This document shows, one piece after another, positions 1-64,000 of a DNA stretch of 64,000 nucleotides. The stretch covers positions 124,001-188,000 of the forward strand of contig NZ_NPKQ01000010.1 in NCBI RefSeq assembly GCF_008329525.1, in the 5' to 3' direction. The stretch is from Tardiphaga sp. P9-11. GTDB taxonomy: Bacteria > Pseudomonadota > Alphaproteobacteria > Rhizobiales > Xanthobacteraceae. The stretch's first letter is position 1; every line of letters starts with the position of its first letter. Both the position numbers and the translations under genes were made by a program. Under the pieces are notes generated by a model. That model saw only the letters and a program-made list of their open reading frames with translations. It searched no databases and was not told the DNA's origin.

Positions 1-367
1 CGACGGTGCCGGTAATGGCGCCGAGAATGGCGCCGACCAGGATGACCGCATAAGCCAGACCGCCCGGAATCTTTCCGAACAGTTGGCCTGTGCCTTCCAG
101 CAAATCTTCAGCGAGGCCGCAGCGTTCGAGAATGGCGCCCATGAAGGTGAAAAAGGGGATCGACAGCAATAGGTCGTTGGAGACCGTCCCGTAGAACCGG
201 AACGGCAAGGCCTGCAGGAACGACGGATCGAAGTGCCCGGTGAAGATGCCGATGATGCCGAACGACAGGCCGACAGCGGCCAGCGAAAAGGCGACCGGAA
301 AGCCGATGATCATGAAGCAGATCATCGTGCCAAACATCAGTGGAGGCATCACGCCGTAGGAAAACAT
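1..367 (-). CDS. dctM: TRAP transporter large permease (DctM), 5' part only
   Basis: N-terminal ~122 residues of the 12-TM subunit of a tripartite ATP-independent periplasmic transporter, which carries out Na+-driven uptake of carboxylates or similar acids across the inner membrane. The visible protein has the family's N-terminal membrane segments, the hallmark SIPFFTFMGAILE stretch and the following LAEDLLEG/GQLFGKIPGGLAY region. The gene runs off the left edge, so the rest is missing. The ATG at 365-367 is preceded by AGGA with 6-nt spacing. It lies 104 bp downstream of the small permease gene on the same strand, the usual dctQM order. The substrate cannot be told without the binding protein, which is not in the window. 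Confidence 0.93.
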   Translation of the reverse strand, partial: MFSYGVMPPLMFGTMICFMIIGFPVAFSLAAVGLSFGIIGIFTGHFDPSFLQALPFRFYGTVSNDLLLSIPFFTFMGAILERCGLAEDLLEGTGQLFGKIPGGLAYAVILVGAILGAITGTV

Positions 368-471
368 CGCTCGTCCTGACTATCGCAAAGCTTGGAAGTG
401 AAAGGCTTGGAAGTGAGAGTATTGGCGCACGGTCGTGGGCGACAAAACCTGTGCCGAAACGACAGTCGCTG

Positions 472-1023
472 CTATTGCAGCGGCGCCTCATAATGGGTGT
501 CGATCTTGACCACGCCGGCGAGAGCCGCAACCCGCTTGGCCAGCTCCGCCGCGCCCTGCAGGAACAGCAATGCAAATCCCACCGGCAAAATCAGTTTGAC
601 CGGCCACAGGATCAGGCCACCGGCGTTGCTAGAGATTTCCTGCAGGCGCCAGGAGTTCAGGAAGAACGGTACGGTCATATAAGTCAGGTAGGCCATGGCG
701 GGCAGCAGGAAGATGATGATCCCGAAAATGTCGATCAGCAAACGGGCGCGATCGGTCACGGCCGAGTAGAGCAGGTCGACCCGGACATGCTCGTTCATCC
801 GCAGGGTCTGGGCGGCGCCAAGAAACACAATCCCGGCGAACATGTACCACTGGATCTCAAGCCAGCCGTTGGACGAGTAATTGAACAGATAGCGGATCGT
901 CGCATTGCCGGCACTGACGATGCAGGCCAGCAGCACCAACCATTTGGCGACGTATCCAAATACATCGCTCAAGCTGTCGATCAAGCGCGTGATTTTGAGT
1001 AAGTTCACAGTTTCCCCCGTCAT
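472..1023 (-). CDS. dctQ: TRAP transporter small permease (DctQ)
   Basis: 183-aa protein of the usual size for the 4-TM small subunit. Hydrophobic segments lie near residues 25-45, 62-82, 95-120 and 145-165, with the family-typical GWLEIQWYMFAGIVFLGAAQ and MNEHVRVDLLY segments. It forms the membrane complex with DctM, encoded just downstream on the same strand. No Shine-Dalgarno precedes the ATG at 1021-1023; a GTG five codons in is too close to GGGGGAA to be better. No DctP binding protein lies upstream, so it must be elsewhere or beyond the left edge. Confidence 0.9.
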   Translation of the reverse strand: MTGETVNLLKITRLIDSLSDVFGYVAKWLVLLACIVSAGNATIRYLFNYSSNGWLEIQWYMFAGIVFLGAAQTLRMNEHVRVDLLYSAVTDRARLLIDIFGIIIFLLPAMAYLTYMTVPFFLNSWRLQEISSNAGGLILWPVKLILPVGFALLFLQGAAELAKRVAALAGVVKIDTHYEAPLQ

Positions 1024-1042
1024 CGCTGCAGCGCGTGCCTTA

Positions 1043-1058
1043 TTTTCCTAAAGGAAAA
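1043..1058. promoter_or_regulatory. AT-rich dyad upstream of the TRAP operon
   Basis: Perfect inverted repeat TTTTCC-TAAA-GGAAAA, 20 bp upstream of the dctQ start. The position suits an operator or a leader hairpin for the TRAP genes. No regulator gene is adjacent. From 1059 to 1483 I see no gene or other recognisable element. Confidence 0.35.
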
Positions 1059-1483
1059 GCACCCTTCCGCTGAACGAAGTCACGGGTTGGACCATTTCAG
1101 CGTGTCAAAATGCCGTCAATCGGAAAAAGGACAAATTGACGCAAAGGCGCAGTTATGTACCAATTCCAGCCTATTAGACCTGAGCGCGGGTGAGCGTCTG
1201 GTTCGGCTGATTGGAGAGGGAGCAAATTGGAATGCTCTCTAGCCCGGCAAGTGGTGACCTGCCGCGCTCCTATTCCACCTGCGCTGAGGTGACCCACGCG
1301 ATCTCACATGCTACCGTTGGCACTCGGGAGACCTTGCCGGGGCCGGTAAGATGGCATGCCAACCTATCTCGTTCGAATAATTGAGACCCGTGATCTCGTC
1401 GGGTCTTCTCTGCCGATAATATCGTTCAGCTCATCGATATCGTTGACGAATGCACCGAGCCCGATGAGTGCGAGTATACGCGC

Positions 1484-1747
1484 ATGGGCCCTGGCGGTAT
1501 CATGTGGGCGAGCCCGGCAATACCGATCCCGATCGCGATCCCTGAGGATGCCGACGGCGGAGAGCCGGATCCCATGCCATGGAGTGACGCCAGCGTTACT
1601 GAAACTTGGTGGGATTACTTCTACGGATACGCGAGCTATCGCTGGAAGCGCTTCTTTCCTGACGATCCGCCGAAGCCTAAACAGCCGGTGCTGCCGCAGC
1701 GACCGGGGCCAGGGCATGTGGTACCGTTCAAGAAGAAGCGAAAGTGA
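1484..1747 (+). CDS. Small hypothetical protein, proline-rich C-terminus
   Basis: Open frame of 87 codons. The C-terminal half has an aromatic cluster (WWDYFYGYASYRWKRFF) followed by a Pro/Lys-rich tail ending in KKKRK, which looks like real protein rather than a shadow frame. No clear ribosome binding site precedes 1484; inner ATGs at 1502 and 1574 are alternatives. No domain recognised. It ends 12 bp before a tRNA-like element in gene-poor DNA, so it may be a small orphan gene or a relic. Function unknown. Confidence 0.4.
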   Translation: MGPGGIMWASPAIPIPIAIPEDADGGEPDPMPWSDASVTETWWDYFYGYASYRWKRFFPDDPPKPKQPVLPQRPGPGHVVPFKKKRK

Positions 1748-1759
1748 GGGAATTTCTTA

Positions 1760-1846
1760 CGGGGCTCAGCCTTTTCAAGGGGACGAATGAGACTGTAAAT
1801 CAGTCGTCTTATGACTTCGAAGGTTCGAGTCCTTCTTCCCCGACCA
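1760..1846 (+). tRNA. tRNA-Tyr-like element (GTA), degenerate 5' half
   Basis: The 3' half is convincingly tRNA: a T-arm GAAGG-TTCGAGT-CCTTC, acceptor strand TTCCCCG, discriminator A and encoded CCA at 1844-1846. It is preceded by a class II variable arm (GTC-TTAT-GAC) and the CTGTAAA loop expected for tRNA-Tyr. The 87-nt length also fits tRNA-Tyr. The 5' half does not: only five of seven acceptor pairs form (CGGGG with CCCCG), no normal D-arm with its GG pair is visible, and the canonical 5-bp anticodon stem fails. An alternative GACTG-TAAAT-CAGTC hairpin forms instead. Most likely a decayed or element-derived tRNA-Tyr, possibly a tRNA 3' end left by integration. Confidence 0.5.
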
Positions 1847-2067
1847 TCGTCTTTTCATTGACGAATTGGCCCCGCGGGGCGGTGGCAGGCAATTCGATTT
1901 TCGGTGTTTGTTCGCACGTTCATGCTGTGTCGATCCCGCCTCCACCAACGTTTCATCTTTTGGACGAGATATCTTTCAGATCCATCTCATCGATCGCAGA
2001 AGGGCTAGCGTAAAAAGCCCGCCGGTGAGGCGCGATGGTGGAGGTGCGCGAGACTTTGAGCGATGCG

Positions 2068-2084
2068 TTAACCTTTCGTTAACC
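2068..2084. promoter_or_regulatory. CtrA-type box (TTAA-N7-TTAA)
   Basis: The sequence TTAACCTTTCGTTAACC matches the alphaproteobacterial CtrA consensus TTAA-N7-TTAA exactly and is itself nearly palindromic. It lies ~455 bp upstream of the nearest downstream start (2540), which is far for direct control, so an unannotated promoter or small RNA between them is possible. Binding is inferred only. Confidence 0.4.
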
Positions 2085-2151
2085 ACGTCAGTCCAGCCTC
2101 CGGCTATGCGGTGGATCGCGACTCTTGGGGAACCGGTGACCGCAGAGAGAA

Positions 2152-2184
2152 GCCGTCCGGCTCGGACCCGGACGGCTTCTTGCC
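2152..2184 (+). terminator. Strong GC hairpin, terminator-like
   Basis: Perfect 9-bp stem GCCGTCCGG / CCGGACGGC with a 7-nt loop, followed by TTCTTG. It could end a small transcript starting near the CtrA-like box at 2068. The T-tract is weak. Confidence 0.4.
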
Positions 2185-2539
2185 CAACATCAATTTTCCG
2201 CCGGGCCACTCAACGCGCAACGTCGCCAGAGCGGAATATAATCGCTCGGCGACGCTGGCTTAATTACTGGGCCGCACAATCCCCAGTTCGGGTATGTGTG
2301 GTGAACCCCTCAAAAGGTTCAACGCATTCGACCGCTTTTTATCATCCAATATAGGTGAGGCAGCCAGTCGCCAGAGGCCACCCGCAGCTCCAAAGTTAGC
2401 AACGGATGGCCTTCCGAATGGCGCGTGGGCATCTATATTGAAGTTGAGCGTGGCCGGAATTGGTAGCCGCGCTGGTTTTGGAAATGGCCGCAATAATCAT
2501 TTTCAAACAAGTGAGGCACAGCCTCGTGGGAGTTTGTCG

Positions 2540-2815
2540 ATGCACAGCGCCTACATCAACGGGAAAGATATCAGAACCGGCACGGTGATCTCTGTCGCCG
2601 CCAAATCGGTCGCGCCGGGAGAAATTCTTGCGCTCGAATACCCAAACAAAAGCCGGGTGTCAGGCAAGGTCATCTCAGCTTCGCACAACGAGCTCGAAGT
2701 CGAGATCAATTCGGAGGGGTGGCGGCTGCGTCCACACGCTCCGAGTGATGATACTATCCACAATGACCTGTCCAACGAAGATGCGTCATTCTGGACAGTT
2801 CAGGCCAAGCTTTAA
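2540..2815 (+). CDS. Small conserved-looking hypothetical protein
   Basis: 91-aa soluble protein starting at the ATG preceded by GGGAG with 7-nt spacing. The frame is open 82 codons further upstream, but that part lacks protein character and a ribosome site. The sequence alternates hydrophobic and charged residues (GTVISVAAKSVAPGEILAL, SGKVISASHNELEVEI), suggesting a small beta-barrel fold. No family recognised. A 54-codon membrane gene and a hairpin terminator follow on the same strand. Confidence 0.6.
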   Translation: MHSAYINGKDIRTGTVISVAAKSVAPGEILALEYPNKSRVSGKVISASHNELEVEINSEGWRLRPHAPSDDTIHNDLSNEDASFWTVQAKL

Positions 2816-2914
2816 GCTATTGGTCCTGGCCTGTTTCCGACCTCTGCGGCCGGTTTGATTTCACGAGTGGCCGAACCAGGAATATGATCGACCAGGCACT
2901 GAAGGGACGAAGCG

Positions 2915-3079
2915 ATGACCTCAGCCCTTTCGCAAGTCGCCGCTGTAGCGGCTGGCTTGGCCCTATGCGCCACCGCCTTCATCGTTACGCCGCGGAGTCC
3001 CCTGAAGGGCGTGACCGTCGCGGTCACCTTTGGCATTGTGGCAGCTCTGCTCATAACGGTGGCGCGCAATTTCGGGTAG
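2915..3079 (+). CDS. Small two-helix membrane protein
   Basis: 54-aa protein with two hydrophobic segments (about residues 5-24 and 31-50) separated by a short TPRSPLKG loop. A purine-rich AAGGGA lies 7 nt before the ATG. A hairpin terminator begins 10 bp after the stop, which supports a real gene. Function unknown; such short membrane proteins are common and often missed. Confidence 0.55.
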   Translation: MTSALSQVAAVAAGLALCATAFIVTPRSPLKGVTVAVTFGIVAALLITVARNFG

Positions 3080-3088
3080 CAAAAAGCA

Positions 3089-3115
3089 GGGCCGCCTCAG
3101 TGGACGGCCTCTTTC
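3089..3115 (+). terminator. Hairpin terminator after the small genes
   Basis: GGCCG (3090-3094) pairs with CGGCC (3105-3109), extended inwards by CC/GG with one bulge, then TCTTTC. It lies in the convergent gap between the small membrane gene and the aldehyde dehydrogenase, so it may serve both strands. Confidence 0.5.
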
Positions 3116-3174
3116 GTTCTAACGTTGCTGCGAAGAACGATGAACCAGAATGCGTCCCAGCCACCAAAAACATC

Positions 3175-4600
3175 TCACGCAAATTTATGCGAGACGTTCT
3201 TCGTGACCGTATAGCAGGCGAGACCTTCGGTGCCGCCTTCGCGGCCATAGCCTGAATCCTTGACGCCGCCGAATGGCGTTTCGGCCGTCGACGCCACGAA
3301 GTGGTTGATGGTGAGGTTGCCTGTTTCGACGTCGTTGGAGATGCGTTGCACATTGTCGGCTGATGTCGTGAAGGCATAGGCGGCGAGGCCGAAGGGAAGC
3401 GCATTGGCCCTGGTGATGGCTTCGTCGAGATCGCGTACCGGATTGATCAGTGCCAGCGGGCCGAACGGCTCTTCGTTCATTGCCAAGGCATCGTCGGGTA
3501 CGTCGGCCAGCACGGTGAGCGGATAGAAATAGCCGCGATTGTTGATGCGCTGGCCGCCGGCGAGTACGCGCGCCCCGCGATCCCTTGCATCCGACACCAG
3601 TCGTTCCATCGCCGCGATACGACGGCCATTTGCCAGCGGGCCAAGTTGCGTGGACGGGTCCATGCCGTTGCCGATCTTCAGTTTCGCGGCGCCTTCCGCA
3701 AAACTCCTGGCGAAAAGTTTCGTAATGCTTCTCATGGACGAAGAAGCGCGTCGGAGCGACGCAGACTTGGCCGGCATTGCGCGATTTGGTGACGACTGAC
3801 GCGGCTGCCGTGGCGACCGGATCCGCATCTTCGCAGACGATGACTGGGCCGTGGCCGCCGAGTTCCATGATCGCCGGCTTCATGTACTGGCCAGCCATGG
3901 CGGCGAGATGTTTGCCGACTGGCACCGAGCCTGTGAAGGTGATCAGGCGGATCGCCTGATGCGGTACCAGATAGCTTGAGATTTCGGCGGGATCGCCGAA
4001 CATGAGATTGAGCACGCCGGGCGGCAGGCACGCATCGTGGAAGGCGCGCACCAACTGCAATGCACCGGCCGGAGTTTCTTCCGAAGCTTTCAGGATGATC
4101 GAGCAGCCCGACGCCAACGCGCCGGCAACCTTGCGGGCCGGTGAGCTCGTCGGGAAATTCCATGGCGAGAACGCCGCCACCGGGCCGATAGGCTGGCGAT
4201 ACACGGTGTGATGCAAACCGGGGCCGGCCGGGATCACACGGCCATACATCCGCATGCCTTCGGTGGCATCCCATTCGATGATCTCGGCGCCGCGCAGGAT
4301 TTCGAGCTTGGCCTGTTCGAGCGGCTTGCCCTGTTCGAGCGTCATCGCCAGGGCCATCTCGTCTACGCGCGAACGGATCAGCGCGGCGGCTTTCAGGATG
4401 ATCTGCGCGCGCGCATTGGGCGCGGTCTTGCGCCAGACGTGGAAGCCGCGCTGCGCGGCAGCCAGCGCATCGTCGAGATCGGCGCGGGTGGCATGCGGCA
4501 CGGTGCCGAGCACGCTCTCGTCCGCGGGATTGACGATCGGTGTGCCCGAAGCCCGGCGCCAATGTCCGTCTACGTAAAGCTCGATCTCTGGATAGGCCAT
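3175..4600 (-). pseudogene. NAD(P)-dependent aldehyde dehydrogenase, frameshifted
   Basis: Reads as a ~475-residue ALDH-superfamily enzyme of the succinate-semialdehyde dehydrogenase type, but in two frames. The N-terminal ~300 residues (start ATG 4598-4600) include the cofactor-binding FSPWNFP region, the general-base glutamate in MELGGHGP and the nucleophile in GQVCVAPTRF. The C-terminal part, from AEGAAKLKIGNG through NEEPFGPLALINP and TPFGGVKDSGYGREGG to the stop at 3175, is in another frame. The break is near 3700-3703, a run of four A on the plus strand. Removing one base restores EFAEGAA. This is either a recent inactivating indel or a sequencing error; the absence of other lesions favours a very recent event or an error. 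It diverges from the TctC gene across a repeat-rich intergenic region. Confidence 0.85.
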
Positions 4601-4677
4601 TCGCAAGTCCGCTTTCTTGATTGCTGGAGACGGTTGACTCCGCCTCGCTTGCGCGGCATCAAACATATGTTGATATA

Positions 4678-4708
4678 ATAGAACAAGCGTTCTGTCTGAT
4701 AGAACAAG
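4678..4708. promoter_or_regulatory. Repeated dyad, candidate operator between ALDH and tctC
   Basis: Two direct copies of ATAGAACAAG start 21 bp apart (4678 and 4699). The first overlaps a perfect inverted repeat AGAAC-AAGC-GTTCT (4680-4693), and GTTCT is again inverted relative to the second AGAAC. This threefold half-site arrangement in a divergent promoter region is typical of IclR-type operators, and an iclR gene lies at 9296. The pairing of regulator and site is inference. Confidence 0.45.
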
Positions 4709-4867
4709 ATGGAATTGGATCAGATCGACGATGCGCGCGGGCGGGCGACACGAGACGGCGACGATGGCAGCGGTGGACGCCGCGACGCGTGCCGTTCCTG
4801 TGCCCGTCATCGCCTGTCGGATGCACTGAGCCACAAGGCCTCAAGAAAAAGGGGTGGGAGCAGAGAC

Positions 4868-5863
4868 ATGACAGGGCACAAAGCCGCGTGGTCATTCACA
4901 CGCCGCGCAGTGATCGCAGGCACATTCGCCGCAAGCGCGATGGTGCTGATGCCGGCACACGCGCAGGACGGCTATCCGAGCAAGATGATCCGCCTGCTGG
5001 TGCCGTTCCCGGCCGGCAGCGCCACCGACGTGGAAGCGCGCTTCCTCGCCGAGAAGGTCGGCGTCGTGCTCGGCCAGAAGATCCTGGTCGACAACAAGCC
5101 GGGCGCCAATGCCAATATCGGTGCCGCCGAAGTCGCGCGCGCGGCGGGCGATGGCTACACGCTGTATCTCGCCACCAACTCCACCCATTCGGCCAATTTG
5201 CATCTCTACAACAAAATGCCGTTCGACCCCGTCGCCGACTTCACGCCGATCGCGCGGCTGACGCGCAATCCGCTGGTGATGGTGGTCAACAAGGATTTCC
5301 CGGCGAAGGACCTCAAGGAGTTCATCGCCTACGGCAAGGCCAATCCCGGCAAGCTGAGCTACGGCTCGGGCAACACCGGCAGCATGGCCGCCGCGCAGCT
5401 GGTGCGATCGCTCGCCGGCATCGATGCCGTTCGCATCTCGTATCCCGGCACACCGCAGGCGATCACCGACCTGCTCGGTGGCCGCATCGAATTCGTCATC
5501 ACCGACGTCGCGGTGACGCGTGAATTCATCAACAATGGCAGCCTGCGTGCGTTGGGCGTGACGACGGTGCAGAGGGTCGCGTCGCTGCCCAACGTGGCGC
5601 CGATGGCCGAGGTCGGTCTGCCCGGCTACGACTTCGCCGCCTGGAGTGGTCTGTTCGGTCCGAAGAACGTGCCGGCCGACGTGGTCGAGAAACTCAACAA
5701 GGCGTTCCTGCAGGTGATGGCCACGGATGAAGCGAAAAAGTTCTTCGCCGATATCGGCCTCGAGCCGGATGTCTCGTCGCCCGCCGGTCTCGCCGAGCAC
5801 GTGACCAAGCAGACGGAATTGTGGGGGAAGATCATCAAGGAGTCCGGCCTTGAAAAAATCTGA
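4868..5863 (+). CDS. Bug/TctC-family periplasmic tricarboxylate-binding protein
   Basis: 331-aa protein. The signal peptide (twin-arginine-like TRRAVIAGTF, cleavage near AHA-QDG) is followed by the Bug-family opening YPSKMIRLLVPFPAGSATD, the GANANIGAAEVARAAGDGYTL region and SYGSGNTGS. The start is the ATG after GGGAG; the frame is open upstream but carries no signal-peptide character. In the TTT system this protein delivers citrate-like carboxylates to TctAB. No tctA or tctB is present here, so it is an orphan that may pair with permeases elsewhere or act as a sensor. It heads an operon with the genes to ~9283. Confidence 0.92.
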   Translation: MTGHKAAWSFTRRAVIAGTFAASAMVLMPAHAQDGYPSKMIRLLVPFPAGSATDVEARFLAEKVGVVLGQKILVDNKPGANANIGAAEVARAAGDGYTLYLATNSTHSANLHLYNKMPFDPVADFTPIARLTRNPLVMVVNKDFPAKDLKEFIAYGKANPGKLSYGSGNTGSMAAAQLVRSLAGIDAVRISYPGTPQAITDLLGGRIEFVITDVAVTREFINNGSLRALGVTTVQRVASLPNVAPMAEVGLPGYDFAAWSGLFGPKNVPADVVEKLNKAFLQVMATDEAKKFFADIGLEPDVSSPAGLAEHVTKQTELWGKIIKESGLEKI

Positions 5864-6245
5864 TCCTGTCAGCTCTGCATTCGAACAGCTCCCGACGCTG
5901 CTGGAGCGCGATGCCGCGTTGATCCAGCGCGGCCGCTTGCTCGATGTCGATTGCCTGCTGGGCTCGACCGAACACAGCTATCACGTCGCCATCCGTGCCG
6001 GCCGCATCGCCGACATGGTGCCGGCGCCGGTGCTCATGCGCTCGTGGACGTTCGGCTATCGCGCCACGCCCGAGGCGTGGACTGCGTTCTGGCAGCCGAT
6101 GCCGAAGGCCGGCTGGCATGACCTGCTGTCGCTCACCAAGCGCGGCGCAGCCACGCTGGACGGCGACATCAAGCCGTTCATGACCCATCTGCAGTATTTC
6201 AAGGATCTGCTGGCTTTGCCGCGCGGTGCGGGAGGTGCGGCATGA
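5850..6245 (+). CDS. Small SCP2-like hypothetical protein
   Basis: 131-aa protein starting at TTG, with an excellent AAGGAG 7 nt upstream, overlapping the end of the tctC gene by 14 bp, so translation is probably coupled. The sequence (AIRAGRIADMVPAPV, a tryptophan-rich ATPEAWTAFWQ, then HDLLSLTKRGAATLDGD) resembles the small sterol-carrier/SCP2-like proteins found beside hydrolases in such operons; the family call is tentative. The stop overlaps the hydrolase start by 4 bp. It may bind a hydrophobic substrate or act with the hydrolase. Confidence 0.7.
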   Translation: MKKSDPVSSAFEQLPTLLERDAALIQRGRLLDVDCLLGSTEHSYHVAIRAGRIADMVPAPVLMRSWTFGYRATPEAWTAFWQPMPKAGWHDLLSLTKRGAATLDGDIKPFMTHLQYFKDLLALPRGAGGAA

Positions 6246-7099
6246 CCGGTTATATCGAGCCGATGGTCGGTCGCTACGTGCATGTCGATATCGACGGCAC
6301 AATGCACCGGATCTATTTCGAGGAAGCAGGGCAAGGCATTCCGCTGGTCTGCCTGCACACTGCGGGCTCCGACAACCGGCAGTGGCGCTACCTGCTGGCC
6401 GACGAGGAGTTCACCAAGCACTATCGCATCATCGCTTTCGATCTGCCCTGGCACGGCAAGTCAAATCCGCCCGCCAATTGGGACGGGTCCGAATATCAGC
6501 TCACCACCCAACGCTACACGCAGACGATCCGCGCGTTCTGCAAAGCGCTCGATCTCAACAAGCCTGTCGTGATGGGCTGCTCGATCGGTGGCCGCATCGT
6601 GCTCAATCTCGCCATCGATCACGCCCGCGAATTCCGTGCGCTGATCGGCCTCGAAGCCGCCGATTTCCAGGCGCCGTGGTACGATACAGCGTGGCTCAAC
6701 CGTCCCGACATCCATGGCGGCGAAGTCTGCGCCGCGCTGGTGTCCGGCCTGGTGGCGCCGCAGTCGCCGGCCGAGGCGCGCATGGAAACCCTGTGGGCCT
6801 ACAAGCAGGGTGGCCCCGGCGTGTTCAAGGGCGATCTCTATTTCTATCGCGTCGATGGCGACCTGCGTGGCCGCACCACTGCGATCGATACCAAGGCCTG
6901 TCCGCTCTATCTGCTTACCGGCGAATACGATTTCTCGTGTTCGCCCGAAGACACCGTGCGTACGGCGTCTGGCATCACGGGGGCAGAGGTCACGGTCATG
7001 GAGCAACTCGGTCATTTTCCCATGAGCGAGAACCCTGCGCAGTTCCGGCGTTACATCGCGCCGGTGCTCGCGACGATCCAACAAAAACACAGTTCCTGA
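6242..7099 (+). CDS. Alpha/beta-fold hydrolase
   Basis: 285-aa protein with the alpha/beta-hydrolase pattern: oxyanion segment LVCLHTAGSD, the DLPWHGKS turn, nucleophile elbow GCSIGG (Ser near residue 119), acid in TGEYDFSC and catalytic His in LGHFPMSENP. Likely hydrolyses an ester, thioester or C-C bond in the pathway served by the adjacent binding proteins and dehydrogenase. Its start overlaps the preceding gene by 4 bp. The specific substrate is unknown. Confidence 0.88.
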   Translation: MTGYIEPMVGRYVHVDIDGTMHRIYFEEAGQGIPLVCLHTAGSDNRQWRYLLADEEFTKHYRIIAFDLPWHGKSNPPANWDGSEYQLTTQRYTQTIRAFCKALDLNKPVVMGCSIGGRIVLNLAIDHAREFRALIGLEAADFQAPWYDTAWLNRPDIHGGEVCAALVSGLVAPQSPAEARMETLWAYKQGGPGVFKGDLYFYRVDGDLRGRTTAIDTKACPLYLLTGEYDFSCSPEDTVRTASGITGAEVTVMEQLGHFPMSENPAQFRRYIAPVLATIQQKHSS

Positions 7100-7112
7100 G
7101 GAGGGGCATCCG

Positions 7113-8318
7113 ATGAAAGCATTGAAGAGCGTATTGTATCTATCCGCCGCACTCGTGCTGTCGGCGCATGCAGCGCGCGCGGCCGAAACCATCAAGATCG
7201 GCGTGCTGAACGACCAGTCCGGCGTGTTCGCTGACAATGGCGGCACCGGCTCGGTGGCGGCGGCGAAGCTCGCGGCCGAAGAGTTCGGCGGCGAGATCAA
7301 CGGCCAGAAGATCGAGATCGTCACGGCCGATCACCAGAACAAGCCGGACGTTGCCGCAGCGACCGCGCGCCGCTGGTTCGACACCGAGAACGTCGACATG
7401 ATCGCCGATGGTGCGGCGTCGTCGGCAGGATTCGCGATCCTCGAGGTGGCGCGCCAGAAGAACAAGATCTTCACCATCAGCGGCCCCGGCTCGTCGGACT
7501 TCACCGGCAAGGCCTGCTCGGCGACCAGCTTCCACTTCAACTACGACACCTATGCCCTGTCCAAGCTGACCTCTGAGGCGATCACCAAGGCCGGTGGCAA
7601 CACCTGGTATTTCATCTCGGCCGATTATGCCTTCGGTCACGCGCTGCAGCGTGACGCCACCAAGTTCATCGAGGGCGCCGGCGGCAAGGTGATCGGTTCC
7701 TCCGCGCATCCGCTGGGGACCACCGATATGGCGTCGTTCCTGCTGCAGGCACAGGGCTCCAAGGCCAAGGTCGTCGGCCTCGCCACCTCGGGTGCCGACG
7801 TGCAGACCGCTATCAAGCAGGCCGGTGAATTCGGCATTGTCGAGAGCGGTCAGCAGCTCGCCGGTCTTCTGGTGTTCATCACCGACGTCAATGCGCTCGG
7901 CCTCAAGGCGACGCAGGGATTGCAGGTCACGACCTCGTTCTATTGGGATCTCAACGACGAGACCCGCGCCTGGACCAAGCGCTATTTCGCGCTGACCAAT
8001 AACAAGGTCCCGAGCATGGTGCAGGCCGGCGTCTATAGCGGCGTGCATCACTATCTCGCCGCCGTGAAGGCCGCGGGCACCAAGGACCCGGCCGTCGTCG
8101 CCAGGAAGATGCACGAGATGAAGGTCAATGACATGTACAACAAGGGCGTCACCGTGCGTCTCGACGGCCGCGTGTTGCACAACATGTATCTGGTGCAGGT
8201 GAAGAAGCCGGAGGAATCGAAGTACAAGTTCGATTACTACAAAGTCATCACGACTGCGCCTGGCGAACAGGCGTTCCGCCCGATGAGCGAAGGCAACTGC
8301 CCGCTGGTCAAGGGCTAG
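7113..8318 (+). CDS. Branched-chain-amino-acid-type ABC binding protein (LivK family)
   Basis: 401-aa exported protein with a signal peptide ending near HAARA-AET, then IKIGVLNDQSGVFAD and the type I periplasmic-binding fold (GTGSVAAAKLAAEEFGG, ISGPGSSDFTGKACS). GAGG lies 8 nt before the ATG. The HAAT-type transporter partners (LivHMGF) are not in the window, so this is a second orphan binding protein in the operon, alongside the TctC homologue. Substrates of this family range well beyond amino acids, including aromatic and organic acids. A hairpin terminator follows the stop. Confidence 0.9.
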   Translation: MKALKSVLYLSAALVLSAHAARAAETIKIGVLNDQSGVFADNGGTGSVAAAKLAAEEFGGEINGQKIEIVTADHQNKPDVAAATARRWFDTENVDMIADGAASSAGFAILEVARQKNKIFTISGPGSSDFTGKACSATSFHFNYDTYALSKLTSEAITKAGGNTWYFISADYAFGHALQRDATKFIEGAGGKVIGSSAHPLGTTDMASFLLQAQGSKAKVVGLATSGADVQTAIKQAGEFGIVESGQQLAGLLVFITDVNALGLKATQGLQVTTSFYWDLNDETRAWTKRYFALTNNKVPSMVQAGVYSGVHHYLAAVKAAGTKDPAVVARKMHEMKVNDMYNKGVTVRLDGRVLHNMYLVQVKKPEESKYKFDYYKVITTAPGEQAFRPMSEGNCPLVKG

Positions 8319-8333
8319 GCACCACGACATCGC

Positions 8334-8361
8334 GGGTGCAGCCTGGCTGCGCCCGTTTCTC
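8334..8361 (+). terminator. Hairpin after the LivK-type gene
   Basis: 9-bp stem GGGTGCAGC / GCTGCGCCC (one G-U pair) with loop CTG, followed by GTTTCTC. It may reduce read-through into the dehydrogenase gene, giving higher binding-protein levels, rather than fully ending the operon. Confidence 0.55.
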
Positions 8362-8395
8362 GATCTCTATTGGAATGAACACGAAGGAATACGGC

Positions 8396-9283
8396 ATGGT
8401 GACTGCCATTGGTTTTATCGGTCTGGGCGTAATGGGCGAGCCGATGTGCCGCAATCTGGCCCGCAAGTCGGGCGTGCCGGTGTTCGGCTTCGATCGCGCC
8501 GACGCGCCGCTGCTGCGGCTCGCGGAAGCGGGCGTCAAGCGCGCAAATTCACTGGCCGAACTGGCTGGGCAATGCGACGTCATCTTCATGGCGCTGCCGA
8601 GCGGCAAACATGTCGCTGCCGTGTGCGACGGCGATGACGGTCTGCTCGCGCATGCCGATGCGCGCCATACCATCGTCGATCTCGGCACCTCGCCGGTCGA
8701 GGCCAGCCGTGAACTCGCCAAGCGCTTCGCCGCCAAGGGCGCAGCCTATGCCGACGCGCCAATCGCGCGGACCCGTCAAGCGGCCGAAGAAGGCACGCTG
8801 AGCGTCATGGTCGGTGCCGATGCCGCCATCTTCGCGAAACTGCAGCCACTGATCGCGACCTTTGCCACCGACATCACCCATTGCGGCGATATCGGCGCTG
8901 GCCAGGTGGTCAAGATCCTCAACAACATGGTGCTGATGGAGACCGTCGTCGCGCTGGGCGAGGCGCTGGAGACGGCGAAGCGCGCCGGCCTCGATCCCAA
9001 ACTGGTGTTCGAGACGCTGGCCAAGGGCTCGGCCGACAGTTTCGCGCTGCGCAACCATGGCATGAAGGCGATGCTGGCCGACATCTTCCCCGAGCGCGCC
9101 TTCTCCACTGAATATGCCCGCAAGGACATCTCCTATGCGCTCGATCTCGCCAGATCCGTGAACGTCAAGCTGCAGGGCGCGGAACTTGCCGACAAGCTCC
9201 TCGGCGAGGCGATTGACGCCGGTGACGGCGACCTCTACTGGCCGGTGATCGCGCGCGTCATCAAGGCATCGCGCCCGGCCTGA
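8396..9283 (+). CDS. 3-hydroxyisobutyrate dehydrogenase-family oxidoreductase
   Basis: 295-aa beta-hydroxyacid dehydrogenase. The N-terminal Rossmann motif GFIGLGVMGEPM is followed by the catalytic lysine in GAGQVVKILNNM and the C-terminal helical domain. The ATG at 8396 has AAGGAA 6 nt upstream; an ATG at 8375 is weaker. The substrate-recognition loop reads DAPIARTRQAAEEGTL where most members have DAPVSGG, so the substrate is probably not 3-hydroxyisobutyrate; an xRT loop occurs in sulfolactaldehyde-type reductases. Its place beside a hydrolase and an IclR regulator suggests oxidation or reduction of a small hydroxyacid or semialdehyde. Confidence 0.88.
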   Translation: MVTAIGFIGLGVMGEPMCRNLARKSGVPVFGFDRADAPLLRLAEAGVKRANSLAELAGQCDVIFMALPSGKHVAAVCDGDDGLLAHADARHTIVDLGTSPVEASRELAKRFAAKGAAYADAPIARTRQAAEEGTLSVMVGADAAIFAKLQPLIATFATDITHCGDIGAGQVVKILNNMVLMETVVALGEALETAKRAGLDPKLVFETLAKGSADSFALRNHGMKAMLADIFPERAFSTEYARKDISYALDLARSVNVKLQGAELADKLLGEAIDAGDGDLYWPVIARVIKASRPA

Positions 9284-9295
9284 TCGGGGAATTCC

Positions 9296-10048
9296 ATGAA
9301 GAAGCCCGCGACCAAACCTGCAACGATAGATGTCCCGGTGCGTGAAGCCGGCGAGGGCGTCGCCGCCGTCGAGCGGGCTTTGTCCATCGTCGCGGCGCTG
9401 GAAACTGCCGACCAGCCGATGACGCTGGCCGAGCTCGCTGTTCGTACCGGCTTCTACAAGAGCACCATCCTGCGGCTGCTGGGTTCGCTGATCCCGACCG
9501 GCTATGTGACACGGCTGCCGGACGGCAGCTACGATCTCGGCCCCACGGCGTTCCGACTCGGCGTCGCCTTCACCCGCAAGAATGCGCTCGGGCATCACGT
9601 GATGCCGGCGCTGCAGGAGCTGGTCGATCGCGGCACCGAAAGTGCATCGTTCCATGTGCGACAGGATGCGGACAACCGCGTCTGCCTGTTTCGTGTCAAT
9701 TCGCGCCATGCGACGCTGGATCGCGTCGAGGCCGGCCACAGCTACGCGCTACTGCGTGGCGCCGCCGGTCACATTATCCTCGCTTACGATGGCAGCACGG
9801 GTCCTCGTTACGACGCCATCCGCACGGATGGTTTCAATGTCTCGCTCGGCGAGCGCGATCCGAGCTGCGCCGCGGTGGCGGCGCCGGTGTTCGGTCCGCG
9901 TGGCATGCTGGTCGGTGTGATCTCGCTGTCGGGGCCGCGCGAGCGTTTCGGCGAGGTGGAGATTGCGGAAATGAAGCGTGTGCTCGGCCCTGTGGCCGAG
10001 AAGCTTACAATCAATCTGGGTGGCGAATGGCCGGTTTATCGACGCTGA
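9296..10048 (+). CDS. IclR-family transcriptional regulator
   Basis: 250-aa regulator with an N-terminal winged HTH (about residues 22-80: AVERALSIVAALETADQPMT, the STILRLLGSL recognition helix and LPDGSYDLGP wing) and a C-terminal effector-binding domain (residues 95-245) containing GTESASFHVRQD and VAAPVFGPRGMLVGVISLSGP. GGGGAA precedes the ATG. IclR proteins usually control adjacent catabolic genes. The likely targets are the tctC-to-dehydrogenase operon and tcuAB, perhaps through the dyads at 4678-4708. Confidence 0.92.
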   Translation: MKKPATKPATIDVPVREAGEGVAAVERALSIVAALETADQPMTLAELAVRTGFYKSTILRLLGSLIPTGYVTRLPDGSYDLGPTAFRLGVAFTRKNALGHHVMPALQELVDRGTESASFHVRQDADNRVCLFRVNSRHATLDRVEAGHSYALLRGAAGHIILAYDGSTGPRYDAIRTDGFNVSLGERDPSCAAVAAPVFGPRGMLVGVISLSGPRERFGEVEIAEMKRVLGPVAEKLTINLGGEWPVYRR

Positions 10049-10092
10049 CAATTTTGCGCGCGGCCCGAAGCTGCACAGGAACGGCCTGATCC

Positions 10093-11541
10093 ATGGCGAC
10101 GACTTTATTCATGCCGGACGTGCTCGTGATCGGCGGCGGCAATGCGGCCTTGTGTTCGGCGCTGATGGCGCGCGAGGCCGGTGCGTCGGTGCTGATGCTG
10201 GAATCGGCGCCGAAGGAATGGCGCGGCGGCAATTCCATGCATGTACGCAATCTGCGCTGCATGCATGAAGAACCGCAGGACGTGCTGGTCGAAGCCTATC
10301 CGGAAGAAGAGTACTGGCAGGACCTGTTGAAGGTCACAGGTGGACTGACCGACGAACCGTTGGCGCGCATGGTGATCCGCCATTCCTCGCGCTGCCGGCC
10401 ATGGATGCGCAAGCATGGCGTGCACTTCCAGCCGCCTTTGTCCGGCGCATTGCATGTGGCGCGCACCAATGCGTTCTTCATGGGTGGCGGCAAGGCGCTG
10501 GTGAATGCGTATTATCGTAGCGCCGAGGCGCTCGGCGTCGAGATTCGTTACGACTCGCCTGTGAAGAGCCTGGAGCTGAAGGATGGCGAGTTCGTTGCCG
10601 CAATCACCGAGAGTGGCGAGCGTATCACCGCCAAAAGCTGCGTGCTCGGCTGCGGCGGCTTCGAAAGCAATTTGGAATGGCAGCGTGAAGCCTGGGGCCA
10701 GAACGAGCGCGGTGAATGGACCGCGGAAAACTTCCTGATCCGCGGCACGCGTTTCAATCAGGGCGTTCTCCTGAAGTTCATGATCGATGCCGGCGCCGAC
10801 ACGATCGGTGATCCTACCCAGGCACATTGCGTCGCCATCGATGCGCGCGCGCCGCTGTATGATGGCGGCATCTGCACGCGCATCGATTGCGTCTCGCTCG
10901 GCGTCGTCGTCAATCGCGAGGCCAAGCGCTTCTACGACGAAGGCGAGGATTTCTGGCCGAAGCGCTATGCGATCTGGGGCCGTCTCGTCGCGCAGCAGCC
11001 GGGCCAGACCGCATGGTCGATCATCGACCAGAAGGCGATCGGCCGTTTCATGCCGCCGGTGTTCGACGGCACCAAGGCGAATACGCTGGAAGAGCTGGCG
11101 GTGAAGATCGGCGTCGATCCCGCGACCTTCATGGATACGCTGAACGCCTATAACGCGGCGTGCCAGCCCGGCATCTTCGATCACACCGCGCTCGACGATT
11201 GCCGCACCGATGGTGTGACGCCTGCCAAGACGCATTGGGCACGCGTGATCGATACCGCGCCATTCTATGCCTATCCGCTCAAGCCCGGCATCACTTTCAC
11301 CTATCTGGGCATGAAGACCGATGCGACGGGGGCTTGCCGCTTTAACGAAGTGCCGAGCACCAACTTGTTCGCTGCCGGCGAGATGGTCGCCGGCAATGTG
11401 CTCGGCAAGGGCTACACCGCTGGCGTCGGCATGAGCATCGGCACGGCGTTCGGCCGCATCGCCGGCGTCAATGCGGCGGCGAGCACCGGTCATCGCCATC
11501 CGACATTCCACGAGGAGCTCAGCTATGCCGCCGGTCACTGA
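10093..11541 (+). CDS. tcuA: FAD-dependent tricarballylate dehydrogenase TcuA
   Basis: 482-aa flavoprotein of the fumarate reductase/succinate dehydrogenase flavoprotein type. It has an N-terminal FAD-binding [39 protein letters not shown], and C-terminal [15 protein letters not shown] and [21 protein letters not shown]. TcuA oxidises tricarballylate to cis-aconitate in Salmonella, with TcuB reoxidising the flavin. The tcuB homologue overlaps its end by 17 bp, supporting the call. No tcuC permease is seen; uptake may use the upstream TctC-type protein. A related tricarboxylate substrate is possible. Confidence 0.88.
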
Positions 11542-12736
11542 TCTGGAAGCGCCCGTCGTCGGCGGCGCCTGCGAAGCTGGCGTGAATTTCGCCGACGCAC
11601 TGACCGCGGGCGAGGCCGAGATCGCGCGCATCATGCAGATCTGCAACGCCTGCCGTTATTGCGAAGGCTTTTGCGCGGTATTTCCGGCGATGACGCGTCG
11701 GCTCGAATTCAACAAGGCCGATACGCATTATCTCGCCAATCTCTGCCACAACTGCGGCTCATGTCTTTATGCCTGCCAGTATGCGCCGCCGCATGAATTC
11801 GCGGTCAATGTCCCGCAGGCGATGGCCAGGGTGCGTGTCCGCACCTATCAGGATTATACGTGGCCGCTCGCCTTCGGTCGGCTCTACGAGCGCGCTGGGC
11901 TTACGGTGGCCTTGGCGCTGTCTGGCGGCCTCGCACTGTTTATGATCCTGGCGATCGCGATGAACGGCCGCTTGATCCACGAACCGCTGGCGGGGGATTT
12001 CTACGTGATTTTCCCGCACAACTTCCTGGCGTTGCTGTTCGGCGTCGTGTTCCTGTTCGCGATGCTGGCGCTGGCCGTTGGTGTCGTCAAATTCTGGCGC
12101 GAGGTCTCGCCGACCAGGGACGGCAATCTTGCCGACATCAAAGCGGCGGCGCAGGCACGCGTACCTGCGGTTGCCGAAGCCGTCACTGACGTCGCGCGCT
12201 TGCGCTATCTCGGCGGCGGCCATGGTGACGGCTGCAACGAGGGCGACGATGCCTTCACGCTGTGGCGCCGACGCTTCCACCACTTCACGCTCTACGGCTT
12301 CTTGCTCTGCTTCGCGGCGACCTGCGTGGCGACGCTGTATCACTATCTGTGGAATCTCTACGCGCCCTATGGGTTCAGCAGTGCGCCAGTTATTCTCGGC
12401 TCGCTCGGTGGCATCGGCCTCATCATCGGCCCGATCGGCCTACTGTGGCTGAATCTCAAGCGCGACGCGTTGCGCGCCGACGTCAAGCAGAATGCCATGG
12501 ATCGCGGCTTCATCATGCTGCTGCTGCTGGTCAGTGCCACCGGCTTCGCGCTTCTTCTGCTGCGCGACACCCGGTTCATGGCGCTTTGGCTCGCGATCCA
12601 TCTCGGCACTGTGATGGCGCTGTTCCTGACGCTGCCTTACGGCAAATTTGCCCACGGCATCTTCCGCTCCGCAGCCCTGCTCAAGTTCAACATCGAGAAG
12701 CGGATGCCGAACCGGCTGGGGCTTGGGGGAGAGTAG
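11525..12736 (+). CDS. tcuB: Tricarballylate utilisation protein TcuB (Fe-S/heme electron transfer)
   Basis: 403-aa protein. Two cysteine clusters for 4Fe-4S centres lie near the N-terminus ([15 protein letters not shown] and [18 protein letters not shown]), followed by about six membrane segments from residue ~115 with histidines suited to heme b ([18 protein letters not shown]). It passes electrons from TcuA to the quinone pool. The ATG at 11525 follows GAGGAGCT and lies inside the end of tcuA, so translation is coupled. Confidence 0.9.
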
Positions 12737-12945
12737 GCGGATAAATCATTGTGCCGCTCTTGCGAAGACCTACCGCTCATGGAGCGATAGTCATTCTGCA
12801 TCGCGCTCCGCGATCTGGTGGAATTATGTTTCCTCTTTTTCAGCGTCCGTAGAACTTCCTCCTTAAATTATGCGTCAACTGGACCGCTTTAGAAACTGCC
12901 AGTAGTAATTCGGCAATATCATCTCAAAATCGTTCGGATCATTCA

Positions 12946-13995
12946 ATGTTTGCGCTCCCGGTTGTCGCGGGTTTTGCGATTGGTGCCGTTTTCGGCGTGG
13001 TCGGTCTGCTGAGCGGTTTTTGCCTCATGAGCAGCTTGCGCGACTGGTGGGCGCATGACGACGGACGCAAGATCCGGAGTTACGCGCTGGCGGTTGCCGT
13101 GGCGGTTATTGGTACGCAGTTCCTTGCCGGTGCGGGCGTGGTCGAGATCGCCAAGTCGCTGTATCTGCAGCCGTCATTCTCGGCGCCTTTGATTTTTGTC
13201 GGCGGGATTCTGTTCGGCCTCGGTATGGTGCTGTCGAACGGCTGCGCGTCGCGCGCGCTGGTGTTGCTCGGCAAAGGCAATCTGCGGTCGCTGGTGGTGA
13301 TCGCGATCATCGGCGTCACCGCGCAGATGACGCTGAAGGGCTTGCTGGCGCCGATGCGACTGTCGATCCTGCAATGGACGCAGATCACGCCCGGGGCGAA
13401 TTCACTTCCTTCGCTGTTCGGTACGCTCGGCCTGCCTGACGCAACGGCGCGGGTGGCTGCAACTTTGATCGTCGGCGGTGCACTGTTCGTGTTCGCGTTG
13501 TCGCATCGTGCGTTCCTCCGTTCGTGGGGGCAGCTCGCGGCGGGACTTGTGATGGGCCTGCTGGTGATTGCCGGCTGGCTGGCGACCGGCTGGCTCGGTG
13601 CCGACGAATTCGATCCGATCCCGGTGGCGTCGCTCACCTTCGTGTCGCCTGCGGCCGACACCCTGCAATTCATGATGCTCTCGACCGGCATGACGCTGAA
13701 TTTCGGCATTGCGCTGGTGGCCGGTGTTTTCATCGGCAGTCTTTTCACGGCCTTGCTGACCGGACGCTTCGAGCTCGAGGGCTACACGTCGGCACGCCAT
13801 ACCGGTCGCTCGATGGCTGGCGCCGCGTTGATGGGGATCGGCGGTGCGATGGCCTATGGCTGTTCGATCGGGCAGGGTCTGACAGGCGTGTCCACGCTTG
13901 CGCTGCCATCCTTTGTCGCGGCTGCGGGGATCTTTGCAGGCGCGGCCATCGCGATCCGCGGCCCGGCGCTGCGTCCGGCTTTTGCGGCGCAATAA
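12946..13995 (+). CDS. YeeE/YedE-family sulfur transporter, copy 1
   Basis: 349-aa membrane protein with about ten hydrophobic segments. It has the three conserved cysteine motifs of the YeeE (TsuA) thiosulfate-uptake family: SGFCLMSSLRDWW (N-terminal), LSNGCASRALVLLGKGNLRSL (middle) and AYGCSIGQGLTGVSTLAL (C-terminal). Known members move thiosulfate or sulfur equivalents across the inner membrane by relay between these cysteines. It stands before two exported DsrE genes, with a second YeeE-type gene convergent at 15042. The Shine-Dalgarno is weak. Confidence 0.88.
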   Translation: MFALPVVAGFAIGAVFGVVGLLSGFCLMSSLRDWWAHDDGRKIRSYALAVAVAVIGTQFLAGAGVVEIAKSLYLQPSFSAPLIFVGGILFGLGMVLSNGCASRALVLLGKGNLRSLVVIAIIGVTAQMTLKGLLAPMRLSILQWTQITPGANSLPSLFGTLGLPDATARVAATLIVGGALFVFALSHRAFLRSWGQLAAGLVMGLLVIAGWLATGWLGADEFDPIPVASLTFVSPAADTLQFMMLSTGMTLNFGIALVAGVFIGSLFTALLTGRFELEGYTSARHTGRSMAGAALMGIGGAMAYGCSIGQGLTGVSTLALPSFVAAAGIFAGAAIAIRGPALRPAFAAQ

Positions 13996-14094
13996 ATCCC
14001 CCAAGAAATCCGGTAGGTCCGCTTCGTTAGTTTGATTGCGCCAACGAAGAGCGATTGCTAATCAATTCTCTGATGGTCAGAGGTTTTGTGCGCA

Positions 14095-14568
14095 ATGAAC
14101 AGGCGAGGGTTGATTGTCTGCCTGTCGGTCCTTTTACTGGGATCGTTTGCGATGGCGCCGCTCGCTGCGCAGACGCGGCCTGCGAAGGCGGACGCCGCGC
14201 CGGACAAGCCGTTCGCCGAGCATTTCATCGCGTTGCAACTCTCCGACTCCGATCCGAAGAAAGAACGCCTCGTTCTCAGCGTCGCCAGCAATTTGTTGAA
14301 GGCCTATGGCCCGGACAAGGTTGCCGTCGAAGTCGTCACCTTCGGCCCTGGCATCGATCTGCTGCGAGATACCAACGAATATCGCGCGCTAGTCGATAGT
14401 CTGGTGAGCCAGGGCGTGCGCTTCAGCGTGTGCGGCAATACGCTGGACACGATCGAGCGCGACACCGGCAGGCGCCCGGCGATCAATCCTCATGCGGTCG
14501 AAGTGCAGGTCGGCGTCGGCCATTTGCTCGATCTGGCCGAACGTGGTTTCACCATAGTGCGTCCTTGA
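14095..14568 (+). CDS. Exported DsrE-family protein, copy 1
   Basis: 157-aa protein with an N-terminal signal peptide (RRGLIVCLSVLLLGSFAMAPLAA) and a DsrE-like domain containing KVAVEVVTFGPGIDLLRD and the conserved cysteine in VRFSVCGNTLD. DsrE-type cysteines carry persulfide sulfur, usually in the cytoplasm; here the signal peptide places the domain in the periplasm. An ATG three codons upstream (14086) is an alternative start. The next gene, 14 bp downstream, is a paralogue, suggesting a homo- or hetero-oligomeric sulfur carrier serving the adjacent YeeE-type transporters or Sox. Confidence 0.82.
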   Translation: MNRRGLIVCLSVLLLGSFAMAPLAAQTRPAKADAAPDKPFAEHFIALQLSDSDPKKERLVLSVASNLLKAYGPDKVAVEVVTFGPGIDLLRDTNEYRALVDSLVSQGVRFSVCGNTLDTIERDTGRRPAINPHAVEVQVGVGHLLDLAERGFTIVRP

Positions 14569-14582
14569 AGGGGAGTTTTGAG

Positions 14583-15035
14583 ATGCAATCCATGTTGAGG
14601 TCGATTGCCGGTGCGGTCCTATTGGCGCTGATCGCCTCAGTCGGCCATGCCGCGGACGTGAAGCAGCATCGCGTCGCCATTCAGGTCAATCAGAACGATC
14701 CAGTTCTGATGAATCTAGCGCTGAACAACGCGACCAATGTCATGGAGTTCTACAAGGCGAAGAATGAGGACGTTCAGATCGAGATCGTCACCTATGGCCC
14801 GGGCCTGCATATGCTGCGCGAGGATACATCCCCGGTGAAGGATCGCATCAAGCAGATCGTCGATGCGAGCTTCCCGTCCAGCGTCAAATTCATCGCCTGC
14901 GGAAATACCAAAGAAGGCATGGAGAAGCGCGAGGGTAAGGCGATCAGCGTCGTATCCGAAGCGACCGTGGTGCCATCGGGAGCGGTCAGGCTGATCGAAT
15001 TGCAGGAAGCCGGTTGGAGCTACCTCAAGCCTTGA
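14583..15035 (+). CDS. Exported DsrE-family protein, copy 2
   Basis: 150-aa paralogue of the preceding gene. It has a signal peptide ending near VGHA-ADV, then a DsrE domain with VQIEIVTYGPGLHMLRED and the single conserved cysteine in VKFIACGNTKEG. GGGGAG lies 7 nt before the ATG. Its 3' end is 6 bp from the convergent second YeeE/YedE gene. Proposed role: periplasmic carrier of sulfane sulfur with copy 1. Biochemical function is inferred from the family. Confidence 0.85.
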   Translation: MQSMLRSIAGAVLLALIASVGHAADVKQHRVAIQVNQNDPVLMNLALNNATNVMEFYKAKNEDVQIEIVTYGPGLHMLREDTSPVKDRIKQIVDASFPSSVKFIACGNTKEGMEKREGKAISVVSEATVVPSGAVRLIELQEAGWSYLKP

Positions 15036-15041
15036 GTTTGA

Positions 15042-16151
15042 TCACTTCGACGGCGGCGCCTTCCGCGCCAGCAGCATCCAGTTGCGCTGGATGAGGTCGC
15101 GCGGTGAGCCATCGACCAGGATTGCAATGCCGATGCGCGCGCCGAGCACCATGCCGCCGACGGCGATTGGCCAGGACAGCGCCAGCATCGATCCCGCGGT
15201 GATGCCCTGACCGATGGTGCAGCCGCCGGCCAGAATGCCGCCGACACCCATCAGGCACGCGCCGATAAGATGACGGCGCATTTCGTGATCGTCGTCGAAG
15301 GCTTCCCAGCGCAGTTCGGCCGCGAACCACGCTGCAGCCCATGCACCGGCAATGACGCCGAACACGCTGCCGACGCCGAAATCGGCGAAGTTCGCGACAT
15401 TGAGAACCCCGGCGTACAGTGCTTTTCCGATGGTCGACACGAATGTCAGGCTTTGCGGGCGGGGCGGGCCAGCGAAGTCGTCGTTCAGTCCGACCGTGAC
15501 GATCCAGCCGGCAATCGTGAGCAATCCGAGTGCGAGGCCGGCAGTGAGCAGGCGCGGTGCGCGGCGCAGGCGTTTGTCGCTGAGTGCCAGCCAACAGAGA
15601 CCACTGCCGACAATGATGGCGAGCGGCACGCGCAGATCGCGGCCGGTCGCTTGCGTCAGCAGCGATGCAAAGTCGGACCGTATGCCGTCCGGCATGCGGA
15701 TCGCTAGCTGCTCAAGCACGCCAATGCGAAGATCGGCGAACAATCCGCGCAGCGTCGCGTAAGCCGTTGCGCCCAACACGAGGATCACGATCAGGCTCCT
15801 GAGATCGCCGGTGCCCAGCCGGACCAGCGATCCGAAGCCGCAGGTACCGACCATCGCCATCCCCGTACCGAACAGGATGCTGCCGATCACGATGGCAACG
15901 AAGGGCAGTGCCGTCGGGACGTATGTGGTGTTTTCCGGAGCGAGAAAGCCAGAGACGATCAAAGCCTGGGTGCCGAGGATGGCGACGCCGAGCGACAGTC
16001 CAAAAATCTTCAGGCGGCGATGATCACCGCCCATCAACGCATCTTCGATCGCGCCAAATGTGCAAAGGCGCGCGCGTCGCACGGCGAATCCTGCGGCGGC
16101 GCCGATGGCAAAGCCAGCCAGCGCCGATAACCAGGCAGACATGTTCTGCAT
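15042..16151 (-). CDS. YeeE/YedE-family sulfur transporter, copy 2
   Basis: 369-aa polytopic membrane protein with the family cysteines in RRARLCTFGAIEDALMGGD, MVGTCGFGSLVRLGTGDLRSL and AGGCTIGQGITAGSMLALS. The ATG at 16149-16151 follows GGGAGGAAA; the frame stays open 16 codons further up. It is transcribed with the ArsR-type repressor gene upstream (16221-16598), so it is probably induced when sulfide or persulfide inactivates that repressor. It differs clearly from copy 1, so the two may handle different sulfur species. Confidence 0.9.
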   Translation of the reverse strand: MQNMSAWLSALAGFAIGAAAGFAVRRARLCTFGAIEDALMGGDHRRLKIFGLSLGVAILGTQALIVSGFLAPENTTYVPTALPFVAIVIGSILFGTGMAMVGTCGFGSLVRLGTGDLRSLIVILVLGATAYATLRGLFADLRIGVLEQLAIRMPDGIRSDFASLLTQATGRDLRVPLAIIVGSGLCWLALSDKRLRRAPRLLTAGLALGLLTIAGWIVTVGLNDDFAGPPRPQSLTFVSTIGKALYAGVLNVANFADFGVGSVFGVIAGAWAAAWFAAELRWEAFDDDHEMRRHLIGACLMGVGGILAGGCTIGQGITAGSMLALSWPIAVGGMVLGARIGIAILVDGSPRDLIQRNWMLLARKAPPSK

Positions 16152-16220
16152 GGGTTTCCTCCCGATGTGAGGCGCGCTGGCCTTACGGGCTGCGCGCATT
16201 CGCCTGCCGGTTCGGCGGCG

Positions 16221-16598
16221 TTATTTTTTCTTGGTCGGCGCCGGCGTGGCGCAGAAGATATCGTAGATAACTGAGATGACGCTTCGCACGTCGTCATTGG
16301 CCAGGCTGTAGTAGATCGTCTTGCCGTCGCGGCGGGTGTCCACCATGCCGTCGTAGCGCAGACGCGCGAGTTGCTGGGACACCGCTGACTGCCGCAGCGA
16401 CAGGATGTTCTCCAACTCCGACACTGACCGTTCGCGCTCCGCCAGCAGGCACAGCAAGAGCAGTCGGTTTTCGTGCGAGATCGCTTTCAGGAAATTGCTG
16501 GCCTTGCGGGCCTTGCGCATCAACTGATCGAGTTCGGGCGAATACTCTGCGCCGTCGCGCAATTCGTCTTCGAGTTCGGATGGGATGATCGAGGTCAT
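16221..16598 (-). CDS. ArsR-family repressor of the BigR/SqrR persulfide-sensing type
   Basis: 125-aa winged-helix protein: KAISHENRLLLLCLL, the HTH in SVSELENILSLRQSAVSQQLARLR, and the RRDGKTIYYSLA wing. It has exactly two cysteines, Cys50 and Cys116, 66 residues apart, the spacing I recall for the sensing pair of BigR and SqrR, which form a disulfide or polysulfide bridge and release DNA on sulfide exposure. It has no metal-binding CxC of true ArsR. It sits between a YeeE-type transporter and soxS at the head of the sox genes, and likely represses both. Confidence 0.87.
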   Translation of the reverse strand: MTSIIPSELEDELRDGAEYSPELDQLMRKARKASNFLKAISHENRLLLLCLLAERERSVSELENILSLRQSAVSQQLARLRYDGMVDTRRDGKTIYYSLANDDVRSVISVIYDIFCATPAPTKKK

Positions 16599-16633
16599 GG
16601 TTGCGCGCGTGTCCCGCCAGTAATTGAAGAGCG

Positions 16634-17032
16634 TCAGGAACGGTTGGCTTTGGGCTGTGGGTTCGTCAGTCTGGCAGCATACTTTCCAAGCAGGCCCCAG
16701 AAGGATTCATCATTCATGTAGCCGGTAATGCGGCCGATCTCATGGCCCTCGTTGACGATCAGAAAGGTCGGTGTGAACCGGACAGGCGAGGCAAGCGTGA
16801 AGCCCGGCTCCTTGTCGCGATCCATGTTGATGCGGCGCAGCGGAAGAACCCTGGCTTCGTCGGTCTTGTCATAGACCGGAGCGATTTCGCGATTCCAGCG
16901 CGCGCACCAGACACAGCCATCGCGCTCGAACATCACGAGCTCCGATGCCTCGGCCATGCCCGACGACAGTGCGGCAGCCGCCATCAACAAAATAGCGATC
17001 AACGAGGTTTTCAAAGGCAATTTCTGCATCAT
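16634..17032 (-). CDS. soxS: Periplasmic thioredoxin-like protein SoxS
   Basis: 132-aa exported protein: a signal peptide, then a thioredoxin fold with the redox motif CVWC (Cys40, Cys43) in FERDGCVWCARWNREIAP, the RFTPTFLIV cis-proline region and GYMNDESFWGLL. It matches SoxS, which keeps the SoxY carrier cysteine reduced in Paracoccus. A second ATG immediately follows the first. It is divergent from the ccdA/soxV-type gene that would supply electrons from the cytoplasm. Confidence 0.85.
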   Translation of the reverse strand: MMQKLPLKTSLIAILLMAAAALSSGMAEASELVMFERDGCVWCARWNREIAPVYDKTDEARVLPLRRINMDRDKEPGFTLASPVRFTPTFLIVNEGHEIGRITGYMNDESFWGLLGKYAARLTNPQPKANRS

Positions 17033-17044
17033 ATGTTACACATA
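17032..17044. promoter_or_regulatory. Dyad in the soxS-soxV divergent promoter region
   Basis: Perfect inverted repeat TATGT-TAC-ACATA directly abutting the soxS start, followed by AT-rich DNA to 17065. Only 49 bp separate the two divergent starts, so a regulator here would control both. The BigR/SqrR-like repressor at 16221 is the obvious candidate; binding is inferred. Confidence 0.4.
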
Positions 17045-17081
17045 CACGAATTTGAATATTTATGCTAGAACCGGATCCGCC

Positions 17082-17825
17082 GTGCTGTCCTCAATCTCCT
17101 TTCTCGGTGCGCTAGGCGCGGGGGTGCTGTCGTTCCTGTCGCCCTGCGTTCTGCCGCTGGTGCCGCCCTATCTGTGCTTTCTGGCCGGTGTTAGCCTCGA
17201 TGAACTCGATGACCATGATGGGCAGGCAGGCTGGCGGCCGAACAAGCGCGTCGTCGCGCTGTCCTTTGCTTTCGTGTTGGGATTCGCGACAGTCTTCGTC
17301 GCTCTGGGAGCATCGGCATCGCTGCTCGGCAAGGCAATCACGGCCTATTTTGATACGCTGGCCATCATCGCCGGCGTGGTGATAGTCGTTCTCGGGCTGC
17401 ACTTTCTCGGCATTTTCAGGATCGGTCTCTTATTTCGCGAAGCGCGCTTTCAGGCGGCCCGCAAGCCGGCGGGTTTTCTTGGCGCCTATCTGGTTGGCCT
17501 TGCATTCGCCTTTGGGTGGACGCCATGCGTTGGCCCCGTGCTGGCTGCCATTCTGATGGTCGCAGGTGCCGAAGGCGCGCCGGCGCAGGGGGCGCTTCTG
17601 CTCGCGGCCTATGCGCTCGGCATCGGCATTCCCTTCATGCTGGCGTCATTGTTTTCAGGACCGTTCATGCGGCTGATGGCGCGGCTGCGTCGGCATATGC
17701 TGGCTATCGAGAAGGTGATCGGCGCCAGCCTTGTCCTGACCGGGGTTCTGTTTTTGACTGGTGCAATGCCGCGTATTTCGGGTTGGATGCTGGAGGCCTT
17801 TCCGGCCTTCGGCACCATCGGATGA
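17082..17825 (+). CDS. soxV: Cytochrome c biogenesis protein CcdA / SoxV
   Basis: 247-aa six-TM protein with the two reactive-cysteine motifs LSPCVLPLVPPYL and FGWTPCVGPVLAAIL. It carries reducing equivalents from cytoplasmic thioredoxin to periplasmic partners, here SoxS and SoxW. The start is taken as GTG 17082; the frame extends further upstream, but that part reads through the divergent soxS promoter. Only a weak GGA precedes the GTG. soxW follows 20 bp downstream. Confidence 0.9.
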   Translation: MLSSISFLGALGAGVLSFLSPCVLPLVPPYLCFLAGVSLDELDDHDGQAGWRPNKRVVALSFAFVLGFATVFVALGASASLLGKAITAYFDTLAIIAGVVIVVLGLHFLGIFRIGLLFREARFQAARKPAGFLGAYLVGLAFAFGWTPCVGPVLAAILMVAGAEGAPAQGALLLAAYALGIGIPFMLASLFSGPFMRLMARLRRHMLAIEKVIGASLVLTGVLFLTGAMPRISGWMLEAFPAFGTIG

Positions 17826-17845
17826 TGCGGGATCGGGAGGATCGA

Positions 17846-18433
17846 ATGTCCAAAACATCTGGCGTGCTCACGAGGCGGCATGCGCTCGCCGCGATCGGTC
17901 TCGGCGTGGCTGGACTACGCGCTGCACCGGCATGGGCGAAAGCAACGCTCGGTGATGACGGACTCTATCAGATGGACTGGTACCTGGAGAGCTTCCTCGA
18001 TCTCTCCGAGGATCTCGCGGGCGCGACCGCCAAGGGCAAGCGCTTCGCGGTCATGTGGGGCCTCAAGGGCTGCCCAGCCTGCAAGCGCATGCACGAGAGC
18101 TACATGACCGATCCGAAGATGGAAACCTATATCCGCGACAACTTCGAAATCCTGCATCTCAATCACATCGGCTCGCGCGAGGTGACAGATTTCGACGGCC
18201 GCAAGCGGGGCGAGAAATCGTTCGGCGAATCCTACGGCATCCGCTTTACGCCGACGATCCAGTTCTTTCCAGAGACGACATCGGGACTGGCCGTAAAGAC
18301 CGGGCAGGCGCGGGAAGTTGCGCGTATGCCCGGTCTGCTGGAGCCGGTCGAGTTTCTCGCGATGTTCCGCTACGTGCGTCAGAAGGGCTACGAGACCGCG
18401 CCGTTTCCAGAGTGGCTGAAGAAGCAGGCTTAG
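17846..18433 (+). CDS. soxW: Periplasmic thioredoxin SoxW
   Basis: 195-aa protein with a twin-arginine-type signal (LTRRHALAAIGLGVAGL) and a thioredoxin-like domain with redox motif CPAC (Cys76, Cys79) in WGLKGCPACKRMHESYM, plus the RFTPTIQFF cis-proline loop. GGGAGG lies 5 nt before the ATG. SoxW is reduced by SoxV and keeps Sox thiol enzymes active. It forms an operon with soxV and converges on the GlcG-like gene. Confidence 0.88.
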   Translation: MSKTSGVLTRRHALAAIGLGVAGLRAAPAWAKATLGDDGLYQMDWYLESFLDLSEDLAGATAKGKRFAVMWGLKGCPACKRMHESYMTDPKMETYIRDNFEILHLNHIGSREVTDFDGRKRGEKSFGESYGIRFTPTIQFFPETTSGLAVKTGQAREVARMPGLLEPVEFLAMFRYVRQKGYETAPFPEWLKKQA

Positions 18434-18446
18434 TCATCAGCGCGAA

Positions 18447-18950
18447 CTAGAAATCCAGCTTGTCCTGGATCGCTGCAATGCCGGCCTTGGCGCAGAGTTC
18501 GTCCGCATCGCCGCCCGGTGCGCCAGAAACGCCGATGGCGCCCAGCATTGCACCGCCGCCTTCAATCATGACGCCGCCACCGATGATCACAACATTCGGC
18601 AGGTTGCGCAGTCCGGCCTGCATCATGCCGGGCTGGCTGATCGCATTCAGTTCGGTGGTACTGTTGCGGAACGTTGCTGAGGTCCATGCCTTGCCGGTTG
18701 CGGTCGGCGGCGTGTGCGGTCCGGCAAAGCGGTCGCGCAGCAGGACCTGCGGCGTGCCGAAGCGATCGACCACGGCAACTGCCACCTGATAGCCGCGCTT
18801 CTGGCAGTCCTTCAGCGCCGCACGGGCGGCGTCGAGTGCCAGTTCAAGCCCGATGGACTTGTAGCTGACGACAGCCTCTTCCGCCCGCGCTGCAGATGAT
18901 GCGAGCAGCGACATGGCCGCAACAGCAATCAGGGCAGTTCGCATCGTCAT
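18447..18950 (-). CDS. Exported GlcG/HbpS-family (DUF336) protein in the sox cluster
   Basis: 167-aa protein: a signal peptide ending near SSAARA-EEA, then a GlcG/HbpS fold (LALDAARAALKDCQKRGYQVAVAVVDRFGTPQVLLRDRF, IIGGGVMIEGGGAMLGAIGVSG). GGAG lies 8 nt before the chosen ATG; nearby GTG and ATG codons are alternatives. HbpS-type proteins bind heme or small ligands. Co-direction with soxXA, 20 bp upstream, suggests a helper role in Sox cytochrome assembly or redox sensing; that is inference. Confidence 0.82.
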   Translation of the reverse strand: MTMRTALIAVAAMSLLASSAARAEEAVVSYKSIGLELALDAARAALKDCQKRGYQVAVAVVDRFGTPQVLLRDRFAGPHTPPTATGKAWTSATFRNSTTELNAISQPGMMQAGLRNLPNVVIIGGGVMIEGGGAMLGAIGVSGAPGGDADELCAKAGIAAIQDKLDF

Positions 18951-18970
18951 GTCGATCACTCCGAATTCGT

Positions 18971-19594
18971 TTACTTGTTGATCGGCGATTCCGGATCGAA
19001 CAGGAAGGCCACGATATCCTTGATCTGCTGTTCGCTCAGCACCTTGTTGACGCCGAAGCGCGGCATGTTGGAGCAGGCGAACACGGCCTGGGAATCATAG
19101 ACCTTGGTGAAGGCGTTCTTGATTTCCTGCGGATCGTATTTGCGATCCTTGCCGTAATTGGTCAGGCTTGGGCCGAGCGTGCCGTAGCTGACTTCCTTCT
19201 GCTCCATCTGGTGGCAGGCGTAGCAGTTGCCGCCGGCAACCGTGTCAGGCGGATCGGAGAACTGGCCGCCGCGGCCGTTATTGGCGATCTTCGCGCCTTC
19301 CTTCCAGTTGCCGAGGAATTTGCCGTCGGCGGGATACACCACGCGCGCCAGTTCGCGCGCGGTGATCTTGTTGGCTTCCGCGCTGGGTACCTCGTTGTGA
19401 AAGGCGTTGCAGGTCTTCAACGTTTCATCTGGTTCGATTCGGGCCTGCCATTCCGCCGGCGCCTTGCCGAAGGTCGATTTGATATAGGCGTCGACCAGCG
19501 CTGGGTCCGGCGCCTTGGCGGCGGTTTGTGCCGATGCGGCTGTTGTGAACGAGCCTGCGATAACAAGCGCGGCGAGCGTCAAAGCGTGTCTCAT
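18971..19594 (-). CDS. soxX: Sulfur-oxidising c-type cytochrome SoxX
   Basis: 207-aa monoheme cytochrome with a signal peptide (cleavage near ASA-QTA), heme site CYACH (Cys124, Cys127, His128) and likely axial Met177 in CSNMPRFG. With SoxA it couples thiosulfate to the SoxY cysteine in the periplasm. AAGGAG lies 7 nt before the ATG. It is 11 bp downstream of soxA. It is longer than minimal SoxX because of an N-terminal extension (residues 30-115) before the heme domain, with a conserved-looking TCNAFHNE. Confidence 0.93.
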   Translation of the reverse strand: MRHALTLAALVIAGSFTTAASAQTAAKAPDPALVDAYIKSTFGKAPAEWQARIEPDETLKTCNAFHNEVPSAEANKITARELARVVYPADGKFLGNWKEGAKIANNGRGGQFSDPPDTVAGGNCYACHQMEQKEVSYGTLGPSLTNYGKDRKYDPQEIKNAFTKVYDSQAVFACSNMPRFGVNKVLSEQQIKDIVAFLFDPESPINK

Positions 19595-19605
19595 CTTGAG
19601 GCTCC

Positions 19606-20430
19606 TTATCGCTTGATCGACGGGACGTTGATTTCGCCGGCGGCCGCTTGTTTCTGCAGGAAAGAGGTGAGGGCGGTGAGAGCATCCGAGCCGTATTCCG
19701 GCACGGGCCAGCGCTGCTGACGGAAGCAATCCCACAGACGATGCTGCATGGTGCGCAGCGCGCCCTGCGAGACGCGATAGGTCGGCCAGCCGCCCATGGT
19801 TTCCTGCGCCGGCTTGCCCGGCTTGGAGAAGTTCGGCAGCCCTTGCAGCCGGATGCGCTTGCCTTCGTCGGCATGGCAGGTGGCGCAGGAGAAATCGTTC
19901 ACGCCGCCGCGGCGATAGAACAGTGCTTCGCCGACCGCCACCATCTCCTGCTCCTTGGGATGGCTGAGCGGAATGGCGATCTTCTTGCCGTTCGATTTGT
20001 TGGCGATATAGGCGACGAGGTCTTCCATGTCGGACGCGCGGCCCGGGCCAGAAAAGCGACGCGCGACGACATCCTTGGTGTCGAGACCCTGAATGTTCTG
20101 CATGCACCACAGCAAGCGCTGTTCGAGATCCATGACCTTGTCGGCATCTGCGAAGTAGCGCGGCAGTTGCGCGAAGGCGCCTTCGAGCTTGCCGGCGCCG
20201 AGGCCGAGATTGCATGTTTCAAGCGAGACGTTTTTGGTGCCGCGCGCTTCGCTCCATAGCGCTTCGCCGCGGTCGACGGCGAGATAGCCGGGATTGGACA
20301 TCGGGTCCGAGATCATCTCGCGATAGCGCTCGATCTCTTTCTCGCTGGCGTCCTGCGCTTGAATGCCGAAGCTCCCCGCGCAGAGTACCAGAATGGCGGC
20401 TGCCGCTGACCGAATGACGGTCTTTCTCAT
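19606..20430 (-). CDS. soxA: L-cysteine S-thiosulfotransferase subunit SoxA
   Basis: 274-aa diheme-fold cytochrome that carries one heme. Only one CxxCH is present (CATCH, Cys182-His186). The N-terminal domain has a cysteine pair, Cys73 and Cys109, likely a disulfide replacing the lost heme, as in the Starkeya-type SoxXA. Cys235 in [12 protein letters not shown] is the expected persulfide ligand and active-site residue. Signal peptide at residues 1-26. The start ATG follows GGGAGGGGAAAG. It catalyses oxidative attachment of thiosulfate to SoxYZ, and is divergent from soxYZBCD. Confidence 0.94.
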
Positions 20431-20484
20431 CTTTCCCCTCCCACATCGCCGTCTGTGCGGCACTTGTGCATTTCAGATCTTTAC

Positions 20485-20505
20485 ATTCAAGAAAAAGAAT
20501 ATAAT
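20485..20505. promoter_or_regulatory. AT-rich dyad and TATAAT in the soxA-soxY divergent region
   Basis: Inverted repeat ATTC-N8-GAAT (20485-20500) overlaps a perfect TATAAT hexamer at 20500-20505 reading towards soxY. The 165-bp gap between the soxA and soxY starts is strikingly AT-rich compared with the flanking genes, so it should hold both sox promoters. No good -35 at 16-18 bp was found for TATAAT. The dyad is a candidate repressor site. Confidence 0.4.
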
Positions 20506-20595
20506 GATATGTCCCAGATAAGATAGATCAGACTTGGAATCGTCAAGCGATACTATTGTAAAGGGATCTTCCAAATCCCGCAGGAGGATACACTC

Positions 20596-21060
20596 ATGGT
20601 TTTGAAGTCGGTCGAGAAGACCCGTCGCGAAACGCTGGCCATGGCCGCGATCGCCGGTCTCGCAGCAATCCTTGCTCCCAGACTATCGCTGGCCGACGAA
20701 CAGGCCGTCGCCGTCGAAATCAAGAAACTGTATGGCGACAAGAAATTCGAAAGCGGCAAGATCAAGCTCGATGTTCCCGAGATCGCCGAGAACGGCCTTG
20801 TGGTGCCGGTCAATGTCGATATCGAAAGCCCGATGACCGATGCCGACTACGTCAAGTCGGTGCATGTGTTTGCCGAAGGCAATCCATTGCCGGCCGTCGT
20901 CAGCTACCGGTTCACGCCGGCCTGCGGCAAGGCCTCGGCCTCGACCCGCATGCGCCTTGCGGAAACCCAGAACATCGTCTGCATCGCCGAAATGTCCAAC
21001 GGCAAGCTGCACATGGCCAAGGCCAATGTGAAGGTCACGATCGGCGGCTGCGGCGGCTAG
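20596..21060 (+). CDS. soxY: Thiosulfate oxidation carrier protein SoxY
   Basis: 154-aa protein with a twin-arginine signal (EKTRRETLAMAAIAGL), an immunoglobulin-like beta domain, and the C-terminal swinging arm IGGCGG whose Cys152 carries the sulfur intermediates. GGAGG lies 11 nt before the ATG. It is co-exported with SoxZ, encoded next, and all Sox enzymes act on this carrier. First gene of soxYZBCD. Confidence 0.97.
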   Translation: MVLKSVEKTRRETLAMAAIAGLAAILAPRLSLADEQAVAVEIKKLYGDKKFESGKIKLDVPEIAENGLVVPVNVDIESPMTDADYVKSVHVFAEGNPLPAVVSYRFTPACGKASASTRMRLAETQNIVCIAEMSNGKLHMAKANVKVTIGGCGG

Positions 21061-21108
21061 TCGCGCGGCTTCGTTCACAGAACAGTTTTATCAGGCGAGG
21101 ACTTTCCC

Positions 21109-21438
21109 ATGGCAACCAAACCAACCCCGCGCGTTCGCGTTCCGACCCAGGCCAAGCCGGGTGAGCTGATCGAGATCAAGACGCTGATCTCTCACGAAAT
21201 GGAATCCGGCCAGCGCAAGGATGCGTCCGGCAAGGTCGTGCCGCGCAAGATCATCAACAAGTTCACTGCAGCCTTCAACGGCAAGACGGTGTTCGAGGCC
21301 GACTGGAATCCCGCCATCTCGGCCAATCCCTATCAGTCGTTTTTCTACAAGGCCGCCGAGTCCGGCGAATTCACCTTCACCTGGAAGGATGACGACGGCT
21401 CCGACTATGTCGCGACCAACAAGCTGACCGTGGCCTGA
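21109..21438 (+). CDS. soxZ: Thiosulfate oxidation carrier complex protein SoxZ
   Basis: 109-aa protein without its own signal peptide, as usual for SoxZ, which travels with SoxY. The family opening RVRVPTQAKPGELIEIKTLISHEMESGQR and the terminal FTFTWKDDDGSDY are present. AGGCGAGGA lies before the ATG. It forms the SoxYZ heterodimer that docks SoxXA, SoxB and SoxCD. Confidence 0.97.
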   Translation: MATKPTPRVRVPTQAKPGELIEIKTLISHEMESGQRKDASGKVVPRKIINKFTAAFNGKTVFEADWNPAISANPYQSFFYKAAESGEFTFTWKDDDGSDYVATNKLTVA

Positions 21439-21511
21439 CGGATTGCGGACGCTGAGCTGACGTTCTTCTGAACATTCACCCTTCCATGCCGGAAGGGATC
21501 ATAGGTGGATC

Positions 21512-23209
21512 ATGATATCGAGGCGGGATTTCCTGCAGGCGACGGCGGCTGCGTCTGCGCTGACGATCGGAAGCGGCCTTGGGCCGCTGGGTCGGGCTGC
21601 GGCACAGCAGCGTCTGACACAGGCCGATATCCTGCGGTTCGATCCGCTGGGCACCGTGACGATCCTCTATGTCGCCGACACCCACGCGCAACTGATGCCG
21701 CTGCACTTCCGCGAGCCCTCGGTCAATCTCGGCGTCGGCGAAGTGAAGGGCATGCCGCCGCATCTCACGGATGCCGAGTTTCGCAGCTACTTCAAGATTG
21801 CGGCCGGCTCCGCCGATGCCTTCGCGCTGACCGCCGATGATTTCATCTCGCTCGCCAAGAATTACGGCCGCATGGGCGGCATGGACCGAATCGCCACACT
21901 GATCGGCGCGGTGCGCGCCGAGCGCGGCGACGACAAGGTGCTGCTGCTGGATGGCGGCGATAGCTGGCAGGGAAGCTGGACGTCACTGCAGACCAAGGCG
22001 CAGGACATGGTCGATGTCATGTCGTCGCTGAAGCTCGACGCCATGGTCGGCCATTGGGAATTCACCTACGGCGCCGAGCGCGTCAAGCAGATCGCCGACA
22101 GCGCGCCATTCGCTTTCCTGGCGCAAAATATTCGCGACAACGAATGGCAGGAGCCGGTGTTTGAGGCGCGCAAGATGTTCGAGCGCGGCGGCGCCACTAT
22201 CGCCGTGATCGGACAGGCGCTGCCGCGGACGGCCGTCGCCAATCCGCGCTGGATGTTCCCGAACTGGGAATTCGGCATTCGCGAAGACGACATCCAGAAG
22301 CAGGTCGATGAAGCTCGTGCTGCCGGCGCCTCCATCGTGGTGCTGCTGTCGCATAACGGTTTCGATGTCGACCGCAAGTTGGCCGGACGCGTGAAGGGAC
22401 TCGACGTCATCCTGACGGCGCACACCCATGACGCCATGCCCGGCCTGATCAAGGTCGGCAATACGGTGCTGGTGGCAACCGGCTCGCACGGCAAGTTCGT
22501 GTCGCGCCTCGATATCGAGGTGAAGGACAAGCAGGTTGCGGATATCCGCTTCAAGCTGATGCCGGTCTTCGCCGATGCCATCAAACCCGATCCTGCAATG
22601 ACTGCGCTAGTGGAGAAGGTGAGGGCGCCGTTCGCCAAGGATCTGGCGCGCGAGATCGGCAAAACGGATTCGCTGCTGTATCGTCGCGGCAATTTCAACG
22701 GCACCTTCGACGATCTGATCTGCAACGCCATGATGTCCGAGCGCGATGCGGAGATCGTGCTGTCGCCCGGCTTCCGCTGGGGCGGCACGCTGATCCCCGG
22801 CGATGCGATCACATGGGAGCAGATCACCAACGCCACCGCGATCACCTATCCGAACTGCTATCGCAACCAGATGACCGGCATCCAGATCAAGGAAGTGCTG
22901 GAGGATGTCGCCGACAACATTTTCCATCCCGACCCTTACTTCCAGGGTGGCGGCGACATGGTCCGCATGGGCGGCATGGGCTACGCGATTGATATTTCCA
23001 AGCCGATGGGGTCGCGCATTTCCGGGATGACCCATCTGGGGTCGGGCAAGCCGATCGAAGCCAGCAAGACCTACACGGTCTCGGGCTGGGCCAGCATCAA
23101 CGAAAACACGCAGGGCCCGCCGATCTGGGACGTGGTCGCGGCGCATGTGGCGAAGGTCTCAACCGTCAGGATCGAACCCAACACCGCGGTCAAGGTGACC
23201 GGGGCCTGA
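21512..23209 (+). CDS. soxB: Thiosulfohydrolase SoxB
   Basis: 565-aa dimanganese enzyme with a twin-arginine signal (SRRDFLQATAAAS). It shows the 5'-nucleotidase-like metal motifs in order: ADTHAQLMP, GGDSWQGS, MVGHWEFTYG, LSHNGFDVD and LTAHTHD, then the C-terminal substrate domain. It hydrolyses sulfate from SoxY-S-thiosulfonate. The length fits the family. It follows soxZ by 73 bp and precedes soxCD. Confidence 0.97.
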   Translation: MISRRDFLQATAAASALTIGSGLGPLGRAAAQQRLTQADILRFDPLGTVTILYVADTHAQLMPLHFREPSVNLGVGEVKGMPPHLTDAEFRSYFKIAAGSADAFALTADDFISLAKNYGRMGGMDRIATLIGAVRAERGDDKVLLLDGGDSWQGSWTSLQTKAQDMVDVMSSLKLDAMVGHWEFTYGAERVKQIADSAPFAFLAQNIRDNEWQEPVFEARKMFERGGATIAVIGQALPRTAVANPRWMFPNWEFGIREDDIQKQVDEARAAGASIVVLLSHNGFDVDRKLAGRVKGLDVILTAHTHDAMPGLIKVGNTVLVATGSHGKFVSRLDIEVKDKQVADIRFKLMPVFADAIKPDPAMTALVEKVRAPFAKDLAREIGKTDSLLYRRGNFNGTFDDLICNAMMSERDAEIVLSPGFRWGGTLIPGDAITWEQITNATAITYPNCYRNQMTGIQIKEVLEDVADNIFHPDPYFQGGGDMVRMGGMGYAIDISKPMGSRISGMTHLGSGKPIEASKTYTVSGWASINENTQGPPIWDVVAAHVAKVSTVRIEPNTAVKVTGA

Positions 23210-23247
23210 TTCAGGCGTCGTAGTGCAGAGACAGGAAAGCTTGTCGG

Positions 23248-24528
23248 ATGACTGATCGAACATCAGCGGAAACGCTCAATCGCCGTCGTTTTCTCGGCGC
23301 GGCAAGCCTGGCCGGCGCCGGCGCGGCATTGTCGGCGATCCCAGCACTTGCAGGCGAGACGGCGAAATCCGAAGCACTCATCACCGACGTGCAGGACTGG
23401 CAGCGCTATCTCGGCGACGGCGTCGATAAACATCCTTACGGCGTGCCCTCGAAATTCGAGAAGAACGTGATCCGGCGCGATGTTCCCTGGCTCACCGCGT
23501 CGGCGGAGTCCTCGGTCAACTTCACGCCGCTGCATGACCTCGACGGCATCATCACGCCGTCTGGGCTTTGCTTCGAGCGCCATCACGGCGGCGTGGCTGA
23601 GATCAATCCGGCCGACCATCGCCTGATGATCAACGGACTGGTCGACAAGCCACTGGTCTTCACCATGGACGACATCAAGCGGATGCCGCGCGTCAACAAG
23701 GTGTACTTCCTCGAATGTGCCGCCAATTCCGGCATGGAATGGCGCGGCAGCCAGCTCAATGGCTGCCAGTTCACGCACGGCATGATCCACAATGTGATGT
23801 ATACCGGCGTGCCGTTGAAGGTGCTGCTCGATGAGGCCGGGCTGAAGCCGAATGCCAAGTGGCTGATGCTGGAAGGCGCAGACTCTGCCGGCATGAATCG
23901 CTCGCTGCCGATCGAGAAAGCGCTGAACGATGTCATGATCGCTTTCGCCATGAATGGCGAGGCGTTGCGTCCTGAGCAGGGCTATCCGCTGCGCGCGGTC
24001 ATTCCCGGTTGGGAAGGCAATCTGTGGGTCAAGTGGCTGCGCCGCATCGAAGCTGGCGATCAGCCATGGCAGACCCGAGAGGAGACGTCGAAATATACGG
24101 ATCTGCTGGCCGACGGAAATTCTCGCAAGCATACATTCGTGATGGATGCGAAGTCGGTGGTGACCAATCCGTCGCCGCAGGCGCCGTTGAAGCACAAGGG
24201 TCGCAACGTGCTGAGCGGGCTGGCCTGGTCCGGCCGCGGCACGGTGAAGCGCGTCGATGTCTCGATGGATGGCGGGCGCAACTGGCAGACCGCGCGCATC
24301 GATGGCCCGACCTTCGATAAGTCCGTGGTGCGCTTCTATGTGGATTTCGACTGGAACGGACAGGAGCTGATGATCCAGTCCCGCGCTATCGACTCCACCG
24401 GCTATGTGCAGCCATCGAAGGACGAGCTGCGCAAGGTGCGCGGCGTCAATTCGATCTACCACAATAACGGCATTCAGACCTGGCTGGTGCATTCGGGCGG
24501 GGAGACTGAAAATGTCGAAATCGGCTAA
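23248..24528 (+). CDS. soxC: Sulfane dehydrogenase molybdenum subunit SoxC
   Basis: 426-aa molybdoenzyme of the sulfite oxidase family with a Tat signal (NRRRFLGAASLAGAG). The molybdenum-ligand cysteine is Cys157 in FLECAANSGMEW. Cofactor-site arginines and histidine occur in the FTHGMIHN to SLPIEKAL stretch, and a C-terminal dimer domain runs from about residue 310. With SoxD it removes electrons from the SoxY-bound sulfane, allowing complete oxidation of thiosulfate to sulfate. The end overlaps soxD by 17 bp. Confidence 0.96.
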   Translation: MTDRTSAETLNRRRFLGAASLAGAGAALSAIPALAGETAKSEALITDVQDWQRYLGDGVDKHPYGVPSKFEKNVIRRDVPWLTASAESSVNFTPLHDLDGIITPSGLCFERHHGGVAEINPADHRLMINGLVDKPLVFTMDDIKRMPRVNKVYFLECAANSGMEWRGSQLNGCQFTHGMIHNVMYTGVPLKVLLDEAGLKPNAKWLMLEGADSAGMNRSLPIEKALNDVMIAFAMNGEALRPEQGYPLRAVIPGWEGNLWVKWLRRIEAGDQPWQTREETSKYTDLLADGNSRKHTFVMDAKSVVTNPSPQAPLKHKGRNVLSGLAWSGRGTVKRVDVSMDGGRNWQTARIDGPTFDKSVVRFYVDFDWNGQELMIQSRAIDSTGYVQPSKDELRKVRGVNSIYHNNGIQTWLVHSGGETENVEIG

Positions 24529-25213
24529 TGCGCTGACGCTTGCATTGGCAGCGCTTCTGCTCGGCGGCATGAGCGCGCCTGGCTCGACGCAGCAGATGGC
24601 GAACAGCGACGTTACGAAGCTTGCCGCCAAGCTCGGGCTGGGCCGTGCGGCCACGGCTGACGAAATCGCGGCCTGGGACACCGACGTGCGGCCGGACGGG
24701 CGAGGTCTTCCGGTCGGCAAGGGCACTGTGAAGCAGGGCGACGATCTGTTTCAGGAGAAGTGCGCGTCCTGTCACGGCGAATTCGGACAGGGCGTCGGTC
24801 GATGGCCGGTGCTAGCCGGCGGCGCCGGGACATTGAAGGCGGACCGGCCGGACAAGACCGTGGGGTCGTTCTGGCCTGATCTCTCGACCGTGTTCGACTA
24901 CATCAAGCGGGCGATGCCCTATGGCAATGCGCAGTCGCTGACCAATGACGAGGTCTATGCGCTGACGGCCTACATTCTCAGTATGAACGATATCGTCAAG
25001 GACGAGACATTCGAACTCAACGACAAGAACTTCACGTCGATCAAGATGCCGAATGCTGCAGCGTTCTTCGAGGATGATCGTGAGACGTCCGAGAAGCAGT
25101 TCTGGAACAAGAATCCATGCATGAAGGATTGCCGGCCGGCACCGAAGGTGACCGGGCGGGCCATGGCCATCGACGTCACGCCTGACGGCAAGTCCGGTCC
25201 CAAGGTCGAGTAG
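24512..25213 (+). CDS. soxD: Sulfane dehydrogenase cytochrome subunit SoxD (single heme)
   Basis: 233-aa exported c-type cytochrome with a signal peptide (residues 1-25) and one heme motif CASCH (Cys84-His88) in FQEKCASCHGEFG, with an axial-Met candidate in IKRAMPYGN. Some SoxD proteins have two hemes; here the C-terminal half holds only CMKDC without a histidine. GGGGAG lies before the ATG inside the end of soxC. It accepts electrons from the SoxC molybdenum centre. Confidence 0.94.
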   Translation: MSKSANALTLALAALLLGGMSAPGSTQQMANSDVTKLAAKLGLGRAATADEIAAWDTDVRPDGRGLPVGKGTVKQGDDLFQEKCASCHGEFGQGVGRWPVLAGGAGTLKADRPDKTVGSFWPDLSTVFDYIKRAMPYGNAQSLTNDEVYALTAYILSMNDIVKDETFELNDKNFTSIKMPNAAAFFEDDRETSEKQFWNKNPCMKDCRPAPKVTGRAMAIDVTPDGKSGPKVE

Positions 25214-25280
25214 TGCGACGCCATTCTTCACTTGCCACCTTCGCAGACACGCCAATCACCATCATCGAGGTTTGACTAGG

Positions 25281-25670
25281 ATGACGTTCCGCTTTTCGCT
25301 GCTCGCTTTGTCGCTCGCACTGATGACAACCGATGCCATAGCGCAGGATGTTGCAGCCGGGGAGAAGTCCTTCAACAAGTGCCGCGCCTGTCATCAGGTC
25401 GGCGAGACCGCGAAGAACACCGTGGGGCCGATCCTGAACGGTCTGTTCGGGCGGAAATCCGGCACCGTGGCGGGCTATAATTATTCCGACGCCAACAAGA
25501 ACTCCGGCCTGACCTGGGACGATGCGGTATTCACCGACTATATCAAGGATCCGAAGGGCAAGATCCCTGGCACCAAGATGAGCTTTGCCGGCGTCAAGAA
25601 CGAGCAGGAGATCAAGGATCTCACCGCGTTCCTGAAGCAGTTCGCGGCGGACGGCAAGAAGGGCGGCTAA
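25281..25670 (+). CDS. Class I cytochrome c (c2/c550 type)
   Basis: 129-aa exported cytochrome: signal peptide ending TDAIA-QDV, heme motif CRACH (Cys34-His38) in FNKCRACHQVGETAKN, the GPILNGLFGRKSGTVAGYNYS region and axial Met in PGTKMSFAGV, all typical of mitochondrial-like c2. It lies directly after soxD, so it is a good candidate to carry electrons from SoxXA/SoxCD to the terminal oxidase. An in-frame TTG lies three codons upstream of the ATG. Confidence 0.93.
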   Translation: MTFRFSLLALSLALMTTDAIAQDVAAGEKSFNKCRACHQVGETAKNTVGPILNGLFGRKSGTVAGYNYSDANKNSGLTWDDAVFTDYIKDPKGKIPGTKMSFAGVKNEQEIKDLTAFLKQFAADGKKGG

Positions 25671-25684
25671 AGCGCTGTCGCTTC

Positions 25685-27652
25685 TTAAGCGGCCCTGATG
25701 CTTGCCAGGAAGCGGTCGACTTCGTTGCGCAGCACTTCCGACTGCGATGCCAGCTTGGTCGCCGAGCCCAGCACCTCCTGCGCGGCGGAACCGGTCGTGG
25801 AAATGCCCGACGTCACGCTGGAGATGTTGCGGGACACATCATCGGTGCGCGCTGCGGCCTGATTGACGTTGCGGGCGATTTCCTGGGTTGCGGCACCCTG
25901 TTCCTCGATGGCTGCGGCAATGGCCGATGAAATCTTGTCGACCTCGTCGATGGTGACACACACCGCCTGGATTTCATCCACCGCGGCGTTGGTCTCGCTC
26001 TGGATCGACGCGATCTGGGCGCGGATATCGTCGGTGGCCTTGGCCGTCTGCGTCGCCAGCGATTTGACCTCACCGGCCACGACAGCAAATCCCTTGCCGG
26101 CCTCGCCGGCGCGCGCCGACTCGATCGTGGCATTCAGCGCCAGAAGATTGGTCTGGCTGGCGATGTGATTGATCAGGGCGACGACCTCGCCGATCTTCTG
26201 GGCCGCAGCCGCGAGACTTTGCATCCGGACATTGGAGCGCCGGCCGCTATCGGCGGCCTTGCCGACAGCAGCGGAAGATTGCGCGAGTTGCCGGTTGATC
26301 TCGCCGATCGAGGACGACAATTCTTCGGAGGCTGCAGCCACGGTCTGCACATTGTCGGAGGCCGACAGGGACGCGCCCGAGACCTCGTCGGACTGGACAC
26401 GGCACTGTTCGACCACCGACGACATGGACTGCGCGGTGTTCTGCATCTCTGCTGCGGCCGATGATACGTGGTCGACGACCTTGCGGACATTGCTTTCGAA
26501 CTTGTCGGCGAGCGATGCGAAGATGGCGCGCTTCTCTTGCTCGGCCTTGGCGTTGCTCTCGTCTTGATCGGCCTGGAAGTGGCTGACCCGGATCGCGTTC
26601 TGCTTGAAGACCTCGACCGCCTGCGCCATCTGGCCGACTTCGTCCTTGCCGCGGTGTTGCGGCAGGGCGACCGACAGATTTCCTTCGGCGAGTTCGCGCA
26701 TCGCCTGGGTGACGGCGAGAATGGGCCGTGAAATGCTGCGCGCAATCAGCAAACCGCCGGCCACGGCCAGCACCAGACACAGCGCCGCAATGCCCGCTGC
26801 GAGCAGCCGGGCGTGCGCGATGGATGCCGCATATTCGCTGTTGTCCATCACGATCTCGACGGCGCCGATCGACTGGCCGGAGAAGTCCTTGATCGGTCCC
26901 AGCAGGGCGACCACGGGTGTCGTCTTCATCTCACCCTGCCGGACGATGAAACTGCCGTTTGTGGCGCTGCGATAGGCGTCGGCATCGAAGAAACTCGTGC
27001 TGCCCAGCGTGCCACCGAATGTCTTGAAGCCCTCATTTCCTGCAAGATAGAACGCGACGTCGACGCTGCGGGCGCGTTTGAACTCGTCGAAGAAGCCCTG
27101 TCCGAAGGTCAAGCCGAACTCGACGGTGCCGAGATGTTTGCCCTTCTGTGCAACCGGCACGACGCCGCGAATGCCCAGGCCGGCGACGCCGCCCTCGAGA
27201 CCCACGACAGGCTTCATCGTGGAATTGGCCACGACCACGGTCTTGCGGAAGCCGGTGAGGTCGTCGCCGAACTTGGCGGGTTGATGCACCCGGAACTGGG
27301 ACAATCCCGCGGGTGTATGGAATTGAAACTGGTCGACACCGTAGTCCGACTTGAGCTGGGCGAAACCCGGTCCAAACAACTGCAACAGCGCGTCGCGATC
27401 GTTACGTGCTACCGCCTCCTGCACCGCTGGAATAGTTGCTACCACGGCGCTCATGGCCGCGGCCCGGCGGGATTCCTGCATCAGTCGCGACTGCAGGGCA
27501 TCGTAGTTGCCTTGCAGTTCACTGCGATCGGCCCGATCGACGATGCCCCCGATGATCCACATGGCCCCAAGAAGCACGGCGAGGGCAGTGGCAGCGGCAG
27601 ATACGGCAAGTGCTGCGGTAATACGGGCCTTCAGGCTCAGATTGGCAAGCAT
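25685..27652 (-). CDS. Methyl-accepting chemotaxis protein with periplasmic Cache-type sensor
   Basis: 655-aa chemoreceptor. TM1 at about residues 10-35, a periplasmic Cache-like domain to about residue 280, TM2 near 285-305, a HAMP domain ([20 protein letters not shown]) and the cytoplasmic signalling hairpin with the conserved tip [19 protein letters not shown]. The start is ATG 27650-27652; the frame extends 76 codons upstream without protein character. It converges on the cytochrome c gene ending 14 bp away. Its place beside sox suggests taxis to sulfur compounds or redox, which is inference. Confidence 0.93.
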
Positions 27653-28560
27653 GTCGTGTTCCGTCTGGCGGCGTCGGCCGTGCTGTTGAGCTTCTATGAT
27701 TTCCTTCGTCAACTGTAGATTGAATAGGTTAAAATACCGTCGAGCTGTCGGATGCTGGGCAGATTCGTCGAAACGATCTGCGCACGGCCTGGGAGTTCCG
27801 CCTTCGGCGGTGGCAATGATGGTCCAACTCCCGTGCAGTCGGACGACGAGCGTAATCGCAAGAAGCAAAGCAGCTATCATTCGAGCAGTGCTGTTCGGTA
27901 CCGTGGGCGCTCCGGACGGAATCGTTGCGGTTCTTGTCAGGTGCTGCTGACCGGCAGGCTGGAGATTGCATCAAGGGTGGCGCCCCGGTCATCCAATGAT
28001 CAGGCTCGGAATCTTGGATGATTAACCCACGGAACGCAGTGCATCCGATAAGTGGATAGTCCAGCAATCGAATTGTTGGCACAACTCTTGCTGATCGTAA
28101 AAGGAGATAGGGCGGGTAGCGAGGGCGAATTTTGAGATACGTGTTGACCCATAGAGCGAGAAATTGGTGTGTGAACATCTGGCGCGAAATCAGGGATTCC
28201 TTGAAACACGCCCCAATGCACTAGTGCCTTTCGGCCAGTTTCCTCGATTGATCGCTTCGCGTTTTACCGGGCGACCGACGGCGCCGCCTCCGGGCTTTTC
28301 GGCTACGGCAAGAGCAACCTCTGAACCATATTGAAATCCGTCGAACCGCATAGGTTCTTTTGATTTCTGCAATGAGGCAGGTCTCTTTAAAGTTCAATTT
28401 GCGGATGCGCTGCGTCGATGCGTAGCTGCATGCGCCCTGTTGGCTAAGGGTTGAGCATCTGGGATCATCCGAGGTCAGTCGTTCATTGGTATTTTCTCCC
28501 GGTTCGGTCTTGCCTCTCAAGAACTACCCGACTGCCCTCCAGACACATGAAAGCGCGGCC
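27653..28560. other. Gene-free 0.9-kb stretch
   Basis: No gene I can support. Open frames on both strands lack ribosome sites and protein character. One short plus-strand segment (about 28223-28324) reads SIDRFAFYRATDGAASGLF before a stop and could be the tail of a decayed gene. Promoters for the chemoreceptor (minus) and the dehydroquinase-like operon (plus) must lie here. Confidence 0.4.
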
Positions 28561-29016
28561 ATGACGTCTCCAGTTGTCTATTTTCTCAATGGTCCCAATG
28601 CCAATCTTTATGGGCTGGACAAAAGCGGTACCTATGGCCGCGAGAGTTTCGTCTCGATCAAGAAGCGCTGTGAAGACCATGCAGCATCGCTTGGCCTGAC
28701 GGTCGACTTCCGTCAGTCCAATCATGAAGGTGTTCTGGTCGACTGGATTCAGGAGGCGAGGGAGAAGGCCGAGGGGATCGTCATCAATGCCGCGGGCCTC
28801 ACTTACTCGTCGGTGCCGATCCTCGATGCGTTGCTCGCTTTCGAGGGCCCGATCATCGAGGCGCATATGAGCAATATCTGGAAGCGCGAACCATTCCGTC
28901 ATCACTCCTATGTCTCGCGCGCAGCGACAGGCGTGATCGCCGGGCTCGGCGCGCTCGGCTATGAGCTGGGGCTCACGGCGGTATCGCGTCTGATCGCCGA
29001 AAAGACCGCACAATGA
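28561..29016 (+). CDS. Type II 3-dehydroquinate dehydratase homologue with altered active site
   Basis: 151-aa protein of the AroQ fold and length (LNGPNANLYG, ..GTYGRESF, RQSNHEGVLVDWIQEA, IVINAAGL, IEAHMSN, REPFRHHSY). A gap-free comparison with the Mycobacterium tuberculosis enzyme as I recall it shows Asn12, Tyr24, Asn75, Asp88, His101 and Arg112 equivalents kept (residues 13, 25, 76, 89, 102, 113), but Arg19 replaced by Asp20 and His81 by Tyr82. Both are catalytic in true dehydroquinases. It therefore probably catalyses another reaction. It overlaps the dehydrogenase gene by 4 bp in a catabolic cluster, not in a shikimate context. Confidence 0.85.
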   Translation: MTSPVVYFLNGPNANLYGLDKSGTYGRESFVSIKKRCEDHAASLGLTVDFRQSNHEGVLVDWIQEAREKAEGIVINAAGLTYSSVPILDALLAFEGPIIEAHMSNIWKREPFRHHSYVSRAATGVIAGLGALGYELGLTAVSRLIAEKTAQ

Positions 29017-29942
29017 CTTCGGAGGTGATGGCGTTCTATAGCGCCTTAGATGACTTCGAGACGTGGCGTGCGGTGCTGGCGGCCGAAGGAATCGATCTTC
29101 GCCAGGCCGACGATATCGCCGACCCCACGCGTGTACGGCACGCGCTGGTGTGGAAGCCGCCGCATGGCTTTTTCGCGCGCTATCCAAATCTTGGTCTCGT
29201 CGTCAATCTCGGCGCCGGCGTCGACGCGCTGGTCGGGCGTGACGACCTGCCGCAGGTTCCGATCACACGCCTGTCCGATCCGAAGATGGCGCGGATGATG
29301 GCCGGCTATGTGCTGTTCGCGGTGATGCGCCATGCGCGCGACATTCCAGCTTTCGAGCGCGCCCAGCGCGAGCGCCGCTGGCACTATATTCATCCGCGCG
29401 ATCCCGAGACCATCACCGTCGGCATTCTGGGCCTTGGTGAACTCGGACTGACGGCGGCGCTCGAATGCGCCCGGCAAGGCTATCGCGTGCGCGGCTGGTC
29501 CAACACGCTGAAGTCGGTGGAGGGCATCGAGACATCGGCTAGTCTGGCCGCGTTGCCGGATATCCTGGGCGATAGTGACATTCTCGTCTGCATGTTGCCT
29601 CAGACCCCCCAAACAAGCGGGCTGCTGAATGCCGAGCGCCTGGCACAGATGAAGCGTGGCGCGGTCTTCATCAATGTTTCGCGCGGCAGCATCGTTGATG
29701 AGCCGGCCTTGATCGAGGCGCTGCGCTCCGGGCATATCGCGGAGGCCACGCTGGATGTGTTTGCCTCCGAGCCACTGTCGCCGGAGAGTCCGCTCTGGGC
29801 GATGGACAATGTGCTGATCACGCCGCATCTCGCATCGGTGGCGCTGCCGGGCTCGGCTGCGCGGCAGATCGGCGAGAATGTGCACCGGCTGCGTGCCGGA
29901 CAGGAGCTGTTAAGCCGCGTCGATCCGCGCCGGGGCTATTGA
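29013..29942 (+). CDS. D-2-hydroxyacid dehydrogenase (GhrA-like glyoxylate/hydroxypyruvate reductase)
   Basis: 309-aa NAD(P)-dependent enzyme. It has the Rossmann motif GILGLGELGLTAALECARQGYRVRGWS and catalytic Arg in NVSRGSIVDE, Glu in FASEPLSPESPL and His in ITPHLAS. The overall pattern, including MARMMAGYVLFAVMRHARDIP, matches the GhrA subgroup. Start ATG overlaps the preceding stop (ATGA), so it is co-translated with the dehydroquinase-like protein and may act on its product. Its last 33 bp overlap the convergent LysR gene. Confidence 0.9.
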   Translation: MTSEVMAFYSALDDFETWRAVLAAEGIDLRQADDIADPTRVRHALVWKPPHGFFARYPNLGLVVNLGAGVDALVGRDDLPQVPITRLSDPKMARMMAGYVLFAVMRHARDIPAFERAQRERRWHYIHPRDPETITVGILGLGELGLTAALECARQGYRVRGWSNTLKSVEGIETSASLAALPDILGDSDILVCMLPQTPQTSGLLNAERLAQMKRGAVFINVSRGSIVDEPALIEALRSGHIAEATLDVFASEPLSPESPLWAMDNVLITPHLASVALPGSAARQIGENVHRLRAGQELLSRVDPRRGY

Positions 29943-30857
29943 GCCCGGTGCGAACTGGCCGCCGACGGCAAAGGCGTCGCGCGCGTAGTCGGCGAATGTC
30001 TGTACCGCCGGTCGCGGCGCATGGCGCTTCAGACGCAGCGCCATCACATGCGTAGCTGGAAGCTTTTCGGTGATGGGCACCACGGCGACGCGGCTGCCGT
30101 CATAGCCGATGGTGGTGCGCGGCACGGCATTGTGGATCGAATATCCCTGGCCATTCCCGATCAGCCCGCGGATCAGTTCGAAGGAGCGGGTCCGGAACGA
30201 GATGCGTGGTTCGATGCCGGACGCCGTGAACAGGCTGGCGAAGTAGTCGCGCGAATGCGGCAGATCCAGCAGGATGAACGGCTCGTCGCGCATCTCAGTC
30301 AGGCTGATCGACGTCCGGCTTGCTAGAGGATGATCGGCCGACAGCACGATGAAGGGCGGCAGCTCGCAAAGCTTCTCTCCTACGATCTCGTCAGGCACGG
30401 CAAAGGAGTAGGACAGCGCGAGTTCGGTGCGGCCGGAAACCAGCCCGTCGATGATCTCCTGCTGGTCGCCTTCTTCCAGTTTCACCGAGATGCCCCGCTG
30501 ACGCGCGCGAAAGCCGGACAGCAGCCCCGGCATGAAGCGTGTGGCGAGGGTCGAAAAGCTGCCGACCACGATCTCGCCGTGCAGTGTGCTACCAAGTGAC
30601 TGGGCGCTCTGGGCAAAATCGCGTGCGTGGGCGAGCAGTAGCCGCGCATCATTCACCAGCCGCTGGCCGGCCGGGGAGAGCGTCACGCCCTTGGCGAGAT
30701 GGCGAATGAAGATCTGGACGCCGAGTTCTGCCTCCAACTGACTGAGCGCGGCGGAGATCGAGGGCTGCGACACGTTGAGACGCTTGGCGGCCTCCGTCAC
30801 GCTGCCTGCATCGGCCGTCTCAACCACATAACGCAGGGCACGAAGCGAGAACCTCAT
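29910..30857 (-). CDS. LysR-family transcriptional regulator
   Basis: 315-aa regulator: N-terminal HTH (residues 1-62: ALRYVVETADAGSVTEAAKRLNVSQPSISAALSQLEAELG) followed by a two-lobed effector domain (residues 90-295). Divergent from the monooxygenase gene 91 bp away, the classical LysR layout, so it probably controls that operon in response to its substrate. Its 3' end overlaps the dehydrogenase gene on the other strand by 33 bp. Confidence 0.92.
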   Translation of the reverse strand: MRFSLRALRYVVETADAGSVTEAAKRLNVSQPSISAALSQLEAELGVQIFIRHLAKGVTLSPAGQRLVNDARLLLAHARDFAQSAQSLGSTLHGEIVVGSFSTLATRFMPGLLSGFRARQRGISVKLEEGDQQEIIDGLVSGRTELALSYSFAVPDEIVGEKLCELPPFIVLSADHPLASRTSISLTEMRDEPFILLDLPHSRDYFASLFTASGIEPRISFRTRSFELIRGLIGNGQGYSIHNAVPRTTIGYDGSRVAVVPITEKLPATHVMALRLKRHAPRPAVQTFADYARDAFAVGGQFAPGSIAPARIDAA

Positions 30858-30872
30858 CGTGTTTTCCTATGC

Positions 30873-30895
30873 ATCTCCAAAGATAAAAATATTTT
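30873..30895. promoter_or_regulatory. Dyads in the lysR-monooxygenase divergent promoter
   Basis: ATCT-CCAA-AGAT (30873-30884) is followed immediately by AAAATATTTT (30886-30895), both perfect dyads in a short AT-rich gap between divergent genes. They are plausible recognition and activation sites for the adjacent LysR protein. Not experimentally known. Confidence 0.4.
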
Positions 30896-30948
30896 CCTTA
30901 TGATAGGCCCTTCGGCACCCTGTCGTCCAGTCGAACAGGAGCCGATCA

Positions 30949-32409
30949 ATGATCCGCACGGGTGAAGAATACAAACAGGGCATTCGCGATGGCCGCGAGG
31001 TCTGGATCGATGGCGAGCGCGTCAAGGACGTGACCACGCATCCGGCGCTGAAGCCGATCATCGACGTCAAGGCCCGCATGTATGACATGGCGCGTGAAGA
31101 GCGTTACGCCGCCGACCTCACTTACGTTGAAGACAACGAGACACATTCGGTCTTCTACAAGCCGCCGACGGAACAGAAGGACTGGCACGACAAGATCAAG
31201 GCCGTCGATCACGTGATGAAGGACATCGGTGGCGTCGTGACCCGCGTCGGCGACGAGACCATCGGCGAGATGTGGTCGCTGACCGACGGCCGCGATGTGC
31301 TCGCCGAGATCGATCCGCGCTTCGCCGCCAATATCGACCGGCATATCCAGGCCGTGATCGAGAAGGACATTTTTCACGTCTCGGCCAATACCGATCCGAA
31401 GGGCGACCGCTCGCTGCCGCCGCAGCAGCAGGATCCGGACCTGATGGTCCACGTCACCCGCGAGACCGATGCCGGCATTATCATTCGCGGTGCGAAGTAT
31501 GAGACCGCCGCGGCCTATGCCGATCAGGCCTATCTGAAGCCGACTGTCGGCGCCTGGGCCAATGAGAAGCTGTCCGATTACGCGGTGGGCTGCATCGTCA
31601 AGATGGGCGCGCCGGGCGTGAAACATATCTGCCGTGGTGGCTTCGCCAATCGCAGCAGCGCCAACGCCAAGGACTATCCGCTCGCCAATCGCTTCGATGA
31701 GGTCGAGGCGCTGGTAGTGTTCGACGACGTGTTGATCCCGTGGGAAGACGTGTTCTTCTATCGCCATACACGCGCTGCGCAGTTCGTGCGTTCGACGCTG
31801 CATCGCTACTCGGCATTCCCCTACGTGCTGCGTCTCCTTTACACTGCCGACATGATGATCGGTGCGGCCATGTGGAACGCCAAGCAGACCGGCCTGGACA
31901 AGTTGCAGTCGGTTCGCGAGAAGCTTGCGGATCTCGTCTGTTATCGCGAAGGTATCAACGCGCATCTCACTGCGTCGATTGCCATGGCGGAGAAAAGCCC
32001 AGGTGGCCTTCTGATGCCGCAGCAGTCGATGCTCTATGCCGGCCGCGTGTTCGCCTGTTCGCAGTTGCCGGCGATGATGCATATCGCCCGCGAACTGTGC
32101 GGCGGCCAGATCTGCATCACCCCGAATGCCGATGCATTCGAGGCCGAAGGCAGCGGAAAGTGGCTGAACAAGTTCTATTCGCTCAATGACCAGTGGCAGG
32201 CGGACGATCGCCGCAAGCTGCTCGCCTTTGCGCGCGATCTGTTGAATTCAGATTATGCCGGTCATCGCCTGACCTTCGTGCAGTTCGCGCAGGCGCCGCA
32301 CTTCAATCATCTGGCGGCCGTCTATAACAGCTTCGACTTCGCGGGGCCGCTGGACTTCGTCAAGAAGTCGGCCGGTCTGTCAGATCGCATCGATGGAGCG
32401 AAGTCGTGA
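30949..32409 (+). CDS. 4-hydroxyphenylacetate 3-monooxygenase-family oxygenase (HpaB-like)
   Basis: 486-aa flavin-dependent monooxygenase with the HpaB/PvcC-family opening IRTGEEYKQGIRDGREVWIDGERV, the flavin loop ANTDPKGDRS, VHVTRETDAGIIIRGAK and the C-terminal ELCGGQICITPNADAFE. It uses reduced FAD from a separate reductase to hydroxylate a phenol-like or related substrate. The reductase gene overlaps its stop by 4 bp. No ring-cleavage dioxygenase is nearby, so the substrate is uncertain. AGGAG lies upstream of the ATG. Confidence 0.9.
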   Translation: MIRTGEEYKQGIRDGREVWIDGERVKDVTTHPALKPIIDVKARMYDMAREERYAADLTYVEDNETHSVFYKPPTEQKDWHDKIKAVDHVMKDIGGVVTRVGDETIGEMWSLTDGRDVLAEIDPRFAANIDRHIQAVIEKDIFHVSANTDPKGDRSLPPQQQDPDLMVHVTRETDAGIIIRGAKYETAAAYADQAYLKPTVGAWANEKLSDYAVGCIVKMGAPGVKHICRGGFANRSSANAKDYPLANRFDEVEALVVFDDVLIPWEDVFFYRHTRAAQFVRSTLHRYSAFPYVLRLLYTADMMIGAAMWNAKQTGLDKLQSVREKLADLVCYREGINAHLTASIAMAEKSPGGLLMPQQSMLYAGRVFACSQLPAMMHIARELCGGQICITPNADAFEAEGSGKWLNKFYSLNDQWQADDRRKLLAFARDLLNSDYAGHRLTFVQFAQAPHFNHLAAVYNSFDFAGPLDFVKKSAGLSDRIDGAKS

Positions 32410-32909
32410 GCATAGCAGCGCATCCGCCGGTCGAGGTCGATATCTTCCGCGACGCCATGCGGATGACGGCTTCGGGTGTGGCGGTGGTGACCACGGATGG
32501 CGAAGCCGGACGTGCAGGCGTCACGGTGTCGTCGCTGTGCTCGCTGTCGATGGAACCGCCGTCGGTGGTGTTCAGCGTTCACCGCGACAATCGCGGGCTC
32601 GAAAAGCTGCTCGCCAATGGCGCGTTCGTCGCCAACGTTCTGTCCGATGCTCAGGAGCGCGTTGCCAGCAGCTTTGCCGGGTTGATCCCCGAGCTGCGCG
32701 ACAACCGCTTTCTCGCTGGTGACTGGTCGGAATTGCTCACCGGCGCGCCGGCGCTCGATGGTGCGCTATGCAATTTCGATTGCCGCGTCGCCAGCGTGTT
32801 CGATTTCGGCTCGCATCGCATCGTCGCAGGTGAGGTGCTGAATGTTCGCAACCAAGCTGCGCTGCCCCTGATCTTCTCCGATCGCACATTCCGTCGTCTC
32901 GCCGCCTGA
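32406..32909 (+). CDS. Flavin reductase (HpaC-like)
   Basis: 167-aa protein of the flavin reductase-like domain family: FRDAMRMTASGVAVVTTDGEAGRAGVTVSSLCSLSMEPPSVVFSV, then LANGAFVANVLSDAQ and a C-terminal FGSHRIVAGEV. GTG start overlapping the preceding stop (GTGA), so strictly coupled. It supplies reduced flavin to the HpaB-like oxygenase. Confidence 0.92.
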   Translation: MSIAAHPPVEVDIFRDAMRMTASGVAVVTTDGEAGRAGVTVSSLCSLSMEPPSVVFSVHRDNRGLEKLLANGAFVANVLSDAQERVASSFAGLIPELRDNRFLAGDWSELLTGAPALDGALCNFDCRVASVFDFGSHRIVAGEVLNVRNQAALPLIFSDRTFRRLAA

Positions 32910-32920
32910 GGATTTGCTCC

Positions 32921-33331
32921 ATGACCACCCATCAGCGTTTTCGCAAGTTCAATACCAAAGAGGCCTATCCCGAGCAGTCGCTCGACAACGACGTCTGCAT
33001 GGTGGTGCGCGCCAACAACACCGTTTATGTGCGCGGCCAGACGGCGATGGATCTCGACGGCAAGATTGTCGGTATCGGGGATGCCGCTGCGCAGACCGAA
33101 AATGCCATGGCTTGCGCCAAGGTGCTCTTAGAAGAGGCAGGTTCGTGCCTGCAGGACGTGGTGAAGATCGTCATCTACATCACCGACCGCGCCTATCGCG
33201 AACCTGTCTATCGGGTTGTCGGCAAGTGGCTGAAGGGCGTTTATCCGGTTTCGACGGGGATCATCGTCCAGGGCCTCGCCAAACCTGAATACCTAATGGA
33301 AATCGACATCATCGCGGAAATTCCGGCGTAA
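32921..33331 (+). CDS. RidA/YjgF-family protein lacking the usual catalytic arginine
   Basis: 136-aa Rid-fold protein (VRGQTAMDLDGKIVGIGDAAAQTENAM, VVKIVIYITDRAYREPVYRV). In imine-deaminating RidA the motif after YP contains an arginine (P-x-R-S); here it reads YPVSTGIIVQGL with Ser111 at that place, while the downstream glutamate is kept (Glu127 in LMEIDII). It therefore belongs to a non-RidA subgroup that probably does not hydrolyse 2-aminoacrylate. Such proteins are often fixed in catabolic operons, as RutC is. It follows the flavin reductase by 11 bp. Confidence 0.9.
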   Translation: MTTHQRFRKFNTKEAYPEQSLDNDVCMVVRANNTVYVRGQTAMDLDGKIVGIGDAAAQTENAMACAKVLLEEAGSCLQDVVKIVIYITDRAYREPVYRVVGKWLKGVYPVSTGIIVQGLAKPEYLMEIDIIAEIPA

Positions 33332-33506
33332 CGACGCGTCCTTCGCCGGCACTGCAGAGATCTATCGGACGTTTGCGGCTGCATCTTTCGCATGATCGGT
33401 GAGTGTGGTTGCTCGCGTCCGTTCGACGGGAATTCTTGAGGTTTATCAATCGTCTGGCACGATGTTTGCTTTTCTTTCTGGGTCATAATTCTTGTGAGGA
33501 TTCGAG

Positions 33507-34544
33507 ATGAAGCGCGCCTTGAAGTTTACTGCATTGATGTTGCTGTCGACGCTCGCGATTGGCGGGCAGGCATCCGCCCAGGAGAAGCTTGTCGTCAGCA
33601 CCTGGGGTGGAAGTTTCCGCGATCTGATTGATGAAGCGATCGCCAAGAAGTTCACCGCCGACACTGGCGTGAAGGTCGAATACATCACCGGCGGCACCAT
33701 CGACCGTCTCAACCAGGCCAAGCTCGCGGCTACCAAGCCGGAGAGCGACGTCACCTTCACGACGGCCCATGTCGGCTGGCTCTATGCCAACGACAGTCTG
33801 TTCGAGAAGCTGGACATGGCGAAGATCCCGAACGCCAGCCATCTGGTCGAACAGGCCAAGATCAGCCCGTATCACATCGGCGCATGGGCCTATGTCTACA
33901 CCATCGGCTATCTGCCCGATCAACTGCCGAAAGGCGTCAGCTTCGAGAGTTGGGAAGGTCTGTGGAATCCGGCGCTCAAGGGCATGATCTCGTCGCCCGA
34001 TTTCGATCCGAGCCATGTGATGGTAGTCGCAGCCAAGCTCTCTGGCGGCGATGCATCGAACTGGGAAGTCGGCGAAGCCAAGATGAAAGCGCTGAAGCCG
34101 AACTATAAGGCGTTCTACACCAACGACGCCAACAGCCAGCAGCTGTTCGCCACGGGTGAGACGCCAGTGCAGGTCGTGCTGTCGATGAATGCCTATTACA
34201 TGCAGGCCCAGGGCGTGCCGATCAAGCTGGCGATTCCGAAGGAAGGCGCCGTGCTCGGCGTCGACACCATGGGCATCACCAAGGGCTCGACCAAGGCGGA
34301 GCTGGCCTACAAGTTCATCAACACCGCGCTCGATCCCGAAGTGCAGGCGAAGATCGCCGAACTGAAGAAGGGCAGCCCGGTGGTGGACAACGCCAAGGTC
34401 AAGCCTGAGATCGCAGCACTGCCGGGCGTGTTCACGACCGCGGATCAGTGGGCGAAGCAGACGCTGGTGATCGATGCCAAGCTGCGTGCCGAGAAGACCG
34501 GTACCTGGCGCAAGTGGTTCACCGAAAACATCATGGCTCCGTAA
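33507..34544 (+). CDS. ABC transporter binding protein, spermidine/putrescine type (family 1)
   Basis: 345-aa exported protein: signal peptide ending GGQASA-QEK, then LVVSTWGGSFRDLIDEAIAKKFTADTGVKVEYITGG, typical of PotD/AfuA-like binding proteins. It feeds the two permeases and ATPase encoded next. A long hairpin after its stop probably stabilises its mRNA so that it exceeds the membrane components. The ligand is unknown, but the cluster suggests the monooxygenase or amidohydrolase substrate. Confidence 0.92.
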   Translation: MKRALKFTALMLLSTLAIGGQASAQEKLVVSTWGGSFRDLIDEAIAKKFTADTGVKVEYITGGTIDRLNQAKLAATKPESDVTFTTAHVGWLYANDSLFEKLDMAKIPNASHLVEQAKISPYHIGAWAYVYTIGYLPDQLPKGVSFESWEGLWNPALKGMISSPDFDPSHVMVVAAKLSGGDASNWEVGEAKMKALKPNYKAFYTNDANSQQLFATGETPVQVVLSMNAYYMQAQGVPIKLAIPKEGAVLGVDTMGITKGSTKAELAYKFINTALDPEVQAKIAELKKGSPVVDNAKVKPEIAALPGVFTTADQWAKQTLVIDAKLRAEKTGTWRKWFTENIMAP

Positions 34545-34552
34545 AAGAGCTC

Positions 34553-34589
34553 GGGTCGCGATCCGGCTGCTTCCGCCGGATCGCGGTCC
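34553..34589 (+). terminator. Long intercistronic hairpin after the binding-protein gene
   Basis: Perfect 10-bp core CGCGATCCGG / CCGGATCGCG (34557-34566, 34576-34585), extended by GG-G-T / G-T-CC to about 14 bp with G-U pairs. There is no T-run, so it more likely protects upstream mRNA or attenuates than fully terminates. Confidence 0.5.
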
Positions 34590-34622
34590 CTGACGTCACG
34601 TTCGCCCACCTTGAGTTTGTCC

Positions 34623-35477
34623 ATGAACACACGTCCATTTCTGGGATGGTTCGTTTCGCCGGCCGGCCTCGTCGCTGTGGGCCTGATCGCGGCGATGCTG
34701 GCTGTCTTTCAGTACAGCGTGCGGGCCTATATTCCCGGAACGCTCGAAGTCGGCGGATTCACCTGGGCGAATTTCGAAGCCATGCTGCGGCCGCTTTACG
34801 CCCTGGCATTCTGGAACACGGTGCTGATCTGTTTCGAGACGGCGGTGTTCACGCTGCTTCTCGCCTATCCGCTGGCCTTTGCGTTGACGCGCACCAACAG
34901 TACCGCGCTGCGCTCCTTCATCCTGATCGTGTCGGTCACGCCGCTGTTTCTCGGCGAGGTGGTGCGGACCTATTCCTGGATGATCGTGCTTGGCAATAAC
35001 GGCTTCCTGAACACGCTGCTGCTCAAGCTCGGCCTGGTGGAGCGTCCGTTGCGGATGATGTTTACCTCGGGCGGCGTGATTGCGGCCTTGGTGCATGTGA
35101 CCATGCCGATCATGGTCATCATGCTGGCCGCTGCGTTGTCGCATATCGATCGCAATTACGAGAAGGCGGCCGAAAGTCTCGGCGCAGGTCCGATCCGCAT
35201 CTTCATGACCATCACGCTGCCGCTCTCGATGCCCGGCATCGTCGCCGGCTTCTCGACCGCCTTCGCCTGGACCTTCAGCGCGTTTGCAACGCCGCAGCTG
35301 ATCGGCGGCGGCCGTGTCGCCACCGTGTCGACGCTGATCTATCAGCTCGGCTTCTCGTCGTTCAATTTCCCCTTCGCCGCCAGTCTCTCCATCATCGGCC
35401 TCGCATTGTCGCTGGCCGTGATCGCGCTGCTGAAGAAAGCCGCGAGCCCGCTTGAACGCATGGCGGGCACGACATGA
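34623..35477 (+). CDS. ABC transporter permease, PotB type
   Basis: 284-aa protein with six membrane segments and the cytoplasmic EAA-loop signature (YEKAAESLGAGPIRIFMTITLPLSMPGI) that docks the ATPase. The ATG at 34623 has only a weak ribosome site; an in-frame TTG lies 12 bp upstream. Its end overlaps the next permease by 4 bp. Confidence 0.9.
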   Translation: MNTRPFLGWFVSPAGLVAVGLIAAMLAVFQYSVRAYIPGTLEVGGFTWANFEAMLRPLYALAFWNTVLICFETAVFTLLLAYPLAFALTRTNSTALRSFILIVSVTPLFLGEVVRTYSWMIVLGNNGFLNTLLLKLGLVERPLRMMFTSGGVIAALVHVTMPIMVIMLAAALSHIDRNYEKAAESLGAGPIRIFMTITLPLSMPGIVAGFSTAFAWTFSAFATPQLIGGGRVATVSTLIYQLGFSSFNFPFAASLSIIGLALSLAVIALLKKAASPLERMAGTT

Positions 35478-36289
35478 AACGCTCACCTGTAACCCTTGCG
35501 CTGCGTTGGTCGGGCCGCGTCCTCGTTGCCGCCATTCTCCTATTCGTGCTGTTGCCTGGCGTCGTGGTGGCAATTTCGGCTTTCAACGATCGTGCGATCC
35601 TTCAATTCCCGCCGCAGTCCTGGTCGCTGCGCTGGTTCTACCGCGCTTTCTCCTATGCCGATTTTGCGAAGGGGTTCTGGAACGGCCTGACCGTGACGGT
35701 CTGGGCATCCAGCATCGCGGTCGTCGTGGGATCGGCCTTTGCCTTTGCCATTCATCGCTACAAATTCGCACTCAGGGATTTTCTCGAAGGCATTCTGCTG
35801 TCGCCACTCGTCATCCCGCATTACACCGTCGGCCTTGGCATTCTCATCCTTGCCTCGCAGACGGGGATCGAACGCGGCTTTCCGCTCGTGATCTTCGCCC
35901 ATGTGGTGATGGTGCTGCCCTTCGTGATGCGCAGCACTTACATTTCGCTGGAAAATCTCGACACGCGCCTGGAGCTGGCCGCGTCCAGTCTCGGTGCTAC
36001 GCCGCTGCGGATCCTGTTTACCGTGACGATTCCGCTGCTGATTCCGGGCTTGCTCAGCGGCTGGCTGTTCGCCGCGATTCTGTCCTTCAACGAATTCACG
36101 GCGACACTGTTCGTGAGCAGCCAGGCGACGCAGACGCTGCCGGTCGCCATGTATAATTATGTCCGCGAATTCGCGGATCCCACATTGGCCGCGCTGTCGG
36201 TCATCTACATCGTCGTGACCGCAACCTTGCTCACGATCGCCAATTCCTTCCTGGGCCTCGGGAAAATCCTGAATGTTGATGCGCACTGA
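35474..36289 (+). CDS. ABC transporter permease, PotC type
   Basis: 271-aa permease with six membrane segments and EAA loop (LELAASSLGATPLRILFTVTIPLLIPGL). It pairs with the preceding permease. Its end overlaps the ATPase start by 17 bp, showing tight translational coupling. Confidence 0.9.
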   Translation: MKRSPVTLALRWSGRVLVAAILLFVLLPGVVVAISAFNDRAILQFPPQSWSLRWFYRAFSYADFAKGFWNGLTVTVWASSIAVVVGSAFAFAIHRYKFALRDFLEGILLSPLVIPHYTVGLGILILASQTGIERGFPLVIFAHVVMVLPFVMRSTYISLENLDTRLELAASSLGATPLRILFTVTIPLLIPGLLSGWLFAAILSFNEFTATLFVSSQATQTLPVAMYNYVREFADPTLAALSVIYIVVTATLLTIANSFLGLGKILNVDAH

Positions 36290-37421
36290 TCCAATGACGG
36301 CACCCACGCCATCCGCGACGAGCGACAAGATCCGTCCGGCGGTGCAGCTCGACGGCGTCACCAAGCGCTTCGGCGATTCCATGGCGCTGCATGAAGCCTG
36401 GCTGAAGATCCAGCCGAGCGAGTTCATGACCTTGCTGGGCCCGTCCGGCTGCGGAAAGACGACGCTGCTCAATCTGGTTGCCGGATTCCTCGAAGCCGAC
36501 AATGGCGAGATCTTCATCGACGGCGATCTGGTCACGGAGACGCCCGCGCATATGCGTGAGATCGGCATCGTGTTCCAGAACTACGCGCTGTTCCCGCATA
36601 TGAGCGTCGCCAAGAACGTCGCTTACGGACTGAAGACCCGCGGCGTCGAGAAGAGGGAGATCGCGCGCCGCGTCGATGAAGCGCTGGCGCTTGTCAAGCT
36701 CACAGGTTTTGCCGATCGCAAGCCCAAACAACTTTCCGGCGGCCAGCAGCAGCGCGTCGCGCTTGCGCGGGCCCTGGTGATCAAGCCGAAGGTGCTGCTG
36801 CTCGACGAGCCGTTCTCCGCGCTCGACAAGAATCTCCGCGGCTCGATGCAGGTCGAGCTCAAGCAGATCCAGCGCGAGCTCGGCGTCACCACGATCTTCG
36901 TGACGCATGATCAGGGCGAGGCGCTGTCGATGTCGGATCGCATCGCCGTGATGTCGGCCGGGCGCATTCGCCAGATCGCGGCGCCCGACGATATCTATCG
37001 CCGTCCGGCGGATCGCTTCGTCGCGTCCTTTGTCGGCGACGCCAACATCCTCAATGGGCGTCTTGTCGAGAAGCGCGGCGATGTCGCGGTGGTCTCGGTC
37101 GGCGACATCAGCGCCGAAGTTCCTGCGGCACCGATTGCCGCGCTCTCGATCGGCGATGCCCTGGATGTCTTCGTGCGGCCGGAGCATCTCGCCGTCACGG
37201 CGCGCGGCGCTTCGGGATCGCTGCCCGGTACTGTGACGACGCAGGTGTTTCAGGGCGGCCATGTCGATCTCTATATCGAAGCTCCCGGTAGTGGGCATGA
37301 GCGCGTTCTCGTGCGGTCGCCTGGCATCGCGGCGCTGGCGGCCAGTCCGGTCGGAGCCGAGATCGGATTGACCATCGGCTCCGACGATATCGTGGCATTT
37401 CCCCCGGGGGAGACGGCGTGA
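36273..37421 (+). CDS. ABC transporter ATP-binding protein, PotA type
   Basis: 382-aa ATPase: Walker [13 protein letters not shown]-loop [10 protein letters not shown], signature [15 protein letters not shown], Walker [14 protein letters not shown]-loop THDQGEAL, and a C-terminal TOBE/regulatory domain (about residues 260-380). First ATG chosen (GGGAAA upstream); an ATG seven codons in is possible. It completes the SBP-permease-permease-ATPase importer. Confidence 0.93.
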
Positions 37422-37432
37422 GGCGCTCGCGT

Positions 37433-38086
37433 CTAGAAGGACGGCGCGGCGCCCGGATTCATCGCGCGCGCGACATAGTCCTTCTGCTGCGGCCGGTAGC
37501 GCTCCCACAGCGCACGCAATTCGCCGATCGGTGCCTCGTGCCAGTCGACACGCAGGTCGACCACCGGCCAATCGAACATGTGGGCGACATGCAGCCCGGC
37601 CGCGTGCTCGTCGTCGGTCTCGCCGCCCGCATCAAGGCCGGCTTCCAGCGCCGACAGCAATCGCTCCGCCAGCGGTTGTTCTGCCGTCGCTTCGAATCGC
37701 GCGACCATCACGCTCGGGACTTTCTCATCGACCAGCAGATTGCCGAGCGCGAGGCAGCCGGCGCCTTGCGCAATGCCGACGATCGGCAAGGCCTGTGCGC
37801 CGGAATGCCAGGCCACTTGGCCATAGCGATCGATGACACCGACTTGCCGCCAGGCAGGCTGCGGCGTGCCTTGCGTCAGGTTGCCGAGCACTGCGCCGGC
37901 ACCGAGGCCCTGACGCAGCAGTGCGAGACCAGTCGGGCCGAGTGCGGGATCGGTGACATTCTGCGACACCACCAAACCCAGAGGTCCCACCCAGGCGCAA
38001 CGCGCCGGCACGGCAATGCTCGACGACGTAATGGCAATGCCGAACGCGCCGGTCTCCGGACAACGCGCCGAGATGGAATAGGTCAT
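37433..38086 (-). CDS. DUF1028 family protein (Ntn-hydrolase-like)
   Basis: 217-aa protein starting MTYSISARCPETGAFGIAITSSS, followed by VGPLGLVVSQNVTDPALGPTGLALL and ALPIVGIAQGAGCLALGN, the pattern of DUF1028, whose fold is assigned to the N-terminal-nucleophile hydrolases. The reaction is not established to my knowledge. The frame is open far upstream on this strand but only as antisense to the M20 gene. It is divergent from that gene with a 39-bp gap and convergent with the ATPase (11 bp), so it belongs to the cluster. Confidence 0.85.
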   Translation of the reverse strand: MTYSISARCPETGAFGIAITSSSIAVPARCAWVGPLGLVVSQNVTDPALGPTGLALLRQGLGAGAVLGNLTQGTPQPAWRQVGVIDRYGQVAWHSGAQALPIVGIAQGAGCLALGNLLVDEKVPSVMVARFEATAEQPLAERLLSALEAGLDAGGETDDEHAAGLHVAHMFDWPVVDLRVDWHEAPIGELRALWERYRPQQKDYVARAMNPGAAPSF

Positions 38087-38125
38087 CGTGATGCTCCCGC
38101 AATCGTAAGAATATTTGGAGTATAG

Positions 38126-39304
38126 ATGATCGATCGAATAGCTCAAATACTTTGCGATCTGATCAGTATTGAAAGTATAAGCACGAATTCGAATCTCGAT
38201 ATCATCGAGTATATCGAGCGGATACTTGCGTCGTCGGGCGTGTCTTCGCGCCGCGTGCCGTCGCCTGATGGCTGCAAGGCCTCGCTGCTCGCGACCATCG
38301 GTCCTGTGGATCGTCCCGGTGTGGTCCTGTCGGCGCATACGGATGTGGTGCCGGTGGAGGGGCAAGCGTGGGCCGTGCCGCCATTCGCTGGCGTCATCCG
38401 TGACGAGCGCATCTATGGTCGCGGTGCGACCGACATGAAGGGTTTCCTCGCCGTCGTTCTCGCAAGCGTACCGCGTCTGAAGGAAACCGCGACAGCTGCG
38501 CCCGTGCATCTCGCGTTTTCCTATGATGAGGAAGTGGGATGCCGCGGCGCGCCCGATCTGGTGCGTGCGCTCATGCAATCTGTTGCACCACCGGCACTCG
38601 CCATCATAGGCGAACCCACCACGATGCGCGTCGTTCGCGCGCACAAGGGCAAGGTCGCGCGCCGCCTGACAGTAACAGGCCGCGGCGGTCATTCGGCGAT
38701 GCCGCATCGTGCGGCCAATGCGGTCGATGCGGGCGTTGCGATCGCGCATGCGCTCCGTGGCTTCGCTGATGAAGAAGTCGCGCGTGGCGGCGATGCGGCG
38801 TTCGATCCACCATATACGACCATTCACGTCGGCTCGCTGCATGGCGGCAGCATGGTCAATCTCGTGCCGGAACGGGCTTTGCTGGAATACGAAATCCGTA
38901 CCATGCCCGGCCGTGACGCGGGCGAAATTCTCGCGCGGATCGACGAGTTGGTTGCGCGAGAGCGCGATCGGCTCCGCGCCAATGCGCCGGAGGCTGACAT
39001 CGTCTCCGAGGAACTGTCGGCCTATCCCGGGCTCGATACTGCTGCCGATGCCTCCATGACGCGTCTGGTCGCAGGAATGGCAGGCGATACGCAACCCGCA
39101 ACCACAGTCGCCTTCGGTACCGAGGCCGGTCTCTACGCAGAGGCGGGGATTCCGACGCTGGTCTGTGGACCCGGCGATATGGCGCGCGGGCACAAACCCG
39201 ATGAATGGATCGGTTTCGACGAACTCGCGGCTGCGAACGCGATGATGGACAGGCTGGCGGCTTTGCTGCGTCGGCCGAGTGAAGACTGGATACGCGTATC
39301 ATGA
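38126..39304 (+). CDS. M20-family metallo-amidohydrolase (ArgE/acetylornithine deacetylase type)
   Basis: 392-aa enzyme with M20 metal ligands: His71 and Asp73 in LSAHTDVVP, Asp103 in GRGATDMKG, Glu135-Glu136 in YDEEVGC, a dimerisation domain with GRGGHSAMPHRAANAVD, and a terminal FGTEAGLYAEAG and GHKPDE. It probably hydrolyses an N-acyl amino acid or amide released in the pathway, rather than serving arginine synthesis. The first ~35 codons are AT-rich compared with the rest. The stop overlaps the next gene by 4 bp. Confidence 0.9.
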   Translation: MIDRIAQILCDLISIESISTNSNLDIIEYIERILASSGVSSRRVPSPDGCKASLLATIGPVDRPGVVLSAHTDVVPVEGQAWAVPPFAGVIRDERIYGRGATDMKGFLAVVLASVPRLKETATAAPVHLAFSYDEEVGCRGAPDLVRALMQSVAPPALAIIGEPTTMRVVRAHKGKVARRLTVTGRGGHSAMPHRAANAVDAGVAIAHALRGFADEEVARGGDAAFDPPYTTIHVGSLHGGSMVNLVPERALLEYEIRTMPGRDAGEILARIDELVARERDRLRANAPEADIVSEELSAYPGLDTAADASMTRLVAGMAGDTQPATTVAFGTEAGLYAEAGIPTLVCGPGDMARGHKPDEWIGFDELAAANAMMDRLAALLRRPSEDWIRVS

Positions 39305-40308
39305 AGAACGAAGTGTCGACGATCATGACGACAATGCAGGCGATCATCGCAACACAGGCCGGCGGTCCCGATGTCCTGGCGCAGGTCGAGCGGCCGCTGC
39401 CGGTGCCAGGCCCGGGCGAGGTCCTGATCGAAGTCGCGGCCGCCGGCGTCAATCGCCCGGACCTGATGCAGCGAAGTGGCGCGGTGCTGTTGCCGGCCGG
39501 GGTCACCGATGTGCTGGGGCTTGAGGTTGCCGGCCGCGTGGTCGGTGGCGACGCCGCACTGCAGGGGCAGGCGGTGATGGCGCTCGTCAAGGGCGGCGGC
39601 TACGCGCGCTATTGCATCGCCAGGGCGACGCATTGCCTCGCCGTGCCGGATGGCCTGACGATGGAGCAGGCGGCGGCATTGCCCGAAGCGCTCTTCACCG
39701 TCTGGCACAATCTGTTCGAACGCGGCCGGTTGTCGAAGGGTGAGACGGTGCTGGTGCATGGCGGTGCCAGTGGTATCGGCACCATCGCGATCCGCATGGC
39801 CATCGCTCGTGGCGCGACGGCCATCGCAACGGTCGGTAGCGATACCAAGAAGAAGGCGGTGGAAGCGCTTGGCGCCATCGCCATCAATTATCGTACCGAC
39901 GACTTCGTTGTCGCTGCGCGCGACGCCACAAGCGGGCGCGGCGTCGATATCGTGCTCGATATCGTCGGTGGTTCCTATGTGGCGCGCAATCTCGATGCCC
40001 TCGCGCCGGGCGGACGGCATGTCAGCCTGTCCTTCATGGAAGGCGGCGTCGTGCCGATCGATCTCGGGCTGGTGATGCGGAAGGGATTGTATCTGACGTC
40101 GTCGACGCTGCGGCCGAAGTCCGACGAGGAGAAGACCGCAATCGCTGCCGCGCTCCGCGCCGAGGTGCTGCCGCTGGTGGCATCTGGCGAGGTGAGGCCG
40201 CTGATCTGGCGTCAGTTGCCTCTCGGGGATGCTGTGCAAGCTCACCGCATTCTGGAAGCCAATGAAAACATCGGCAAGGTGCTGCTGTTGCCAACCGCCG
40301 CCTCTTGA
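39301..40308 (+). CDS. NAD(P)H:quinone oxidoreductase (zinc-free MDR family)
   Basis: 335-aa protein of the quinone oxidoreductase branch of the medium-chain dehydrogenases: PGPGEVLIEVAAAGVNRPDLMQRSG, VLVHGGASGIGTIAIRMA as nucleotide-binding motif, and LFTVWHNLFERGRLSKGE. The structural-zinc cysteines are absent. ATG 39301 overlaps the M20 stop; ATGs at 39325 and 39334 are alternatives. Likely reduces an enone or quinone intermediate. Confidence 0.88.
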   Translation: MKNEVSTIMTTMQAIIATQAGGPDVLAQVERPLPVPGPGEVLIEVAAAGVNRPDLMQRSGAVLLPAGVTDVLGLEVAGRVVGGDAALQGQAVMALVKGGGYARYCIARATHCLAVPDGLTMEQAAALPEALFTVWHNLFERGRLSKGETVLVHGGASGIGTIAIRMAIARGATAIATVGSDTKKKAVEALGAIAINYRTDDFVVAARDATSGRGVDIVLDIVGGSYVARNLDALAPGGRHVSLSFMEGGVVPIDLGLVMRKGLYLTSSTLRPKSDEEKTAIAAALRAEVLPLVASGEVRPLIWRQLPLGDAVQAHRILEANENIGKVLLLPTAAS

Positions 40309-40356
40309 TGGGCGGCGACGTTCAATGCAGGTATCGAACAATGCTGGAGCAGTCCC

Positions 40357-40782
40357 ATGGCAACCACTAAAGCCTCTCTCAAACTGACACACCAGGGCGC
40401 ACTCAAGGCGCTGGCTGGTGCCGTCGCCAAGGCGGAAGCGCTCGGCGTGCCGCAGAACATCACCATCGTCGACGACGGCGGCAATCTACTGGCATTCGTC
40501 CGAATGGACGACGCCAAACTGCTGTCGCGGGAAACCTCGATGTCGAAGGCCATCACCGCTGCGTCGCATCGGCAGCCGACATCGCGGCTCAATCCCGCCG
40601 ACGAGATCAAACTTGCCATAGCGGGCGGCGGTCGGCTCACCAATCTCGAAGGCGGACTGCCGATCGTGATTGCAGGCCAGTGCGTCGGTGCGGTCGGCGT
40701 CGGGTCGGGCACCGGCGCGCAGGACGTCGAAGTCGCGCGAGCCGCACTGGCGGCGATCGACGCGGAGGATCAGAAGCCATGA
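40357..40782 (+). CDS. GlcG/HbpS-family (DUF336) cytoplasmic protein
   Basis: 141-aa protein without signal peptide: HQGALKALAGAVAKAEALGVPQNITIVDDGGNLLAFVRMDDAKLLS, GLPIVIAGQCVGAVGVGSGTGAQD. It is related to the exported homologue at 18447 but shorter and cytosolic. Family members occur as accessory proteins in many aromatic and glycolate operons, with unclear roles. Stop overlaps the next start (ATGA). Confidence 0.88.
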   Translation: MATTKASLKLTHQGALKALAGAVAKAEALGVPQNITIVDDGGNLLAFVRMDDAKLLSRETSMSKAITAASHRQPTSRLNPADEIKLAIAGGGRLTNLEGGLPIVIAGQCVGAVGVGSGTGAQDVEVARAALAAIDAEDQKP

Positions 40783-41399
40783 CCGATAAGATCGAACTTT
40801 TCTATGCGCCGACATCGCCTTATGTCCGCAAGGTCATGGCCTGTGCGATCGAACTCGGGATCGCCGACCGTATCGCGAAGCTGCCCAGTGCCGCGCATCC
40901 GTTAAAGCGCGATGTGCGGATCGCGGGTTTCAATCCGCTGGCCAAGGTGCCGGCCGCCCGGCTTGCCGACGGCACGCTGCTGTTCGACAGCCGGGTGATT
41001 TGCGAATATCTCGACGACCTCGGACACGGCGCGCTGTTTCCGCGCGGGCCTGAGCGTTGGAAGGTGCTCACCGAGCAGGCGCTCGGCGATGGCCTGCTCG
41101 ATGCTGCGCTGCTCACGCGTTACGAGAATACGTGCCGGAGCGACGAGATCAGATCGGCGGAGTGGATCGATGGTCAGATGACCAAGATCGCCGCCGCGCT
41201 GGATGAGATGAACAAGACCGTTGCCGTGTTCGGCGCACGCATCAACATAGGCAGCCTCACCATAGCCTGTGCGCTCGGCTATCTGGATTTCCGTTTTGCG
41301 TCCTACGACTGGCGCACGTCACGACCGGCGCTGGCCGACTGGTTCGCAATCACGTCACAGCGGCCGTCAATGCGGGATACGTTTCCGACTGAGGGATAA
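40779..41399 (+). CDS. Glutathione S-transferase family protein
   Basis: 206-aa protein with an N-terminal thioredoxin-like GSH-binding domain (IELFYAPTSPYVRKVMACAIELG, NPLAKVPAARLADGTLLFDSRVICEYLDDLG) and a C-terminal helical domain (about residues 85-205). The Ser-Pro-Tyr near residue 12 supplies the likely catalytic residue. Last gene of the cluster; GSTs in such clusters isomerise or detoxify electrophilic intermediates. Confidence 0.9.
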   Translation: MTDKIELFYAPTSPYVRKVMACAIELGIADRIAKLPSAAHPLKRDVRIAGFNPLAKVPAARLADGTLLFDSRVICEYLDDLGHGALFPRGPERWKVLTEQALGDGLLDAALLTRYENTCRSDEIRSAEWIDGQMTKIAAALDEMNKTVAVFGARINIGSLTIACALGYLDFRFASYDWRTSRPALADWFAITSQRPSMRDTFPTEG

Positions 41400-41407
41400 T
41401 TCTGTCG

Positions 41408-41680
41408 TCAGCTTTCGGCCTCGACCCAGTTCAGCGTCATCCGCATGGCATGGGTATGTCGGGCTTCGATCAACCATTGGTCTTCGCGATAGCAGATCGA
41501 GCGCAACAGGCTCTCGATGGCGAAGGAGGCGAAAAACCGGGGCGTGATCTGTTCGACCTCGATGGGGCCGAGCGGAAAAGCGACTATCGACGCCGCCTTG
41601 AGGTGGCTGTCGTTGGGACGAGGTTCTGAGGCGCGCAGCAGATTGAGCGTCTCCAAGGCGATGGATTTTTGACCGGGCAT
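41408..41680 (-). CDS. Small conserved-looking hypothetical protein
   Basis: 90-aa soluble protein (PGQKSIALETLNLLRASEPR, ITPRFFASFAIESLLRSICYRED) ending 8 bp from the convergent GST gene. The frame is open much further upstream, but there it overlaps the diguanylate cyclase gene in another frame; the ATG at 41678-41680 is chosen. No domain recognised. Confidence 0.6.
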   Translation of the reverse strand: MPGQKSIALETLNLLRASEPRPNDSHLKAASIVAFPLGPIEVEQITPRFFASFAIESLLRSICYREDQWLIEARHTHAMRMTLNWVEAES

Positions 41681-41753
41681 CGGGGCATTCTGCCGAAAAG
41701 CTTTAACCTGCCAGCCAGTGCTTAATTTTTCGTGGAACCGAGCGCCGCGCCGC

Positions 41754-42899
41754 TCAGGCGGCCAGATGAAAATCGGAAATCTGCACACGATTCCGACCCG
41801 CGGCCTTGGCCTGGTAGAGCGCAGCATCAGCCCGGCCGAGCAAGACCTGCAGCGTTTCAGGTTCAGAGGACCGGATCGCGATCCCCACGCTGACCGTGGC
41901 GTGGATAACGCCGGCGGAGGTCGGGAAGATCTGGGCTTCCAGCGTCGATCGAATACGCTCGGCGACCCCGGCTGCCGCTTTTGGGCTCGACGCGGACAGG
42001 ACGATGCAGAATTCCTCACCGCCCAGTCGCGCGGCAACATCTTCGGCGCGAATGTTCGAGAAGATGACCTCGGCAAAGGCCCGCAGCACGCGGTCGCCGG
42101 CGGCGTGACCGAATTGATCATTGATCGTTTTGAAGTGATCGAGATCCATCACCAGAATTGCAGTGTTGGACGGTGTCTCCGTTGCGGTTTTGCCAAACAG
42201 TGCGCGCCGATTGAGCAGGCCCGTCAAGGGGTCGGTCATTGCATCGGATTTATGCCGGTTCGACGTCCGGATCTGGTTGATTGTCAGCGACAACGCGCCG
42301 ATCCCGGTCAGGCCTACGATCACCATCAGTGAATTGAACTGTTCTGCCCAATTCATCGGTCGATCGGTCAGCACGAATTGCCCGGTACGCCAGAGTTCGG
42401 CGCCGCAAGCGGCGAACGACGCCGCCGTGACGAAATAGAGCAACGCATTTGCGACCATCAGGAATGGGGCTTCGGCGCGCGCGCGCCAGTACTGCGCAGC
42501 CGAGAGAGCAACCAGAAGGCCGGTACCGAAATTCGCCGCCATTGTGCCGGTGCCGGTATAGCCAAGCGCAAAGCTAATCACCGTCGGAACGATTCCCGCG
42601 GTGGTGACGAGGGCAGCGCGGATCCAATAGGCCTGGTTCGAGCAGAATTGCGTGGTGCCCGCATAGATCAGCCCGAAGCCCGTAAGCAGCAATATGAATG
42701 CGGCGAGCTGCAGTCTCGAATCATACTGATCGAAGCCTGCATAGATCACGACGGCAACGACCGTGGTCGCGAGACCTATCGACCATGTCAGCAGATAGGT
42801 CTCGGATCGCGCGACGAGCCAGGTTGCGAGTAATGTGAGTGCGAGCGCGGCGCTTGAGAGTCCGATCGCTGCGAAGATGGAGGACTGATCTAGCAACAT
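41754..42899 (-). CDS. Membrane-bound diguanylate cyclase (GGDEF)
   Basis: 381-aa protein with six predicted membrane segments (residues 8-215) followed by a GGDEF domain (about 218-378): DPLTGLLNRRALF, VMDLDHFKTINDQFGHAAGD and active site GGEEF at 293-297. An RAED inhibitory site (284-287) sits five residues before it, so the enzyme should be active and product-inhibited. It makes cyclic di-GMP from two GTP. The N-terminal domain may sense a membrane or redox signal. Confidence 0.93.
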   Translation of the reverse strand: MLLDQSSIFAAIGLSSAALALTLLATWLVARSETYLLTWSIGLATTVVAVVIYAGFDQYDSRLQLAAFILLLTGFGLIYAGTTQFCSNQAYWIRAALVTTAGIVPTVISFALGYTGTGTMAANFGTGLLVALSAAQYWRARAEAPFLMVANALLYFVTAASFAACGAELWRTGQFVLTDRPMNWAEQFNSLMVIVGLTGIGALSLTINQIRTSNRHKSDAMTDPLTGLLNRRALFGKTATETPSNTAILVMDLDHFKTINDQFGHAAGDRVLRAFAEVIFSNIRAEDVAARLGGEEFCIVLSASSPKAAAGVAERIRSTLEAQIFPTSAGVIHATVSVGIAIRSSEPETLQVLLGRADAALYQAKAAGRNRVQISDFHLAA

Positions 42900-43119
42900 G
42901 ATATCCGAACGTGGTGCAATTTATTCGATGCGCAATAAGCAGCACCCACTTACCACCGATCGGGGCCGGAGCCACCCGTTTTGTATGGTCAGTAAAGCGT
43001 TACGAGGCCTCATGCGGTGGGATATCCGGAAGTCGCAAAGCCCATGCCTTACGACGATTTGTGCCGGAACGAGACGCAGTGATCGGCGTTCTCCTGATGG
43101 GCATCACAGAGGGTTGAAC

Positions 43120-43368
43120 ATGAAAAAGATTCTGGCAACGGCGGCAGCGGCATTGGTGATCGCGAGCTTCTCGGCGACGGCGGCGTCTGCGAAGAAAGTC
43201 CATCGTGGTTACAAGGCGCACCACGGATATTACGGGTCCTATGGCCAGATGCGGGGGCCGGCGATCTTTCGTGGCAACGCTGCAATGAGTGGCAATCACG
43301 GCAATTCGGCTTATGGCAGCAACTCGCTCGGCCATATCAAGGGCGGCAATATCGGCGGTGGCAAGTAG
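43120..43368 (+). CDS. Small exported Gly/His-rich protein
   Basis: 82-aa protein with a clear signal peptide (MKKILATAAAALVIASFSATAASA) and a mature part rich in Gly, His, Tyr and Asn (GYKAHHGYYGSYGQ, GGNIGGGK). AGAGGG lies 6 nt before the ATG. Probably a periplasmic or surface protein; function unknown. A hairpin terminator follows. Confidence 0.7.
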   Translation: MKKILATAAAALVIASFSATAASAKKVHRGYKAHHGYYGSYGQMRGPAIFRGNAAMSGNHGNSAYGSNSLGHIKGGNIGGGK

Positions 43369-43390
43369 GGCGACATTACATCAGCGAAGG

Positions 43391-43436
43391 CGAGATCGAT
43401 CGCTTCAATGCGACCGATCTCGTTAACGTCTTTCTG
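43391..43436 (+). terminator. Hairpin terminator after the small exported protein
   Basis: CGAGATCGATCGC (43391-43403) pairs with GCGACCGATCTCG (43410-43422) with one A-C mismatch and a 6-nt loop; TTAACGTCTTTCT follows. Confidence 0.6.
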
Positions 43437-43485
43437 ATGCCTTGGTGGTATTTGGCCGTACCGCAACTTGCAGTTCAGGTTCGTT

Positions 43486-43809
43486 ATGCTTCCCGATGGC
43501 CGCTATTCGGCATGGTTTCGAATTCCCGAGAAAGAAGGCATGGGCATTATCACGCTCGCCGATGGCCAATTGTCAGGCGGCGACACGGTGATTGCCTATA
43601 GCGGCTCGTATGTTCAGACCGGCGATGCTTTCACCGCAACGATTGCAACTCGCCGACATGCGGAGGGGCAGCCAGCGATCTTCGGCATCGATGAAGTCGA
43701 GATTGATCTAGTCGGGACATCCAAAACCACGACGGCGTCCTGCACAGGAGTGGTCAAGCAACGGCCCGGCGTACCATTTGAGGTCGTGCTGGTGCGCATG
43801 GAAGGCTAG
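43486..43809 (+). CDS. GrlR-like small regulatory protein
   Basis: 107-aa protein starting MLPDGRYSAWFRIPEKEGMG, followed by IITLADGQLSGGDTVIAYSGSYVQTGDAFTATIATRRH. This beta-rich lipocalin-like pattern resembles the GrlR family, known from negative control of type III secretion but widespread in rhizobia without T3SS. A TTG 18 bp upstream is an alternative start. No T3SS genes are nearby, so the role here is unknown. Confidence 0.65.
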   Translation: MLPDGRYSAWFRIPEKEGMGIITLADGQLSGGDTVIAYSGSYVQTGDAFTATIATRRHAEGQPAIFGIDEVEIDLVGTSKTTTASCTGVVKQRPGVPFEVVLVRMEG

Positions 43810-43818
43810 GCTTCCGGT

Positions 43819-44232
43819 CTATTCGCGCAACTCGTATTGATGTCGCAACAGCTGAACCATGTCCTGGACCCGCTGGCGCCACGCAGCTGCGTCAGGCACC
43901 GCGCCGGCGGGCGGCGTGATGCGTAACATCGCGTTCCATGGGCGCGTGCCATAGACGACCACCTCGAAGCCGGCTGTCGGACAGCCATCGATACCCTTTA
44001 GCGCGCGCAGGATCACATCCGCGATTTCCGAGCGGCCAAGCGTGCGGGTGCTTTCGACCGCAAGTTGCGGCTCCAGCGACGCCGCCGGGTTCTCCTCTGC
44101 GACGACCGGATCGAAACCATCTCTGGCGTCCGAGTCTGGCTCAGGCCTGATCGGTTCGGGGTCACCCGGCCTTTTCATGAGTCGATCGACCAGACCGAGC
44201 AGGCCTCGATCGCGTTGGGGCGTTTCTTTCAC
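43819..44232 (-). CDS. Hypothetical conserved-looking protein
   Basis: 137-aa protein with a charged, proline-rich N-terminal half and a C-terminal domain (from about residue 68: SEIADVILRALKGIDGCPTAGFEVVVYGTRPWNAMLRITPPAG) ending in a helix. No signal peptide. Convergent with the GrlR-like gene, 9 bp apart. No known function recognised. Confidence 0.7.
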   Translation of the reverse strand: MKETPQRDRGLLGLVDRLMKRPGDPEPIRPEPDSDARDGFDPVVAEENPAASLEPQLAVESTRTLGRSEIADVILRALKGIDGCPTAGFEVVVYGTRPWNAMLRITPPAGAVPDAAAWRQRVQDMVQLLRHQYELRE

Positions 44233-44428
44233 GTCTGCAATCCAATACCAGCGGCGATATGCGATCTCACATCTTCCGCAGGACGTTGTCGACGGGTCCC
44301 AGGCGAGTTGCGGTGCACAAATGCGCTGCGGGTTGGCTTTGTCGCAAAAGTTTCATCCGCGGCCTATAGTGGGGGCGTCACGCATTCCCCTCAGACTTCG
44401 ATGCGCCGGCCTTAACGCCTGCGTCAGG

Positions 44429-45448
44429 ATGGAGACGATCGCCGTGAAACCGTTCCGCTTGGTATTTGCTCTGGCCGCGCTGGTCGCCGTCGCATCGCAG
44501 CCCGCCCGTGCCGCGGACGTCATCTGCTACAACTGTCCGCCGGAGTGGGCCGATTGGGCCTCGATGATCAAGGCGGTGAAGACCGATCTCGGCATCGAGA
44601 TGCCGCATGATAACAAGAACTCCGGCCAGGCGCTGGCGCAGATCCTCGCCGAGAAGGCCAATCCGGTCGGCGATATCGGCTATTTCGGCGTTACCTTCGG
44701 CATGAAAGCCAAGGCGCAGGATGCACTTGAGCCTTACAAGCCCGCGGGCTGGGATCAGGTTGATGCTGGCCTGAAGGACTCCGAAGGCTACTGGACCACG
44801 ATCCATTCGGGCACGCTCGGCTTTTTCGTCAACAAGGATGCGCTCGGCGGCAAGCCGGTGCCGAAGTGCTGGAAGGATCTCGCCAAGCCCGACTACAAGG
44901 GCATGGTCGGCTATCTCGATCCGACGTCGGCCGCCGTCGGTTATGTCGGCGCTGTTGCGGTCAATCTCGCGCTCGGCGGCACCGACCAGAATTTCGATCC
45001 GGCCATCGCCTTCTTCAAGGAGATGAAGAAGAACGACGCGATCGTGCCGAAGCAGACGTCTTATGCCCGCGTCGTCTCCGGCGAGATGCCGATCCTGCTG
45101 GACTATGATTTCAATGCCTATCGCGCCAAGTATTCCGAGAAGGGCAGTTTCGAATTCGTCATTCCCTGTGAAGGCTCGGTCGTGTTTCCCTATGTGGTCG
45201 GTCTGGTGAAGAACGCGCCCCATAAGGACAAGGCCAAGAAGGTCATGGATTATCTGCTATCCGACAAGGGCCAGGCGATCTGGACCAACGCCTACCTCCG
45301 TCCGGCCCGCAAGATCGAACTGCCGGAAGGCGTGAAGGCCAAATTCCTGCCGGACAGCGAATATGCCCGCGCCAAGAGCGTGGACTGGGGCAAGATGGAG
45401 CTGGCGCAGAAAGGGTTCAGTGACCGCTATCTCGCCGAAGTCCGTTGA
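44429..45448 (+). CDS. ABC transporter binding protein (family 1)
   Basis: 339-aa exported protein: signal peptide ending SQPARA-ADV, then VICYNCPPEWADWASMIKAVKTDLGIEMPHDNKNSGQALAQILAEK and GDIGYFGVTFGM. A GTG 15 bp downstream, with GGAG 9 nt before it, is an equally good start. It serves the importer encoded directly after it. The terminal phosphodiesterase gene hints at a phospho-containing ligand, but that is inference. Confidence 0.9.
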   Translation: METIAVKPFRLVFALAALVAVASQPARAADVICYNCPPEWADWASMIKAVKTDLGIEMPHDNKNSGQALAQILAEKANPVGDIGYFGVTFGMKAKAQDALEPYKPAGWDQVDAGLKDSEGYWTTIHSGTLGFFVNKDALGGKPVPKCWKDLAKPDYKGMVGYLDPTSAAVGYVGAVAVNLALGGTDQNFDPAIAFFKEMKKNDAIVPKQTSYARVVSGEMPILLDYDFNAYRAKYSEKGSFEFVIPCEGSVVFPYVVGLVKNAPHKDKAKKVMDYLLSDKGQAIWTNAYLRPARKIELPEGVKAKFLPDSEYARAKSVDWGKMELAQKGFSDRYLAEVR

Positions 45449-45490
45449 TGCACAATGGTGCCCCGGCGGGGGCAGGGGCACCATAGTTTC

Positions 45491-46306
45491 ATGTCGCATC
45501 GCAATTTCATCTGGATCTGCCTGCTGCCGCTCGTGGTGGTGACAGCAGCCTTCTTCCTCTTGCCGATGGCGCAATTGCTCGCCGTCGGTGCCGGTGGATC
45601 GCGCGGCATGTCCGCCTATCTCGCGATCATTACAGAACCGCGCTATCGTGCCACGCTCATCAATACAGTCGTACTCGCTGCGGCGACGACCATCGCCACG
45701 CTGGTGATTGCCACGATTGCGGGCCTGTTCCTGCAGCGTCACCGCTTCCCCGGCCGTGCCGTCCTGATCGCCATGCTGACATTCCCGCTGGCATTTCCCG
45801 GCGTCGTGGTCGGCTTTCTGATTATTCTGCTGGCCGGACGTCAGGGCCTGATCGGCGCCATCACCGCCGCGGTGACGGGCGAGAAAGTCGTATTCGCCTA
45901 TTCGATCTTCGGTCTGTTTCTCGGCTATCTCTATTTCTCGATCCCGCGCGTGATCCTCACGGTGATGGCTGCGGTTCAGAAACTCGATATCGGGCTGGAG
46001 GAGGCGGCGCGTTCGCTCGGTGCGAGCCCGTGGGCGGTTCAGCGCGATGTGGTGCTGCCTGCGCTCGGGCCGGCCTTCGTCGCCTCGGGCGCGATCGCCT
46101 TCGCGACGGCGATGGGCGCGTTCGGCACAGCCTTCACGCTTGCGACCAACATCGATGTGCTGCCAATGCTGATCTATACGGAGTTCACATTGGCGGCGAA
46201 TTTCGCGATCTCGGCGGCGCTCTCCATCGGACTCGGCGTGATCGCCTGGGCGATCCTCGCGCTGGCCCGCTCAATGAGCGGCGGCGCTGTCGCGGCAGCG
46301 GGGTGA
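45491..46306 (+). CDS. ABC transporter permease 1 (phosphodiesterase-linked operon)
   Basis: 271-aa permease with six membrane segments and EAA loop (LEEAARSLGASPWAVQRDVVLPALGPAF). ATG at 45491 chosen; the frame is open 12 codons upstream. Second gene of an SBP-permease-permease-ATPase operon, 42 bp after the binding protein. Confidence 0.9.
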   Translation: MSHRNFIWICLLPLVVVTAAFFLLPMAQLLAVGAGGSRGMSAYLAIITEPRYRATLINTVVLAAATTIATLVIATIAGLFLQRHRFPGRAVLIAMLTFPLAFPGVVVGFLIILLAGRQGLIGAITAAVTGEKVVFAYSIFGLFLGYLYFSIPRVILTVMAAVQKLDIGLEEAARSLGASPWAVQRDVVLPALGPAFVASGAIAFATAMGAFGTAFTLATNIDVLPMLIYTEFTLAANFAISAALSIGLGVIAWAILALARSMSGGAVAAAG

Positions 46307-46310
46307 GCCG

Positions 46311-47096
46311 ATGCGCGACCGTCTGATCTTCGCTGGCCAGCTCGGCTTCACACTGCTCGTCGCGGCGTTCCTCGTCGTGCCTGTTGTGCTGTCGATTTCC
46401 GCCGGCGTCACAGTCAATTACTTTCGCGGCATCCAGTCGGGCGTCACACTGCAATGGGTCGTGCAGGTCTGGAACCTCTATGCTGGCGAAATCGGGCTGT
46501 CGTTTCTGATCGCCTTCGCGACCCTGGCGGTGACGCTGGTTGTCGGCGTGCCCGCGGCCTATGGACTACACGTGAAGGGCGGGAGGTTGTCGCGCGTGAT
46601 CGAGGAGATCATCACGCTGCCGCTGGCGATTCCCGGCCTCGCGATCGCGCTGGCGCTGCTGTTGACCTATGGCGGCTTCGGTGGCTTCAGGCAGTCGTGG
46701 CTGTTCATCCTCACAGGCCATGTGGTCTTTACGATGCCCTTCATGGTGCGTTCGGTGATGGCGGTGTTCGCTTCGGTGGACATCAAGACGCTGGACGAGG
46801 GGGCTGCCTCGCTCGGCGCCTCGCCATGGACGCGGTTCTGCAATGTGATCGTGCCGAATGCGATGCCGGGCATTCTCGCGGGATCGCTGATGGTGGTGAC
46901 GCTGTCGCTCGGCGAGTTCAATCTGACCTGGATGCTGCACACGCCGCTGACCAAGACGCTGCCGGTCGGCCTTGCCGATAGTTACGCCTCGATGCGGCTC
47001 GAAGTGGCATCCGCCTATACACTGATCTTTTTCATCATGATTGTGCCCCTTCTGGTGGCGATGCAGATGTTTGCCGAGAAGGGCGAAAAGAAATGA
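46311..47096 (+). CDS. ABC transporter permease 2 (phosphodiesterase-linked operon)
   Basis: 261-aa permease with six membrane segments and EAA loop (LDEGAASLGASPWTRFCNVIVPNAMPGIL). It starts 4 bp after permease 1 and overlaps the ATPase gene by 4 bp. Confidence 0.9.
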   Translation: MRDRLIFAGQLGFTLLVAAFLVVPVVLSISAGVTVNYFRGIQSGVTLQWVVQVWNLYAGEIGLSFLIAFATLAVTLVVGVPAAYGLHVKGGRLSRVIEEIITLPLAIPGLAIALALLLTYGGFGGFRQSWLFILTGHVVFTMPFMVRSVMAVFASVDIKTLDEGAASLGASPWTRFCNVIVPNAMPGILAGSLMVVTLSLGEFNLTWMLHTPLTKTLPVGLADSYASMRLEVASAYTLIFFIMIVPLLVAMQMFAEKGEKK

Positions 47097-48154
47097 GCGG
47101 GATTGCGGGCCACGGTGCGGCCGTTCATATCGAGAACTGCGGCAAGACCTTTCCGGACGGCACGCAGGCGCTGGCGCCGGCTTCACTCGATATCGTGTCA
47201 GGCGAGACGCTGGTTCTGCTCGGCCCTTCCGGTTGCGGCAAGACCACCATGCTGCGGATCATCGCCGGTCTGGAGAAGCCCGATGCGGGCGGCCGTGTGC
47301 TGTTCGACAAGACCGACATGACCGCGGTGCCGATCGAGCAGCGCCATGTCGGCATGGTGTTCCAGTCCTATGCGCTGTTTCCCAACATGACGGTGGCCGA
47401 GAACATTGGCTACGGGCTGAAGATTCGCGGCGTTGACAAGGCCGCACGCGCGGCGCGTGTCGCCGAGATGGTGGCGCTGACCAATATCGGCGGGCTCGAA
47501 AACCGCCGTATCGACCAGCTCTCCGGCGGCCAGCGTCAGCGCGTAGCTTTGGCGCGCGCGGTGGCCGTGCGTCCACGGGTGCTGCTGCTGGATGAGCCGT
47601 TGACCGCGCTTGATGCGTCGCTGCGCGACCGGCTGCGTAGTGAACTCAATAGCCTGCTGCGTTCGCTCGGGATTACCGCGATCTACGTGACGCACGACCA
47701 GGCCGAAGCGATGGAACTCGGCGATCGCATTGTGGTGATGCGCAAGGGCGCCATCGCGCAGATCGGCACGCCGCGCGAGATCTATTTTGCTCCCCAGAAC
47801 CGTTTCGTCGCGGAGTTCGTCGGCGCCGCCAATATCGTCGAGGGACCGGTGAGCGACGGTCGGCTGACGTTGCCCGGTGGCTGGCTGGCGCTCGATGACG
47901 CCGTCGACAACGCTGCGGCAGTGGCGATGATCCGGCCGGAGACCATCGGAGTTGTCGCCGAGGCGGACGCCTTCCTGCGCGGTACGGTCGAAAGCGTCGC
48001 CTTTATCGGAGATCGCGAGCGTCTCGTGGTGACGGGTGCGGCGAACAAGCCGTTGACGGTGGACGCGCCGAACACCATCAATGTGCGTGCAGGGGAGCGC
48101 GTCGGCCTGTCGGTCACGCCTCAAGCGGTTCGCGTGTTGCCGAAAGAAGACTGA
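47093..48154 (+). CDS. ABC transporter ATP-binding protein (UgpC/PotA type)
   Basis: 353-aa ATPase: Walker [13 protein letters not shown]-loop FQSYALFPNM, signature [15 protein letters not shown], Walker B VLLLDEPLTALD, H-loop THDQAEAM, and a C-terminal TOBE domain (about 250-350). Overlaps the permease before it by 4 bp and the phosphodiesterase after it by 1 bp, so the whole operon is tightly coupled. Confidence 0.93.
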   Translation: MSGIAGHGAAVHIENCGKTFPDGTQALAPASLDIVSGETLVLLGPSGCGKTTMLRIIAGLEKPDAGGRVLFDKTDMTAVPIEQRHVGMVFQSYALFPNMTVAENIGYGLKIRGVDKAARAARVAEMVALTNIGGLENRRIDQLSGGQRQRVALARAVAVRPRVLLLDEPLTALDASLRDRLRSELNSLLRSLGITAIYVTHDQAEAMELGDRIVVMRKGAIAQIGTPREIYFAPQNRFVAEFVGAANIVEGPVSDGRLTLPGGWLALDDAVDNAAAVAMIRPETIGVVAEADAFLRGTVESVAFIGDRERLVVTGAANKPLTVDAPNTINVRAGERVGLSVTPQAVRVLPKED

Positions 48155-48999
48155 TGTCGAAGCCCAAGCCCACCATCATCGCGCAGATCTCCGATCTGCA
48201 TATCAAGGCGCCGGGCGAGCTGGCCTATGGCAAGGTCGACACGGCCAGGGCGCTGGAGTGCTGTGTGGCCGAGCTGAACGCGCTCGAACCGCGGCCTGAT
48301 CTGGTGGTGATCTCCGGCGATCTCGTCGATACGCCGACGCCGGAGGAATACGAGCATCTGTGGCGTTTGCTGGCTCCGCTCAAGATCCCGTTCATCGGCG
48401 TGCCCGGCAATCACGACGCCCGCGACATGATGCGCGCGGCATTTCCCGATTGGGCCTATGCGAAATCATCGGGGCCGCTCGATCAGGCGCGGACGGTCGG
48501 CCCGCTCGATATCATCCTGCTGGACTCGCATGTCCCGGGAAAGCCGCATGGCACGCTGGAAGCGGCAACGCTGGAGTGGCTGGATGCCACGCTGGCATCA
48601 TCGCGCGAGCGGCCGGCGTTGTTGTTCCTGCATCATCCGCCATTCCGCACCGGTATCACGCACATGGACGTGCAGGACCTGTTCAATGCGGATGAGCTCG
48701 CTGCCATCGTCCGCAAACATCCGCGCGTCCAGATCGTCGCCGCAGGGCACGTTCATCGTGCGACGCTAACGACATTCGCCGGGACCACGGCGACCATTTG
48801 CCCGGCGCCGAACCATGCGGTCGATCTCGACATCGCCGAATTGCGCCCGCCCTCGTTTCGTGTCGAGCCGCCCGCTTTCCACCTGCATGTCTGGTTTCCG
48901 GATGGCGAGGAGGGCGGCCATCTGGTCACGCATCAGGTGCCGATCGGCGACTTCGACGGCCCGCATCCGTTCTTCGGCGCGGATGGGAAATTGCTGTAG
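48154..48999 (+). CDS. Calcineurin-like phosphodiesterase (GpdQ/CpdA type)
   Basis: 281-aa metallophosphoesterase with the binuclear metal motifs in order: QISDLHI, SGDLVD, PGNHDAR, FLHHPP and AAGHVH. No signal peptide, so it acts in the cytoplasm. Members hydrolyse glycerophosphodiesters, cyclic nucleotides or phosphonate esters. Its coupling to the ABC operon suggests it cleaves the imported compound to release phosphate, by analogy with Ugp plus a glycerophosphodiesterase. Confidence 0.9.
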   Translation: MSKPKPTIIAQISDLHIKAPGELAYGKVDTARALECCVAELNALEPRPDLVVISGDLVDTPTPEEYEHLWRLLAPLKIPFIGVPGNHDARDMMRAAFPDWAYAKSSGPLDQARTVGPLDIILLDSHVPGKPHGTLEAATLEWLDATLASSRERPALLFLHHPPFRTGITHMDVQDLFNADELAAIVRKHPRVQIVAAGHVHRATLTTFAGTTATICPAPNHAVDLDIAELRPPSFRVEPPAFHLHVWFPDGEEGGHLVTHQVPIGDFDGPHPFFGADGKLL

Positions 49000-49012
49000 C
49001 CTCACCACGTCC

Positions 49013-49131
49013 TTCCGGGGCGCGAGGGAGGTTTGGCGGTCGCGAGCCCGGAATCTCGATGTGCGAGCTAACCGGCGGTTCAACTATGTCGAGATTCCGG
49101 GTTCGCGCGCGAAGATGCGCGCGCCCCGGAA
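49013..49131. repeat. Nested palindromic intergenic repeat
   Basis: Outer inverted repeat TTCCGGGGCGCG / CGCGCCCCGGAA (49013-49024, 49120-49131) encloses a perfect 13-bp inner repeat CCCGGAATCTCGA / TCGAGATTCCGGG (49047-49059, 49089-49101). A relative with the same end sequences lies at 59408-59571. This matches the dispersed palindromic repeats common in Bradyrhizobium-type intergenic DNA. It may also act as a bidirectional terminator between the convergent phosphodiesterase and GH1 genes. Confidence 0.7.
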
Positions 49132-49141
49132 TGACAGGTAG

Positions 49142-50620
49142 TTACACGACCGCATTAGCGGCGATCAGACTGCGATAGAATTCGGCTGACAGCTTCGGCG
49201 TACGCTTCTGCGTTTCCAAATCGACGTGATACAGCCCGAAACGTTTTTCATAGCCATCCGACCATTCGAAGTTATCCATCAAGCTCCAGTGGAAGTACCC
49301 TTCTACGGGGATGCCTTCCGACGTCGCGCGCTGCAGATGCGTGAGATAGTTCCTGAGATACATGACGCGGTCGAGATCGTGGATCTTGCCGTCGCCGGCC
49401 GGTTGGTCGGCAGCGGATGTACCGTTCTCGCTGATATAGATCTGCTTGACGTTCCAGACCTTGGCGACGTTGCGGGGCGCCCAATACAGCGCTTCCGGCC
49501 CGATCCGCAGCCAGTCCGAATCCATGCGCGGGAACGAGGTCGGGAACGGCACCAATGCGAAGCCGTTTTGATCCCCACTCGCCACCACATAATATTGCGG
49601 CATGTAGACGTTGAGACCGACGAAATCGACGCGGGAAGAAATGATCTTCAGTTCTTCGGCGGTGAAGCTCGGCGCATTCTTGCCGGCATAGGCGAGAAAC
49701 GCATCGGTGTATCTGCCTTCGAGGATGACGGTCATGTAGCCGCCATTCATCTCGCGCGTTGCAATTTCGGCTGCGCGGATATTGGCCGGCGTCTCAATGG
49801 CCGGAACGCAGGATGCGACATTCTCGGCAACGCCGACCTTGGTGTCGGCACGTCCATTGGCGCGGATCGCTTGCACAGCCATGCCATGGCCCAGTGCGAC
49901 GTGATGCCGAACCTGGTTGAGCTGCGGCTGTGGCAGCTTCAGGCCGGGCGCGAGCTCGACCGGGCCGCGGCCATAGCCGAAATCCACGAAGGTCCCGCAT
50001 TCATTGATGGTGAAGATGTTTTTGACGCGGTCGGTGATGCGCTGCGCAACATGGCCGGCATAGTCGCCGAACGCCTTCGATGTATCTGATGACGCCCAGC
50101 CGCCGATGCGATCCTGCAGCGGCTGCGGCAGATCCCAGTGATACAGGGTGGCGTATGGCTCGATGCCATTGGCCAATAACTCGTCGATGAGGCGGTTGTA
50201 GAAATCGAGCCCTTGCGGATTGGGCGTGCCCACGCCGGTCGGAAACACGCGCGACCATGACATGGAGAAGCGATAGGCCTTGGCGCCCAGCGCCTTCATC
50301 AGTTGGACGTCTTCCTTGTAGCGCTGGAAATGATCCACCGCGTGGTCGCCATTGCCGCCGCCGCGGATCTTGTTCTGCGTATGCGAATAGCTGTCCCAGA
50401 TTGAGGGGCCGCGGCCTTCGGCCGCGACGGCACCCTCGATCTGATAGGCTGACGTTGCGGTGCCCCAGACGAAATCGGCAGGAAAACGCCGGTCGTTGGC
50501 AAGCGGTGCCGGTGTGGCCGAGGCTATTTGAGCTTCGGCCTTCCCAGGCGGGACGGCGAGGCCGGCGGCGAGCGCGCCGGCCGCTCCGGCAAAATCGCGA
50601 CGCGTGAAACGATGGGACAC
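49142..50620 (-). CDS. Glycoside hydrolase family 1 beta-glucosidase, Tat-exported
   Basis: 492-aa GH1 enzyme: twin-arginine signal (FTRRDFAGAAGALAAGL), FVWGTATSAYQIEGA, YRFSMSWSRVFPTG, acid/base Glu207 in FTINECGTF and nucleophile Glu398 in YISENGTS, terminal HWSLMDNFEWSDGY. GH1 normally has Asn-Glu-Pro at the acid/base; here it is Asn-Glu-Cys. Export by Tat is uncommon for GH1, which is usually cytoplasmic, so it should hydrolyse beta-glycosides in the periplasm. Confidence 0.93.
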   Translation of the reverse strand: MSHRFTRRDFAGAAGALAAGLAVPPGKAEAQIASATPAPLANDRRFPADFVWGTATSAYQIEGAVAAEGRGPSIWDSYSHTQNKIRGGGNGDHAVDHFQRYKEDVQLMKALGAKAYRFSMSWSRVFPTGVGTPNPQGLDFYNRLIDELLANGIEPYATLYHWDLPQPLQDRIGGWASSDTSKAFGDYAGHVAQRITDRVKNIFTINECGTFVDFGYGRGPVELAPGLKLPQPQLNQVRHHVALGHGMAVQAIRANGRADTKVGVAENVASCVPAIETPANIRAAEIATREMNGGYMTVILEGRYTDAFLAYAGKNAPSFTAEELKIISSRVDFVGLNVYMPQYYVVASGDQNGFALVPFPTSFPRMDSDWLRIGPEALYWAPRNVAKVWNVKQIYISENGTSAADQPAGDGKIHDLDRVMYLRNYLTHLQRATSEGIPVEGYFHWSLMDNFEWSDGYEKRFGLYHVDLETQKRTPKLSAEFYRSLIAANAVV

Positions 50621-50650
50621 CAGATCTCCTGCTAGTCCGGGACGCGACGG

Positions 50651-51487
50651 TCAGTCGTCATGCGGCTCATGATAGTTCTCTGCGCCGCCTTTCCAATAGC
50701 CTGACGCCTTGACCCACGCCTTGGGATGCTGGCGCTCGTCGACGAGAATCTTGCGGAGGCGCTTGGCGACTTCGGATTCCGCGGCGATGAAGGCGTAGCC
50801 GTCTCCAACGGGAAGTTTGAGGCTGCGCAAAGCATCTTCCATCAGGGTGGTCGACCCGGCGCTCTGCTGGCCACGATGGAGCCAGTTGATCGTGACGGAC
50901 GCTTTGGATGTGAAGACCTGTTCCTCGGCCACATCGGCGACTTCTGCGATCACGATGGCCCGTGTGGCAGGACGCAGTTCTTCAAGTCGGCGACCGATGG
51001 CGGGCAGGGCAGTTTCGTCGCCGATCAGCAGGTACCAGTCGAAGTCGTCCGGCACCACGAACGAGCCGCGCGGGCCGCCGATACCGACTTTATCGCCCGG
51101 CTTCGCCTGGGTGGCCCAGGTCGTGGCAGGCCCCGCATCATGAATGGCGAAATCGATGTCGAGTTCTTTCGCGGCTTCGTCATAGCGCAGCGGCGTGTAG
51201 TCCCGCGCGATTGGCCGCGCGCTCTCATCGACCAGCACACGGCCTTCGCTGAAGACGGGCATCAAGGGCTCGGCTTCGCCGGGGCGCGGGAAGAACACCT
51301 TGACGTGGTTGTCATAGGACGCGCTCACGAAGCCTTCGAGGTCGTCACCGGTGAGGGTGATGCGCTTCATGTACGGCGTCACCGACGTCACGTGCTTGAC
51401 GGTCAGCAGACGGCGCTTCAACTCGTGGCGAACGCGCGTGATGCGATGAAGGTCGTTGGAAATGGTACCTGCAGATGTGTCGGTCAT
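50651..51487 (-). CDS. Siderophore-interacting protein (FAD-dependent ferric reductase)
   Basis: 278-aa protein of the ViuB/SIP family: N-terminal FAD domain with the flavin motif ARDYTPLRYD, GDKVGIGGPRGSF, and a C-terminal NAD(P)H-binding domain (WYLLIGDETALPAIGRRLEEL, GYAFIAAESEVAKRLRK, ASGYWKGG). It reduces ferric siderophores in the cytoplasm to release iron. No siderophore transport genes are nearby. 30 bp downstream of it begins the GH1 gene on the same strand. Confidence 0.92.
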   Translation of the reverse strand: MTDTSAGTISNDLHRITRVRHELKRRLLTVKHVTSVTPYMKRITLTGDDLEGFVSASYDNHVKVFFPRPGEAEPLMPVFSEGRVLVDESARPIARDYTPLRYDEAAKELDIDFAIHDAGPATTWATQAKPGDKVGIGGPRGSFVVPDDFDWYLLIGDETALPAIGRRLEELRPATRAIVIAEVADVAEEQVFTSKASVTINWLHRGQQSAGSTTLMEDALRSLKLPVGDGYAFIAAESEVAKRLRKILVDERQHPKAWVKASGYWKGGAENYHEPHDD

Positions 51488-51800
51488 GTGGATTCCCGGG
51501 GAATCCAGATCGGCCTGTTTGACGCGGGGTCGCGCAGGTCGAGCCTGGATCAGGTTCGATCGGCGCGTTGGTTCACGTTAACGCTTACGTGCGGCCTCGC
51601 CGAGACAGCAATCACGGCAGAGGTAGCGAAACGTCCTTTTACGTGCAAGGCCGGGATTGTCGCACGCGCCGCACGATGGCGTGAGGCCGGAAGCGTTCTA
51701 AACTGGCGGATATCACCGCATGGACATTGCGGCCTTTCCGGGGGAGAACCGTTCCGGATGTGGCGGCGTGCCCCCTGAATCATTGAACGAGATAGAAGTG

Positions 51801-52622
51801 ATGAGCACTGAAGCAAAGTCTGCCACGCGCGTGGCCATTGTGGGCCTCGGCCCGATCGGCCGCAAGGTGGCCGAAGCCCTGGATCGCGGCATCGATGGCC
51901 TGGTTCTGGCGGCGGTCGCCGTGCAGAATCCGGAGAAGCATCAGGCGTTCCTGGCTGGTCTCGGCAAGGCGCCGCCGGTGCTGCCGATCGCGGATCTCGT
52001 GGATGTCGCCGATATCGTGATCGAATGTGCGCCCGCAGCGTTGCTGCCCGAGATCGTCAAGCCTTTCGTCAGCAAGGGCAAGACCGCGATCGTGCTGAGC
52101 GCTGGAGCGCTGTTGTTCAACGACGATCTCGTCGTGCTGGCCAAGGCAAATGGCGGCCAGATCGTGGTGCCGACCGGGGCATTGATCGGGCTCGATGCCG
52201 TGACCGCTGCCGCCGAGGGCAAGATCTCGTCAGTGAAGATGGTGACGCGCAAGCCGGTGAAGGGCCTCGCCGGCGCGCCCTATATCGTCGAGAACAACAT
52301 CGACATCGAGAGCATCACCGAACCGATGAAGATTTTCGAGGGCACGGCGCGCGAGGCCGCCAAGGGCTTCCCGGCCAATCTCAACGTTGCCGTCGCGCTG
52401 TCGCTGGCGGGCGCGGGCCCCGACGCCACAACGCTGGAAATCTGGGCCGATCCGGCGCTGACGCGCAACGTCCATCGCGTCGAAGTGGATTCGGACTCTG
52501 CGCGGTTCTCGATGCAGATCGAAAACATCCCGTCAGAGAACCCGAAGACCGGTCGTATCACGGCGCTGTCGGTGATTGCCTATCTGCGCAAGCAGCGTGC
52601 GGCATTGCGGGTCGGGACCTAA
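51801..52622 (+). CDS. Aspartate dehydrogenase-like NAD(P)-dependent oxidoreductase
   Basis: 273-aa protein: Rossmann motif VAIVGLGPIGRKVAEALDRG, ECAPAALLPEIVKPFVSKGK, VPTGALIGLDAVTAA and the histidine in TRNVHRVEVDSDSARF, matching the aspartate dehydrogenase (NadX/AspDH) family. In some bacteria it provides iminoaspartate for NAD synthesis; in others it is catabolic. No nadA or nadC nearby. ATG 51801 chosen, as the 27 codons further upstream read through poorly conserved DNA. Confidence 0.87.
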   Translation: MSTEAKSATRVAIVGLGPIGRKVAEALDRGIDGLVLAAVAVQNPEKHQAFLAGLGKAPPVLPIADLVDVADIVIECAPAALLPEIVKPFVSKGKTAIVLSAGALLFNDDLVVLAKANGGQIVVPTGALIGLDAVTAAAEGKISSVKMVTRKPVKGLAGAPYIVENNIDIESITEPMKIFEGTAREAAKGFPANLNVAVALSLAGAGPDATTLEIWADPALTRNVHRVEVDSDSARFSMQIENIPSENPKTGRITALSVIAYLRKQRAALRVGT

Positions 52623-52646
52623 ACCCGCCCCACATTTGGCCAGAGG

Positions 52647-53315
52647 CTACTGGCCTTTTTCGATCTGCTGCGCGGTCTCGATGGCTTTCTCGACGCCCTG
52701 GGTCCGCGCAATTCTGGCGAGCTCGCAGCCCTCGCAATAGCGGCGATCCTTGTAGTCCACCCAGTTATGGGCGAACACGCGCTCGTTCGGGATGTCGTAG
52801 CGGACCTGCAACACGCGGACCAGCACACGCCATGCCGCAATCTGGGCGTCGGTGGGCGGCTTGCGCACATTGGGATAATTGCCGACGAATTCGATGCCGA
52901 TCGACGAGTCATTGTCGATCTGCTGATAGGTCGATGAATTATCGATATACTTGTTGTCGTTGCGATTGCCGTCGCGCAGATGGTTGGGCACGGCCCATTC
53001 GGCGGTGGACCAGTAGGCCGTCCCGTCGGTCTCGACCCAGATCGTCACGCCCTTGCGGTTCTGTCGCTGCATCTGCGCCACGGCATTGCTGAATGCCGAA
53101 CCGACTGCGCCTTCCGATTGATGCACGACGATGTTGCGCCACTCGCGGGCGTGGCGCAGATCGGTCCAGGGCACCAGCCAGACCATGTTGAGGCCGGGAA
53201 TGTCGGGGGTGCCGCGGGAGCGGGCCGCCACCTCGAAACTCGAAGGCACTTGCGCAGCCGCCGGGGTGCCGACGGTGATCAAAGCCAAAAGAGCCAGGAT
53301 AGTGCGGTGGTTCAT
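52647..53315 (-). CDS. Exported N-acetylmuramoyl-L-alanine amidase-like protein (amidase_2/PGRP)
   Basis: 222-aa protein: signal peptide ending TPAAA-QVP, then a PGRP/amidase_2 domain with IVVHQSEG (first zinc His), YWSTAEWAVPNHLRDGN, GIEFVGNYPN and a second His in VFAHNWVDYKDRRYCEGCE. It cleaves the lactyl-peptide bond of peptidoglycan in the periplasm or acts in recycling. Convergent with the aspartate dehydrogenase gene, 24 bp apart. Confidence 0.85.
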   Translation of the reverse strand: MNHRTILALLALITVGTPAAAQVPSSFEVAARSRGTPDIPGLNMVWLVPWTDLRHAREWRNIVVHQSEGAVGSAFSNAVAQMQRQNRKGVTIWVETDGTAYWSTAEWAVPNHLRDGNRNDNKYIDNSSTYQQIDNDSSIGIEFVGNYPNVRKPPTDAQIAAWRVLVRVLQVRYDIPNERVFAHNWVDYKDRRYCEGCELARIARTQGVEKAIETAQQIEKGQ

Positions 53316-53432
53316 GCCCTCGATCCGAAAGCGCGCTGTCGCGCTTTCAGGAAGCTTATCCCAGCCGTTCCGGGAGTCAAACGGCTGGGTAAGGGCATAC
53401 TTATGGCCCAGGCAACCTGAACGCGTGGATGC

Positions 53433-54248
53433 TCAGTTGAAATAGTCCGGCAAGACGAATCCGGCATAGAATTTGTCGTTGCGGATTGCGCTCTTGAACG
53501 TGTCGGAGCGATAGCCGTCGGCGATGTCCCTGGCCCATTGTGCGTCGGCATTGCCGCGTTTCACGGCGACCACGTTGGTATAGGGCTTGGTCATCTTCTC
53601 GAGCGCAAAGGCCTCGGTCAGTTTCAATCCGCTGTAGATCGCGAAATTGCCCTGTACGGCGGCGAAGTCGGCATCGCCGAGCGCGCGGGGGGCCTGCGCG
53701 TTTTCCAGCGGCACGATCTTGATGCCTTTGTTGTTTTTCACGACGTCGAGTTCGGTGACATCGACGGGGTTGTTGTCCTTGATCTCGATCCAGCCGAGGT
53801 CGCGCAGGATCCACAATGCGCGCTGCAGGTTCACGGGATCGTTGGGTACCACGACGGTTGCACCCGCCTTCACGTCCTCCGACTTCTTGTGCTTGGTCGA
53901 GTAGAGACCCATCGGCGGCGTGGGCACCGTGATGATGCCGGTGAGATCGGTCTTCTGCCGCTGGTTATAGCTATCGAGAAACACCGTGTGCTGCATCACA
54001 TTGGCGTCGATGTCGTTCTTGAACACGGCGGTGTTGGCTTCGAGGCCGGTGGAGAATTCGAAGTACTTCACCTTGTAGCCCTTCTTCTTCAACTCGGGCT
54101 CAACACCGGCCTTGAAGCCGTCGATATAGGGACCCGGCACGAAGCCGATCTTGATCTCGGGTTTGGTGGCTGATTGCGCCTGGGCAGCGCTGCCCACCGA
54201 GACGAGCGCGAGCATCGCCGCGGCGAGGACGGAGAGGGTTGTCTTCAT
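53433..54248 (-). CDS. MetQ/NlpA-family binding protein, copy 1
   Basis: 271-aa exported protein with signal peptide (residues 1-25, no lipobox cysteine) and the NlpA/MetQ pattern: IKIGFVPGPYIDGFKAGVEPELKKKGYKVKYFEF, NDIDANVMQHTVFLDSYNQ, VVVPNDPVNLQRALWILRDLGWI. It binds methionine or a related ligand for a MetNI-type importer. metNI lies 2.5 kb away on the other strand with its own metQ, so this copy is an extra binding protein. Confidence 0.9.
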   Translation of the reverse strand: MKTTLSVLAAAMLALVSVGSAAQAQSATKPEIKIGFVPGPYIDGFKAGVEPELKKKGYKVKYFEFSTGLEANTAVFKNDIDANVMQHTVFLDSYNQRQKTDLTGIITVPTPPMGLYSTKHKKSEDVKAGATVVVPNDPVNLQRALWILRDLGWIEIKDNNPVDVTELDVVKNNKGIKIVPLENAQAPRALGDADFAAVQGNFAIYSGLKLTEAFALEKMTKPYTNVVAVKRGNADAQWARDIADGYRSDTFKSAIRNDKFYAGFVLPDYFN

Positions 54249-54287
54249 GTCAATGTCTTTCGGGAGATGTCGGAGGAGATGCGGCGC

Positions 54288-55280
54288 TTACTTCGGCGAC
54301 CAGATTTTCACGTCGGCGGCGTTGACCTTCACCGGGATCAGGCGCTCGCCGAAGAATGCGTCAGCGATCGTCTGCTGTTCGGACAGGCCTTTCGCGGTGA
54401 CAGCACCGACCTTGTAGGAGCGGTGGTTGTTGGCTTCCTCGACGGTAGCAGCGTCGATGCCCCACAGGCCCGACAGCAATTTGGCTGCGTCCTTGGGCTG
54501 CGCCTTTACCCATTTTCCGGTCTCGTCGAGCTTCTTGAAGATCACGTTCAGCACGTCGCCGCGCTTGTCGGCATAGGCGGCCGACGACAGATAGTAGCGC
54601 TTGTAGCTGGCGAGGCCGTTGCTGCCGTCGGCGAGGACGCGCGCATTGCTCTGGCGCTGCGCGCTGGTGAGGAACGGATCCCATGCCACCCAGGCATCGA
54701 CATTGCCGCCGACGAAAGCGATGCGGCCGTCGGCCGGTGGCAGATAGGCCGGCTGGATGTCCTTGAAGGTGAGGCCGGCTTTGCTCAGCGCGGCGAGCAG
54801 CAGGAAGTGGCTGCCGGCGCCTTTGGTGACCGCGACCTTCTTGCCCTTGAGGTCCGCCACGGTCTTCAACGGCGACTCTGCGGGGACGACGATCGCCTGC
54901 GCGGCAGGCGAGGCGGCTTCCTCGGCGATGTAAGCGAGCTTGGCGCCGGCGGCTTGCGCGAACAGCGGCACGGTGTCGGCGACATCGGCGCCGAAATCGA
55001 CATTGTTGGTGTTGATGGCCTCGAGCAGCGGCAGGCCGCTGGTGAATTCATGCCAGCTGATCTTCACGCCCAGCGGCGCCAGCGCCTTCTCCAGTTCGCC
55101 ATTGGTCTTCAGCACCGCGATCAGCGTTGACGACTTCTGATAGCCGATCCGCACGGTGTCCGGTGTCTGTGCGCAGGCGAAGGAGACCGACAGCATGGAG
55201 GCTACGGCGGCTAGTTGCAGCGCCCGGGTGCGCCGGAACACGAAGCGTTCGATGAAGCGGGCGATGTGGATCGGAAGCAT
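54288..55280 (-). CDS. Aliphatic sulfonate-type ABC binding protein (SsuA-like), copy 1
   Basis: 330-aa exported protein: VRIGYQKSSTLIAVLKTNGELEKALAPLGVKISWHEFTSGLPLLEAINTNNVDFG and ADLKGKKVAVTKGAGSHFLLLAALSKAGL, typical of SsuA. It should bind sulfonates or sulfate esters in the periplasm. No ssuB/ssuC or ssuD is in the window. ATG at 55278-55280 chosen; an earlier ATG 13 codons up lacks signal-peptide character. Divergent from a second SsuA-like gene. Confidence 0.9.
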   Translation of the reverse strand: MLPIHIARFIERFVFRRTRALQLAAVASMLSVSFACAQTPDTVRIGYQKSSTLIAVLKTNGELEKALAPLGVKISWHEFTSGLPLLEAINTNNVDFGADVADTVPLFAQAAGAKLAYIAEEAASPAAQAIVVPAESPLKTVADLKGKKVAVTKGAGSHFLLLAALSKAGLTFKDIQPAYLPPADGRIAFVGGNVDAWVAWDPFLTSAQRQSNARVLADGSNGLASYKRYYLSSAAYADKRGDVLNVIFKKLDETGKWVKAQPKDAAKLLSGLWGIDAATVEEANNHRSYKVGAVTAKGLSEQQTIADAFFGERLIPVKVNAADVKIWSPK

Positions 55281-55384
55281 GTTGGAACTGCTTTGCTGAT
55301 GATGTTTCGTGAGCAGCAAAGGTGCGAGAGCGGCTCGTTTCCGTCAATGAAATGGCCAACTGTAGTTCGGGGCGCGGCGATGTA

Positions 55385-55452
55385 GGCATGCTGCAGTGGC
55401 CTTGTCACGCAGCGGGAACGTTCTCCGCATGCCTTCCGGGTGGCTCCGGAAG
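55385..55452. promoter_or_regulatory. Structured divergent intergenic region between ssuA-like genes
   Basis: GGCATGC (55385) is inverted as GCATGCC (55427-55433). Inside lies GCGG-GAACGTTC-T-CCGC with a perfect GAACGTTC palindrome, and directly after comes a 7-bp hairpin CTTCCGG-GTGGCT-CCGGAAG (55433-55452). Three nested dyads in a 345-bp divergent gap suggest operators or a structured leader. It does not match a riboswitch class I know. Confidence 0.45.
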
Positions 55453-55625
55453 AGCAGGTTATTTCTCTGCGGCGGAGATGAAGCTGCTCCCGGAGCTGAC
55501 CTTCGGATTGCAAAACTTGCAGGCTAGCCGCGACCTTTGAAAGCACAATCTTCGCAAACCCGCGTAGCGTTCTGTCATCGCGTCGGCGCATCGAGCGCGG
55601 CGTCCAGATGGAGCAGGGAAGCAAG

Positions 55626-56582
55626 ATGTCTCAGTCCAGACGAACGATCATCGGCATGGCGGCTGCGTTGTTCGCGACGGGTCTCGCGGTATCGCCGGTG
55701 GCTGCGCAGCAGCTCAAGGAAGTGCGCATCGGCTTCCAGAAGGCCGGTATTTTTCCGATCGTGAAGCAGCGCGGTACGCTGGAAGCAGCGCTCAAGTCGC
55801 GCGGCATCGCGGTGAAGTGGGTCGAGTTCCAGTTCGGGCCACCGATCCTGGAAGCCATCAACACCGGCAATGTCGACTTCGGCTACACCGGCGACGCGCC
55901 GCCGATCTTCGCGCAGGCCGCGCGTGCCAATCTGCTCTATGTCGCAGCGGTGCCGTCGGCCGGTCTCAATCAGGGCATCGTCGTGCCAGCGGACTCGCCG
56001 ATCAAGACGCTGGCCGATCTGAAGGGCAAGAAGGTTGGCTTCGCCAAGGGCTCCAGCGCGCATAACACCACCGTCGCCGCGTTGGAGAAGGCCGGGCTCG
56101 CTTACACGGATATTACCCCCGTGACGCTCGGTCCTGCGGATGCGGTGGCGGCTTTTGCCGGCGGCAATATCGACGCGTGGTCGATCTGGGATCCCTATCT
56201 GGCGCTTGCCGAGAACGGCAAGGTGCGGGTGATCGCCTTCTCGAGGGACGTGCAGGAATCCAATTCCTTCTTCCTCGCGAACAAGGACTTCACGTCGAAG
56301 CATGCCGATATCGTCGCGTTGCTCAATCAGACTTTCAACGAGGAGGGTAAATGGGCGGCCGAGCATCGGGCTGAAGTGGCAACTAGCCTGCGTGAGGCGA
56401 CGGGTGTCGATCAGGCCGCGACGACGCGCGCCGTGAACCGGTCCGAATATACCGTCACGCCAATCACCGACAAGATCGTCGCCACCCAGCAACAGACCGC
56501 CGACCGGTTCTTCAAACTCGGGCTGATCCCCAAGGCGGTGGATGTGAAGGAGATCGTCTGGAAGTGGACGCCGGGGTCCTGA
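55626..56582 (+). CDS. Aliphatic sulfonate-type ABC binding protein (SsuA-like), copy 2
   Basis: 318-aa exported protein: signal peptide ending SPVAA-QQL, VRIGFQKAGIFPIVKQRGTLEAALKSRGIAVKWVEFQFGPPILEAINTGNVDFGYTGDAPPIF and LKGKKVGFAKGSSAHNTTVAALEKAGLAY. GGGAAG lies before ATG 55626. It shares the SsuA pattern with copy 1. A strong terminator follows, separating it from metN. Confidence 0.92.
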   Translation: MSQSRRTIIGMAAALFATGLAVSPVAAQQLKEVRIGFQKAGIFPIVKQRGTLEAALKSRGIAVKWVEFQFGPPILEAINTGNVDFGYTGDAPPIFAQAARANLLYVAAVPSAGLNQGIVVPADSPIKTLADLKGKKVGFAKGSSAHNTTVAALEKAGLAYTDITPVTLGPADAVAAFAGGNIDAWSIWDPYLALAENGKVRVIAFSRDVQESNSFFLANKDFTSKHADIVALLNQTFNEEGKWAAEHRAEVATSLREATGVDQAATTRAVNRSEYTVTPITDKIVATQQQTADRFFKLGLIPKAVDVKEIVWKWTPGS

Positions 56583-56598
56583 CCTCCCTCTAACTTCG

Positions 56599-56646
56599 CC
56601 GGGAGGCGATTAACGCTGTCACCAGGCGTCTCCCGGTGCTCTTTTG
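56599..56646 (+). terminator. Rho-independent terminator after ssuA-like copy 2
   Basis: 10-bp stem CCGGGAGGCG / CGTCTCCCGG (one G-U pair; 56599-56608 and 56627-56636) followed by TGCTCTTTT. It ends the ssuA-like transcript before metN. Confidence 0.7.
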
Positions 56647-56789
56647 CTCCCCAGGCCCTTGAAACCGCTGCTTTTCCCCCTTTTTGTGCAGTGCGGTTGA
56701 AATGCGCGGGGAAATCAGTAGGTTGCCGCAATGGCGCCCGCGACACGCAGGCCGGCCCGTCATTCACATCTGCGCAGAAACATCGTTTT

Positions 56790-57896
56790 ATGAACGCTCC
56801 CTTGTCCAACCCGGTCGGAGCGCCCGTGCCAATTCTCGATCAGCAGGGGCGTGCCATCATCTCCTTCGATGGTGTCAGCAAGATCTTCCCGTCGCGGAAG
56901 GATTCCGCCGAGGTGAAGGCGGTCGACAATATCGACCTCGTGGTGCCCGAGGGCGCCATCGTCGGCGTGATCGGCAAGAGCGGCGCGGGCAAGTCGACGC
57001 TGATCCGTCTCATCAACGGCCTCGAACTTCCGACCAGCGGCAAGGTCACTGTTGATGGCCTCGACATCGGATCGCTGGATGAGCGCGCGCTGCGTCAGGC
57101 GCGCCGCTCGATCGGCATGATCTTCCAGCATTTCAATCTGCTGTCGTCGCGCACCGCCTTCGACAATATCGCGCTGCCGCTGGAGATCGCGGGCACGCCG
57201 CGCAAAGACATCAAGGGGATCGTCGAGCCGTTGCTCGACATGGTCGGCCTTGCCGACAAGCGCGACCGCTATCCGGCCGAACTCTCCGGTGGCCAGAAGC
57301 AGCGCATCGGCATCGCACGCGCGCTCGCCACCAAGCCGAAGGTGCTGCTGTCGGATGAGGCCACCTCGGCGCTCGATCCCGAGACCACCGCGCAGATCAT
57401 CGCGCTGCTCAGGCAGATCAATGCCGAGCTCAATCTCACCATCCTCTTCATCACCCATGAAATGTCCGTGGTGAAGAAGCTCGCGCAGCGTGTCGCTGTC
57501 ATGGAAGGCGGCCAGATCATCGAGCAGGGCACGACCTACGAGATTTTCTCAAAGCCTACGCATGCGACCACCAAGCGTTTCGTCGGCGAAGTGACCGGCG
57601 GCAATGTGCCGGAATGGCTGCAAAGAAAGCTGCTGGCCGATTACGCGCCCGGCCGTCAGGCCGTGATCCGCATCGCCTTCACCGGTGCCGATGCCGACGA
57701 ACCGGTGCTGTCTCGACTGACACGCACCTACGGCGTCGATTTCAACATCATGCATGGCCAGATCGAATATGTCGCCGACCATCCGTTCGGCACGCTGATC
57801 GCCTCCGTCGCGGCCGAGCCCGAGCTGCAGGCGAGACTGATCGCCGATCTCACCGCCACCTGCAACACCGTGGAGCATCTCGGCTATGTCGCCTGA
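56790..57896 (+). CDS. metN: Methionine ABC transporter ATP-binding protein MetN
   Basis: 368-aa ATPase: Walker [10 protein letters not shown] (residues 62-70), signature [15 protein letters not shown] (165-179), Walker [16 protein letters not shown], and a C-terminal ACT-like NIL domain (about 290-368) that binds methionine and inhibits transport. ATG 56790 chosen; the frame is open 33 codons upstream. Its end overlaps metI by 11 bp. Confidence 0.95.
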
Positions 57897-58551
57897 ACTG
57901 ATCAACATGATCCTGTGGTCGACGCTGGACACGCTCACCATGGTGGCGCTGGCCGGCATCTTCGGCACGCTGGCCGGTCTGCCGCTCGGCATCTTCCTGG
58001 CGACCAGCCGGGCAGGTGAGCTGTTCCCGGCACCGAACGTCAATCGCATAGTCGGTCTTGTGGTGAATGCCACGCGCTCAACGCCGTTTATCATTCTCGT
58101 CGTCGCCATCGTGCCGCTGACGCGGCTGATTGCCGGCACCTCGATCGGCACCAGCGCCGCCGTCGTGCCGCTGACCATCGCCGCGACGCCGTTCATCGCG
58201 CGCGTTATCGAAGGCGCGATCCGCGAAGTCGATCAGGGCCTCGTCGAGGCTGCGCGTGCCTTCGGCGCGAGCCCGCTGCAGATCGTCTGGAAAGTGCTGC
58301 TGCCCGAAGCAATGCCGGCGGTGACTCTGGCGCTGACGCTCGCGACTGTCAGCCTGATTGGTTATTCGGCCATGGTCGGCGCCGTCGGCGGCGGCGGGCT
58401 TGGCGATCTCGGTATCCGCTACGGCTATCAGCGCTTCATGCCGGAAGTCATGGCGACGGTTGTCGCCGTGCTGATCTGCCTCGTGCAGGGCGTGCAGAGC
58501 CTCGGCGACTTCATCTCGCGCCGCCTCGACAAGCGCACGCGACATTCCTGA
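57886..58551 (+). CDS. metI: Methionine ABC transporter permease MetI
   Basis: 221-aa permease with five to six membrane segments and the EAA loop [31 protein letters not shown], followed by [22 protein letters not shown] typical of MetI. It overlaps metN and is followed by metQ, giving the canonical metNIQ order. Confidence 0.95.
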
Positions 58552-58608
58552 GTGGTCACCCGCATCAGCGGGTCCGCTCACACTCGTTTACTCACAATGG
58601 AAAACACA

Positions 58609-59391
58609 ATGTCTCTTCGTCGTTACTTTCTCTCCATCCTTGCTTTCGCCGCGCTGACCGGCGCTGCGTCAGCCGAGACCATCAAGGTCGGCGTGACTCC
58701 CGGCCCGCATGCGCAGGTGCTGGAAGCCGCCAAGGCCGTCGCCGCCAAAAAGGGCCTCGACATCCAGATCGTCGAATTCTCCGACTATGTGGTGCCGAAT
58801 GCGGCGCTGGAAGCCGGCGACTTGCAGGCCAATTCGTTCCAGCATCAGCCTTACCTCGACAATCAGGTGGCCGATCGCAAATACAAGATCGTTGCGGTGG
58901 GCAACACCATCAACTTCCCGATGGGCATCTATTCGAAGAAGGTGAAGACCTGGGACGAGGTGAAGAGCGGCGCGACGCTGGCGATCCCGAACGATCCGAC
59001 CAATGGCGGCCGCGTGCTGATCCTGCTGCGCGACAAGGGCATCATCAAGCTGAAGGACGGTGTCGGCTTCAAGCCGACCTTGCTCGATATCACCGAGAAC
59101 CCGAAGAAGCTGAAGATCACCGAGGTCGATGCCGCGCAGCTCCCGCGCACGCTGCCTGACGTCGACGTCGCAGGGATCAACACAAATTACGCGACCCAGG
59201 CGGGCCTCGATCCGGTGAAGGACGCGCTGCTCCGCGAGGACCCGAAAGGCCCTTACGCCAACATCATCGCCGTGCGCGCGGCCGACAAGGACAAGCCCTG
59301 GGTGAAGACGCTGGTCGAGAGCTATCAGTCGCCTGAGGTGAAGGCGTTCATTGAAGAGAAGTTCAAGGGCTCGGTCCTCTCGACTTGGTAA
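58609..59391 (+). CDS. metQ: Methionine-binding protein MetQ, copy 2
   Basis: 260-aa exported protein: signal peptide ending TGAASA-ETI, IKVGVTPGPHAQVLEAAKAVAAKKGLDIQIVEFSDYVVPN, NSFQHQPYLDNQVADRKYKI, IPNDPTNGGRVLILLRDKG. An ATG four codons upstream is an alternative. No lipobox. It completes metNIQ, importing D/L-methionine. Confidence 0.93.
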   Translation: MSLRRYFLSILAFAALTGAASAETIKVGVTPGPHAQVLEAAKAVAAKKGLDIQIVEFSDYVVPNAALEAGDLQANSFQHQPYLDNQVADRKYKIVAVGNTINFPMGIYSKKVKTWDEVKSGATLAIPNDPTNGGRVLILLRDKGIIKLKDGVGFKPTLLDITENPKKLKITEVDAAQLPRTLPDVDVAGINTNYATQAGLDPVKDALLREDPKGPYANIIAVRAADKDKPWVKTLVESYQSPEVKAFIEEKFKGSVLSTW

Positions 59392-59407
59392 GCGACGCAA
59401 TACATTC

Positions 59408-59571
59408 GTCATTCCGGGGCGGCCGTGCGCCTTCAGGCGAAGCCGGAATCCCGACATATTCTGCACAAAACACATCGGGATTCCCCGCCATTCCAAGTGG
59501 AATGGCCGAGGTTCGCGCTCTGCCGGCGACGCACGCCTCAGGCAAACCAAATTGGTTTGCCGAGGAATGAC
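59408..59571. repeat. Composite palindromic intergenic repeat
   Basis: Bounded by GTCATTCC (59408-59415) and GGAATGAC (59564-59571). Inside are three perfect dyads: GGAATCCCGA / TCGGGATTCC (59445-59454, 59475-59484), CCATTCC-AAGT-GGAATGG (59488-59505), and GGCAAACCAA-A-TTGGTTTGCC (59541-59561). The ends and first dyad match the repeat at 49013-49131. It lies between metQ and tRNA-Gly. Confidence 0.7.
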
Positions 59572-59733
59572 GAGGAGGGTGGCCCCACATCTACGGTCGG
59601 GTCGACCTGCAGCCGCGTGTTCGCACGCTATCCAATTGAACTGCATGGATAAATTTCGATGCCTGCGGGGCAGGGGATGCGACGGCGGATGAGGTTGAGA
59701 CCCGCCGCGTGACGTGTTACCTGATGCCGCGCG

Positions 59734-59807
59734 CGGGTATAGCTCAATGGTAGAGTCACAGCCTTCCAAGCTGAGGACAGGGGTTCGATTCCCCTTACCC
59801 GCTCCAC
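59734..59807 (+). tRNA. tRNA-Gly (anticodon TCC)
   Basis: 74-nt gene including encoded CCA. Acceptor GCGGGTA pairs with TACCCGC, D-arm AGCTCAATGGTAGAGT, anticodon loop CTTCCAA with TCC, T-arm GGGG-TTCGATT-CCCC, discriminator T. All arms are canonical. A terminator follows. Phage-type remnants lie downstream, so this tRNA may have been an integration target. Confidence 0.96.
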
Positions 59808-59867
59808 CTTCTCTCGTCGCGAAAATCGCTTACTTTTCAGTAAGTTACAAAATGTGAATCCCAAGTC

Positions 59868-59893
59868 AAGACGCCATCTGGCGTCTTTTTTTA
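59868..59893 (+). terminator. Rho-independent terminator after tRNA-Gly
   Basis: 8-bp stem AAGACGCC-ATCT-GGCGTCTT followed by a T-rich tail (TTTTTATTT). A smaller hairpin CTTACT-TTTC-AGTAAG (59829-59844) lies between it and the tRNA. Confidence 0.85.
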
Positions 59894-60081
59894 TTTGGGC
59901 CTGGGCGCACATCGGGCGCAACGCCGTTTAAGGCGAAAATTCCTCAGCATTTGGAGCGCCTTACAGAAAAGCATATGTAGACGCGAATTTTTGAAACGCC
60001 GAGTTTTCCCCGGATTTCTGACTTTCCGTGATCTGGAGTGTAGTTCGGTGCAATTACATCAACAGACTGGAGGGCTGATTC

Positions 60082-60186
60082 ATGCGCCCCCACCCGGCAG
60101 TGTCGTGCTCACGCAACATCACGCCTTCACACGCGAAGCCGTTAACCTACGAGCTGCGCAACAACGCGGCTTCACATTACTCATGA
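60082..60186 (+). CDS. Short ORF translationally coupled to the methyltransferase remnant
   Basis: 34-codon frame with a strong GGAGGG 9 nt before its ATG; its stop overlaps the methyltransferase ATG (ATGA). The sequence ends LTYELRNNAASHYS. Layout is typical of small phage genes, but no family is recognised. From 59894 to 60081 nothing else is seen. Confidence 0.35.
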   Translation: MRPHPAVSCSRNITPSHAKPLTYELRNNAASHYS

Positions 60187-60382
60187 CCTCTATAAAACTT
60201 GAAAGCGCTATCCTTCATTCTGGAGACTGCATCGAAGCGATGCGTTTGATCCCGACGGCCTCAGTGGATGTCGTGCTTACCGATCCTCCGTATTCCAGTG
60301 GTACTCGTCGCGAAGGCGCGAAGGGCGTTCGCAAAAGCATGAACCGGGGGACATCAGATGCAGCCTGGTTCGGGTCAGATAG
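60183..60382 (+). pseudogene. Truncated DNA methyltransferase (phage-type), N-terminal fragment
   Basis: About 67 codons: LESAILHSGDCIEAMRLIPT, then the catalytic motif IV in VVLTDPPYSSGT and GTSDAAWFGSDSL, characteristic of amino-methyltransferases on phages. After about 60382 the similarity ends, and the frame continues as unrelated sequence to 60647. The SAM-binding FxGxG region and target-recognition part are missing, so no activity is expected. It is a deletion scar downstream of tRNA-Gly. Confidence 0.75.
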
Positions 60383-60577
60383 TTTGAGCAGCTCGATCAA
60401 ATGGTCCCTCGGTCGGTGGTGGCGAGCAATGCGGATGATTTGTTTCAAGAGGCAGAGAAACGCGTTCAGAGCGCACAACAAGCATTCAACGCGAAGGCGG
60501 TTGCGGACCCTGAGCCTGAGCTGCCCTTCAAGCCCGACGAGGTCACTCAGCGGCCGGTCAATGCGGAGGGCGGCTAG
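60383..60577 (+). pseudogene. C-terminal fragment of a second (probably phage) gene
   Basis: In a different frame from the methyltransferase piece, starting right at its break: FEQLDQMVPR, then a coiled-coil-like ADDLFQEAEKRVQSAQQAF and an acidic proline-rich tail to the stop at 60577. It reads as a well-behaved protein C-terminus with no upstream gene, so it looks like the tail of a larger phage protein joined to the methyltransferase head by an internal deletion. Family not identified. An ATG at 60401 could give a 58-aa product. Confidence 0.5.
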
Positions 60578-60643
60578 GGTTGCCCCCGCTTCCCATCCGG
60601 TCAATAACCGCAGCGCGTCATCCAAAGCGAGCCCGATATCCCC

Positions 60644-61768
60644 ATGACACAGTCGCGTTATTTCCCCGCCACCAGCGCCTGGGACAAGGTCGATCCGCGC
60701 GAGGCCGGCTACGCGCCGGACAGACTCGCTGCTGCCGTTGCGTTTGCGCAGGCGAATGAAACGCCGTGGCCGCGTGGCTTCTATTACGATGACGGCCGCT
60801 ACGCGCCGAATGTGGACTGGAATGAGGTCGGGCCATGGAGCGCGGTGCTCGGGCCGGTGTGCGAGCGCGGTGGCTCTGCGGGCCTAGTGCTGCAAAATGG
60901 TCGCATGCTGGCGACGTGGGGTGAGACCGCGCGGGCGGATATGACCTTCTCCATCGCCAAGAGCTATCTCGCCGTGCTGGCGGGCATCGCGGTCGATGAC
61001 GGGCTGATCGGGGATATCGACGAGCCGGTGGGTACGCGCGTGCCCGGTCCGCTGTTCGCGGATGCGCATAATGCCAGGGTCACCTGGCGGCATCTGCTGG
61101 AGCAGACCAGCGAATGGCGCGGCGAGCTGTTCGGCAAGCCCGACCAGATCGATCACAACCGTCTGGTCGCGCCGAATGCCGACAACAGCCGCAAGGGCGA
61201 GCTGCGCGAACTGCAAACGCCGGGCAGCTTCTACGAGTATAACGATGTCCGCGTGAACCTGTTGTCGCTCTGCCTGCTGAATCTGTTCAAGCGGCCGCTG
61301 CCGGATGTGCTGCGTGCGCGCATCATGGATCCGATCGGCGCGTCCAAGGACTGGGAGTGGGTCGGCTATGACAATTCCTTTGTCGAGATCGACGGCAAGC
61401 GGATGCGGTCGGTGCCGGGCGGCGGCCATTGGGGCGGCGGGATGTTCATCGGCGCGGAGGACCATGCGCGCTTCGGCCTCTTGATGGCGCGCGGCGGCGA
61501 CTGGAATGGCCAACGGCTGCTGCCGCAGGCCTGGGTCGATGCGATGTGGGCGCCGTCATCGGGACTGCCAAACTATGGGTTCCTGTGGTGGCTGAACCGC
61601 GGGCCGCATGCCAACAAGGCGGCGCCGGAGACGGCCGTCTATGCGCTTGGCGCTGGCGGCAACATGATCTGGATCGACCGCGACGCCGAGATGATCGCGG
61701 TGACGCGGTGGCTCCCCAGCGCGAAGGCGCCGGAGTTCATCCGGCAGCTGATCGCGGCGCGGATCTGA
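60644..61768 (+). CDS. Serine hydrolase, beta-lactamase class C/esterase family
   Basis: 374-aa protein with the SxxK nucleophile motif Ser103-x-x-Lys106 in TFSIAKSYLAVL, a YND motif (residues 199-201) in FYEYNDVRVNLLSL, and RSVPGGGHWGGGMFIGAEDHARFGLLM. No signal peptide, so cytoplasmic; likely an esterase or D-aminopeptidase-like enzyme rather than an antibiotic-hydrolysing beta-lactamase. Weak ribosome site. Downstream of the phage scar. Confidence 0.9.
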   Translation: MTQSRYFPATSAWDKVDPREAGYAPDRLAAAVAFAQANETPWPRGFYYDDGRYAPNVDWNEVGPWSAVLGPVCERGGSAGLVLQNGRMLATWGETARADMTFSIAKSYLAVLAGIAVDDGLIGDIDEPVGTRVPGPLFADAHNARVTWRHLLEQTSEWRGELFGKPDQIDHNRLVAPNADNSRKGELRELQTPGSFYEYNDVRVNLLSLCLLNLFKRPLPDVLRARIMDPIGASKDWEWVGYDNSFVEIDGKRMRSVPGGGHWGGGMFIGAEDHARFGLLMARGGDWNGQRLLPQAWVDAMWAPSSGLPNYGFLWWLNRGPHANKAAPETAVYALGAGGNMIWIDRDAEMIAVTRWLPSAKAPEFIRQLIAARI

Positions 61769-61865
61769 GACGCTCCATATGGCGGTCGACGGCGGCGGCG
61801 ATCTCGTTGGGCAATGCCAACTCGTCCAGCAGCGCGCCGCGACAGCTGTCGGGCATTGTCGACGA

Positions 61866-62243
61866 TCACGTATGTGATGCTGTCGATGACGCCTGCGGAG
61901 TGTCGTAGCTGCGGCTGGACAACCACGAACACAGGGCGGCCGGAATTGCGCCGATCAGGCCGAGCGCCAGGGTCTGTTTGCTCGACCCGAGCAGCAGGGC
62001 CATAACCAGCACCGTTGCTCCATAGGTCAGAAGCGTCGTGATGATGACGGCAGGAATGGACGACCGGGCGGCCAGCCAGTCGAGCAGCGCGACCAGGAGT
62101 CCCGGCACGATAAAGACGAGATAGATGAGAACCGACCCTGTGCCGCTGTCCTGCGCAGCACCCGTCAGGATGTAGGTCACCACGTAGAACGCCGCCGTGG
62201 CAATCGCGGGAAACAGCAAAGGGAAAATCAGAAACCGCTTCAT
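61866..62243 (-). CDS. Small four-helix membrane protein
   Basis: 125-aa protein with four hydrophobic segments (about residues 4-24, 36-56, 64-84, 88-106) and a short polar C-terminus. GGAG lies 8 nt before ATG 62241-62243; the longer frame upstream has no ribosome site. No function recognised. Confidence 0.7.
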   Translation of the reverse strand: MKRFLIFPLLFPAIATAAFYVVTYILTGAAQDSGTGSVLIYLVFIVPGLLVALLDWLAARSSIPAVIITTLLTYGATVLVMALLLGSSKQTLALGLIGAIPAALCSWLSSRSYDTPQASSTASHT

Positions 62244-62517
62244 GACGTCGTCTCCAGAACCATTTGAGGCGTCTTGCGCTGGTCTTGGGTCGGTTCTGGA
62301 CTGGTTTTCGTTCAATGGGCGACACCGGATCGGGTCATGTTTCCAGGCCGGAAACTGTGAATGAGAGCGCGGCAGTGGAGAGGGCGGACCTCACAGGCCA
62401 TGCTGAGGAATGTCCGTTGGGCGCCGCATTGGATCGGAGCCCCAAAAGTGGTACCGCGCTGACAGGAACAATTGCGCCTTGCTCTGCTTGCTCAGGTGGA
62501 CCGGAGAGGTTTGAACA

Positions 62518-62751
62518 ATGACCATCATCTCGAAGAAAGTTGCTCTACTCATCCTGGTCGCCGTCGCTGAACTCGCGCTTGCTGACGCGGCATCTGCCCG
62601 AGGCGGTGGCAGCAGCTTCATGAACTCGCCGGGCTATCAGCGCCGGCTGCAGGAATCGCGCGGCTACGTGACAAACCAGTCGGGCTCGATCTTTCCAAAG
62701 CCAGCTGCGTCTGCGCCGGTCCATCGTTCACGCAAATCGCGCCACCGATAG
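62518..62751 (+). CDS. Small exported basic protein
   Basis: 77-aa protein: signal peptide (VALLILVAVAELALADAASA) and a 50-residue mature part, GGGSSFMNSPGYQRRLQESRGYVTNQSG, then a basic tail HRSRKSRHR. GGAGAGG lies 7 nt before the ATG. Such short basic periplasmic proteins occur in many rhizobiales; function unknown. Confidence 0.65.
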   Translation: MTIISKKVALLILVAVAELALADAASARGGGSSFMNSPGYQRRLQESRGYVTNQSGSIFPKPAASAPVHRSRKSRHR

Positions 62752-62873
62752 CCGATAGCTGACTGCGGGGGAGGCGTCGCGCTTGGTTATGAACGCGCCG
62801 TGCGCGACGAAGGGGGCGGACAGACATCGATCATGTCGGCTGCACTGGTCACGAGCGGCTCACGCATTCGCCA

Positions 62874-63602
62874 TTACGAACCGGCATGGCGTGCCGTTTC
62901 CGATGCAGGCTTATCCATGGTGCCCATCTCATCCAGCAGCGCCTGCGCCAGCCCCTTCTGCGCATCCGGCAGGCCGCGATTGCGCGCGGCTTGCTCCAGC
63001 GCGAACGTCGCTTCCATGTGAATCCGGAAATGCGCGGCGTTCTGTTCGACGCCGGTGCCTTCGGGCACCTCGCCGAACACCACGTCGTGGCAGCGCGCCA
63101 CCGAGCGCGAGGTGAAGGCGCGGCAGGTCAGCGGGCGGACCTCGTAGACCGTGCAGCGATTGTCGGATCCGAGCAGCGCGCAGCGCAGGCGGAGTTTGGT
63201 CACGTCGGCAGCATCGCGTGCGGCGGCGGCCGCGGTTTCGAGCCGGGCGCGGAGCGCCTGTTGTTCGGCCGGCGTGAAATGCGTGGCGATGTGCTGCACC
63301 ATGACCGTGGCGGTGCCGGGCGGAACCTGGACATAAAGGTGACAGCAGGAGGCGCAGCCGCTGGTGCAGGCATTGCCCGGCTGGTTCGGGATGTGGTCGC
63401 GAATGGCTGCGGTGGCGGCGTCCGCAATGGCGGTCGCGTCGCGCGCGGCGTCCGCGATGCTGTCCGCCTGTTCGAAGGCGATGCCATAGGCGGCGCGCAG
63501 ATTGCCGAAGATGCCTTCATAGCGGCCGGACAGCGAGCGCATCAGTGCGCCCACTTCCGTGATGTTGTTCGACACGAAGTCGATGGCGTCCAGTGCGCTC
63601 AT
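62874..63602 (-). CDS. YkgJ-family cysteine cluster protein
   Basis: 242-aa protein with a CxxxCxxCC cluster (CTSGCASCCHLYVQVPP, near residues 78-86) and downstream Cys residues in RCTVYEVRPLTCRAF, the pattern of the zinc/iron-chelating YkgJ (UPF0153) family. The N-terminal ~75 residues are helical and Ala-rich. Function of the family is unclear; metal or Fe-S binding is likely. Confidence 0.87.
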   Translation of the reverse strand: MSALDAIDFVSNNITEVGALMRSLSGRYEGIFGNLRAAYGIAFEQADSIADAARDATAIADAATAAIRDHIPNQPGNACTSGCASCCHLYVQVPPGTATVMVQHIATHFTPAEQQALRARLETAAAAARDAADVTKLRLRCALLGSDNRCTVYEVRPLTCRAFTSRSVARCHDVVFGEVPEGTGVEQNAAHFRIHMEATFALEQAARNRGLPDAQKGLAQALLDEMGTMDKPASETARHAGS

Positions 63603-63687
63603 GCTGGGGTCTCGATCCGCTCCCGTCCTACGCCGCGAATCGGCGGGACGTCACGAGCAATCTGCAGCGGGAACCGGGCTTTACCGT

Positions 63688-64000
63688 TCAGGCGCGCGCT
63701 TTCGCCCTGGCCGGTTCCTTCTGCGGGGCCTTGGCCGGTTTCCCCATCAGCGCCATGACAGCGACCGCGACCACGCGGTCGATGATCGCCTGCACATCAT
63801 TGAGGTCACACAGCCCGTCGGACATGCGCGTCAGGCGTTCGCTGTCGCGGATGGTCTGGTGCGCCATGGCCAGCGCGAAATGCAGCGCCCAGAAGATATC
63901 GACGGGATCGTGATCGGGTAGGGACCGGCGCATCGCCGCGGCGAAGCGCTTGAGGTGGTCGACCTCGCGGTTCTTGATCTTGCGGATCGGCGGCACGGAT
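63688..64000 (-). CDS. TetR-type regulator, C-terminal part (cut by window edge)
   Basis: The visible ~103 codons match the C-terminal ligand-binding domain of TetR-type regulators (HLKRFAAAMRRSLPDHDPVDIFWALHFALAMAHQTI, then a helix VQAIIDRVVAVAVMALMG and a basic tail). The frame is open to the last base, so the DNA-binding N-terminus should lie beyond 64000. A GTG at 63994-63996 is unlikely to be the start. Same strand as the YkgJ-type gene, 85 bp away. Confidence 0.75.
   Translation of the reverse strand, partial: SVPPIRKIKNREVDHLKRFAAAMRRSLPDHDPVDIFWALHFALAMAHQTIRDSERLTRMSDGLCDLNDVQAIIDRVVAVAVMALMGKPAKAPQKEPARAKARA

Follow-up and report, generated by a model that had tools for sequence, protein, structure and literature searches.

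A dehydroquinase-fold protein with a changed active site, and probably a changed substrate, in a conserved catabolic gene cluster

To our knowledge, the type II dehydroquinase fold carries out one reaction only. The window analysed here, the whole stretch of 64,000 nucleotides, holds a gene for a protein of this fold in which aspartate and tyrosine stand in place of an arginine and a histidine of the active site, and the gene lies in a cluster of catabolic type. Does such a protein still act on 3-dehydroquinate, or has the fold been taken over for another substrate? The substrate of the AroQ variant is probably not dehydroquinate, because the protein forms a distinct branch, has an altered active site and travels with a cluster for the breakdown of nitrogen compounds. 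If so, an enzyme fold has been repurposed, the records of the clade that are annotated 'type II 3-dehydroquinate dehydratase' are misnamed, and the changes reveal active-site positions that decide which substrate a long-studied drug target accepts. The conserved cluster would also offer a route into an undescribed catabolic pathway of soil, plant-associated, marine and enteric bacteria, Klebsiella plasmids included.

The gene and its neighbourhood

The open reading frame was found again in the ORF list at the position given by the first-pass annotation and encodes a 151-residue protein of the type II dehydroquinase fold. Its ATG at 28561 agrees with the starts of homologues; the mechanically called frame opens earlier, at a TTG (28486). 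An AlphaFold2 monomer model built from 28 rows (pLDDT 86.1, pTM 0.85) is uncertain in the lid, where residues 16-19 fall below 50, and the 50 PDB matches listed for it by Foldseek are dehydroquinases, the best being 1d0i (TM 0.86, 50% identity). In known type II dehydroquinases, which assemble as dodecamers, the active site is completed by a neighbouring subunit. The gene had been described as fused by an ATGA overlap to the next one; the overlap is real (29013-29016) and joins the end of the AroQ-like gene to the start of a 2-hydroxyacid dehydrogenase gene, but these are two overlapping genes and there is no protein fusion. The catabolic cluster proposed around it is present, with genes for uptake, an oxygenase, a RidA-like protein, a DUF1028 protein and an M20 enzyme, as follows.

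28561..29016, + strand: AroQ-like protein with Asp20 and Tyr82 (PF01220, 164.6 bits by profile search; residue alignment; tree clade)
29013..29942, + strand: GhrA-type 2-hydroxyacid dehydrogenase, ATGA overlap (PF02826; GhrA model below its cut-off)
29910..30857, - strand: LysR-type regulator (PF00126, PF03466)
30949..32409, + strand: HpaB-family flavin monooxygenase (PF11794, PF03241; below the HpaB equivalog cut-offs)
32406..32909, + strand: flavin reductase (PF01613)
32921..33331, + strand: RidA-like protein without the conserved Arg (PF01042; alignment, column counts)
33507..34544, + strand: PotD-type solute-binding protein (PF13416)
34611..35477, + strand: ABC permease 1 (PF00528)
35474..36289, + strand: ABC permease 2 (PF00528)
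36273..37421, + strand: ABC ATPase (PF00005, PF08402)
37433..38086, - strand: DUF1028 protein, within a longer mechanical ORF (translation; same-strand DUF1028 match in its own genome)
38126..39304, + strand: M20 deacylase, acetylornithine deacetylase group (PF01546; TIGR01892 at 377 bits, above cut-off)
39301..40308, + strand: quinone-oxidoreductase-like enzyme (PF00107, PF13602; TIGR02824)
40357..40782, + strand: HbpS/GlcG-like protein (PF03928)
40779..41399, + strand: glutathione S-transferase-like protein (PF13409 and PF13410 on the longer ORF 40680-41399; NCBIfam on 40779-41399 below cut-off)

The dehydrogenase contains the general 2-hydroxyacid dehydrogenase domain and scores 185.3 bits on the NCBIfam GhrA model, below its cut-off of 403; the monooxygenase likewise stays below the TIGR02309 cut-off (210.3 bits against 480.2), and its closest PDB sequence is 2yyk, which we take to be a T. 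thermophilus protein. Upstream of the cluster, at 21512-25670, the translations include ORFs resembling SoxB, a SoxC-type sulfite dehydrogenase and c-type cytochromes, and beyond it, at 44042-47096, there are more ABC transporter genes and an SBP_bac_6 binding protein.

The RidA-like protein is altered at a hallmark residue of its own family. In a HMMER alignment to 5yu2, the column facing the Arg of PARSCVEV holds Ser in 77 of the 84 cluster proteins and Cys in the other 7, and the motif [SC]TG occupies the arginine site in 84/84 cluster copies. This arginine is essential for imine hydrolysis, according to the available portion of PMC4433059, and the window protein (32921-33331) lacks this mark of a RidA imine deaminase. 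With the arginine replaced in both, two proteins of the cluster, the AroQ variant and the RidA-like protein, are without their hallmark arginine, and we infer that these paired losses reflect an unusual intermediate.

Active-site residues and descent

Aligned by HMMER to the S. coelicolor dehydroquinase, the window protein places Asp20 opposite the Arg of GQRQPEIYG and Tyr82 opposite the His of YSHTS, which bears out the two replacements as first read. The alignment had been called gap-free; this is plausible for M. tuberculosis 1h05, whose matched ranges (5-141 and 4-140, compared as ranges only and not as residue letters) are of the same length, but against S. coelicolor there are single-residue gaps near the start and at 'feg.piie'. 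A wider alignment of 122 rows was obtained from 143 matches by reduction to distinct strings (some near-identical), removal of matches shorter than 110 residues and addition of the S. coelicolor row. It confirms that Asn13, Tyr25, Asn76, Asp89, His102 and Arg113 are kept in the window protein; N13, Y25, N76, D89, H102, S104 and R109 are invariant in 122/122 rows, and position 113 is Arg in the 88 rows that have Asp20 and Tyr82. At positions 20 and 82 the rows divide into 88 Asp/Tyr, one Gly/Tyr, one Glu/Tyr, 28 Arg/His, three Arg/Phe and one Arg/Ser. Position 82 is thus Tyr in 90/90 rows of the clade and His in 28/32 of the others, and position 20 is Arg in all 32 remaining rows. The Asp20/Tyr82 pair put forward as a mark of the group holds in 88 of the 90 Tyr82 rows, but Asp20 is not absolute, the other two having Gly and Glu; since position 20 is Asp, Glu or Gly and never Arg within the clade, the loss of the arginine may outweigh the gain of the aspartate. 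By column counts, eight positions tell the 90 Tyr82 rows apart from the remaining 32: A14 (89, against L14 in 31), Y17 (90, L17 in 32), D20 (88, R20 in 32), S29 (89, T29 in 31), F30 (87, L30 in 31), Y82 (90, H82 in 28), M103 (88, I103 in 23) and W107 (86, H107 in 24).

What these positions do in the type II enzyme is described in the available part of PMC6011038. Arg19, Tyr24 and Asp88' are essential, as established by modification and mutagenesis; His101 acts as the acid; the carboxylate is gripped by Asn75, by Ser103 and by the main chain at 102-103; the C5 hydroxyl is bound by His81, through a hydrogen bond, and by Arg112, and the C4 hydroxyl by Asp88'; and Arg19 touches Tyr24, its main contact in one enzyme being the ketone. 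The window protein retains the active-site residues named in that part except the equivalents of Arg19 and His81, with Asp20 in place of the essential arginine and Tyr82 in place of the histidine that binds the C5 hydroxyl, while the essential tyrosine and aspartate are present as Tyr25 and Asp89. It had been said to have lost two catalytic residues. Both are indeed replaced, but His81 binds the substrate and is not shown to be essential in that part of the source; because the essential set given there is Arg19, Tyr24 and Asp88', one essential and one substrate-binding residue have been replaced.

The Asp20/Tyr82 pair does mark a clade. In a 91-row tree built with columns 20 and 82 removed, all 41 Tyr82 rows fall together (99% bootstrap, 96% SH-aLRT), and a quicker 72-row tree gives the same grouping (94% SH-aLRT); the inner forks are unsure because the columns are few for the number of rows and there are long branches, as the program warned. 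Asp20 and Tyr82 are also found in the deep members L118/L143 and L187/L233, where they stand alongside T14, Q100 and F107. Separate origins of the pair were considered and rejected, these deep outliers lying in the same clade and having the same cluster type. Against six relatives dN/dS is 0.027-0.065 (10 of 12 estimates obtained, with two numerical failures), and this low ratio, together with the invariant residues of the catalytic site, rules out decay or a pseudogene.

Family models separate the group as well. On the NCBIfam equivalog TIGR01088 (cut-off 169.85) the window protein scores 154.2 and four further variants 145.4-153.4, so that five out of five fall below, while four out of four Arg/His proteins pass (180.7-203.7) and the Phe82 paralogue L002 reaches 169.0; the looser NF003806 accepts the window protein as a dehydroquinase (184.4 against a cut-off of 171). 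No proven dehydroquinase with Asp20 and Tyr82 came up, positions 20 and 82 having been read in part of 39 PDB sequences. One candidate was the K. pneumoniae type II enzyme (code 3036) assayed in PMC4314829, which the available part of that paper gives as 16.5 kDa, 51.5% identical to the C. glutamicum enzyme and close to the Citrobacter and Enterobacter enzymes of the same study. Its identity with the variant was judged unlikely. Between the window protein and C. glutamicum chains the identity is 42-44%; four Arg/His enterobacterial copies have masses of 16.58, 16.60, 16.67 and 17.22 kDa (with script-chosen starts), the Klebsiella plasmid variant 16.25 kDa and another variant 16.27 or 16.47 kDa depending on the start, masses alone not being decisive.

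Genomes and partner genes

The genome of the window has three type II genes, namely the variant, a canonical Arg/His copy (L003), which answers the suggestion that a second aroQ be sought, and an Arg/Phe copy (L002); no type I dehydroquinase gene was found in it. An Arg/His aroQ is also present in 17/17 genomes with the variant. Named loci led to a set of 11 genomes: in nine of them a second type II gene, of the Arg/His kind, is present besides the variant, and the other two have a type I gene, the type II matches of these two being the variant alone or the variant and a short fragment; G1103, among the 11, has the same coordinates as G308, among the 17, and one genome is therefore common to both sets. 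In the genomes checked, the shikimate step has candidates besides the variant, since other dehydroquinase genes are present. The Arg/Phe copy L002 (G000:C28:12529-12945), which adjoins an ORF read as aspartate ammonia-lyase, belongs with L128 and L025 to AroQ proteins having Arg20, Phe82 and His or Tyr for Arg113; this Phe82 group is possibly a second repurposed branch.

Six of 398 genomes of the phylum score at least 255.9 bits on the variant profile, the next best reaching at most 197.5, and G091 (179.8 bits in this sample) is a seventh carrier by its residues. Among 397 genomes of the order, 13 score at least 257.3, and G091 (220.3) and G978 (205.2) are added by residues; among 385 of the class the window's own genome alone stands out, and the 28 next best new loci all have Arg20. 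Because residues were examined in no more than 30 loci from each search, low-scoring variants may be missed. Of 431 plasmid records that gave a match, 134 are at 60% identity or more, and the plasmid records matching the protein query include 106 from Klebsiella and seven from Escherichia. The cluster of L011 (NZ_CP012572.1), with the alternative FAD monooxygenase (FADox), lies on a conjugative IncF Klebsiella plasmid, and one of 5,426 complete E. coli genomes carries the Klebsiella plasmid gene, on a plasmid.

Partner genes were sought in 93 loci and the window; removal of six loci shorter than 18 kb and of the second copies L123, L124 and L126 left 85 distinct long loci. Most loci were cut at 10 kb per side, were found by similarity to the variant and include close kin, and the following figures therefore express association and not natural frequency: RidA 79, ATPase 75, DUF1028 75, GhrA 67, binding protein 67, FADox 62, M20 60, QOR 58, GST 56, LysR 27, HpaB 20, flavin reductase 19, LOX 18, class II aldolase 17, arylmalonate-decarboxylase-like 16, SBP3 14, PhyH 14, TRAP 10 and GlcG 7. 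In the genome samples, which were drawn without regard to the cluster, a DUF1028 match stands no more than 11 kb from the variant in 17/17 genomes, by printed coordinates. By contrast, 18 control aroQ loci (L004, L005, L128-L142 and L144) gave no match to RidA, DUF1028, HpaB, FADox, M20, GhrA, QOR or GST, and some gave matches to LysR, permease or ABC ATPase; this control set is somewhat weaker than the test set, since five of its loci hold only about 5 kb per side.

The first-pass annotation had asked whether GhrA and HpaB genes accompany the clade. GhrA does so in 67/85 loci, but HpaB is ruled out as a defining partner, a FAD monooxygenase of another family taking its place in the 62 FADox loci. 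HpaB and FADox never occur in one locus, and neither is found in 3/85. Over 40 labelled rows of the AroQ tree the exchange takes six changes, against a mean of 11.3 and a minimum of 8 in 200 shuffles, which suggests that two unrelated oxygenases fill one step of the pathway. The transport genes differ among loci (two ABC types, TRAP) and 18/85 loci have no GhrA within the stretch, so that downstream steps may differ.

L239 and L246 hold FADox-RidA-DUF1028 modules without an AroQ match, one of them with a class II aldolase and PhyH. The DUF1028 locus L237 has an ORF taken for a gamma-glutamyltransferase and peptide-type ABC genes (by ORF starts). Next to the cluster of L143 are CT_A_B and CT_C_D carboxyltransferase-domain genes and a HutD gene (10225-12876 and 3744-4361), and an ORF read as LamB/YcsF makes, with the carboxyltransferase-domain genes, a 5-oxoprolinase-like set. 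The cluster of the deep member L233 contains, at 6864-8977, a Nit6803-like nitrilase (229.1 against 502.6 on the Nit6803 model) and an OxdA-like aldoxime dehydratase, both below the curated cut-offs; a relative of this dehydratase is found at L039:15346. The aldoxime dehydratase and nitrilase lead was abandoned as too rare, both enzymes occurring in L233 and a dehydratase relative in L039. A literature search outside most subscription journals found no description of the variant, the cluster or DUF1028, which is weak evidence.

Substrate, mechanism and known systems

The explanation that we favour, and hold to be probable, is a type II dehydroquinase fold repurposed for a substrate other than 3-dehydroquinate with the same type of chemistry. 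It is based on the fold, the single clade, purifying selection, the coexisting canonical dehydroquinases and the steady association with the cluster. The carboxylate would be gripped by Asn76 and Ser104, the tyrosinate of Tyr25 would act as base, primed by Asp89' of the neighbouring subunit, and His102 would serve as acid for the leaving hydroxyl, with a structural water held at the Asn13 site. In this way water may be taken off, or added onto, a carboxylated beta-hydroxy carbonyl or imino intermediate. In known enzymes Arg20 touches the tyrosine and the side of the ketone, and His82 meets the C5 hydroxyl; their loss, together with the changes L14A, I103M and H107W, would suit a substrate that lacks this hydroxyl and has another group, perhaps one with nitrogen, at the ketone position. 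Such an intermediate could arise by ABC uptake followed by oxidation by the flavin monooxygenase and C-N cleavage by the M20, DUF1028 and RidA-like proteins, perhaps in that order, and the overlapping dehydrogenase may reduce the resulting 2-oxo acid. The kept residues grip a carboxylate, draw a proton from beside a carbonyl by way of the tyrosinate and protonate the leaving hydroxyl, whereas the ketone side and the C5 hydroxyl are met by the changed ones. It is therefore most economical to propose that water is eliminated or added as before, on another carboxylated substrate. The first-pass idea of a fold re-used for a different dehydration, hydration or isomerisation is thus backed by context and conservation, as an inference and not as proof. 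The association with the cluster shows that a pathway is shared and not which reaction is run, and modules without the variant exist.

It is unlikely that the protein remains a 3-dehydroquinate dehydratase whose lid has been re-tuned, in a pathway that passes through dehydroquinate or in a supply of shikimate under catabolic regulation. The fold, the tyrosine base, the histidine acid, the carboxylate pocket and Asp' are kept, and dehydroquinate, too, would fit such a pocket and acid/base set; NF003806, a subfamily model, accepts the protein. In the available part of PMC4314829, type II enzymes have kcat values from 4 to more than 200 per second, and the B. subtilis enzyme, with Phe for Tyr24, is still active, so that loss of an essential residue need not kill activity and some tolerance is apparent. 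Both AroQ copies of R. solanacearum serve the shikimate pathway, as the available portion of PMC10171560 reports, and a second aroQ alone does not therefore signify a new function. On the other hand, the essential arginine and the C5-hydroxyl-binding histidine are gone from 90/90 Tyr82 rows, another dehydroquinase is present in 17/17 genomes, and the co-travelling genes are of nitrogen-compound type.

A distinctly improbable alternative is that the fold has moved to other chemistry, such as isomerisation, hydrolysis or decarboxylation, in which Asp20 and Tyr82 would be the new catalytic groups. New residues are fixed at the eight columns, several of them in the lid and pocket, and other enzymes of the cluster also have altered hallmark residues; but Tyr25, Asp89, His102 and Asn76 do not vary, which favours the old type of reaction, and position 20 can be Gly. 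The lost arginine and the tight gene coupling with the dehydrogenase might point to a protein that serves the cluster without catalysis, as a scaffold or a regulatory subunit, but this is very improbable given catalytic residues invariant across wide divergence and a very low dN/dS.

For the favoured change of substrate, a nitrogen at the ketone position might account for the loss of the arginine. A bolder version, possible but doubtful, is that the variant is the first known non-dehydroquinase of its fold, a hydratase or dehydratase of a carboxylated imine or enamine intermediate, and that its arginine was removed because the substrate has nitrogen where dehydroquinate has the ketone. The pathway around it, partly carried on plasmids, would then be a widespread and undescribed route for some common natural product that contains nitrogen. 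As substrates, aminoshikimate- or mycosporine-like rings are no more than chemical guesses; plain mycosporines are disfavoured because the carboxylate pocket is kept, and a literature search for a mycosporine link gave no relevant paper.

Four known systems may be compared with the cluster. The Nit1C nitrilase/cyanide cluster, to which we take a TIGR04046 FAD monooxygenase and a nitrilase to be tied, was compared by these two genes alone; the alternative FAD monooxygenase matches TIGR04046 (350.8 against a cut-off of 498.35), but a nitrilase is found in one locus only, L233. The Rut pyrimidine pathway supplies the best NCBIfam models for the reductase (RutF) and the RidA-like protein (RutC), yet both are far below cut-off (124.3 of 254.75 and 56.2 of 169.1), and we know of no Rut counterpart of the AroQ variant, M20, DUF1028 or GST. 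With the two-component HpaB/HpaC flavin monooxygenases the window shares the HpaB_N and HpaB domains and an adjoining flavin reductase gene, although its protein is far below the HpaB equivalog cut-offs and most loci carry the TIGR04046-like enzyme instead. With type II AroQ/DHQ2 itself, represented by the S. coelicolor enzyme 1d0i, the variant has in common the fold, about 50% identity, the tyrosine base and histidine acid, the Asn/Ser carboxylate pocket, Asp', Arg109 and Arg113. It differs in the changes of Arg to Asp and His to Tyr, in A14, Y17, S29, F30, M103 and W107, in its score below TIGR01088, and in its place within a catabolic cluster of genomes that also carry a canonical copy.
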